Shown in pieces: positions 1 through 32,374 of a stretch of 32,374 bases of DNA (positions are counted from its first letter, which is position 1; the number at the start of each line of letters is the position of its first letter). The position numbers and the translations under genes are program-made. The stretch covers positions 513,391-545,764 of the forward strand of contig DF820465.1 of the NCBI GenBank assembly GCA_000739535.1, given 5' to 3'. The notes beneath the pieces were generated by a model, which was given only the letters and a program-made list of their open reading frames with translations, was not told the DNA's origin and made no database searches. The DNA comes from Candidatus Vecturithrix granuli. Lineage in GTDB: Bacteria > Moduliflexota > Moduliflexia > Moduliflexales > Moduliflexaceae.

Positions 1-3
1 AAA

Positions 4-129
4 GGAGTTATCATGAACGGGCGCTCACCCGACGCAATGAACATCAGATGTAGCGCGAAACTCCAGTTTCGCACATCTTTGACAGCCGCGAAACTGGAGT
101 TTCGCGCTACATTTTCAAAGGAGAAATCG
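4..129. repeat. Palindromic intergenic repeat, family B, copy 1
   Basis: A 63-bp near-perfect inverted repeat occupies 49-111, starting TGTAGCGCGAAACT and ending AGTTTCGCGCTACA. Each arm is itself a small hairpin (GCGAAACT-cc-AGTTTCGC), so the strand could fold into a double hairpin. A second 63-bp copy lies at 7344-7406 in the opposite orientation. Similarity between the copies continues on both sides of the palindrome (GCTCACC, CAATGAACATCAGATG on one side; CTACATTTTCA, GGAGAAAT on the other), so the real unit is about 120 bp and may extend beyond the left edge of the window. It looks like a REP/MITE-like non-coding element. Confidence 0.8.
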
Positions 130-211
130 CAGCGTCAGACGAAATTTCAAGCTAGCCGCCAGTAAGAATCCTCCTCTCATCTAAACACTCTCAGCCCCCA
201 ATTACCATGTC

Positions 212-3200
212 TTATCGGGGGCCAAGTTCCCAATCCAGTTCCCATATTTGCAAGGTTTTATCACGACTGCCTGATACCAGAAAATGTCCATCAAGTGTGA
301 TCGCCACGGTTTCGACACTTTCCTGATGCCTTTCAAATACCCGAAGGCAGACGCCTGTTTCGAGTTTCCAGAGCCGGGCCGTCTTATCCCAACTGCCTGA
401 GACTGCAAAGCGACCATCAGAGGTAATCGCGACTGAAGAAATATAATCTGTATGGCCTTGTAAAATACTGACGCAATGTCCGGCGGAGAGATTCCACAAA
501 CGCAGTGTTTTGTCGCGGCTGCCTGAAAGCGCAAAACGTCCGTTTGGCGTGATTGCTACAGCGGTGACGTAATCTTGATGCCCTTTCAAAACACGCAGGC
601 ATTTGCCTGTGGCAATATCCCACACCCGTAAGGTTGTATCCCAACTGCCTGAAACAGCGAAACGCCCATCCGGACTGATGGCAACCGCATCAACTTCGCC
701 CTCATGCTCCCGAAAGATGCGCAGATTTTTATCGGTTGTGAGTTCAGCAGATTTATATGCATCTTCTAAAGGAATGCGTAATCCTTGAAAAATCTCAAGA
801 TATTTCTCGGTCGCAAGAGACCATAATCGCAGGGTTTTATCGTTACTGCCCGAAAGCGCAAAGCGCCCCTCTGGAGTGACGGCGACACAGCGCACGTAAT
901 CGTCGTGCCCTTTGAATGTTTTTAAACTTTCTCCTGTAGTCAACGCCCATAAACGCAAGGTATTGTCCCAACTTCCCGATACGGCAAAATGTCGATCGGA
1001 GGTCATTGCCACACAAACCACATTGGCTGTATGTCCTTTCAAGATCCGCAGACATTTACCTGTCATCAGCGGCCACAAACGCAGTGTATCATCGCGGCTG
1101 CCTGAGAGTACAAAGCGTCCGTCCATACTGATAGCCACAGAAGTGATCACACCCTCATGTCCCTTTATGATTCGGACTAATCGCCCTTCACGCAGGTTTT
1201 TCCTCTGGAGAATTTTACTCAGGCGAGCATTGAAGTTGAGGATAGCTGGATCCCGTTCATAACCGGGGATCGATCGAGCTAATGATAAAAAGGTATAGGC
1301 TGTCGCTGGTTTTCTCGTTTTGATCGCAGACTCTGCATGCTCCAGGTATTTACGAAATCGTTTTTTAAACGTCTCTAATTCCCAGTGTTCTCGCTGTCGG
1401 CAGACTTGAAAGGCGGCTTTGGGGCGTTGTAATTTGGCGTCTAACCCCCATAATCGTAACACTTTATCGGTGCTTCCGGAAAGCGCAAATTGTCCGTCTG
1501 GAGTCATCGCTACCGCTGTCACGGTCTCTTCATGTTCCTCAAAGGTTCGCAGGCATTTACCGGTTTGTAAATCCCATAATCTCAAGGTTTTATCGGTGCT
1601 TCCGGAAATTCCGAACCGGCCATCCGGAGTCATCGCCACAGCCGTCACCGGTCCATCGTGTCCTTCAAAAATTCGCAGGCTTTTCCCTGTCTGCAAATCC
1701 CATAAACGCAGCGTCATATCAAGACTGCCTGAGATAGCCAACCGACCATCCGGTGTGACAGCAACCGCCGTGACCCGTTTCGCATGTCCCTCAAGAATCT
1801 GTAAACACTTTCCGCTTTGCAAATCCCAGACTCGAAAACTGGCATCTGACCATCCTGACACTGCCACGCGTTCATCAAAAGTCATCGCAATGATATTCAT
1901 CTGATTGCGATGTTTTTTGAAGATCTGAAAACCTCGTTCTCCTCTGAAAATCTCAAGACTGCGTTCAGTTAAAAGATCCCATAAGCAAAGGGTTTCCTCA
2001 TGACTTCCCGCTAAGGCAAAACGGCCATTTTGGGTCACTGAGACAGCGGTTTGTGTATCTCCGCGCCCTTTAATTGTCACAAAGCATTCGCCGGGGGGAA
2101 GTGGCCAGAACCGTATGGGACTCTGCTCAGGTTCTTCTTCTGTCAACGGGGTGCTCATTTTTTCCCGCACAAATCTTCGAAGATAGTTGCCTTTTCCGAG
2201 ATCTTTCAGCCGCATCTCAGAATGATTTCCGACCAGAGCAAAACGCCCGTCCGGGGTCATAGCAATCGCTTCCAGCCAATACGTATATTCTTTAAAAACT
2301 TTCAAACATTTTCCTGTGTGCAGACTCCATAACCGTAAGGTTTTATCACGACCAACAGACACTACGAGGCGTCCATCCGGACTCACCGTTACAGCAGTAA
2401 TCGCACTTTTATGGCCTTCCAAAATATGCCGGCACTTTCCGGAAGAAAGATCCCAAACTCGTAAAGTCTTATCTAAACTCCCGGAAACCACAGTTTTTTC
2501 ATCGGGGGTTAACGCGAGACTCGTCACGCCCTTACTATGCCCTGTAAAGACATGCAGGCACTTTCCGGACAGCAGTTTCCATAAGCGTAAGGTTGTATCA
2601 CTGCTTGCCGAAATGACAGCATCTCCAACAGGAGCTGTCACGACAGCCGTGATGCCATCTTTATGCCCTCGGTATCTTCGCTGATATTTTCCGAACTTAA
2701 CGTCTAAGAGCCAGAGAAACTTTCCGCCTCCGATTAGAATTCCCTGGTCATCCGGGGTGATGCTGACAGCATTGATATCTTTTTCTACCCCCTGGAACAT
2801 TTGTACACATTTGCCTGTTGCCAATTCCCAAATTCGCACCGTGTTATCGGCGCTTCCCGACACAGCATAGCGGCCATCGGATGTTAAGGCGAGGGCTCGG
2901 ATCTCTTTGGTATGTCCACGCAGTATTCTAAGACAGTCACCAGTTTCAACATCCCAGACAAACACATTTGGATCATAACTCCCTCCTGAAACCGCAAACC
3001 TTGCATCTGAGGTCATAGCAAGCGAGGTATTACTACCGGCATAGCCCTTGAATGTCCAGAGCTTCAACTTTTCAGACCACTCGAATGTCCAAAAAAACCT
3101 ACCTGTCTCAAGATCCCATAATTTCAATTCCTCCCCTTTTCCCAGGAGAGCGAATTGTCCGTCTGAGGTCAACATCATCATTTCAGGTCGTTCGGGATAG

Positions 3201-5011
3201 CCGACATAGGTGTGTAAACAATGGGGCCAGGGGAAAATGATCTGTTCTTGTTGATAGCGAGTTTTTTGTTGGGCCAATTTCTGTCTTTGCCATGTCAGCC
3301 CATCGCCCGGCACGAGTTTGAGCGCATTGGCATAAGCGTTTTCTGCTTCTGTAAATCGCTCCTGGGCCATTAAAGCGTCGCCTAATGCGCGCCAGGCCGC
3401 ATTATCGCGCGCTAATTCATCAATTTGGAGGGCCTCAATCAATTCTTTTTCAGCCTCATCCGCCGATGCTCGCTCAAGATGGACAAAGCCAAGATACAAA
3501 CCGGCTCGCCAGCTTGCTTGTTTTGCCTCTTTCAAACGACGGACAACTTCATCATCAGCAATGCTCTCATCCCGCCATTCCAACAGTGCTTTGTTATAGA
3601 CCGATTCCGGGTGATGCGCATCAAATTGCAACGCTCTTTCCAGCGTCGCCAGCGCTTCTTGTTTTTTGCCCAAATCCAAAAGAGAAACTGCATGATTATT
3701 CAAGGTGCTCGACCGCAGTTCAGCGGCCTGCGGAATTTCACGCGCATAAGGTTTTCCGAGAATTTTCTGATAACACCAGGTGAGTTTCTCACGCAATTCG
3801 GACATTGAAGAGGGACGCTGGTCGGGGGCTTTGGCAAGGCATGTCATGATGAGTTCGGCGAGCAAGGATGGAATGTGTTGATTGAACTGTCGCGGATCAG
3901 TGACCGGGGTAAATAAATGCCGGCCAATAAGCGCATAGGGAGGGATCTTTTGTCGGCCGTCATCATAAGGCCGACGTCCGCAGCATAATTGAAACGCGAT
4001 GCCGCCTAAGGCATAAATGTCTGCCCGTGCATCAGTATGCTTGGCGGTTGTCCATTGTTCCGGCGCAGCATATTCCGGAGTTCCCAACCCTGCCTCGGTT
4101 GTTGTGACCGTGGCCTGTTTCCCTTCAGAAGACATGATCACCCTGTTATCCTCAGGCATGAAATTTCCGGCGCGTTTCGCAATCCCAAAATCAGTCACGC
4201 GCAGTTCTCCGCTTGGAGTCAGCAACAGATTGCCCGGTTTCACATCGCGATGAGCTTTTATTCCGTGTTCATGGGCATATCCCAACCCATCACAGGCCTG
4301 GATCACGAAATCGAGAATTTTTTCCCATTCCCCAGGTCTCACTTTGCCCGTCAACATCCAATCTTTCAGGCTACCGCCCTCAAGATAATCCATAAAAACC
4401 CGCGGAATTCCTCCTAATTCCCGGACATACCAGCATTGCACGATATTCGGGTGGAGACCTAAATCAACCCAGGTCTGAGCTTCGTGCAGGAAACGGGCTT
4501 TCAAGCCATCATCAGCGACAAAGCGCCGCAGCGGCATTTTTACTGCCAGATAAAGATCCCATTCACGATGATAGACCTGATACACCACTCCCATGCCCCC
4601 CTGTCCCAACACCTTCAAGATTTCATAGCGGCCGTCAATAATATCGCCAATTTCCCATTCAGCTTTTTCAACAGAGATGCGGTCATGTTTTGGCTTATCA
4701 GGAAATGGATGCTCAAAATGGGCAGGCCTTTCTCTGACTTGAATTTTATATGCTTGACTCAGGGTGGAATAATTTTCCTCGAACTGCTCGAATTCTTCCG
4801 TAACAGGTTGTTGAGCAGGCCATGAGAATTCTTGCTCGTGGGCGTATTCCTTCGCTTGATCTGCTGAAGGGGCGACATCAAGCTGACTCTTGGCTTTGTT
4901 CCTGAACATCTGAGTGAACATGAAAAAATTCTCATCGAATTCTTCAGGTTCATCCGGAGAAGACGAGGATTTGGTTTTCTTAGAAAAATTTTTTTGTTCT
5001 TGCTCCGACAT
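212..5011 (-). CDS. Ser/Thr protein kinase with TPRs and about 20 WD40 repeats
   Basis: Predicted cytoplasmic Hanks-type Ser/Thr kinase, 1599 residues. The kinase domain (about 120-410) has the glycine loop GQGGMG, the Lys in LAVKM, the catalytic HRDVKPGN, DFG, and the APE-type GTPEYAAPEQW, so it should be active. A Thr-rich activation loop (VTTTEAG) offers autophosphorylation sites. TPR-like helices follow (about 430-585). The rest is WD40: I count 13 blades, then a helical linker (about 1200-1275, WELETFKKRF...), then 7 more blades, most ending in SGSxDKTLRLWDL. This would suit three propellers. No membrane segment is visible. The ATG at 5011 is chosen because GAGGG lies 7 bases upstream; an in-frame TTG at 5080 would add 23 residues but has a poorer ribosome site. 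The substrate is unknown; the propellers probably act as a protein-docking platform. Confidence 0.92.
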   Translation of the reverse strand: MSEQEQKNFSKKTKSSSSPDEPEEFDENFFMFTQMFRNKAKSQLDVAPSADQAKEYAHEQEFSWPAQQPVTEEFEQFEENYSTLSQAYKIQVRERPAHFEHPFPDKPKHDRISVEKAEWEIGDIIDGRYEILKVLGQGGMGVVYQVYHREWDLYLAVKMPLRRFVADDGLKARFLHEAQTWVDLGLHPNIVQCWYVRELGGIPRVFMDYLEGGSLKDWMLTGKVRPGEWEKILDFVIQACDGLGYAHEHGIKAHRDVKPGNLLLTPSGELRVTDFGIAKRAGNFMPEDNRVIMSSEGKQATVTTTEAGLGTPEYAAPEQWTTAKHTDARADIYALGGIAFQLCCGRRPYDDGRQKIPPYALIGRHLFTPVTDPRQFNQHIPSLLAELIMTCLAKAPDQRPSSMSELREKLTWCYQKILGKPYAREIPQAAELRSSTLNNHAVSLLDLGKKQEALATLERALQFDAHHPESVYNKALLEWRDESIADDEVVRRLKEAKQASWRAGLYLGFVHLERASADEAEKELIEALQIDELARDNAAWRALGDALMAQERFTEAENAYANALKLVPGDGLTWQRQKLAQQKTRYQQEQIIFPWPHCLHTYVGYPERPEMMMLTSDGQFALLGKGEELKLWDLETGRFFWTFEWSEKLKLWTFKGYAGSNTSLAMTSDARFAVSGGSYDPNVFVWDVETGDCLRILRGHTKEIRALALTSDGRYAVSGSADNTVRIWELATGKCVQMFQGVEKDINAVSITPDDQGILIGGGKFLWLLDVKFGKYQRRYRGHKDGITAVVTAPVGDAVISASSDTTLRLWKLLSGKCLHVFTGHSKGVTSLALTPDEKTVVSGSLDKTLRVWDLSSGKCRHILEGHKSAITAVTVSPDGRLVVSVGRDKTLRLWSLHTGKCLKVFKEYTYWLEAIAMTPDGRFALVGNHSEMRLKDLGKGNYLRRFVREKMSTPLTEEEPEQSPIRFWPLPPGECFVTIKGRGDTQTAVSVTQNGRFALAGSHEETLCLWDLLTERSLEIFRGERGFQIFKKHRNQMNIIAMTFDERVAVSGWSDASFRVWDLQSGKCLQILEGHAKRVTAVAVTPDGRLAISGSLDMTLRLWDLQTGKSLRIFEGHDGPVTAVAMTPDGRFGISGSTDKTLRLWDLQTGKCLRTFEEHEETVTAVAMTPDGQFALSGSTDKVLRLWGLDAKLQRPKAAFQVCRQREHWELETFKKRFRKYLEHAESAIKTRKPATAYTFLSLARSIPGYERDPAILNFNARLSKILQRKNLREGRLVRIIKGHEGVITSVAISMDGRFVLSGSRDDTLRLWPLMTGKCLRILKGHTANVVCVAMTSDRHFAVSGSWDNTLRLWALTTGESLKTFKGHDDYVRCVAVTPEGRFALSGSNDKTLRLWSLATEKYLEIFQGLRIPLEDAYKSAELTTDKNLRIFREHEGEVDAVAISPDGRFAVSGSWDTTLRVWDIATGKCLRVLKGHQDYVTAVAITPNGRFALSGSRDKTLRLWNLSAGHCVSILQGHTDYISSVAITSDGRFAVSGSWDKTARLWKLETGVCLRVFERHQESVETVAITLDGHFLVSGSRDKTLQIWELDWELGPR

Positions 5012-5152
5012 GATTTTTCCCTCAAGGATCCGCCATTCAAAAAAAGACAAGTTTCTGTCGTCCTGATTTATCTCGATCAAGGTTATCTCTTTGAAATATC
5101 AGAGATAAATTACAGAGAGAAGTTTGAATGCGATCTTCTCTTTTCAGGTATT

Positions 5153-5183
5153 ATTGTATGAGCACTCAGAAATCTATTGTCAA
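5153..5183 (-). promoter_or_regulatory. Candidate sigma70-type promoter for the WD40 kinase gene
   Basis: On the minus strand a perfect -35 TTGACA (5178-5183) is followed, after a somewhat long 19-base spacer, by TACAAT (5153-5158). Transcription would begin near 5146 and leave a leader of about 135 bases before the ATG at 5011. The long spacer is the weak point. Confidence 0.45.
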
Positions 5184-5269
5184 GGAACATTTAAAAAAAG
5201 GTGAACAAATACCTGGTAAGTCCCGTATTTGGCTTGTTTATTTTCAGTTTTTTATCATACGAATGGGTC

Positions 5270-5475
5270 TAAAAAATTGGGTAGTGGTGAAATAGTAAGT
5301 GATGACGCATGCGTCACGATGCGGTCAGGAATGCGACGAGGTCGTCGCAACGGCATCACCAATGCCGCGCCTGTCAGGGCGTTGCCCTGATGCGATGACC
5401 TCATCGCCTTCCTGAGTGCTGAGCAGTGTTCCGGGTACCTATCACTTACAATTTAACCACTACCCAAATTTTTTA
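5270..5475. mobile_element. MITE-like element, 206 bp, with about 33-bp terminal inverted repeats
   Basis: The left end (TAAAAAATTGGGTAGTGG, continuing to GTAAGTGAT) matches the inverted right end (GTAGTGGTTAAATTGTAAG region) with only a few differences over about 33 bases. Both ends abut a TA dinucleotide, as expected for insertion by an IS630/Tc1-mariner type transposase. Inside, a second inverted repeat (TCAGGAATGCGACGAGG near 5326 against TCAGGAAGGCGATGAGG on the other strand near 5400) makes the whole element a long hairpin. There is no room for a transposase, so it would be a non-autonomous element. It lies between the upstream region of the kinase gene and the 3' end of tdh. Confidence 0.65.
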
Positions 5476-5497
5476 TAATCACTTAGAAACGTGATAT

Positions 5498-6541
5498 TTA
5501 CGGCAGATCAGCCCAATTTAAAATCACCTTGCCGCTGTTGCCTGAACGCATCAATTCAAACCCTTGTTCAAACTCGGTATAATCGAACCGATGGGTAATA
5601 ATCGGCAGAATATCGAGTCCGCTTTGGAGCATCGTGGTCATTTTATACCAGGTTTCAAACATGCGGCGGCCATAAATGCCTTTCAGCGTCAGACTGTTAA
5701 AAATCACATAATCCCAATCAATTGCGCCCTGGCCGAGCAATCCCAACAGCGCGATATTGCCGCCGTGAAACATGTGTTCCAACATGCTTTCAAGAGCGTT
5801 CGTATTGCCAGACATTTCCAGTCCCACATCAAAGCCCTCTTTCATGCCCAGTTCCTTCATTACCGTCGCAATTTTTTCCGTGCGTACATCAACGACGCGG
5901 GTTGCCCCCATTTTTTTTGCTAATTCCAGACGATAAGGATTGACATCGGTAATCACCACATAACGCGCGCCCACATGTTTGGCAATGGCGACTGACATGC
6001 AGCCGATCGGTCCGGCGCCGGTAATCAGCACATCTTCTCCGATTAAATCATAGGACAGGGTGGTATGTACCGCATTGCCCAGCGGATCAAAGCAGGCGAT
6101 CACGTCGGTCGGAATTTTGGGATCGCAGACCCAGACATTGCTGACCGGAATCGCCAAATATTCGGCAAAGGCCCCATGACGATTGACGCCCACGCCGACC
6201 GTATGGTTGCACAAGTGCCGGCGTCCGGCCATGCAGTTGCGGCAGCGTCCACACACAATATGCCCTTCGCCGCTGACCAGTTCCCCGATTTCCAGGTGAT
6301 CGACATTGCTGCCCATGGCCGCAACGGTGCCGACATATTCATGTCCGATCACCATTGGCGGTTTGATAGTTTTTTGCGCCCAGGCATCCCAATTATAGAT
6401 GTGGACATCGGTGCCGCAAATTGAGGTTTTGTGAATCTTGATCAGGACATCATTGATTCCGATCTCCGGCACAGGCACTTCATCCATCCACAGCCCGGGC
6501 GTTGCATGTTTTTTGACCAGCGCTTTCATCATTTTTTGCAT
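5498..6541 (-). CDS. tdh: L-threonine 3-dehydrogenase
   Basis: Zinc-dependent medium-chain dehydrogenase that oxidises L-threonine to 2-amino-3-oxobutyrate with NAD+, a cytosolic step of threonine breakdown. It reads almost collinearly with E. coli Tdh: [12 protein letters not shown] with catalytic Cys42, GHEYVG with His67/Glu68, and structural-zinc cysteines 97, 100, 103 and 111. The Rossmann motif is GAGPIG, and [15 protein letters not shown] and ITHRF lie near the C-terminus. The 347-residue length fits the family (341 in E. coli). The ATG at 6541 is chosen because GGAG lies 9 bases upstream; a longer frame reaches 6595 but would add an unconserved leader. A class II aldolase gene lies 160 bp upstream on the same strand, but a promoter between them suggests tdh can be expressed alone. 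No 2-amino-3-ketobutyrate ligase (kbl) is in the window. Confidence 0.95.
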
Positions 6542-6630
6542 AACATGACTCTCCACGGTCATCAGTGAATCCACTAACAACGTAGAAAAAATCACAAGAA
6601 AAGTTTTTCTTTGAATGATTCATTACACAA

Positions 6631-6660
6631 AGTAAAGGATGAAAGATTTATTGATGTCAA
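6631..6660 (-). promoter_or_regulatory. Candidate promoter for tdh
   Basis: On the minus strand TTGACA (6655-6660), an 18-base spacer and TTTACT (6631-6636, four of six matches to TATAAT) lie in the 160-bp gap upstream of tdh. The start would be near 6624 with a leader of about 80 bases. Confidence 0.4.
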
Positions 6661-6700
6661 GAGAATAATGTATCTGTTCCGGGACAAAGCAATAGTAACT

Positions 6701-7324
6701 TCAGGAAGATTTGACATGATTCAGGAATCGTTCGATCTCCTGACGATCGATTTCAAGTTTGCCGGGTTCAGCGCCGGTGATATACGAAAGCTGCGCCAGA
6801 AATTCCAGGGTTTCCAGCTTGGCATAGGCCTGTTCGATATTTTCAGCCACAGTGGTCGCGCCATGATTTTGCAGCACAAATACTCTGGAACCGGCTTCAA
6901 GTCCTTCCACAAAAACATCGGCAAACTCATCGGTGCCGGGCATTCTGTAAGGTAAATAGGTGATTGGCGCCAGGAAAAATGCCACCTCCGGCAGCAGGTC
7001 TTCAGGCAGTTTTTTGTGCATAATGGCATAGGATGTCGCATATACCGGATGGGCGTGAAACACGGCCGAGACATCAGGGCAGGTCTCGTAAATTTTGACG
7101 TGCATTCGATATTCCGAAGATGGCTGTCGTTTGCCAAAAATCACTTCGCCGCTTGTCGAGAGAATCACAATATCCTCTCCGCCTAAAAAGTGTTTCACTG
7201 TGGTGGTTGGCGTAATATAGATGCGATCCTCTTTTTTGAAGCTCATATTGCCGCCGGTGCCTTCGGTGAGTTTGCGATCCCAGGCCAGCCGCGAAAAATC
7301 CACAAGTTTCTTGATTTCATCCAT
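6701..7324 (-). CDS. Class II aldolase/adducin family protein (L-fuculose-phosphate aldolase-like)
   Basis: Small zinc-dependent aldolase of 207 residues, the usual length for FucA-type enzymes. Family landmarks are all present: GTGGNMS (22-28) for phosphate binding, SSEYRMH with the catalytic acid Glu71, the zinc ligands in HAHP (His90, His92), and LQNHG (His154). These match the spacing of E. coli FucA (Glu73, His92, His94, His155). It most likely cleaves a ketose-1-phosphate to dihydroxyacetone phosphate plus an aldehyde. The natural sugar cannot be told from sequence, and related proteins act on methylthioribulose-phosphate or ribulose-phosphate. The start is supported by GGGGAG 7 bases before the ATG. 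That ribosome site lies inside the conserved end of the palindromic repeat at 7328-7443. Confidence 0.88.
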   Translation of the reverse strand: MDEIKKLVDFSRLAWDRKLTEGTGGNMSFKKEDRIYITPTTTVKHFLGGEDIVILSTSGEVIFGKRQPSSEYRMHVKIYETCPDVSAVFHAHPVYATSYAIMHKKLPEDLLPEVAFFLAPITYLPYRMPGTDEFADVFVEGLEAGSRVFVLQNHGATTVAENIEQAYAKLETLEFLAQLSYITGAEPGKLEIDRQEIERFLNHVKSS

Positions 7325-7327
7325 ACA

Positions 7328-7443
7328 ATTTCTCCCCTGAAAATGTAGCGCGAAACTCCAGTTTCGCGCATCATTGATAGCCTCGAAACTGGAGTTTCGC
7401 GCTACATCTGATGTTCATTGTGCCAGGTGAGCCTCAGCTCATG
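7328..7443. repeat. Palindromic intergenic repeat, family B, copy 2 (inverted relative to copy 1)
   Basis: The 63-bp palindrome at 7344-7406 matches the one at 49-111 in length and arm sequence, and about 20-40 bp on each side also match. In the orientation of copy 1 it is followed by CTACATTTTCAGGGGAGAAAT, whose GGGGAG serves as the ribosome binding site of the aldolase gene. The element is therefore transcribed in the aldolase leader and can form a hairpin just before the start codon. Confidence 0.8.
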
Positions 7444-7462
7444 ACCTCTCCTATGTAAATCT

Positions 7463-7515
7463 GGAGTGTAAACCCCTGTTTACGGATTTTCAGGGCAAAC
7501 TAAAGTTTGCACTCC
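7463..7515. repeat. Family A palindromic repeat (GGAGTG...CACTCC), double-hairpin form
   Basis: The unit begins GGAGTG and ends CACTCC, which pair with each other. Inside are two separate perfect hairpins, GTAAAC-ccct-GTTTAC and GCAAACT-aa-AGTTTGC, joined by GGATTTTCAGG. Other members with the same ends but different inner hairpins lie at 7860-8009 and 30878-30926. Confidence 0.7.
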
Positions 7516-7517
7516 GG

Positions 7518-7859
7518 TAAGCATAACTTTCATGTACTGTAGATGCTGAAACGTCAAATTCGACATTCATACGCCATACACCAGAAATAAGAATATTTCG
7601 TAAAGGAAAAATTCGGTTGCAGCATACTTTTGTTTCTTTCAAATGATGGATACACACCAGATTTTGAGATAGAAATGTCGTTTCTTATGATTTATTGCAA
7701 GAAATATTTGATTCTGCTATAAACTTTGTGAAACAACCGGATTTCAGGCAAGGCAGGAAATTTCCCTTGACACTATTATGGGAACCCGCATAAAGCGTCC
7801 ATGTGAGTTGCAATAATGAGCCTGACTGAGGTTTCTGCTGCGCTTTTCAGAGTTTCTTA
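7518..7859. other. Non-coding stretch upstream of the ParB-like gene
   Basis: About 340 bp that is AT-richer than the flanks, with stop codons in all frames. The one thing that stands out is a possible promoter (7767-7794). No RNA gene or riboswitch was recognised. Confidence 0.5.
7767..7794 (+). promoter_or_regulatory. Candidate promoter for the ParB-like gene
   Basis: A perfect TTGACA (7767-7772) is followed after 16 bases by CATAAA (7789-7794, four of six matches to TATAAT). The transcript would carry the tandem hairpin array at 7860-8009 in its leader of roughly 215 bases. Confidence 0.35.
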
Positions 7860-8009
7860 GGAGTGCGAAAGCTCTGCTTTCGCTGCAATCCCGGAGTGCG
7901 AAAGCTCTACTTTCGCTGCAATCCCGGAGTGCGAAAGCTCTGCTTTCGCTGCAATCCCGGAGTGCGAAAGCTCTGCTTTCGCTGCAAAAGCAGAGCTTTT
8001 GCACTCCGG
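7860..8009. repeat. Tandem 33-bp hairpin array ending in a large palindrome (family A)
   Basis: Three full 33-bp units (7860, 7893 and 7926) and a 28-bp fourth unit (7959-7986) follow head to tail. Each contains GCGAAAG-CTCTG-CTTTCGC, a perfect 7-bp hairpin, and begins GGAGT. They differ at a single loop base (CTCTG or CTCTA). The last unit runs into an inverted, slightly altered half unit (AAAAGCAGAGCTTTTGCACTCC), so 7959-8008 forms the full family A structure GGAGTG-hairpin-hairpin-CACTCC. The array stops 8 bases before the ATG of the ParB-like gene. Confidence 0.85.
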
Positions 8010-8016
8010 AAGACAA

Positions 8017-8988
8017 ATGTTCCATACAATTGAATGTACGCAGTTAGATTTTAACGATACGACATTTTTGATGTCCTATCCGCTTGAAGCGCCGGCCGTG
8101 ATGGCCTCGGTCGCCACAATTGGCGTGGTGCAGCCGATTCTTGTTACCGGCTGCCCCTGTCAGGGGAAATATCGAATTCTGGCCGGATTCCGGCGGGCCT
8201 ATGCCGGCCGCGCCATCGGACTGGAGACCATTCACGCCAATATCTACCCGGTCGAGCCGGACCACCTGCTTTCCGCATTTTTACTGGCGTTGTACGAAAA
8301 CCTGGCGCATCGCGCGTTTAACGACGTCGAAAAATCCCTGATTCTCACGAAACTCCTGTACCGGTTCGGCTGTTCCCGCGATGACGTGATCCGCGACTTT
8401 CTCCCGTTGTTAGGTTTAGCGCCGCACGAAAAAGTGCTGGACACCTACTTGTCCATTTTCACGTTTGAGGAAGCGTTGAAAGCCTATCTTGCCACGCATG
8501 AAGTCCCCATGACGGTGATTGAACTGCTGTCAACGCTGTCTGCTGAAAATCGAAACGTCGTGTTTGCGCTGCTTTCGACGCTCAAACTCGGGATAAATAA
8601 GCTGAAAGACTTCCTTGTATTGTTAGAGGAAATCGCCTTCCGCGATCAGCAGACAATCGCTGATATTCTGGCAGAACCCGGAATCCAGGCAATTTTCCGT
8701 CACGACAAATATTCCGGGCCTCAGAAAGCGGACTTGATCCGGCAGGCATTGCGCCGCCGGCGTTATCCGCAGCTCACCACGCTTGAAGCCGAATATCACG
8801 AGCAACTGTCGCGCTTACACCTGCCAAAGGCGGTTCAACTTGCCACCGACCGATTTTTTGAAGATGATGCCTTAACCGCCTCGTTCCGGTTTCAGACTCC
8901 TGAACAGTTACACACGCTAGCGAAAGAGTTATTACGCCTCTCCGAGCAACCGGAATTACAAGACTTGTTCACGTTAATTCAAGGCTAA
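8017..8988 (+). CDS. ParB-like nuclease/CTPase-domain protein
   Basis: Protein of 323 residues with a ParB/Spo0J-like N-terminal domain. IGVVQPILVTG, then KYRILAGFRRAYAG (about 48-62, matching ParB box I, usually GERRxRA), then YENLAHRAFNDVEKS (about 93-107, matching box II ENLQREDLNPIE). A helical region follows that in ParB carries the helix-turn-helix (LLYRFGCSRDDVIRDFL onward). The second half is helical and I do not recognise it. No parA neighbour is present, so a role in chromosome or plasmid partition is unlikely; a DNA-binding or regulatory role is a guess. The ATG at 8017 is preferred over an in-frame TTG at 7999 inside the repeat. Its weak ribosome site (GGAAG) partly overlaps the end of that repeat. 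A terminator follows directly. Confidence 0.75.
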   Translation: MFHTIECTQLDFNDTTFLMSYPLEAPAVMASVATIGVVQPILVTGCPCQGKYRILAGFRRAYAGRAIGLETIHANIYPVEPDHLLSAFLLALYENLAHRAFNDVEKSLILTKLLYRFGCSRDDVIRDFLPLLGLAPHEKVLDTYLSIFTFEEALKAYLATHEVPMTVIELLSTLSAENRNVVFALLSTLKLGINKLKDFLVLLEEIAFRDQQTIADILAEPGIQAIFRHDKYSGPQKADLIRQALRRRRYPQLTTLEAEYHEQLSRLHLPKAVQLATDRFFEDDALTASFRFQTPEQLHTLAKELLRLSEQPELQDLFTLIQG

Positions 8989-9016
8989 ATGTCTGTTCAA
9001 AAATTTGAGGATGTTT

Positions 9017-9050
9017 AAAAACCGGGTTTCTTGAAGAAACCCGGTTTTTC
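9017..9050 (+). terminator. Rho-independent terminator after the ParB-like gene
   Basis: AAAACCGGGTTTCTT pairs with AAGAAACCCGGTTTT around a very short loop and runs into a T-tract (9045-9049). The stem is nearly perfect and the A/T flanks make it potentially bidirectional. It separates the ParB-like and radical SAM genes into different transcripts or lowers read-through between them. Confidence 0.8.
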
Positions 9051-9079
9051 CTGCTGGAAAATTTTTGAGTGAATCGATC

Positions 9080-10180
9080 ATGGAATATTTTTTACCGGAA
9101 ATCATGTATATTGACGATGCAGCGGCGGTGTACTCCAAAACCTGGGAGATTGTCGCAAAATTTCCGAACGTACCTGTGCGGCGAATCCATGAGAAACCCG
9201 AAGCCCTGACCGATCTGGCATACAGCACCCGGCGCGTGGATCGCGGCAAAAAAATCCTCTATCTGACCACGCAAAAAGGGCGATTTTTCAAAAAATGCCC
9301 GGGCACCAAAGGCCTGATCTGCTGCAATTATTATGTGATCAATTTTGCGACCAATTGTCATCTGGATTGTTCTTATTGTATTTTACAGGAATACCTGGAA
9401 AACAACCCGTTTATCACGTTTTTTGTGAATATTGAGGACCTGCTGGCCGAACTTGATCGGGTGTTTTCCGAAGATCCGCAGCGCGTGTATCGCGTGGGCA
9501 CTGGCGAGTTTACCGACAGCCTGGCAATGGATGAGATCACGGAATTTTCCAAAATCGTCGTGCCCTTTTTTGCATCGCGCGCCAACGCCACATTGGAATT
9601 GAAAACCAAAGCCGATACTATTGAGCAGTTCGTGAATTTAGACCATCGCGGTCACACCTCGGTAGCCTGGTCGGTCAATCCGCCGCGCATCATTGCCAGC
9701 GAAGAGCCGAAAACCGCGACCCTGGATGAACGTCTGCGAGCAGCAGCCTTGTGCCAGCAAGCCGGCTACACGATCGGTTTCCATTTTGACCCGATCATCT
9801 TGTATCCTGAATGGGAACGGGACTATCATCAGGTGGTGGAACGCCTGTTTGATGTGGTAAAACCGCAGCATATCAGTTGGATCAGCTTAGGCGGCTTTCG
9901 TTACACACCGGAACTCAAGCCGATGATCCGGCAGCGCTTCCCGCACAGTCGGATTCTGTGCGGAGAATTTGTACCCTGCGCCGATGGCAAAATGCGCTAT
10001 CTCAAACCCTTGCGCGTGCAAATCTACACCTCGATGCTCGCTAAAATCAAACGCTACGGCCAGCATATCCCGGTCTATCTCTGCATGGACAGCAAGCAAG
10101 TCTGGCAGCGCGTTTATGGCTGGACCCCCAATTGCGATCAGGATTTGACCCACCTCTTCGACCGGCGTCTGAGCCTGTAA
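9080..10180 (+). CDS. Spore photoproduct lyase-like radical SAM protein
   Basis: Radical SAM enzyme of 366 residues. The cluster motif is Cys93-x3-Cys97-x2-Cys100 (CHLDCSYC), followed by ILQEYLENNPFITFFVN, which closely resembles spore photoproduct lyase (CxxxCxYCYLQ...YVNVEE). An upstream CPGTKGLICC is another family trait. In Bacillus SplB the hydrogen-donating cysteine sits in a stretch reading SCTSDIVGIDHLT. Here the matching stretch is TGEFTDSLAMDEIT with no cysteine, so classical repair of the spore photoproduct is doubtful. Nothing else in the window suggests sporulation. The substrate is probably a nucleic acid or nucleotide but is not known. The ATG at 9080 is used; a TTG at 9065 is the alternative. 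No operon partner is obvious beyond the ParB-like gene upstream, which a terminator separates. Confidence 0.82.
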   Translation: MEYFLPEIMYIDDAAAVYSKTWEIVAKFPNVPVRRIHEKPEALTDLAYSTRRVDRGKKILYLTTQKGRFFKKCPGTKGLICCNYYVINFATNCHLDCSYCILQEYLENNPFITFFVNIEDLLAELDRVFSEDPQRVYRVGTGEFTDSLAMDEITEFSKIVVPFFASRANATLELKTKADTIEQFVNLDHRGHTSVAWSVNPPRIIASEEPKTATLDERLRAAALCQQAGYTIGFHFDPIILYPEWERDYHQVVERLFDVVKPQHISWISLGGFRYTPELKPMIRQRFPHSRILCGEFVPCADGKMRYLKPLRVQIYTSMLAKIKRYGQHIPVYLCMDSKQVWQRVYGWTPNCDQDLTHLFDRRLSL

Positions 10181-10267
10181 GTCGCGCTTCAACTACAGGA
10201 ATGGTATATAAGCAGGAATTTCTTTTTGCTTGCTCCTATAGTTTTTCACGTTACTATTTAGCCCATC

Positions 10268-10357
10268 TTTTCGCCGTAGGCGATACAGTATTGATTTTTT
10301 TATAAGAAAACCGTAGGGAGCCTTGTTGCTACAATCCTGTATCGCCTACGGCGAAAA
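10268..10357. repeat. Inverted repeat with perfect 21-bp arms
   Basis: The left arm (10268-10288, TTTTCGCCGTAGGCGATACAG) is the exact reverse complement of the right arm (10337-10357), with a 48-base loop. Each arm holds its own mini-hairpin CGCC-gta-GGCG. It sits between the 3' ends of the radical SAM gene and the transposase remnant and could stop transcription from either side, although the loop is long. Confidence 0.75.
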
Positions 10358-10468
10358 AACCTGCTACATACTTACCGAATTATCATGATGCGAACATACT
10401 GCTCCACCGAAAAGCACACTCGTCCTCTTGAGCGTCCTGTGTTCCTTCCTCCTGGGTACCCCCCTCTC

Positions 10469-11446
10469 TTATGGAGATGAGGACTCATGCAGCACGTGCC
10501 ACATGGTGGTGAGATCGTGAAGCCGTTGCCAGCCCCGCCAGGCTCCCGATCATGTTTCCGGCCTAAAAACCCACCGAGTTTGGCAATCCAGCGAACCATC
10601 TGGTGAACCGTCGGGACCGCTTCCGGGAGCGTGGACGTGCGATGGAGCGGCCCCATCCACTGCATCTGCCAGGCGACCACACTTTTCAGCGTCACAGAGC
10701 GCACCAGTTTGTCCACGGTGGCGAGGCGGTAATCTGCGATACGGCATCCGGATTTCAACACCTTATGGAAAATTTCAATGTGCCAGCGCAGACGATACCA
10801 GCGCATTCGCTCCACGGCATCAAGGAACGTCTGAATCGAGACAGTGGTCATCAGCAGCCACTCCAAGGGCGTCGCGACATCCCCAGAGGCCTCAACCTCT
10901 CGAGCCCACACCACGGCGAGCGTCAGTGGACGCAAGTCCGCTTGACACGAGGGGTCCCGAGAGGGCGGACGCAACGTCACCTCTCCATAGCGCACCTCGA
11001 CCGTGGCGGTACGAGCAGGCCGCTGAGGCTGAGCGGGAATTGCCACGGTCACATAGCCACTCACCGGGCGCGCCCTGAGCACGAGCCGCATCTGTCCCGT
11101 TTCAGTCGTCGGATGCGATGTATAATTCAGAAAGCAGGTCTCTTGGCCCGCAAGAATACGCGACTCCCCCGCCATCCGACGACAGGTCTGCCGCTGGTGC
11201 GGCTCGAGAATCCGGGCGGCGGACACCTTGGGATTGGCACACAACCGATAGGCCGCTGTGGTCGACGCCCAATCCCTGCTTGCTTGAGGAATCCTGAGGC
11301 TGGGCCATACAGTCTGTCGCGACCTGGATGACCCGGTGCGTTCATCAACGGTCTCCAAACTCCGCCTCAGCAAACGCAGTGGCGCCCCACAGGGCGTCAA
11401 TTGAGGGGCGAATACCCTCACGATGGTCTGGCACATACGGCGACAT
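10469..11446 (-). pseudogene. Degenerate IS4-family transposase
   Basis: Remnant of a DDE transposase of the IS4 family. The YREK signature is intact (YRLRWHIEIFHKVLK: Tyr-x2-Arg-x3-Glu-x6-Lys), as are GGFLGRK and the N-terminal AEAEFGD. The gene is broken several times. From ATG 11446 (AGGAGG 8 bases upstream) the frame meets two stops just after AEFGDR, continues as THRVIQVATD, then shifts frame to ASRDWASTTAAYRLC. The first catalytic Asp (usually QDTT) reads QETC. The segment expected to hold the second Asp is missing between SHPTTE and SGYVTV. A further shift near 10555 moves the C-terminus to WRGWQRLHDLTTMWHVLHE before TAA at 10469. No terminal inverted repeats were found. The sequence is visibly more GC-rich than its surroundings, fitting a foreign origin. 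Confidence 0.85.
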
Positions 11447-11643
11447 CGTCGTTTCCTCCTTCAGTCCTTGACAACAGGCAACGACGCTACAGGCCAGTCT
11501 CGCATACTGAGAAAACAGATGCCAGAAAAATTGTCCATGAGAGCCTAACAAAACCGCCTCGTCTCGCAACTGCATGCTCCACATTTCCGGAATCTCCCAT
11601 CTTCAGAGGTTGTTCAAAGATCTGTATAATTGTAAAGGCTGAC

Positions 11644-11746
11644 ACCCTGGGCTAATATCTTTATCCCCTTCGGGGAATGGTTATCGAAGGTTGGGTTTCC
11701 GCATCTCTTACCCTAGACTAATATATTCATCCTCTTTGGGGAATAT
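11644..11746. repeat. Two direct copies of a hairpin-bearing repeat, 66 bp apart
   Basis: ACCCTGGGCTAATAT...ATCCCCTTCGGGGAAT (from 11644) recurs as ACCCTAGACTAATAT...ATCCTCTTTGGGGAAT (from 11710). The small stem TCCCC-ttc-GGGGA is kept in the second copy through a T-G wobble. The second copy touches the stop codon of the neighbouring minus-strand gene. It may act as a terminator for that gene, but no clear T-tract follows. Confidence 0.55.
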
Positions 11747-12444
11747 TACACAGTTATCCTCCGCATGACGTAATTTTGGGCGTGTTCGGGCAGGCCGAGG
11801 CGGATGGGACCGAAACGAGTTTCCAGCGCGGCGACGAGTTCGATGCCGATCTGCACGCTGTCAATTCCCTGGGGAGCAGCGATGACGAGATACACGCTGG
11901 TGCAGCCGAGCAGGGGATTTTTGTTGTGATGGGCAAAACGCCAGTAAGGGTCGCTTTCTCCTAATCCGAAGGCCTGCACCACCGGCAGATCTTTCTGGAA
12001 TTCGATCTCATACCCCAATTTGGGGCCGCCGATTTCTACGGCTTCGGTGAATTTGAGAGTCGCCTCTAACCCCACGCTGAATTTGCCTTTATTGCCTGGG
12101 GCGGTGATGCGCTGGGGATAGAGATCGTGGGCGATAACGGCTGCGCTGCCGCTGACCGGTCGCAAAAACGCGCTCAGGGTAGCCTCCGTGTATCTGGTGC
12201 GGGATTCTTGCGGCGGGTGCAGGGTGAAGGCCAGACGCGCCAAAGTATAGCGTTTGTCGCCTGAGGGCGGAGTCCAGGTTTTGCCGATTTCCGCCTGCAT
12301 CGCTGCCTCAACCGGCCATGTCTCGGGGTCAGCAATGGTCACTTTCGCCGCTTCCATGCCGCCTTTGAATTCAAGCGCTCTTTGCGGTTCAAGGTTTCCC
12401 TGCCATGCAACGTGTTCGATCTGATCCGGGGTAATGATTTTCAT
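11746..12444 (-). CDS. Hypothetical protein
   Basis: Protein of 232 residues that I do not recognise. It has no signal peptide or membrane segment, and alternating hydrophobic stretches (RYTLARLAFTLHPP, SVYLVIAAPQGIDSV, GYEIEFQ) suggest a largely beta-structured soluble protein. There are repeated charged-aromatic turns (ESDPYWRFAHHNK) but no cysteine pairs or familiar catalytic motif. The ATG at 12444 is chosen because AGGAGG lies 10 bases upstream; a longer frame to 12498 lacks such a site. It lies 168 bp downstream of the EamA transporter on the same strand and may have its own promoter. An IS remnant and repeats follow its 3' end. Confidence 0.7.
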   Translation of the reverse strand: MKIITPDQIEHVAWQGNLEPQRALEFKGGMEAAKVTIADPETWPVEAAMQAEIGKTWTPPSGDKRYTLARLAFTLHPPQESRTRYTEATLSAFLRPVSGSAAVIAHDLYPQRITAPGNKGKFSVGLEATLKFTEAVEIGGPKLGYEIEFQKDLPVVQAFGLGESDPYWRFAHHNKNPLLGCTSVYLVIAAPQGIDSVQIGIELVAALETRFGPIRLGLPEHAQNYVMRRITV

Positions 12445-12497
12445 AGTTTTCGCGCCTCCTCGTGAGTTGATGTTATCGGATATAACAGACTCAAGCA

Positions 12498-12527
12498 ATT
12501 ATAGCTTCCTCCAGCATGTTTATGAAA
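12498..12527 (-). promoter_or_regulatory. Candidate promoter for the hypothetical gene
   Basis: On the minus strand a perfect TATAAT (12498-12503) lies 18 bases from a poor -35 (TTTCAT, 12522-12527), about 50 bases upstream of the ATG. The strong -10 and the distance support it; the -35 does not. Confidence 0.3.
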
Positions 12528-12612
12528 CCACAAGGCTTTCAAATAAGCAAGGATTATTTTGTGCTCAAAATCAACTAAAACGCTCTGTTTATGAGGAATC
12601 TTTGTGGTTGCT

Positions 12613-13563
12613 TTAGCTCTGACTTCTGGCATTGGCCTTCTCACGCAGCAGGTCGGGGGCTTGCTCGTCGTGTTCCTGAGTCAGTTGCAAATAGATGACG
12701 GCGGCAATCACCAATATTCCCCCCAGAATTTGCAGCCATGCCATGTATTCGCGCAGAAAGAGGTATGCCAAAATACCTGCGCCAATCGGTTCAAGCGTGG
12801 CGGCAATGCTGGCGCGGGTCGAGCGGATCAGGTTGACGCCTTCAAAATACAGGCCGAAGGGTAACAGAGTTCCCACGATAGCCACATACAAAATCCAGCC
12901 CCAGGCCGTGAGGGAATAAGAATGAAAAAAGGCGGTGAACGGCGCCTGCAAAATATTCCAGGTCACAGCGGCAAAGGCCAGCGAGTAAAAATGCACGGTG
13001 CGGGGATGGTATCGCCGCATTCCGTATTCCCCTTGCAGCGAATACCAGGCAAAACTGACGCCCGAAAGCACGCCGGTCAGAATGCCGAGGCGGTTCATGC
13101 GCAGCAGATCCAGGTTATAGGCTCCGACCACCAGATAACAGCCAAACAAGGTGCCAACCATGGCCAGAAGCGTGGAGCGGTGCAGGGCTTCACGGGCGAA
13201 GATCACCGCATGCAGCACGATGAAAACCGGGGCCAGATATTGGAGAAGAATGGCCGCAGCGACATGGATTTTGCTAATCGCAAATAGATAAGTGAATTGC
13301 ACGGAGGCCATGGCTCCACCCCCGAGAATGAAAAAATAGAGAACATCCTGACGCGCGATTTTGAGCCGTTCCGGCTGGCGAAGCCAGAGCCAGAGCAGCA
13401 GGAGGGTTGATGCCAGGGTAATACGCAATTGCACCAGTTCAAATGAGGTGACGCCGCTCTGAAATAAGAATTTGGCTGCTGTGCCTGAACTCGCCCAACA
13501 TAGAGCGGCCAGTCCGACAAACACATAGCCTTTCCAGGAAGATGATTGATTTTTCATATTCAT
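12613..13563 (-). CDS. EamA/DMT-family transporter
   Basis: Inner-membrane permease of the drug/metabolite transporter superfamily, 316 residues with ten predicted membrane helices in two EamA halves. The first half starts at YVFVGLAALCWASSGTAAKF, the second at LGILTGVLSGVSFAWYSLQG. Typical signs are the early WASSGTAAKFL, the AAILLQYLAPVFIVL segment (usually SALLQYTAPVFVALL), and the late TLEPIGAGILAYLFLREY. Members export or take up amino acids, purines and other small metabolites; the substrate cannot be deduced here. A hydrophilic tail (EHDEQAPDLLREKANARSQS) should face the cytoplasm. The ribosome site is weak, and the second Met two codons on is an equal alternative. It is divergent from the propeller gene on the plus strand. 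Confidence 0.88.
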   Translation of the reverse strand: MNMKNQSSSWKGYVFVGLAALCWASSGTAAKFLFQSGVTSFELVQLRITLASTLLLLWLWLRQPERLKIARQDVLYFFILGGGAMASVQFTYLFAISKIHVAAAILLQYLAPVFIVLHAVIFAREALHRSTLLAMVGTLFGCYLVVGAYNLDLLRMNRLGILTGVLSGVSFAWYSLQGEYGMRRYHPRTVHFYSLAFAAVTWNILQAPFTAFFHSYSLTAWGWILYVAIVGTLLPFGLYFEGVNLIRSTRASIAATLEPIGAGILAYLFLREYMAWLQILGGILVIAAVIYLQLTQEHDEQAPDLLREKANARSQS

Positions 13564-13819
13564 AAATTACCAATTTGATTTTGAATGTTGTTCAGGTGAG
13601 TACTGGGATATATAGGCAGAACAGAAGCGATTTGACGTCAAGAAAAAAACTGAAAATTTCTGAGTTCATCGTTATTTGTGAAGTTGGCTAAAATATTTGT
13701 TGACATGAGGGAACGGGTGTTTTAGGGAAAAAATTTGTTGTGATGATCTAAGACGTGTGAACAATTTATTGAAACGCGCTAAACTTTTTTGTATGACCTA
13801 TCTGGGTTTTCCGGTAAGA

Positions 13820-14836
13820 ATGAAACAGGATGTACGCAAAATACTAGAACAGTGGGGGCTTATCAGTGTTCTTGTGCTCCTGGGACTTGGGTTGCTCGTT
13901 ATTTTGCAATTCTCCCATCAACCCTTTACCTTGACGCTTGTAAAAACCATTGCCGTGGAGCAAGAACCCCTGGGACTAGCGTTGAGTCCTGACTTTGCCA
14001 CCCTGTATGTCGCAAATGCTCAGAGCGGAACCATCAGCGTTATTGATACCGCTTCACAGAGGGTGATAAAAACTCTCACTGTCAATCCTGGCGGACGTCT
14101 CAACAGCATCATCGTTTCGGCCGATGGACAAACTCTGTATGTGAGCGACGCCAAAGCCGGAACCGTGGAAGTCTTCAAATTGCCTGAAGCAGAGCAAACG
14201 GCAGGGATTCCCGTGCGGTTGTTTCCGCAGCGCATGGCCTTGTCACAGGAGCAGAACCGCTTGTATGTCGTCAACAGCGCCTCGAATAACGTCAGCGTGA
14301 TTGACATGGTTACTCATGCCCTTCTCACGAATATTCCGGTGAACGAGCGCCCTTATGCCATCGCTATCGCCCCGGATCACAGCCGCGCCTACATCACAAG
14401 TTCACAAACGCACTCAATTACAATCCTTGACCTTGCATCTCAAAAAGCAATTGACGCGATTGTGCTTGAAAGCATCAGCCGTTTGACGAATCTGGTTATC
14501 AGCCCGGACGGCAGATATTTGTATATCTGTGATGCGATCAGCAATTCGATTGTGGTGGTTGATACCACAGTCAAAAGACAGGTTCGGACGCTCAACGCGG
14601 CGAAGTTTGAGAAGAGCGATCTTGAGTTCAGTCCGACCGATCTTGCCCTTTCGACCGACGGCAAGCGGTTGTATGTCATTGGTCGCACCGGATACCTCAG
14701 CGTCATTGCTCTTGAAAATCATGAGGTACTTGCCAGTCTGGAAGTTGGTCAGGATCTCCGCAATATCGCTCTGGCCCCTGACGGAACCTCATATATCAGC
14801 AGCTTTGGCACCAACAGCGTGAGCATTGTGCAGTAA
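13820..14836 (+). CDS. Membrane-anchored YVTN/YncE-type beta-propeller protein
   Basis: One N-terminal membrane segment (about 11-30, WGLISVLVLLGLGLLVILQF) anchors a seven-bladed propeller of YVTN repeats. Repeated units such as TLYVANAQSGTISVIDTASQ, RLYVVNSASNNVSVIDMVTH, RAYITSSQTHSITILDLASQ and YLYICDAISNSIVVVDTTVK are each followed by a PxG or DG turn. The propeller should lie in the periplasm. Related proteins bind DNA or surface ligands or sit near cytochromes, but no haem or metal motif is visible here, so the role is unknown. The start is uncertain. ATG 13820 has a weak GGTAAG upstream; in-frame ATG 13793 and GTG 13757 give longer N-termini without better sites. The receptor cluster begins 220 bp downstream on the same strand, so co-transcription is possible but unproven. 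Confidence 0.8.
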   Translation: MKQDVRKILEQWGLISVLVLLGLGLLVILQFSHQPFTLTLVKTIAVEQEPLGLALSPDFATLYVANAQSGTISVIDTASQRVIKTLTVNPGGRLNSIIVSADGQTLYVSDAKAGTVEVFKLPEAEQTAGIPVRLFPQRMALSQEQNRLYVVNSASNNVSVIDMVTHALLTNIPVNERPYAIAIAPDHSRAYITSSQTHSITILDLASQKAIDAIVLESISRLTNLVISPDGRYLYICDAISNSIVVVDTTVKRQVRTLNAAKFEKSDLEFSPTDLALSTDGKRLYVIGRTGYLSVIALENHEVLASLEVGQDLRNIALAPDGTSYISSFGTNSVSIVQ

Positions 14837-15056
14837 AGAGATCCCGCGAAACTTACGAGTCTCTCTCATCGCAATCCGAAAATTCACGGATTCAACGTAT
14901 TCAATCTCGAGAACTACTCACCCACAGCTAAGGAAAATGAATGGCTATTTTCTTGACAAATCGCCCCTCCTGGTTCACACTTAAAGAAGATATTCATCCT
15001 ATTTTGAAGCATCTGTTGACCCAAAGGTCAACCGGATATTTCGCGAGGTTTTGACT

Positions 15057-17090
15057 ATGACGCTGAAAAAAAAGATATTTTTTCCTGTGCTTGCGGCGAT
15101 TGTGCTTTTAGGGAGCCTTGGATATATGGTGATGCAAAGAGTGCTCTCCAAACTTGAAACCGACCTGTCAAAACAAGTGGTGTCCGAAAAACAAGAAGAA
15201 CTTGCTGCGATGCTCACCCTGACGGCTGAACAGGCGAAACAAAAGGCGGCTCTTTTTACGCAACTCCCGGAGATTTTACAAGCTTTTGAGATTGCTCATA
15301 GCGGCAATATCCATGATGAAGCCGATCCCAGGGGGCAAGAAGCCCGAGAATTTTTGCGTCAGACTCTCAAGGCAACTCTGGATGGATATACAACTGTCAT
15401 GAATGGCGAGAAACTGCAATTACACTTTCACCTGCCGAATGGACATAGTTTGGCGAGAATGTGGCGTGAGAAACAGACTGTGCGCGACGGAGTGTGGAAG
15501 GATATTTCCGATGATATTTCAAGTTTCCGCCAAACCGTGTTAGATGTGAATCGTTCAGGCCAGCCTGTCACCGGCATTGAACCTGGGAGCGGTGGGTTTG
15601 TGGTGCGTGGCCTGGCGCCAATCAAAACTCCCCAGGGCAGACAATTAGGCTCAGTAGAAGTGCTTGAGGATTTTAATCCGCTGCTGGACAGTTTGGTAGA
15701 TCGCGACGCTGAAGCAGGACAACAAGGTCTCTTTTTGTTTATGAATGCGGAGTTATTGTCAGTGACGACAGCGTTGCGAGATCATGAAAAATATCCGCTC
15801 ATTGCAGACCAATATGTGTTGATCTATGGCACCGGCGATCGCTATGGTGAACAATTGATCGATCTTGAACTTTTGAATCGTGGGAAACTCGCATTAACGC
15901 TTTCTCATCAGGGGTCTGTCCTGCTTGGCGGATTTCCTGTCCAGGATTACAAAAAACAGCAGATTGGCGTTATCGTTTATACGTTTGATGTGTCAAAACA
16001 GAAGGCTCTGGTTCAACGCATTATGCTCACGATGCTTGGCACGTTGGGTGCGATTTTATGTTTATTAGGAGGGATTATGCTGGTTATGACCAGACGTTCC
16101 ATTTTGACGCCGATTCGCAAGATCGTTGATTTTGCCGAGCAGGTCAAGGAAGGAAATTATAACACGACGCTTGATTTTACCAATGCTGATGAAATCGGCG
16201 AAATGGGTACCGCATTAAATCACATGGTGCTTGCCCAACGCCAAATGATCGATCAAATTCATCGCTCCACGATTCAGGTGACATCCTCATCCACAGAATT
16301 ATCTGCAACTGCCAAAGAACAGGAAGTGACCATGCAGACCCAGGTGGAGTCAACTAACAAGGTGTTAAAGTCGGTCGAAGAAATCTCTGATGTGGTCAAA
16401 GAGCTGGTTCACACCATGGAGCATGTGGTGACGACTGCCCAGGAAACCGCCCATATTGCCGGGATAGGACAGGAGAATTTACAACGCATGAAAACGGTGA
16501 TGCAACAGATGGAGCATGCATCGAAATCAATTTCAGGGCGTCTAGAAATTATCAATGAGAAGGCTGAAAATATTACGACTGTAGTGACAACGATTGCAAA
16601 AGTTGCGGATCAAACCAATCTGTTGTCGCTCAATGCCGCGATTGAGGCTGAAAAGGCCGGAGAGTACGGACAGGGATTCACCGTGGTGGCTCGTGAAATT
16701 CGTCGCCTGGCTGATCAAACCGCCATGGCGACACTGGATATCGATCAAATGGTCAGGGAAATGCAATCAGCAGTCGCTTCAGGGGTCATGGAAATGGATA
16801 AATTTATTGCCCAGGTACACCACCATACTGAAGATGTTAGCAAAACAAGCACCCAATTATCCCAGATTATCGAGCAAGTCCAGACATTGACTCCGAGTTT
16901 TGACCTTGTGAATGAATCCATGAAACATCAGGCGGAAAATGCAGAAAATATTCGGGAGGCCATGCTCCACCTGAGCGAAGAAATGCAGGAAATGAAAGAA
17001 GCCTTGCACGAAACCTATTCAGCGATCAGCCAACTGAATGAAGCGGCACGCGATTTACAAGATGAGGTAGCACATTTTACGATTACCTGA
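15057..17090 (+). CDS. Methyl-accepting chemotaxis protein with dCache_3-like sensor
   Basis: Transmembrane chemoreceptor, 677 residues. TM1 (about 7-27) and TM2 (about 321-346) enclose a periplasmic domain that resembles double-Cache type 3 sensors: LQLHFHLPNGHSLARMWR, then DISSFRQTVLDVNRSGQPV, GIEPGSGGFVVRGLAPI. HAMP follows, then the coiled-coil signalling region with the tip QTNLLSLNAAIEAEKAGE (about 518-535) that binds CheA and CheW. The stretch SGVMEMDKF is also typical of Wsp-type receptors. There is no C-terminal CheR-docking pentapeptide. The ATG at 15057 has GAGG 8 bases upstream; an in-frame TTG at 15051 is too close to that site. It is the first of three receptors in a row. A TTGACA at 14953 in the preceding gap has no convincing -10. 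Confidence 0.93.
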   Translation: MTLKKKIFFPVLAAIVLLGSLGYMVMQRVLSKLETDLSKQVVSEKQEELAAMLTLTAEQAKQKAALFTQLPEILQAFEIAHSGNIHDEADPRGQEAREFLRQTLKATLDGYTTVMNGEKLQLHFHLPNGHSLARMWREKQTVRDGVWKDISDDISSFRQTVLDVNRSGQPVTGIEPGSGGFVVRGLAPIKTPQGRQLGSVEVLEDFNPLLDSLVDRDAEAGQQGLFLFMNAELLSVTTALRDHEKYPLIADQYVLIYGTGDRYGEQLIDLELLNRGKLALTLSHQGSVLLGGFPVQDYKKQQIGVIVYTFDVSKQKALVQRIMLTMLGTLGAILCLLGGIMLVMTRRSILTPIRKIVDFAEQVKEGNYNTTLDFTNADEIGEMGTALNHMVLAQRQMIDQIHRSTIQVTSSSTELSATAKEQEVTMQTQVESTNKVLKSVEEISDVVKELVHTMEHVVTTAQETAHIAGIGQENLQRMKTVMQQMEHASKSISGRLEIINEKAENITTVVTTIAKVADQTNLLSLNAAIEAEKAGEYGQGFTVVAREIRRLADQTAMATLDIDQMVREMQSAVASGVMEMDKFIAQVHHHTEDVSKTSTQLSQIIEQVQTLTPSFDLVNESMKHQAENAENIREAMLHLSEEMQEMKEALHETYSAISQLNEAARDLQDEVAHFTIT

Positions 17091-17128
17091 GTTTCTTTGA
17101 CCATTTCGAACAATCGGATAGACGGGCT

Positions 17129-19171
17129 ATGCGAACAATTTCCATTCGAACAAAATTTTTCACAGTGTGTATTATTCTGGTGTTGGTGACGACGCTTGGG
17201 ATTTCTGCTACATATTACGTGTTAACAACGCGGCGGATGCACCAGGAATCTCGCCAGCGTATCAAAATCGCGTTTGATATTCTGCTTGAAGATATTCACA
17301 ATCGCCGCGACAATTATGCCAGACGACTCGACGAATTTGTTGCGACGGATACATCGCTGCGATTGACCACCTCTACGTATATGGATGATCCCGGTCAGGT
17401 TGCGCAGGTGTCATTTCTGACAAGCTATCTGAAGGAAACCGCTGATATCCTGCAACGATTCGGACGAGGGATCTCTGCTAATCGTTTGATGCTCTATGGC
17501 GCGGATCAGCGATTACTTCTTTTTTATCAGCGCGACGACCAACAAGAAAACCTGGGAGCGTATATGGTTTCTGCAACGGGCAGCAATACGTTTCTGCCGT
17601 TGAATGATTTTGCGAAACTCGGCCCGCTTTTGTTTGGAGAACAGGCGATTCCCGATGTTCCCCTCCCTGAGAAAATCTCTGCATCTTATCTTGCTGACGT
17701 GCCTGATACACTCATGTCGCTGCTGTTCAGCGAAGGTCAGGAATTTGGATTCAGGCTGGCTGCACCGCTCTTTCATCGCGAAAAAAAAACCGGGGTACTG
17801 GTGTGTGAGGTCTTGTATGGTCAAACCTTGCTTGAACGCTATGCGTCATTGAGTAAAACCGATATTCAATTTATGAATCCGGCGACCTTGCCTGCGGTTT
17901 CGGGGGTACCCTTAGAAGAGATTGATGCCGTGATCTCCTGTGAGACCCTCGCACGCGAGGAGGCAGAAATCGTTTTGGGTTCCGTGAGCATCAATGGTCA
18001 GGATTATTATCAAGGACGTTGTGCGTTCAAAGGGCAGCAAAAGCCAATAGGACTCATCACGATCAATCTTTCGCAGCAATTCGAACAACAGGAGATCAAA
18101 AACATCATGTTCGCGGTGCTGTTTGTCTCAGCAGCGGCGTTTGTGGTCTCTTTGGGTCTTTCTTTGCTGCTGAGTCGCAAAGTGATCTTGTCAATTCAGA
18201 ATATAGTCAAAGTGATCGGAGCAGTTGCCGCAGGGGACCTCAGAGAAAAGGCCGCCATTCTGACCCGTGATGAACTCGGGATGTTGGCAGTAAAAGTCAA
18301 TCTTATGCTTGAGCATTTACGCACGATGGTTGATGAAGTCCAACGGGCTGAAATGCAGGTCAGCTCATCATCCTCAGAATTAACTGCGACCGCTAGACAG
18401 CAAGATGTGATGATGACCAACCAGATGACTTCAACAACGTCTGCCGTCGAATCGATCCAAGAAATCAGCAAGGTAACGGCTGATCTGGTTCATACCATGC
18501 AGCAAGTCGCGTCTATGTCGAAAGAAACAGCGGTTATTGCCGGGCAGGGTCAGGGAGATTTAGGGCGGATGGAAGAGGTCATGCAGCAAATGGAACAGGC
18601 CTCGGAAGCGATTTCCAATCGTTTGCGCATTATTGATCAAAAAGCGGATAAGATTACTTCCATGGTGACCACGATCACGAAAGTCGCCGAACAGACCAAC
18701 CTGCTGTCATTCAATGCAGCGATTGAAGCTGAAAAAGCCGGGGAATTCGGGCGAGGGTTTACCATTGTAGCTCGTGAAATTCGACGTTTGGCCGATCAGT
18801 CCGCTGTCGCCACGATAGATATTGAATATATGGTGCACGAAATGCAATCTGCGATTTCAACTGGCGTGATGGAGATGGACAAGTTTATTGCGACTGTTCG
18901 ACACAGCGTCACCGATGTCAATCGCATCAGTGCGCAGTTAACACGTATTATTGACCAGGTGCAAGTGCTTCTGACGAATTTTGAAGACGCCAATACCGCC
19001 ATGGGGGTTCAAGCGAACAATGCTCAGAAGATCACCGAAATTATTACGAATTTAAGTGAAGACATGGTCCATACCAAAGTGTCGCTGCACGAAACCTATA
19101 CTGCGATTGAACAACTCGATGAAGCTGCACGAGGACTCCATGAGCAGGTTGCTCGATTTCAAGTTGGATAG
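17129..19171 (+). CDS. Methyl-accepting chemotaxis protein with unrecognised periplasmic sensor
   Basis: Receptor of 680 residues: TM1 (about 8-31), a periplasmic region of roughly 290 residues, TM2 (about 323-350), HAMP, and a signalling domain whose tip reads QTNLLSFNAAIEAEKAGE (about 522-539). The Leu-to-Phe change (SFNAA rather than SLNAA) in the tip sets it apart from the two flanking receptors. The sensor has features of a large single ligand-binding module (FRLAAPLFHREKKTGVLVCEV, DYYQGRCAFKGQQKPIGLIT, Cache-like) but I cannot assign a family. The cytoplasmic half is closely similar to both neighbours, pointing to gene duplication followed by exchange or divergence of the sensor. It starts 38 bp after the first receptor, so the two are surely co-transcribed. 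Confidence 0.92.
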   Translation: MRTISIRTKFFTVCIILVLVTTLGISATYYVLTTRRMHQESRQRIKIAFDILLEDIHNRRDNYARRLDEFVATDTSLRLTTSTYMDDPGQVAQVSFLTSYLKETADILQRFGRGISANRLMLYGADQRLLLFYQRDDQQENLGAYMVSATGSNTFLPLNDFAKLGPLLFGEQAIPDVPLPEKISASYLADVPDTLMSLLFSEGQEFGFRLAAPLFHREKKTGVLVCEVLYGQTLLERYASLSKTDIQFMNPATLPAVSGVPLEEIDAVISCETLAREEAEIVLGSVSINGQDYYQGRCAFKGQQKPIGLITINLSQQFEQQEIKNIMFAVLFVSAAAFVVSLGLSLLLSRKVILSIQNIVKVIGAVAAGDLREKAAILTRDELGMLAVKVNLMLEHLRTMVDEVQRAEMQVSSSSSELTATARQQDVMMTNQMTSTTSAVESIQEISKVTADLVHTMQQVASMSKETAVIAGQGQGDLGRMEEVMQQMEQASEAISNRLRIIDQKADKITSMVTTITKVAEQTNLLSFNAAIEAEKAGEFGRGFTIVAREIRRLADQSAVATIDIEYMVHEMQSAISTGVMEMDKFIATVRHSVTDVNRISAQLTRIIDQVQVLLTNFEDANTAMGVQANNAQKITEIITNLSEDMVHTKVSLHETYTAIEQLDEAARGLHEQVARFQVG

Positions 19172-19222
19172 TACTCATTGAAGAGAGATGTCCGGTTTTT
19201 CAATGTGCGAAGGAGAAAGAAT

Positions 19223-21202
19223 ATGCTGAAAAATTTTTCGTTTTCCAGGAAATTAATTTTTTTATTCAGTTTTTTCAGTATTGTTGCGGCTGTGGGCATA
19301 GGAAGCGGAGGATATCTGCTCATCAGAGCATTTCTGCTACACACGATTGACAAGGAATTGGTGCAGTTTACCGATTCAACTTCGCATCTGGTCGAAACCA
19401 CGGTCACGGTTTCTATTCGGAATTACTTGAAAGCGATTGCAGAACGGAATGAGGAACTTCTCCGCTATTATTATGCTCAGGTGCAAAATGGCGTGCTGAC
19501 AGAAGCAGAGGCCAGGGAACGCCTTTCTCAGATCTTGCTTCAGCAAAAAATTGGGAAAACGGGGTATACCGCAATCATGAGTTCTGCCGGAATCACAGAA
19601 ATCCATCCGGAGCAACAACTCATCAATGTGGATCTCTCTTCCTTCGAGTTCGCACAAAGGGCAACCCGCCAAAAAAGTGGCTACATTGAATATCTGTGGA
19701 AAAAGCCGGGAGAAGAGCAGGAACGGGAGAAATCGGCTTATTTAGCTTATTTTGAACCCTGGGATGATCTGGTGTTTGTCTCTTCATATAAAAGCGAATT
19801 TCGGTATTTAGTGGATGTCAATGATTTTCGAGCGCAGGTGCTATCTGTCCGGCTTGGAGAAACAGGCTATATCTATATCATGGATTCTCAGGGTAATCTG
19901 GTCATCCATCCCTCGCTGGAAGGTCAAAATATCGCTGATTCCAGGGATGCTCAGGGAAGATTTTTTATTCGTGAAATCTGCGACACTAAAACCGGACAGA
20001 TGACATATTTCTGGAGAAATCCGGATGAAGTTCAGGTGCGGGAAAAAAAAATATATTATACCTATTTTGAGTTGATGGATTGGATTATTGTGGGAGGAGT
20101 GTATCTCGATGAGTTATACGCGCCTCTGCATAATTTGATCAAGACAATAGCGTTAATCACGGTTGGCATGTTCTGTTTGGTCATCCCGTGTTCAATTTTG
20201 TTGGGAAAAACACTTGTCAAACCGATCACTCATTTAGTCTCTGCGGCGGAATCCATTGGGAAAGGGGAACTCGACGTGCAGATTCATCAGGGACATCATG
20301 ATGAAATCGGCCATCTTGCCAAAACATTTCATTTGATGTTGGAGGCGCTGAAATCGGTATTAAGTCAAGTACGGCGGGCAGGAATCCAGGTCACGTCTTC
20401 GACGACGGAGTTGGCTGCGACTGCCAGAGAACAAGAGGCGATTATGGCCACACAAGTTGATTCTGCGAAGAAGATGGTGAAATCGGTTGAGGAAATTTCA
20501 AGCGTATCTGAGCGCCTGGTGGAAACCACATCCGAAGTGTCAGGGATGCTCCAAGAGGCTGTAAGTACTGCCAGCAGCGGGCAGGAGGATTTGAGTCAGA
20601 TGCAAGGGGCTATGCATCAGATGGAAGTGGCCTCGCAATCTATCTCCGGGCGATTACAAACTATTAATGAAAAAGCAGAAAATATCACCCAGGTTGTGAC
20701 GACCATTACACAAGTGGCTGAACAAACCAATTTGTTATCACTCAATGCGGCGATTGAAGCGGAGAAAGCGGGGGAATTTGGACGCGGCTTTACAGTGGTT
20801 GCCCGGGAAATTCGGCGATTGGCCGATCAAACGGCGGTTGCGACGCTTGATATTGAGCAGATGGTCAAGGAAATGCAATCGGCGGTCTCGGCCGGGGTCA
20901 TGGAGATGGATAAATTTATGGCTGATGTCCGTCATAACGCCGAAGATGTTGGCAGAATCAGCGCGCAATTGACGCATATCATTGACCAGGTACAGGCTCT
21001 GTCGCCGCACTTTGATGATGTGCATCAGGCCATGGGACGCCAATCTGAAAGCGCCCAAAAAATTAATATGGAAATTATTCAATTAAATGAAGAAATGCAG
21101 CAAACGCGAGATTCAGTTCATGAAACCTACTCGGTGATTGAGCAACTGAATGAAGCAGCCAGAAATTTGCAAGAAGAGGTGTCACGCTTTAAATTTCACT
21201 GA
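19223..21202 (+). CDS. Methyl-accepting chemotaxis protein with tandem Cache_2-like modules
   Basis: Receptor of 659 residues. After TM1 (about 9-33) come two similar Cache modules: GKTGYTAIMSSAGITEIHP (from about 110) and GETGYIYIMDSQGNLVIHP (from about 211). Each is followed by a GxxxYxWxxPxExxxREK stretch and a YFExxDxxxxxxxY ending. This repeat is typical of Cache_2 sensors that often bind small organic acids, but the ligand here is unknown. TM2 is at about 306-328, then HAMP and the signalling tip QTNLLSLNAAIEAEKAGE (about 501-518), with SAGVMEMDKF as in WspA. The ATG at 19223 is fixed by AGGAG 7 bases upstream; the open frame reaches back to a TTG at 19178. It is the receptor nearest to the CheW gene, the position of wspA in Pseudomonas. 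Confidence 0.93.
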   Translation: MLKNFSFSRKLIFLFSFFSIVAAVGIGSGGYLLIRAFLLHTIDKELVQFTDSTSHLVETTVTVSIRNYLKAIAERNEELLRYYYAQVQNGVLTEAEARERLSQILLQQKIGKTGYTAIMSSAGITEIHPEQQLINVDLSSFEFAQRATRQKSGYIEYLWKKPGEEQEREKSAYLAYFEPWDDLVFVSSYKSEFRYLVDVNDFRAQVLSVRLGETGYIYIMDSQGNLVIHPSLEGQNIADSRDAQGRFFIREICDTKTGQMTYFWRNPDEVQVREKKIYYTYFELMDWIIVGGVYLDELYAPLHNLIKTIALITVGMFCLVIPCSILLGKTLVKPITHLVSAAESIGKGELDVQIHQGHHDEIGHLAKTFHLMLEALKSVLSQVRRAGIQVTSSTTELAATAREQEAIMATQVDSAKKMVKSVEEISSVSERLVETTSEVSGMLQEAVSTASSGQEDLSQMQGAMHQMEVASQSISGRLQTINEKAENITQVVTTITQVAEQTNLLSLNAAIEAEKAGEFGRGFTVVAREIRRLADQTAVATLDIEQMVKEMQSAVSAGVMEMDKFMADVRHNAEDVGRISAQLTHIIDQVQALSPHFDDVHQAMGRQSESAQKINMEIIQLNEEMQQTRDSVHETYSVIEQLNEAARNLQEEVSRFKFH

Positions 21203-21233
21203 GCCGATATATGATGGAAAAGGAAAAAATACC

Positions 21234-21710
21234 ATGTTAGTCTTGCTGTTTTATCTTGGCGACGTAATGTACACTATTGAGTGTCAATATGTGAGAGAAA
21301 TCGCTCCCATGGTGACGTTGAAAGAATTGCCTCGCGCCCCGGAGTTTTTTGCCGGATTTTTTAATTATCGAGGGATAATTGTACCAGTGATTGATTTGCG
21401 CCGACTTATTCACGGCGTTCCCTGTCAAATGCGATTGAGCACCCGAATTATTCTGGTCGATTATGTGCAGTACGATTCCAAACCATCAGTGTATGGCCTG
21501 ATTGCCGAGCGAGTGACCGAGGCCACGAAAAAGTCGGACCGGAACTTTATTAGGCCTGATGTCAGGATGCAGGAAGCGCCATACCTGGGAAGTCTGATTA
21601 TGGAAGAAGATCGGATGATTCATCATATTGATGTGAAGACTTTGACCCAAAGTCTTTCATTTTTGCATACGTTTGAAACAAGGATTGCTCATGCCTCAAA
21701 TAACGATTGA
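21234..21710 (+). CDS. wspB: CheW-like coupling protein (WspB position)
   Basis: CheW-domain protein of 158 residues that links the receptors to the CheA kinase at the array base plate. It begins LVLLFYLGDVMYTIECQYVREI and contains AGFFNYRGIIVPVIDLRRLI, the classic CheW core with Gly-Ile-Ile-Val-Pro-Val-Ile-Asp-Leu. The open frame extends further upstream into the end of the receptor gene, but AGGA 9 bases before ATG 21234 and the CheW fold boundary favour this start. It overlaps the CheR gene by 20 bp, so the two are translationally linked. The symbol is given by gene order relative to the Pseudomonas wsp operon. Confidence 0.85.
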   Translation: MLVLLFYLGDVMYTIECQYVREIAPMVTLKELPRAPEFFAGFFNYRGIIVPVIDLRRLIHGVPCQMRLSTRIILVDYVQYDSKPSVYGLIAERVTEATKKSDRNFIRPDVRMQEAPYLGSLIMEEDRMIHHIDVKTLTQSLSFLHTFETRIAHASNND

Positions 21711-22992
21711 ACGTCTTTTGGAAAGTAAGATCGGGGTATCTGTGGAGGCCATCGGCGCCAAAGTTATTGAAAAAGCCGTGCGTCACCGGATGACTGTAGG
21801 CGGATTGACTGATTTAAATGCCTATCTGCAACAGCTTCAGACCTCAGAATACGAATGGAACGAGTTGGTCGAAATGGTTGTAATTCCAGAAACCTGGTTT
21901 TTTCGTAATCGCCAATCATTCACCTTTCTGGAAGAGTATATCAAAACAGAGTGGCTTCCGCAGCATCAAGGCAAAGTATTACGCGTGTTGAGTGCTCCTT
22001 GTTCTACCGGGGAAGAGCCGTATTCTATTGCCATAACGTTACTTGAGGCCGGACTGCGCCCGGAGCATGCCCATATTGACGCGGTTGATATTAGTGCAAA
22101 CGCTTTACAAAAAGCTAAACTCGCAACGTATGGAGCAGAATCGTTCCGCAATAAAGAGACCCTCGCCTTGCGCGAACGCTATTTTGAGAACAAGAAGAAA
22201 ACGTACCATCTGCATGCGAACGTCAAAAGATTGGTTCGGTTTTTACAAGGAAATTTGCTTGATAGTAAGTTGCTGGCGGATGAAAAACCCTATCAGGTGA
22301 TCTTTTGTCGGAATTTATTAATTTATTTAGGTAATGATGCAAAAAAACGCACAGTAGCTGTGCTCTCGCGCTTATTGACAAAAACAGGCATTCTGTTTGT
22401 CGGTCATGCAGAACGACCGATGTTTGAGGGTCTGGAGTTTAATTGGGTCCGCCAGCCTGGCGTGTTTGCCTGCCGACGAATTCATGAGACTCAACTGCGC
22501 AAACAACGGAGATTTCTCCAGATACCCTATCCATTTGAGCGACGTAAAACCAGCCAAATCGTTGAACAATCTCAGATGAATACGGTGTCGCCTTCTCTCG
22601 ACAAAAGACAGCAAGGAAAAGAGCCAAAATCAACGATTCCATCGTTCGAACGGAGACATCCGACTGAAACAACGACGAAATTACTGGATAGAGCGCGTCA
22701 ATTAGCCGATCAGGGGAAATTGAATGAGGCTTTTGCTCTGTGTGAACAGAGCTTGCGTGAAAACCCGGCAGATGTCCAGGCCAATTTTCTCGCTGGACTG
22801 ATTTGGCTGGCTTTAGGGAACGATGAGCAGGCAGAAACCTTTTTTACAAAGACCGTCTATCTTGATCCTCAACATCATGAGGCTCTGAATTATCTGGCAT
22901 TTATTGCTGAATATCGCGGTCAGCATGAGAAAGCGTTGTTATTACGACAACGGATCGAACGGATTCACAAGAAATTCCAGACAGCCGCATAA
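21691..22992 (+). CDS. wspC: CheR-type receptor methyltransferase with C-terminal TPRs (WspC)
   Basis: S-adenosylmethionine-dependent methyltransferase that adds methyl groups to glutamates of the receptors. Of 433 residues, the N-terminal helical domain ends near VVIPETWFFRN. The SAM-binding motif is APCSTGEEPYSIAI (about 100-114), with DAVDISANAL and IFCRNLLIYL (about 203-212) completing the fold. After a low-complexity linker (about 270-325) come two or three TPRs (LADQGKLNEAFALCEQSL; LALGNDEQAETFFTKTVYLD), the WspC hallmark; TPRs may bring the enzyme to receptors that lack a docking pentapeptide, as these do. ATG 21691 has AAGGA 6 bases upstream and lies inside the end of the CheW gene; an in-frame TTG at 21673 is the alternative. 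Confidence 0.93.
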   Translation: MPQITIERLLESKIGVSVEAIGAKVIEKAVRHRMTVGGLTDLNAYLQQLQTSEYEWNELVEMVVIPETWFFRNRQSFTFLEEYIKTEWLPQHQGKVLRVLSAPCSTGEEPYSIAITLLEAGLRPEHAHIDAVDISANALQKAKLATYGAESFRNKETLALRERYFENKKKTYHLHANVKRLVRFLQGNLLDSKLLADEKPYQVIFCRNLLIYLGNDAKKRTVAVLSRLLTKTGILFVGHAERPMFEGLEFNWVRQPGVFACRRIHETQLRKQRRFLQIPYPFERRKTSQIVEQSQMNTVSPSLDKRQQGKEPKSTIPSFERRHPTETTTKLLDRARQLADQGKLNEAFALCEQSLRENPADVQANFLAGLIWLALGNDEQAETFFTKTVYLDPQHHEALNYLAFIAEYRGQHEKALLLRQRIERIHKKFQTAA

Positions 22993-23058
22993 TTTTTCGG
23001 GAAAAGGTAAAAACTGGGTTTTTAAATCTGTGACTCTTTTTTGAAATACTCTATACCT

Positions 23059-23745
23059 ATGGAAGAGACAACACACATTCACAACTGTTGGAAGCGGATC
23101 GGCGTGTGGGGACAGGTAGAACGCTTAACCTGTCCTCTCCTGGAACAAGTGATCCATTGTCGCAATTGTCAGGTGTTTACCCAGGCCGGCCGGCAGCTTT
23201 TGGAACGCAATCTGCCGCAGGAATACCGTAATGACTGGACCGGTGTGCTGGCGCAGAAGAAGGAAGAAGAGCTGATCGGCACGCTCTCAGTCGTTATTTT
23301 TCGCATCGAACGCGAGTGGTTAGCGATTTCTACGCACTTGTTCGAAGAGATCATGAGCGCTGACCAGATCCAGAGCCTGTTGCACCGTATTCCTCATCGG
23401 AAAAATCCGGTGTTAATGGGGATGATTAATGTACACGGCGAAATTTGGCTCTGTGTCTCACTCAGGGAACTCCTGGGAATAGAACGGTTGACAGACCAGG
23501 AAGAGACCCGAAACATCTCAAAACGGATGATGGTGATTAATAGCGACGATGGACGCTGGGTATTTCCGGTGGATGAGATTCATGGCATTTCCCGTGTTCA
23601 CGCGTCAACATTTCAAAATGTTCCTGTCACCGTTGTGAAGGCGAAGTCAACATTTACGAAAGGCATCTTCGAGTGGCAGGAGAAACGTGTGGCCTTTCTG
23701 GATGAAGACCTGCTATTGTACAGTTTGACAAGGAGCGTCAAATGA
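23059..23745 (+). CDS. wspD: CheW-like protein with N-terminal four-Cys motif (WspD)
   Basis: Second coupling protein, 228 residues. The N-terminal 60 residues carry Cys10, Cys25, Cys34 and Cys37 in the setting CWKRIGVWGQ...CPLLEQVIHCRNCQVF. This pattern occurs in WspD-type proteins and looks like a metal or Fe-S site, though no function is known to me. The CheW domain follows (about 75-220): LSVVIFRIEREWLAIS, GMINVHGEIWLCVSLRELL, and RWVFPVDEIHGI. The start is not well fixed: no good ribosome site precedes ATG 23059 or the in-frame TTG at 23041. Its stop codon overlaps the CheA start (ATGA), so the two are translationally coupled. Confidence 0.85.
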   Translation: MEETTHIHNCWKRIGVWGQVERLTCPLLEQVIHCRNCQVFTQAGRQLLERNLPQEYRNDWTGVLAQKKEEELIGTLSVVIFRIEREWLAISTHLFEEIMSADQIQSLLHRIPHRKNPVLMGMINVHGEIWLCVSLRELLGIERLTDQEETRNISKRMMVINSDDGRWVFPVDEIHGISRVHASTFQNVPVTVVKAKSTFTKGIFEWQEKRVAFLDEDLLLYSLTRSVK

Positions 23746-26657
23746 CCAATGAAAGTAAAAAGAATTTAAGCGATTATTCGATGCTCGATCTCTTTCAAAC
23801 TGAGGTTGAAACACACACAACCACGCTTAACGACGGTTTATTGGCATTAGAGACGGCTCCTGAAGCCATGGATAAACTGGAATCTTTGATGCGTGCGGCC
23901 CATTCGATTAAAGGCGGGGCGCGCATTGTGGAGTTAGACGCAGTCGTGAAAATCGCGCATGCGATGGAAGATTGTTTTGTGGCGTTGCAAAGTGGGAAAG
24001 GTATGCTCAAATCCCAGCAAATTGACGTGTTGTTGAGTGGTGTTGATATGATTCGCTCGATTTCCGGAGCGGCGGTCGCCGGAAATCTGACCTGGACAGC
24101 GGAACATGATGAGGAAATCGCCGCCCTCGTCTCGGCTCTGACCCATATTCTGGAACCGGAGACGAATCTTCAAACCTCAACTCTCGACGCCGGCAAGATC
24201 GTTTCGCAGGAGATTCAGCACGATTCGCAGGAAGAATCTTCCGCGCTTCCTGCGCCGAGACAGACGGATCCCGTTACTCCTCAACATACCATGAGGGGAA
24301 AAGAAGCCCAGGCCATAGACATTTCGCTCCTGGAGCTCTTTCGCTCTGAAGTCGAAACTCATGTGACGACATTACTGCAAGGATGCGTAGCCTTGCAACA
24401 ACAGCCTGAATCGCTCGAAAAACTTGAGCCTCTTGTGAAAGCCGTTCATGCGATTAAAGGCGGAGGACAAATCATCGAATCGGATGTGGCAGTGAATCTT
24501 GCTGATGCCATGGAACAGTATCTGATCGCCCTGCAACAAGGCAAGGCTGGCGTGGATGTGGAGACTATTCAGATCTTGCAGCAGGGAAGTGAACTCTTAC
24601 GTGAGATCGCCGCCGCAAATTCCCAGGAGGGGCAAAACTGGTTGGTAGAGCATCAGGAAGACATTGCCCAGGTGATGACGACACTCTCGATGTTCTCTGT
24701 GGCCGAGCCAAAACAAATCAGTCTTGCTTCTTCAGAGCGAAACATCGTAGCCCAACTCCACATGTCTGCTCCTGAAAAGAGGGAAGGAGGCGGAACACCG
24801 TCAGCAGTCTTACCAGATTCTCAGATAACACCTGAGAACGCTGGCGAGATGGTTATACCGCCAATTGCCCTTCGTGAACAACGGGAAGAACCGTTACAAA
24901 AGAATATTGGAGAACGAGACCGAACAGTACGAGTAACCGCCACGAAGATTGAGCGTTTGATGGGGTTAGCTGGCGAAGTGGTAGTCAGTTCTCGCTGGCT
25001 GCCCTCATTTTCAGAATCACTGCTGGCGCTCAAAAAGAATCAACGCGAAACGCTCATGCTTCTCGAAAAATTGCGCGATATATTACGCCATGAAGATAGT
25101 GATGTTCATCTCCGCGAACTGGTCTCTCTGGCCAGGGAAAAAACCAAACAGAGCAACGCCCTGCTCTCAGAAAGAATGAATCAGCTTGATCGTTTTACCG
25201 GCGCCTCGGCCACGCTTTCGGATCGACTGTATCATGAAGTCATTGGCATCCGGATGCGGCCATTTGCGGATGGGGTGCGCGGGTTCCCACGTATGGTCAG
25301 AGATCTTGCCAGAGATCTTGGGAAAAAAGTACAGTTCGAAATTGTGGGGAAATCTACAGAAGTCGATCGTGACATCCTGGAAAAATTAGACGCTCCACTG
25401 ACACATCTGTTACGCAATGCCATTGATCATGGTATTGAACTTCCAGAAGAACGCCTGGCTGCGGGGAAACCTGAAGCAGGGTTGTTACGCCTGGAAGCTG
25501 TTCATCGTTCAGGAATGTTGTTAATCACGGTATCCGATGACGGACGGGGAATCGATCTCAAAAAATTGCGACAGCGAATTCTGCGTAAGGGGTTAGCAGC
25601 GGCGGACATGGCGAATCGCTTAACAGAAGCGGAATTGTTAAAATTTCTGTTCCTGCCCGGATTTTCGACGTCCGAAAATGTGACTGAGATTTCCGGGCGC
25701 GGGGTCGGCCTGGACGTGGTTGATAATATGGTGCATGAAGTCGGCGGCGTCGTGCGCGCCATGTCTAAACTCGGAGAAGGGATGAGTTTTTATCTGGAAC
25801 TACCTCTGACGCTCTCCGTGATTCGTACATTCCTGGTGGAAATTGCGGATGAACCGTATGCGTTTCCGCTGGCCAGGATTGATCGGTGTCTGTTGCTGTC
25901 CAAAACCGATATTGATGTGGTGGAAGATCGGCAGTATTTCCGGTTTGATAATACCAATATTTCCCTGGTGGATATTCATGACGTGCTTGAATTGGAGAAC
26001 CCACCGGCGATTCGAGATGAATTGCCGGTAGTGATTATCAGTAACCGCTCGAATACGTATGGACTCCTGGTTGACAGGTTTATCGGAGAAAGCGACCTGG
26101 TGGTACGTCCTTTGGATTCGCGTCTGGGGAAGGTGCCTGATATTAGCGCAACGGCGGTGATGCTTGATGGCTCTCCTATTCTGATTTTTGATGTCGAAGA
26201 CCTGGTTGGGTCAATTGATAAAATGCTCAGTGGGAGACGTTTGCATAAATTAGCCACAGAAAGCGATGAATTGAAGGAAGTGTCTGCAAAAAAGATTCTG
26301 GTTGTGGATGATTCCATTACGGTGCGGGAAATGGAACGGAAATTGCTTGAAAATCGAGGCTATGAGGTAGATGTGGCGGTGGATGGACTGGCAGGCTGGA
26401 ACGCCTTACGAGCAGAGCACTTTGATCTGGTCGTGTCGGATGTGGATATGCCCAGGATGAATGGGATTGAATTTGTCACCCAGATCAAACAACATGAAGA
26501 ACTCAAAGCTTTGCCGGTAATTATCGTGTCCTATAAAGATACCGAAGAACATCGTTTGCAGGGACTTCAAGCCGGGGCCGATTATTATTTAACGAAAAGC
26601 AGTTTTCAGGATGATTCGTTTATCAATGCGGTGGTGGATTTAATTGGAGAGGCGTAA
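23742..26657 (+). CDS. wspE: Hybrid CheA histidine kinase with two HPt domains and a C-terminal receiver (WspE)
   Basis: Cytoplasmic chemosensory kinase, 971 residues. Two HPt domains have phospho-histidines His54 (AAHSIKGG) and His236 (AVHAIKGG). After a linker come the dimerisation helices (from about 393, RVTATKIERLMGLAGEVV) and the ATP-binding domain (N box LLRNAIDHGIELPEER about 558-573; DDGRGID about 599; GRGVGLDVVD about 653). A CheW-like domain spans about 690-820. The receiver (about 847-971) has acid pocket VVDDS, phospho-acceptor Asp900 and Lys in YYLTKSS, all intact. The CheY-binding P2 domain is absent, as in WspE. The two HPt domains are clearly similar over their whole length (LxxLFxxEVETHxTTL...), so one arose by tandem duplication; a single HPt is usual in WspE. 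Confidence 0.95.
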   Translation: MTNESKKNLSDYSMLDLFQTEVETHTTTLNDGLLALETAPEAMDKLESLMRAAHSIKGGARIVELDAVVKIAHAMEDCFVALQSGKGMLKSQQIDVLLSGVDMIRSISGAAVAGNLTWTAEHDEEIAALVSALTHILEPETNLQTSTLDAGKIVSQEIQHDSQEESSALPAPRQTDPVTPQHTMRGKEAQAIDISLLELFRSEVETHVTTLLQGCVALQQQPESLEKLEPLVKAVHAIKGGGQIIESDVAVNLADAMEQYLIALQQGKAGVDVETIQILQQGSELLREIAAANSQEGQNWLVEHQEDIAQVMTTLSMFSVAEPKQISLASSERNIVAQLHMSAPEKREGGGTPSAVLPDSQITPENAGEMVIPPIALREQREEPLQKNIGERDRTVRVTATKIERLMGLAGEVVVSSRWLPSFSESLLALKKNQRETLMLLEKLRDILRHEDSDVHLRELVSLAREKTKQSNALLSERMNQLDRFTGASATLSDRLYHEVIGIRMRPFADGVRGFPRMVRDLARDLGKKVQFEIVGKSTEVDRDILEKLDAPLTHLLRNAIDHGIELPEERLAAGKPEAGLLRLEAVHRSGMLLITVSDDGRGIDLKKLRQRILRKGLAAADMANRLTEAELLKFLFLPGFSTSENVTEISGRGVGLDVVDNMVHEVGGVVRAMSKLGEGMSFYLELPLTLSVIRTFLVEIADEPYAFPLARIDRCLLLSKTDIDVVEDRQYFRFDNTNISLVDIHDVLELENPPAIRDELPVVIISNRSNTYGLLVDRFIGESDLVVRPLDSRLGKVPDISATAVMLDGSPILIFDVEDLVGSIDKMLSGRRLHKLATESDELKEVSAKKILVVDDSITVREMERKLLENRGYEVDVAVDGLAGWNALRAEHFDLVVSDVDMPRMNGIEFVTQIKQHEELKALPVIIVSYKDTEEHRLQGLQAGADYYLTKSSFQDDSFINAVVDLIGEA

Positions 26658-26659
26658 AC

Positions 26660-27679
26660 ATGCGGATTGCCATTGCGAACCATCGGATCGTCGAGCAATT
26701 ACGACGACTTGTGTTGAGCGCGCCGGACTGTGAAGTGGCCTGGATCGCTCGAAATGGCAGCGAGGCGGTAGAAAAATGTGCGCTTGATCCTCCCGATTTA
26801 GTGTTAATGGAACCGAATTTACCGATGTTAAATGGGGTTGAAGCCACGCGTCGCATTATGCGCGATTTTCCCTGTCCTATCTTGATTGTGACCGATACGG
26901 TTGACGGAAATGCGGCCAAAGTGTTCGAAGCCATGGGCTATGGGGCGTTAGATGCGGTCAGTGCTCCGATGATTGGAGACGACGTGGTGGTGGAAAATAG
27001 CCAAACGCTATTACTCAAAAAGATCAAAATGATTCAGCGGCTTCGCAAAACGCCTTCAGATATTATCCAGCCTGAATCCGGACACGCGAAGCATGGCAGA
27101 ATCACGGTTTCCCCTATGGTGGCGATCGGAGCTTCGGCGGGCGGCCCGAAAACGCTTGCCAAACTCCTTGCACAATTCCCGGCCCGGCTTTCTGCCATCA
27201 TTATCATCATTCAGCATGTTGATCAAGAGTTTTCGGCTGGGTTGGTCGAGTGGTTAGCTGTGCAAACCCCATTAAAGGTCAGATTGGCGCATGAAGGCGA
27301 ACAGCCTAAGAGCGGGCATGTGTATGTAGCTGGCACCAATCATCATCTTATTCTAACTCCTGGCCTGAGATTTGCCTATACTCCGGAACCTCATCAGATC
27401 CTGTATCGCCCGTCGGTGGATGTGTTTTTTGAAAGCGCGGCCAGATATTGGCCCAGGAAGGGGTGTGCAATTCTTCTCACCGGAATGGGACGTGATGGCG
27501 CAAAAGGGCTGGCATCGTTACACAACGTCGGTTGGTATACGATCGCTCAGGATGAAGCTACCAGTATCGTCTATGGTATGCCAAAAGCCGCAAAAGAACT
27601 TGGGGCTGCAACCAATATTCTTCCAATCGATGAGATTGGACCGAGGGTTCTGAAAATATTACATCAGGGCCTAAAGTGA
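26660..27679 (+). CDS. wspF: CheB-type receptor methylesterase with degenerate receiver (WspF)
   Basis: Methylesterase/deamidase that removes methyl groups from receptor glutamates, 339 residues. The catalytic triad is intact: Ser159 in GASAGGP, His186 in IIQHVD, Asp279 in GMGRDGAKG. The N-terminal receiver keeps the fold and GVEATRRIM, GNAAKVFEAMGYGALDAV, as in WspF, but the acid pocket reads IANHR where IVND or VDD is expected. The phospho-acceptor position is Glu51 (VLMEPNLP) instead of Asp. The receiver should therefore not be phosphorylated; Glu could mimic a permanently active state (inference). GGAGAGG precedes the start. The stop codon lies 6 bp before a long palindrome that separates it from the diguanylate cyclase gene. 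Confidence 0.94.
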   Translation: MRIAIANHRIVEQLRRLVLSAPDCEVAWIARNGSEAVEKCALDPPDLVLMEPNLPMLNGVEATRRIMRDFPCPILIVTDTVDGNAAKVFEAMGYGALDAVSAPMIGDDVVVENSQTLLLKKIKMIQRLRKTPSDIIQPESGHAKHGRITVSPMVAIGASAGGPKTLAKLLAQFPARLSAIIIIIQHVDQEFSAGLVEWLAVQTPLKVRLAHEGEQPKSGHVYVAGTNHHLILTPGLRFAYTPEPHQILYRPSVDVFFESAARYWPRKGCAILLTGMGRDGAKGLASLHNVGWYTIAQDEATSIVYGMPKAAKELGAATNILPIDEIGPRVLKILHQGLK

Positions 27680-27685
27680 CTAGAG

Positions 27686-27755
27686 GGACTAAAGTTTCAA
27701 GTGACTAAAGTTGACGACCCTTCCTCAAACTTTAGTCACTTGAAACTTTAGTTCC
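27686..27755. repeat. Long inverted repeat between cheB and the diguanylate cyclase gene
   Basis: The left arm (27686-27713, GGACTAAAGTTTCAAGTGAC...) pairs with the right arm (27726-27755) with almost no mismatches around a 12-base loop. ACTAAAGT and its relatives recur inside the arms. It has no T-tract on the plus strand after the stem beyond a short TTCC, so attenuation or RNA stability control fits better than a plain terminator. It lies within the 89-bp gap and 14 bases before the next ATG. Confidence 0.75.
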
Positions 27756-27768
27756 TTACAAACTTCTG

Positions 27769-29247
27769 ATGACAGAGGAAATTTCACTCACGTCATATCG
27801 CATCACGGTGTTATTGGTTGATGATCAACATATTATTGGCGAGGAGATGCGGCGGATGTTGAGCACCGAACCAGATGTTGATTTTCATTATTGTCAGAAC
27901 CCGGTTCAGGCTCTTAAACTGGCGAATAAAGTGACGCCAACTGTTATTCTGCAAGATCTGGTGATGCCGCAGATTGACGGCTTAACGCTGGTCCGGTATT
28001 TTCGAGCAAACCTACTGACACGGGATGTACCGATCATTGTGCTGTCCGTAAAAGAAGATGCCCAGACCAAAGTTGAAGCTTTTGCCCTGGGAGCCAATGA
28101 TTATATGGTGAAATTTCCGGATCGACTGGAAGTGATTGCTCGTATCCGCTATCATTCTCGCGGGTATATTAATTTGCTGCAAAAGCACGAAGCTTACGAA
28201 AAGCTGAAGCGTTCCATGCAAGAGGAACAGGAACGCACATGGGAGTTAGCCGTCTTGAACCAAATGAGCGACGCGCTGCAGGCCTGTCATGCAGAACAGA
28301 ACACCTACGCGGTGGTCGCTGAGGTGTTTACGCAATTATTTCCGTACAACGCAGGGTTTCTTAGCCTGTTGAATAAGGCTGGCACCAGCTTGAAGGTCGA
28401 GGCAACCTGGGGCAACCTGCCGGAACTTCTACAGGAATTTAATCGGAATCAGTGCCTGGCCCTCCAGCAAAATGCCATGTATGTGGTTGGATGCTCAAGT
28501 GAGAAGCGTATCTGCCCTCATTTGCCGTTACAGAACCCGTGCTCTTACCTGTGCGAACCCATTGTGGCGCGCGGAGAAACCCTGGGATTGCTGCACTTGT
28601 ACTTTGACGCCCATGACGTGCATGACGCCGCCCTATTTCAACAAAAAGTCTGCTCAAAGCAAGCGATTATTCACAGGATGGCAGAACATTACGCCCTTTC
28701 GCTCTTAAATTTACGGTTGTGGGAAACTCTGCGACTGGAAGCAATTCATGATCCGCTCACAGGATTGTATAATCGGCGTTACATGGAGCAAAGCCTGGAT
28801 CGAGAATTAGCCCGGGCTGAGCGGCATCATACTGACTTAGGCATTATCATGCTTGACATTGATTATTTTAAACGGTTCAATGACACATACGGGCATGAAA
28901 TCGGGGATTGTGTGCTCCAAAAACTTGCAACCTATTTAGCTAATAATGTGCGTGATGAAGACATTGCCTGTCGTTATGGCGGGGAAGAGTTTATGCTGAT
29001 CTTGCCTGAAATTTCGTTAGAACACCTGGCTATCCGGGCCGACAGGCTGCGGATGAGTGTGAAACAAGAAGTTACTATTATGCACCAGAACATGCCGTTG
29101 ACAATTACGATCTCCTCAGGCGTTGCTTGTTTTCCGACGCACGGCAATACGGCGCAAGAGGTGAAAAAAGCTGCAGATCAGGCATTATATCAAGCAAAAG
29201 CTGAAGGCCGCGATCGCACGATCGTGGCTGCCGTTTGCACAAGATAA
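27769..29247 (+). CDS. wspR: Response regulator diguanylate cyclase, REC-GAF-GGDEF (WspR-like)
   Basis: Makes c-di-GMP from two GTP when its receiver is phosphorylated; 492 residues. The receiver (about 10-130) closely resembles WspR: LLVDDQ, phospho-acceptor Asp63 in ILQDLVMP, FALGANDYMVKFPD, IARIRYHSRGYI. A GAF-type domain (about 165-315), absent from classical WspR, contains clustered cysteines (VGCSSEKRICPHL, CSYLCEPIVARG). The GGDEF domain follows HDPLTGLYNRRYME, with active-site GGEEF (404-408) and an intact inhibitory I-site RDED (395-398) five residues before it, so product inhibition is expected. ATG 27769 has no clear ribosome site, and the long palindrome just upstream may influence translation. 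It is followed after 23 bp by a paralogous receiver gene. Confidence 0.94.
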   Translation: MTEEISLTSYRITVLLVDDQHIIGEEMRRMLSTEPDVDFHYCQNPVQALKLANKVTPTVILQDLVMPQIDGLTLVRYFRANLLTRDVPIIVLSVKEDAQTKVEAFALGANDYMVKFPDRLEVIARIRYHSRGYINLLQKHEAYEKLKRSMQEEQERTWELAVLNQMSDALQACHAEQNTYAVVAEVFTQLFPYNAGFLSLLNKAGTSLKVEATWGNLPELLQEFNRNQCLALQQNAMYVVGCSSEKRICPHLPLQNPCSYLCEPIVARGETLGLLHLYFDAHDVHDAALFQQKVCSKQAIIHRMAEHYALSLLNLRLWETLRLEAIHDPLTGLYNRRYMEQSLDRELARAERHHTDLGIIMLDIDYFKRFNDTYGHEIGDCVLQKLATYLANNVRDEDIACRYGGEEFMLILPEISLEHLAIRADRLRMSVKQEVTIMHQNMPLTITISSGVACFPTHGNTAQEVKKAADQALYQAKAEGRDRTIVAAVCTR

Positions 29248-29270
29248 TTGTCAATGAGAGTGCCATATTC

Positions 29271-30770
29271 ATGTCAAATTCCGTGACGTTAACACACCAT
29301 CGGATTACCGTGTTGTTGGTTGATGATCAACCGATGATCGGCGAGGCGGTTCGCCGCATGTTATCGTCTGAGCAAGACATTGATTTCCATTACTGCCCTG
29401 ATCCGATTCAGGCCATTAAAATGGCAAATCAGGTTGCTCCAACGGTGATCTTGCAAGATCTGGTCATGCCCGAGATTGATGGACTGACATTGGTGCGCTA
29501 TTTTCGCGCCAATCAGTCCACACGAGAAGTCCCACTGATCGTGCTCTCAAGCAAAGAAGAACCTGTGACAAAGGCTGAAGCCTTTGCGCTTGGGGCCAAT
29601 GATTATCTGGTGAAACTCCCGGACAAGTTGGAAGTGCTGGCCCGGATCAGATATCACTCAAAAGGCTATATCAACCTTTTAGAGCGCAATGAAGCCTATA
29701 ATGCTCTGTTAGAAAGCCAGCAGCAGCTTGAACTGCGTAACCGGTTTATCCAGCAAACCTTTGGCCGCTATTTGTCTGATGAAATTGTCAAAACCATTCT
29801 TGAAACGCCGGAAGGTTTAAAAATTGGTGGGGAGAAACGGGTTGTGACGATTATGATGACAGATTTGCGAGGGTTTACTTCCACCTGCGAACGATTGCCG
29901 GCAGAAAATGTGGTGAATATGCTCAATGTGTATCTCGAAGCGATGACAGAAATTATTCTCAAATATCATGGGACAATTGTCGAATTCATCGGAGATGCCA
30001 TCTTAGCGATTTTCGGAGCGCCGCTGATGCGCGAAAACGACGCAGAACGATCTGTGGCATGTGCATTGGAAATGCAAGCGGCCATGACAACCGTCAATCA
30101 GCAGAATTGCGACGCCGGGTATCCGGAAATTGCCATGGGGATTGGCTTGAATACAGGTGATGTCATTGTAGGAAATATTGGTTCGCGCAAACGCACCAAA
30201 TATGGAATTGTGGGCAGAAATGTGAATCTGGCCTCGCGGATTGAATCTTATACGGTGGGCGGGCAGATTCTGATTTCACAAGACACTTTGCTAGCCTGCC
30301 GTCCTATTCTCAAGGTTCACGCCCAGATGGAAGTGATGCCTAAAGGCGTCAAAGAACCGCTGACTATTTATCATATTGTCGGAATCGGAGGGGAATTCAC
30401 AATCTATCTGCCTGAAGAACGCACGGAATTTTTTGAATTAGCTCCACCGCTTCCGATTCGTTTTTCCGTGCTTGAAGGTAAGCACGATAATCAAGCCTTT
30501 TATAGGGGGGATGTGTTGAAATTAGCGCAACATGAGGCTGAAATTCAGGCTGAGCGCGGTTTCCGGGAATTAACAAATCTTAGAATGTCCCTGATTGATC
30601 GGAAGGGGCAGGAAGTAAGTTCGGAATTATACGCGAAAGTGATCGAAAATGTCTCAGATTCGCCTCCGGTGTTTCGCGTGAACTTTACAGCTCTTCCCCC
30701 TGAAGCAACACAATTTTTTCGAAATCTTCTGGAAGGAACACGCATATCGCAAGCAGGCTCAAGTTCGTAG
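29271..30770 (+). CDS. Response regulator class III nucleotide cyclase with WspR-type receiver
   Basis: Predicted phosphorylation-controlled nucleotide cyclase, 499 residues. The receiver (about 10-130; LLVDDQPMIGEAVRRML, Asp63 in ILQDLVMP, DYLVKLPDK, RYHSKGYI) is a paralogue of the preceding gene's receiver. A coiled-coil linker (NALLESQQQLELRNRF) leads to the class III cyclase domain (about 185-385) with metal Asp198 (MTDLRGFT) and Asp242 (FIGDAILAIFGAP). The purine-selecting positions read Glu238 (VEFIGD) and Gly312 (KYGIVG), closer to guanylyl than adenylyl cyclases. A C-terminal region of about 110 residues (RFSVLEGKHDN... to FRVNFTALPPEATQFFRNLL) may be a PilZ-like barrel without the usual c-di-GMP residues. 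The ATG at 29271 is used (GAGAG upstream); the open frame reaches back to a TTG inside the preceding gene. Confidence 0.92.
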   Translation: MSNSVTLTHHRITVLLVDDQPMIGEAVRRMLSSEQDIDFHYCPDPIQAIKMANQVAPTVILQDLVMPEIDGLTLVRYFRANQSTREVPLIVLSSKEEPVTKAEAFALGANDYLVKLPDKLEVLARIRYHSKGYINLLERNEAYNALLESQQQLELRNRFIQQTFGRYLSDEIVKTILETPEGLKIGGEKRVVTIMMTDLRGFTSTCERLPAENVVNMLNVYLEAMTEIILKYHGTIVEFIGDAILAIFGAPLMRENDAERSVACALEMQAAMTTVNQQNCDAGYPEIAMGIGLNTGDVIVGNIGSRKRTKYGIVGRNVNLASRIESYTVGGQILISQDTLLACRPILKVHAQMEVMPKGVKEPLTIYHIVGIGGEFTIYLPEERTEFFELAPPLPIRFSVLEGKHDNQAFYRGDVLKLAQHEAEIQAERGFRELTNLRMSLIDRKGQEVSSELYAKVIENVSDSPPVFRVNFTALPPEATQFFRNLLEGTRISQAGSSS

Positions 30771-30803
30771 TTCTCGATTCCAGGCTCAGGTTCGTAGTTC
30801 TCG
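30754..30803 (+). repeat. Short direct repeat overlapping the 3' end of the cyclase gene
   Basis: CAGGCTCAAGTTCGTAGTTC starts at 30754 and recurs with one change at 30781 (27-bp spacing). The first copy supplies the last codons (Gln-Ala-Gly-Ser-Ser-Ser) and the TAG stop of the cyclase gene. The second runs into a small palindrome CTCGCT-tg-AGCGAG. It looks like a repeat unit that inserted into or expanded at the gene end. Confidence 0.55.
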
Positions 30804-30877
30804 CTTGAGCGAGTTCTTCCGTTTGAAGGCGAGACGACAAACGTGTCAAAATTCAGTTAAGTTGACGCCGCAGATCA

Positions 30878-30926
30878 GGAGTGTTAAAGCCTGGCTTTGA
30901 CAGCTAAAGACGAGTTTTGGCACTCC
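30878..30926. repeat. Family A palindromic repeat (GGAGTG...CACTCC), third location
   Basis: The ends GGAGTG and CACTCC match the units at 7463-7515 and 7959-8008. The first inner hairpin is AAAGCC-t-GGCTTT; the second (AAAGACGAGTTTT) is partly decayed. It lies in the 187-bp gap between the cyclase gene and the cyclic-nucleotide-binding gene. Confidence 0.6.
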
Positions 30927-30957
30927 GATAGATGATTGCGGCATGTACGGATTGACT

Positions 30958-31371
30958 ATGGATGCACAAACACTGAAAACTATATTACGCAAGAATGACT
31001 TATTCAATACGCTGCACGATGATGAGCTTGATGTGCTCATCGAAAACGGCAGCATCCGCGAATTTTTGCGAGGCAAGATCATTTACATGAAGGGTGAAAA
31101 ATCGAATGATACCTTTTGTTTGATCCTCTCCGGAAGTGTGAATATTGTCGCAGCAGGCGGAGATATTCTAAAAGAAATGGGGAGCGGCGAGGTGATCGGC
31201 GAGATCGCACTCTCTGACCCGCATCACATCCGCACCGTAAATGTGATTGCTAAAGAACCGACTTTAGTGCTGGAATGGAATGTAAATCACATCAAAGGCA
31301 AGATTCCGGTACTCTGGAAAAAGCTGCTCAAATTAGCCTGGAAAAATATCAGGAATTATTATGAAGAGTAA
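30958..31371 (+). CDS. Stand-alone cyclic-nucleotide-binding domain protein
   Basis: Small soluble protein of 137 residues consisting of one CRP/PKA-type cyclic-nucleotide-binding domain and a short C-terminal helix, with no helix-turn-helix or other output. Landmarks are FNTLHDDELDVLIENG, GKIIYMKGEKSNDTFCLILSGSVNI, and the phosphate-binding cassette IGEIALSDPHHIRTVNV with Glu82 (ribose) and Arg92 (phosphate) at the same spacing as in E. coli CRP. Thr93 directly after the Arg is the residue associated with cGMP preference in protein kinase G. It may sense the product of the upstream cyclase and act through protein contacts (inference). ATG 30958 has a weak GGA upstream; ATG 30943 in frame is the alternative. 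The next gene follows 15 bp on. Confidence 0.85.
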   Translation: MDAQTLKTILRKNDLFNTLHDDELDVLIENGSIREFLRGKIIYMKGEKSNDTFCLILSGSVNIVAAGGDILKEMGSGEVIGEIALSDPHHIRTVNVIAKEPTLVLEWNVNHIKGKIPVLWKKLLKLAWKNIRNYYEE

Positions 31372-31386
31372 TGGAGGAGCAAATTG

Positions 31387-32229
31387 ATGATCGAGGATAT
31401 TTTGTTATACTATTCAGATCAGCGTAATATCCACAAACTACGAACATATCTACCTCACAATTTTTGTGAACAGGCGGCTGATGCGGTGCTGAAACACGTT
31501 GGAAAAGTGCTGATCACGACCGGCTTTTGGGTGGCCGGAACCTGCGAGACCGATGGTCCGATCGGGGCGATCGTGTTAGCTGACGTACTCACGGAACTGA
31601 GGGCTGACCCTGTTTTTGTAACTGATTGCTACTGCGCCGAGGTCTTACGCCGCTGCTGCCAGTATCGGGTCATAGATTTTCCGATCACCTCGCACGAGGA
31701 AAGTCTGGCTATCGCCCGATCCATTCTGGCTGAAGAACACCCATCATTATTGATCAGTATTGAACGCTGCGGAATGAGCCAGGACGGTCACTATTACAAC
31801 ATGCGTCGTGTTGACGTGAGTGAATACACGGCAAAAGTTGATTATTTGTTTCTGGAATTTCCGGCCAGTATTGGGATTGGCGACGGCGGCAATGAAATCG
31901 GCATGGGTAACCTGACGGACGCCATTGCGGCAGAAGCTCTGCCGATAGCTCCCTGCGTGACCTGCGTAGAATATCCGGTGATTGCCACGGTTTCGAACTG
32001 GGCGGCTTATGGCATGATCGCGTATCTTTCTCAAAAGCAGCAGCGCGATTACATGCGCTATGTAACAGTGCGGGAAATTCTGACGCAATTAGTTGCAGAG
32101 GGAGTTGTGGATGGGGTGCTCAAAGAGCCAGTGATGAGCGTAGATGGATTTGCAATCGACGCAATTGAAGCAGTGGTTGCGTCGCTGCGCAAAGAGGTTG
32201 AACCGTTTTTGACCGGAATTCCTGGGTGA
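31387..32229 (+). CDS. D-glutamate cyclase-like protein (DUF4392 family)
   Basis: Protein of 280 residues that resembles the C-terminal domain of D-glutamate cyclase, the enzyme that converts D-glutamate to 5-oxo-D-proline. Recognisable family motifs are TTGFWVAGTCETDGPIGAIV near the N-terminus, SIERCGMSQDGHYYNMRRVDVS in the middle (first part SIERCGMSQDG), and GIGDGGNEIGMGNL. It is soluble with no signal peptide. The start at ATG 31387 follows GGAGG by 9 bases; an in-frame TTG lies one codon earlier. It sits 15 bp after the cyclic-nucleotide-binding gene and is probably co-transcribed with it, though a functional link to the signalling cluster is unproven. The assignment rests on motif memory. 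Confidence 0.75.
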   Translation: MIEDILLYYSDQRNIHKLRTYLPHNFCEQAADAVLKHVGKVLITTGFWVAGTCETDGPIGAIVLADVLTELRADPVFVTDCYCAEVLRRCCQYRVIDFPITSHEESLAIARSILAEEHPSLLISIERCGMSQDGHYYNMRRVDVSEYTAKVDYLFLEFPASIGIGDGGNEIGMGNLTDAIAAEALPIAPCVTCVEYPVIATVSNWAAYGMIAYLSQKQQRDYMRYVTVREILTQLVAEGVVDGVLKEPVMSVDGFAIDAIEAVVASLRKEVEPFLTGIPG

Positions 32230-32243
32230 TGTTCTTTTTTCAA

Positions 32244-32374
32244 TCAAGCAGACTCCGCACTGCCAATCCGCCCTGGGTATACTTTCAATACTTCGGACAG
32301 TTTTGTGAAGATGCCCATATAGCTGGTTGTTTCGGGAATGAGCCGCGCGATGTCCCGAAACCTGAATATGCCCT
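32244..32374 (-). CDS. 3' end of an unidentified gene (truncated by the window edge)
   Basis: An open frame on the minus strand enters from the right edge and stops at TGA (32244-32246), giving about 42 C-terminal residues including FRDIARLIPETTSYMGIFTK and LSEVLKVYPGRIG. Composition and codon choice look like a real protein, and it is convergent with the gene before it with only 14 bp between stops. Too little is visible to name it. Confidence 0.55.
   Translation of the reverse strand, partial: GIFRFRDIARLIPETTSYMGIFTKLSEVLKVYPGRIGSAESA

Follow-up and report, generated by a model that had tools for sequence, protein, structure and literature searches.

A Wsp-type chemosensory cluster of Candidatus Vecturithrix granuli with predicted outputs in c-di-GMP and cGMP

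c-di-GMP is the messenger that Wsp systems are known to switch, and few pathways based on cGMP have been established in bacteria. A chemosensory operon of Candidatus Vecturithrix granuli raises the question of whether a single CheA could set both messengers and, if it does, which of the two outputs is the conserved one. The operon lies in a stretch of 32,374 nucleotides (contig C19, positions 513391-545764, of an 8.38 Mb draft genome), which is referred to here as the window. The original prediction, made from the sequence of the window, was that a Wsp gene order is extended by a second response regulator carrying a class III cyclase and by a small cyclic nucleotide-binding (CNB) protein that reads the second signal. 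The reading preferred here, which we hold to be fairly probable, is that one CheA drives a c-di-GMP output and a cGMP output, the cGMP branch being conserved and the c-di-GMP branch having been added in this cluster.

The predicted gene order and domains were borne out by the open reading frames and Pfam domains of every named gene, as were the second response regulator with its class III cyclase and the small CNB protein that follows it (Table 1). The order MCP-CheW-CheR(TPR)-CheW-CheA(REC)-CheB-REC/GGDEF that defines Wsp clusters is present, with the difference that three receptor genes stand at its head; the part of the prediction that placed a single wspA there does not hold, and the order from wspB to wspF does. 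All of the genes are on the + strand, and most neighbours overlap or are separated by only a few bases; larger gaps lie 5' of the GGDEF gene (89 bp) and 5' of the CNB gene (172 bp). The cluster shares with the Wsp system of Pseudomonas, which was represented in the comparison by WspR through PDB sequences, its gene order, CheR-TPR, CheA-REC, two CheW proteins and a diguanylate cyclase that bears a WspR-type receiver and has GGEEF and I-site motifs. It differs from that system in its three receptors, in an additional output that joins a receiver to a putative guanylate cyclase, in a diguanylate cyclase that has a REC-GAF-GGDEF architecture in place of the REC-helical stalk-GGDEF of WspR and whose receiver is closer to cyclase receivers, and in a CheB (WspF) receiver that lacks the phospho-acceptor Asp. 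Searches of the cluster proteins with NCBIfam returned no Wsp-specific names. CheR-TPR, multidomain response regulators and a CheA with multiple Hpt domains and a REC domain are traits of the ACF class, and the cluster was assigned to this class by the traits given in the main text of PMC3447774 and in PMC10542144, at the level of CheR-TPR and CheA domains; multiple Hpt domains with a terminal REC are known in CheA proteins of both the ACF and Tfp classes (PMC10542144). The cluster is Wsp-type, and is not Wsp itself.

Table 1. Features of the chemosensory cluster, with positions counted from the first nucleotide of the window
Feature	Position	Strand	Basis or remark
MCP 1: dCache_3-like sensor, HAMP, MCPsignal	15051..17090	+	ORF and Pfam; ATG start 15057
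MCP 2: HAMP, MCPsignal	17129..19171	+	ORF and Pfam
MCP 3: dCache_2/sCache_2, HAMP, MCPsignal	19178..21202	+	ORF and Pfam
CheW, WspB position	21150..21710	+	Pfam
CheR-TPR, WspC position	21673..22992	+	Pfam
CheW with Cys-containing N-terminal extension, WspD position	23041..23745	+	Pfam
CheA, WspE position: two Hpt, kinase core, CheW domain, C-terminal REC	23742..26657	+	Pfam
CheB, WspF position; receiver Glu replaces phospho-acceptor Asp	26660..27679	+	Pfam, alignment
Output 1: REC-GAF-GGDEF diguanylate cyclase; GGEEF and RxxD I-site present	27769..29247	+	
Output 2: REC-class III cyclase with PilZ-fold C-terminal domain	29235..30770	+	likely ATG 29271
Two dispersed intergenic repeats, about 30787-30860 and 30851-30926	30787..30926	.	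own-genome matches
Stand-alone CNB protein (cNMP_binding), 142 aa	30943..31371	+	Pfam

Both Hpt domains of CheA keep the phospho-accepting His, and the catalytic and phospho-acceptor residues are intact in CheA and in both outputs, including the phosphorylation residues of both output receivers. These receivers match WspR (3bre) at 60% identity in the GGDEF protein and 68% in the cyclase, which confirms that both are WspR-like. Between the two, identity is 74% at the protein level and 67% at the DNA level; a duplication of the receiver, if one happened, was therefore not recent. Identity to the CheA and CheB receivers of the same operon is only 22-29%. Given this contrast and the intact phosphorylation residues, the two are likely to share one CheA, and the predicted layout, in which two cyclases that each carry a WspR-like receiver follow a single CheA, is supported by the domains and by the receiver identity. 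As CheA has its own receiver and CheB is present, the flow of phosphate may favour one output over the other. An alignment of the CheB receiver (26660-27020) with its relatives shows that Glu occupies the phospho-acceptor site and that the acidic pocket is altered; the same change is found in one homologous locus (L020), and the phosphorylation site is intact in most relatives. CheB-based adaptation feedback may run without phosphorylation in this cluster. In a CheB tree the window protein falls inside the group of REC-cyclase clusters (SH-aLRT 99).

Exact peptide words, a method that distant cases may escape, were used to scan 84,980 species genomes. This gave 16 full-length relatives of the cyclase, which are 59-69% identical to it along most of its length and come without exception from records named Desulfobacterota or Deltaproteobacteria. 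Searches of Desulfobacterota genomes enlarged the set to 31 homologous loci, nearly all from Desulfobacterota, 28 of which include at least 1 kb of sequence 3' of the cyclase. CheB lies directly upstream of the REC-cyclase in 25 of the 31 loci, and the gene just 3' of the cyclase encodes an Apyc1-family protein in 16 and a REC-PP2C protein in 7. A WspR-type REC-GGDEF protein was found in none of the 31 within the available stretch. The conserved output of this cluster type is the REC-cyclase and not a c-di-GMP enzyme, which reverses the idea that the cyclase is the extra branch: the REC-cyclase following CheB is the standard output, and the c-di-GMP branch is the extra. No second cluster with both a diguanylate cyclase and the cyclase was found in the Desulfobacterota samples searched, in the three related genomes that with the window's own made up the sample of its phylum, or among the matches of the genome-wide scan with exact peptide words, from which distant cases may escape; the arrangement is known from one genome only, that of the window. 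Other matches of the scan, from Planctomycetota, Ignavibacteriota and other groups, are mostly Wsp-type clusters in which a WspR-type receiver is joined to a SpoIIE-type PP2C phosphatase. The varied outputs across clusters point to a general pattern in which one Wsp-type array is combined with exchangeable WspR-type receiver outputs.

The original prediction had proposed a search for neighbourhoods with a REC-cyclase and a CNB protein, and its outcome was divided, in that the cyclase after CheB is mostly kept and a CNB gene just 3' of the cyclase occurs in 0 of the 31 loci. It is doubtful that the CNB protein serves as a reader dedicated to the cyclase product, and it stands as a candidate only. 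Its gene adjoins the cyclase gene on the same strand, the phosphate-binding cassette with its Glu and Arg-Thr appears intact, binding of a cyclic nucleotide by the domain seems feasible, and its best PDB matches, which are weak, are cGMP-dependent kinases. Against this, much of the 172-bp gap consists of the two dispersed repeats, which have 42 matches in the same genome and one of which begins shortly after the cyclase stop codon, and the closest CNB paralogue stands alone elsewhere in the genome, away from any cyclase. On its other side the CNB gene is 12 bp from a D-glutamate-cyclase-like gene (31384-32229), which suggests a separate unit, and the CNB gene is probably the start of the next transcription unit. 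The notion of a built-in reader is thus not supported by the loci or by the repeats. The D-glutamate-cyclase-like gene was not found in the three related genomes.

A GAF domain between REC and GGDEF was found in 12 of 13 aligned members and is absent from WspR; the GAF-GGDEF module occurs with unrelated N-termini in Desulfobacterota and has seven further copies in the window genome. In the receiver tree the diguanylate cyclase receiver of the window nests among cyclase receivers with weak support (best identity 76%, to that of L015), and Pseudomonas WspR groups, also with weak support, with REC-PP2C receivers. That the diguanylate cyclase of the window is an orthologue of WspR was considered and set aside on the basis of this nesting, which is a preference only, since in the AU test a grouping of the window receiver with WspR was not rejected (p 0.217); an arrangement with the two window receivers as sisters was neither shown by this weakly supported tree nor rejected (p 0.454). 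In the simplest account, a receiver of the cyclase type was probably fused to a GAF-GGDEF module, and the resulting gene came to lie between those of CheB and the cyclase. A horizontal exchange that involved Desulfonema and the filamentous phylum KSB3 has been reported (PMC6390638).

Alternatively, only one branch could be under this CheA, the inserted REC-GAF-GGDEF protein responding to another kinase or to a GAF ligand, or acting as a phosphate sink that tunes the cyclase. The absence of WspR-type REC-GGDEF proteins from the homologous loci speaks for this, the GAF domain offers an input of its own, and the genome encodes at least five other CheA-like kinases. These kinases, however, match the CheA of the cluster at about 30-33% only, the gene is located inside the operon, and its receiver, which retains every phosphorylation residue and is close in sequence to that of the cyclase, argues for a common kinase, which leaves this alternative unlikely.

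The prediction of a second messenger in the form of a cyclic mononucleotide stands and can be narrowed. The best natural PDB relative of the cyclase domain is the guanylyl cyclase Cya2 of Synechocystis (2w01), with the adenylyl cyclases CyaB and CyaC ranking lower; 6fht, which was also matched, is a Cya2 chimera. The catalytic domains of the two proteins are about 50% identical and share the FGRY transducer motif, and Cya2 has a CHASE2 membrane sensor where the window cyclase has a receiver. The two metal-binding Asp residues and the Asn-Arg transition-state pair are present in the window cyclase. Its first base-specifying site holds Glu (VEFIGD) and not Lys, aligned with Glu488 of Cya2, and its second holds Gly (KYGIVG), aligned with the Cya2 Gly, at a site where Gly or Cys, and not Asp, would be expected in a guanylyl cyclase of the Cya2 type. 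Cya2 is a guanylyl cyclase with this E-G pair, and the E488K substitution turns it into an adenylyl cyclase (PMC4215837, PMC5995499). With Cya2 as the nearest solved relative and the E-G pair in place, the product is probably cGMP, and the window protein is most likely a guanylate cyclase.

An alternative is a dual output that has cAMP or another cNMP as its second messenger. Substrates are not told apart by the generic class III matches in Pfam and PADLOC, the residues at the second site vary among guanylyl cyclases (PMC4215837), and the window cyclase has Ser in place of a Tyr near the transition-state pair of Cya2 that was reported to boost guanylyl cyclase activity (PMC4215837). The exact Cya2 E-G pair, kept in 15 of the 16 Desulfobacterota relatives and lost in L022, and the ranking of Cya2 ahead of CyaB and CyaC make this quite unlikely.

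The cyclase ends in a further domain. The full-length model was poor (mean pLDDT 54, pTM 0.33), and the top Foldseek rows for it were receiver and cyclase chains; the C-terminal domain was used alone, where it was modelled at a pLDDT of about 80. The predicted structure has the six-stranded barrel and C-terminal helix of the PilZ fold and matches 3kyf and other PilZ domains with a VIA-align Z of about 12 over 106 residues. The RxxxR and D/NxSxxG motifs for c-di-GMP are absent from the tail in the window and in the aligned relatives, and the tail is probably an activity-supporting or docking domain and no classical c-di-GMP sensor. The cyclase with its PilZ-fold tail is also found with other N-terminal parts (L098-L106 and L137-L139), so that the catalytic domain and the tail move as one unit. 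Cya2 likewise has a C-terminal extension of roughly 120 residues (118 residues), which has a stimulating effect on activity and whose structure is uncharacterised (PMC5995499). It is a guess that this extension shares the PilZ fold. A broader scheme, in which the kinase would set c-di-GMP and cGMP, the PilZ-fold tail and the CNB protein would integrate and read both, and the whole would derive from a Desulfobacterota cGMP chemosensory pathway reset by a chromosomal Apyc1-type phosphodiesterase, is improbable as a whole.

The Apyc1-like neighbours in the relatives are likely cNMP phosphodiesterases and candidate off-enzymes of the cyclase. The two that were scanned score 96-98 bits against PF23023 (cut-off 50), the HxHxDH motif of the Apyc1 and YhfI MBL phosphodiesterases is intact in the whole set from Desulfobacterota loci, and Bacillus MBL enzymes related to Apyc1 prefer cAMP and cGMP (PMC9117128). 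Unlike the phage Apyc1 proteins, which act against defence, the Desulfobacterota genes are chromosomal neighbours of a signalling cyclase and their products are predicted enzymes. In the window genome a single full-length Apyc1 homologue (49% identity) is encoded, at a site unlinked to the cluster. In the paper that described Apyc1, a role of host Apyc1 enzymes in regulating Pycsar defence or other cNMP signalling was raised as a possibility (PMC9117128), for which the cyclase-Apyc1 cassettes provide a concrete case. That the cluster is itself a Pycsar-like anti-phage module of cyclase and CNB effector is highly improbable: there are weak matches to PADLOC PycC and PycTIR-type models, and Apyc1-family genes adjoin the cyclase in relatives, but the cyclase carries the guanylyl cyclase pair and is fused to a WspR-type receiver in a che operon, and the CNB protein is a lone 142-residue domain with no TIR or membrane effector domain.

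Some of the homologous loci have features of their own. The REC-cyclase, the Apyc1-like enzyme and REC-PP2C are encoded in a row in L014 (8722-12346), and a broken partial Apyc1-like copy (10206-10475) precedes the intact gene in L010. In L009, from Desulfobacterales HSG2, a protein encoded at 12709-15270 on the - strand combines TIR, pentapeptide-repeat, CNB and DUF4388 domains, and its gene is convergent with the REC-cyclase/Apyc1 cassette.

In the preferred mechanism, a Wsp-type (ACF class) receptor array would control the single CheA, whose two Hpt domains would phosphorylate both output receivers. The first regulator, once phosphorylated, would make c-di-GMP as WspR does, and the second, activated through its helical transducer, would make cGMP from GTP, so that one set of receptors would raise both messengers together. 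In this cluster type the predicted cGMP branch normally comes with either an Apyc1-like cNMP phosphodiesterase or a REC-PP2C protein; the Apyc1-like enzyme of the window genome is encoded elsewhere, and the CNB protein would be a possible reader. A whole branch of the Wsp-type clusters would then appear to have cGMP as its conserved output, with an off-enzyme of the anti-Pycsar family beside the cyclase, and the window would illustrate how a related receiver, attached to a new output module, might bring in a second messenger.

Other chemosensory systems resemble parts of this arrangement. The Pil-Chp system of P. aeruginosa influences both cAMP and c-di-GMP, acting through the stand-alone regulators PilG and PilH and a separate membrane cyclase, CyaB, whereas the window has receiver-cyclase fusions within the operon. 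Rhodospirillum centenum uses cGMP in encystment. The Che3 cluster of that species resembles the cluster of the window in being chemotaxis-like; Che3 controls development through a cascade that involves the hybrid kinases CheA3 and CheS3 (PMC3868531), where the window has a receiver fused to the cyclase. According to the main text of a 2012 census, the outputs of CheR-TPR (ACF) clusters include multidomain response regulators, with REC fused to mononucleotidyl cyclases, GGDEF domains and phosphatases (PMC3447774), and a REC-cyclase output is therefore not new as a type. A pair of GGDEF and cyclase outputs, guanylate specificity or an adjacent phosphodiesterase was not found described in that main text. 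The view that no Wsp system with this layout had been described is accordingly tempered, as the REC-cyclase outputs were listed in that census and the dual layout was not found described. In the literature searched, with subscription journals mostly outside it, we found no description of paired c-di-GMP and cGMP outputs, of the guanylate nature of the REC-cyclase or of its conserved Apyc1 partner.

Elsewhere in the window, reading by eye suggested a 1622-residue protein encoded on the - strand (212-5080) to be a Ser/Thr kinase with TPR and many WD40 repeats, and pointed to an open reading frame (9065-10180) that resembles radical SAM proteins of the spore-photoproduct-lyase kind.

Follow-up and report, generated by a model that had tools for sequence, protein, structure and literature searches.

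The 32,374-nucleotide stretch of Candidatus Vecturithrix granuli DNA analyzed here, hereafter called the window, carries an operon of the Wsp type (alternative cellular function) that probably has two response-regulator outputs, the second of which is a class III cyclase, very probably a guanylyl cyclase of the Cya2 type. Between 15051 and 31371 the genes follow one another in the order MCP, MCP, MCP, CheW, CheR-TPR, CheW, CheA-REC, CheB, REC-GGDEF, REC-cyclase, and cyclic-nucleotide-binding (CNB) protein. The established order of the Wsp genes is wspABCDEFR, and the full set (MCP, two CheW, CheR-TPR, CheA-REC, CheB, and REC-GGDEF) is present here in that order, joined by additional receptors and two further genes. 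Wsp-like clusters normally drive the messenger c-di-GMP alone. The features are as follows:

15051-17090, 17129-19171, and 19178-21202, + strand: three chemoreceptors, all three with PF00015 and HAMP, the first and third with Cache
21150-21710, + strand: CheW (WspB-like), PF01584
21673-22992, + strand: CheR with TPR repeats (WspC-like), PF01739 and TPR
23041-23745, + strand: CheW (WspD-like), PF01584
23742-26657, + strand: CheA with two Hpt domains and a C-terminal REC (WspE-like), from the domain search
26660-27679, + strand: CheB (WspF-like), PF01339 and PF00072
27769-29247, + strand: WspR-like response regulator, REC-(GAF-like)-GGDEF, with GGEEF and an RxxD I-site; the GAF-like middle was assigned by eye
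29271-30770, + strand: REC - class III cyclase - PilZ-like protein of 499 aa, proposed guanylyl cyclase response regulator (PF00072, PF00211, Cya2 2w01, PilZ fold)
29310-29648, + strand: its WspR-type receiver, residues 14-126, phospho-acceptor Asp63 (PF00072; closest solved receivers WspR 3bre and 3i5a)
29841-30377, + strand: its class III cyclase catalytic domain, residues 191-369 (PF00211)
29982-29984, + strand: Glu238, at the position of the adenine-selecting Lys of adenylyl cyclases and of Glu488 in Cya2
30198-30206, + strand: Lys310-Tyr311-Gly312, corresponding to KYG of Cya2; adenylyl cyclases have [DE]YT there
30426-30752, + strand: C-terminal PilZ-fold domain, residues 386-494, without RxxxR and [DN]xSxxG (model, Foldseek, VIA-align, PF07238)
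30943-31371, + strand: single-domain CNB protein with beta5 Leu76-Lys77 and cassette residues Glu87 and Arg97-Thr98 (PF00027, alignment to PKG, family alignment)

With its GGEEF and I-site sequences, the WspR-like protein should be an active diguanylate cyclase subject to feedback inhibition. The host, Candidatus V. granuli UASB270, belongs to the candidate phylum KSB3/Modulibacteria (PMC4312070); it is a filamentous wastewater bacterium. KSB3 genomes lack flagellar genes and encode more than 60 chemoreceptors each, and the filaments of this phylum move by gliding in gradients of glucose or maltose. The genome analyzed comprises 8,384,694 bases in 21 contigs. As the contig bearing the operon is 930,752 bases long, a stray contig was rejected as its source.

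The REC-cyclase matches PF00211 (E 1e-29) and PF00072 (E 2e-19). Besides the PF00211 match, it has the two metal aspartates (Asp198 and Asp242) and the transition-state Asn319 and Arg323 of class III cyclases. These four residues are invariant in an alignment of 10 orthologous sequences, as are Asp18/19, Asp63, Ser93, and Lys115 of the receiver. A preliminary description of this DNA, made from the letters alone, had located Glu238 in EFIGD and Gly312 in KYGIVG. Counting from the ATG at 29271, both residues are where it placed them, and in an alignment with Cya2 they fall on the E and KYG positions of structure 2w01. That description linked the cyclase neither to the Wsp-type operon nor to a third, PilZ-like domain. 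It had also taken Glu and Gly to be a guanine-selecting pair. This reading gains support from Cya2 (2w01, 219 bits), a proven guanylyl cyclase and, among natural proteins of solved structure, the one closest to the catalytic domain. P. aeruginosa CyaB (125 bits) and CyaC (89 bits), both adenylyl cyclases, score below Cya2. The best-scoring structure, 6fht, is a phytochrome-Cya2 fusion with an E-to-K change. Further support comes from Cya2 and bPAC, whose substrate is switched by changes at these positions, and from the retention of the set across orthologs. Glu-Gly has been reported as the Cya2 pair (PMC4886424); wild-type Cya2 is GTP-specific, and E488K turns it into an ATP-specific adenylyl cyclase (PMC5995499). 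Conversely, bPAC is an adenylyl cyclase that K197E/D265K/T267G makes into a guanylyl cyclase, with a preference of about 7:1 for GTP (PMC4569695); here, the correspondence was drawn by motif, from K-DYT to E-KYG. With rare exceptions, the sampled cyclase domains combine Glu with KYG, and Lys with [DENQ]-[YF]-T, and E/KYG is present in 21 of the 24 full-length orthologs; the signature is therefore not accidental. The REC-cyclase is the only cyclase found in the V. granuli genome with both Glu and Gly. Another V. granuli cyclase (G000 C21:832324, L012), which sits on a long branch, combines Glu, at the first base-recognising position, with HLT in place of KYG.

We also built a tree from which the four signature columns were excluded. 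The family, Cya2, the CHASE2 cyclase L039, and the HAMP cyclase L040 fall into one group; the grouping with Cya2 has an SH-aLRT value of 94%, below the starred level. Judging from these residues and relationships, the product of the REC-cyclase is very probably cGMP.

Residues 386-494 of the window cyclase have no Pfam match. As the full-length model was poor (mean pLDDT 44.6), its active site was left unused, and this C-terminal domain was modelled alone (AlphaFold) from a deeper alignment of 24 sequences, with a pLDDT of 89. The modelled domain appears as a six-stranded barrel with a C-terminal helix, as in PilZ. Its top Foldseek matches are all PilZ (probability 1.00), VIA-align gives a Z of 12.4 to 3kyf with an rmsd of 4.2 over 112 residues, and PF07238 finds weak matches in 4 of the 24 members, the best with an E of 0.0013. 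Because the c-di-GMP motifs RxxxR and [DN]xSxxG are absent from all 24 sequences, binding of this messenger is improbable; the domain probably does not bind c-di-GMP, and control of the cyclase by c-di-GMP through it is unlikely. The same PilZ-like end is found in the CHASE2 cyclase L039. PilZ folds devoid of the two motifs end Cya2-type cyclases at 30426-30752 of the window, 1498-1866 of L039, and 1444-1833 of L040. Cya2 has a structurally uncharacterised C-terminal extension of 118 residues that strongly stimulates its activity (PMC5995499). This extension is probably the same PilZ barrel; such a reading, if true, would account for the part of Cya2 that is needed for activity. The open-licence literature yielded no paper linking CHASE2 guanylate cyclases to a PilZ domain.

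Full-length orthologs of the REC-cyclase, about 55-69% identical to it, come mostly from Desulfobacterota. They occur in 13 of the 192 sampled genomes of the class of Desulfonema, and none was found in the three nearest relatives of V. granuli examined. Their neighborhoods were named by BLAST against the window proteins, which covers genes resembling those of the window. By this comparison, 21 of the 24 ortholog loci lie in Wsp-type clusters, mostly with the cyclase directly 3' of CheB, and no WspR was found beside the cyclase in any of the 21; some of the contigs end shortly past it. In the Wsp-type clusters of Desulfobacterota, the cyclase takes the place of WspR, with a WspR further on being possible where contigs end. 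The cyclase receiver, whose closest relative among solved structures is WspR, is 69% identical to that of the neighboring WspR-like protein and mostly 74-84% identical to most of the Desulfobacterota cyclase receivers. Since it is nearer to most of its orthologs than to its neighbor, the tandem is no recent local copy, and a recent local duplication of the two receivers was rejected.

The signature has been lost in three orthologs, which have A/KYD (L084, 4466-5932) or T/KYD (L170, 9817-11328, and L171, 12511-14031). These replacements would fit a relaxed or changed specificity. The cyclases of L170 and L171 adjoin genes resembling branched-chain amino acid transporters.

By analogy with Wsp, the receptors would act via CheW on the WspE-like CheA, which would phosphorylate two receivers, that of the WspR-like diguanylate cyclase and that of the REC-cyclase. 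The latter would work as a homodimer, with Glu238 recognising the edge of the guanine and Gly312 making space for the base, and phosphorylation of its receiver would raise cGMP. The most likely role of the PilZ-fold domain is to assist catalysis or the coupling of the dimer, as with the extension of Cya2, and the downstream CNB protein would be a plausible candidate receiver of cGMP. In this scheme, the genes and their order, the residues, homology, conservation, and folds come from the sequence and model comparisons; the product, the phosphotransfer, the activation, and the part played by the CNB protein are inferred from them.

Three other readings bear on this scheme. The residues might be misleading, and the cyclase might make cAMP or produce the two nucleotides indiscriminately. 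Mixed activity can indeed arise when residues of adenylyl cyclases are exchanged: the triple-mutant bPAC with E-KYG still yields some cAMP (PMC4569695), and in Ma1120 the replacement of Lys and Asp raised guanylyl activity (PMC4215837). However, the nearness of the whole domain to Cya2, the retention of E, K, and G together, and the position in the tree, which is independent of the signature columns, all oppose this reading and make it quite improbable. It is likewise unlikely that the cyclase is a separate regulator that merely stands beside the cluster and is not driven by this CheA. Three of the 24 orthologs (L075, L170, and L171) do lie outside a chemosensory cluster, but the location of the others in Wsp-type clusters argues against it, as does the WspR type of the receiver, common to PP2C and GGDEF outputs. 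The third reading accepts cGMP as the product of the cyclase and makes the adjacent CNB protein its dedicated, cGMP-selective receptor. This has more in its favor than the other two but still seems to us somewhat doubtful, for the following reasons.

The CNB protein is a single domain of 142 residues (PF00027, E 5e-13) with a recognizable cassette, GEIA...RT, including Glu87 and Arg97. The Arg92-Thr93 of the preliminary description is present, as residues 97-98 from the ATG at 30943 or 92-93 from the second Met. On the strength of this Thr, the protein had been read as a cGMP binder, and the cyclase and its neighbor as two independent clues that agree; only the cyclase half of this cGMP reading is well supported, the CNB half not being diagnostic. 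A gap of 172 bases separates the two genes, which share a strand, and it contains no terminator-like site in that orientation. In PfPKG, guanine is recognised by Leu472-Arg473 on beta5 and by Thr493, which links its N2 to the phosphate (PMC4412288). When the CNB protein is aligned to PKG, Thr98 and Leu76-Lys77 fall on these guanine-contact sites, which mildly favors cGMP. The protein thus resembles the CNB domains of PKG in its cassette Arg-Thr and in a Leu-basic pair at beta5, and differs from them in being bacterial, single-domain, and without a kinase. PKG CNB domains are also its best solved relatives by E-value, but this ranking is helped by the presence of several CNB domains per PKG chain. 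GlxR and M. tuberculosis CRP are cAMP receptors. GlxR chains have the same Arg-Thr (GPRTSS), as does M. tuberculosis CRP, and E. coli CRP has Arg-Ser; the Arg-Thr pair is widespread and tells little about the ligand. In the family alignment, Arg-Thr-Val is invariant and the beta5 residue varies (A, K, N, R, K), the window protein having Lys77 in place of the PKG-like Arg. BLAST against the window proteins found the CNB gene near none of the 24 ortholog cyclases. Four Desulfobacterota homologs all lie away from cyclases and adjoin an FAD disulfide reductase (domains checked in one), and a 41% identical V. granuli paralog is at an unrelated place, away from any cyclase. Because the CNB gene adjoins the cyclase in the V. 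granuli genome only, the agreement of the two clues was overstated; with Arg-Thr found in cAMP receptors and in cyclase-distant homologs, the CNB clue neither proves cGMP nor lends it strong independent support. The fullest version of our proposal, in which one array feeds both c-di-GMP through the WspR-like protein and cGMP through the Cya2-type enzyme, the CNB protein reads cGMP, and the cGMP branch is conserved among Wsp-type systems of Desulfobacterota as an alternative output, is unlikely to hold in all its parts. The pairing of a single-domain CNB protein with an FAD pyridine nucleotide-disulfide reductase was seen in L146 (8750-11011, with a rhodanese domain), L147, L148, and L149.

Compared with known systems, the window cyclase resembles Synechocystis Cya2 (2w01) in its catalytic domain, E/KYG, FGRY cyclase-transducer region, and a C-terminal extension of similar length. 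Unlike Cya2, a membrane CHASE2 protein, it has a soluble WspR-type receiver and is encoded in a chemosensory operon. The operon shares with Pseudomonas Wsp (WspABCDEFR) the gene set and order, CheR-TPR, the C-terminal REC of CheA, the REC-GGDEF output, and the receiver type, but has three receptors and the additional REC-guanylyl cyclase output. In Rhodospirillum centenum, the Che3 chemosensory pathway and cGMP both control development (cyst system). There, cGMP acts through the CRP-type CgrA rather than a single-domain CNB protein, and we know of no cyclase response regulator within a Wsp-type cluster in this species.

Cyclase outputs are already known as an architecture class, since a 2012 survey of CheR-TPR clusters lists "mononucleotidyl cyclase" among the response-regulator outputs (PMC3447774). 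The window protein shares with these REC-mononucleotidyl cyclases the general architecture and the association with alternative-function pathways; in the passages of the survey covered here, the nucleotide is unassigned, and neither a PilZ-like end nor a tandem with WspR is described. Titles and abstracts of the open-licence literature yielded no guanylate cyclase output in Wsp or chemotaxis systems. To our knowledge, the literature searched describes neither the guanylyl assignment nor the WspR tandem, the PilZ-like end, or the conservation in Desulfobacterota. Bacteria have very few known cGMP pathways, and the initiating signal is known for only a minority of these. As a chemoreceptor array, a WspR-type switch, and the enzyme are here united in one operon, with conservation for instance in Desulfonema magnum, the formation of cGMP downstream of a chemosensory kinase can be directly tested.

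In many other bacteria, a receiver of the same type is joined to PP2C, and in one of the cases sampled it is joined to GGDEF. Since one receiver type thus occurs on cyclase, PP2C, and GGDEF proteins, output domains have been swapped behind it. The proteins joining it to a PP2C/SpoIIE-like phosphatase, a third and common output, were found at L087-L113 in Planctomycetes, Syntrophus, Desulfovibrio, and others. A REC-PP2C protein is also encoded 3' of the cyclase in L076, L077, L080, L081, and L086.

Elsewhere in the window, a 26-base repeat in two tandem copies, 92% identical, lies across the cyclase stop codon (30754-30806). A D-glutamate cyclase-like protein (PF14336) is encoded at 31384-32229; its gene starts 13 bases past the CNB gene, with which it is probably co-transcribed. 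On the minus strand, positions 212-5080 encode a very long WD40-repeat protein of 1622 aa.
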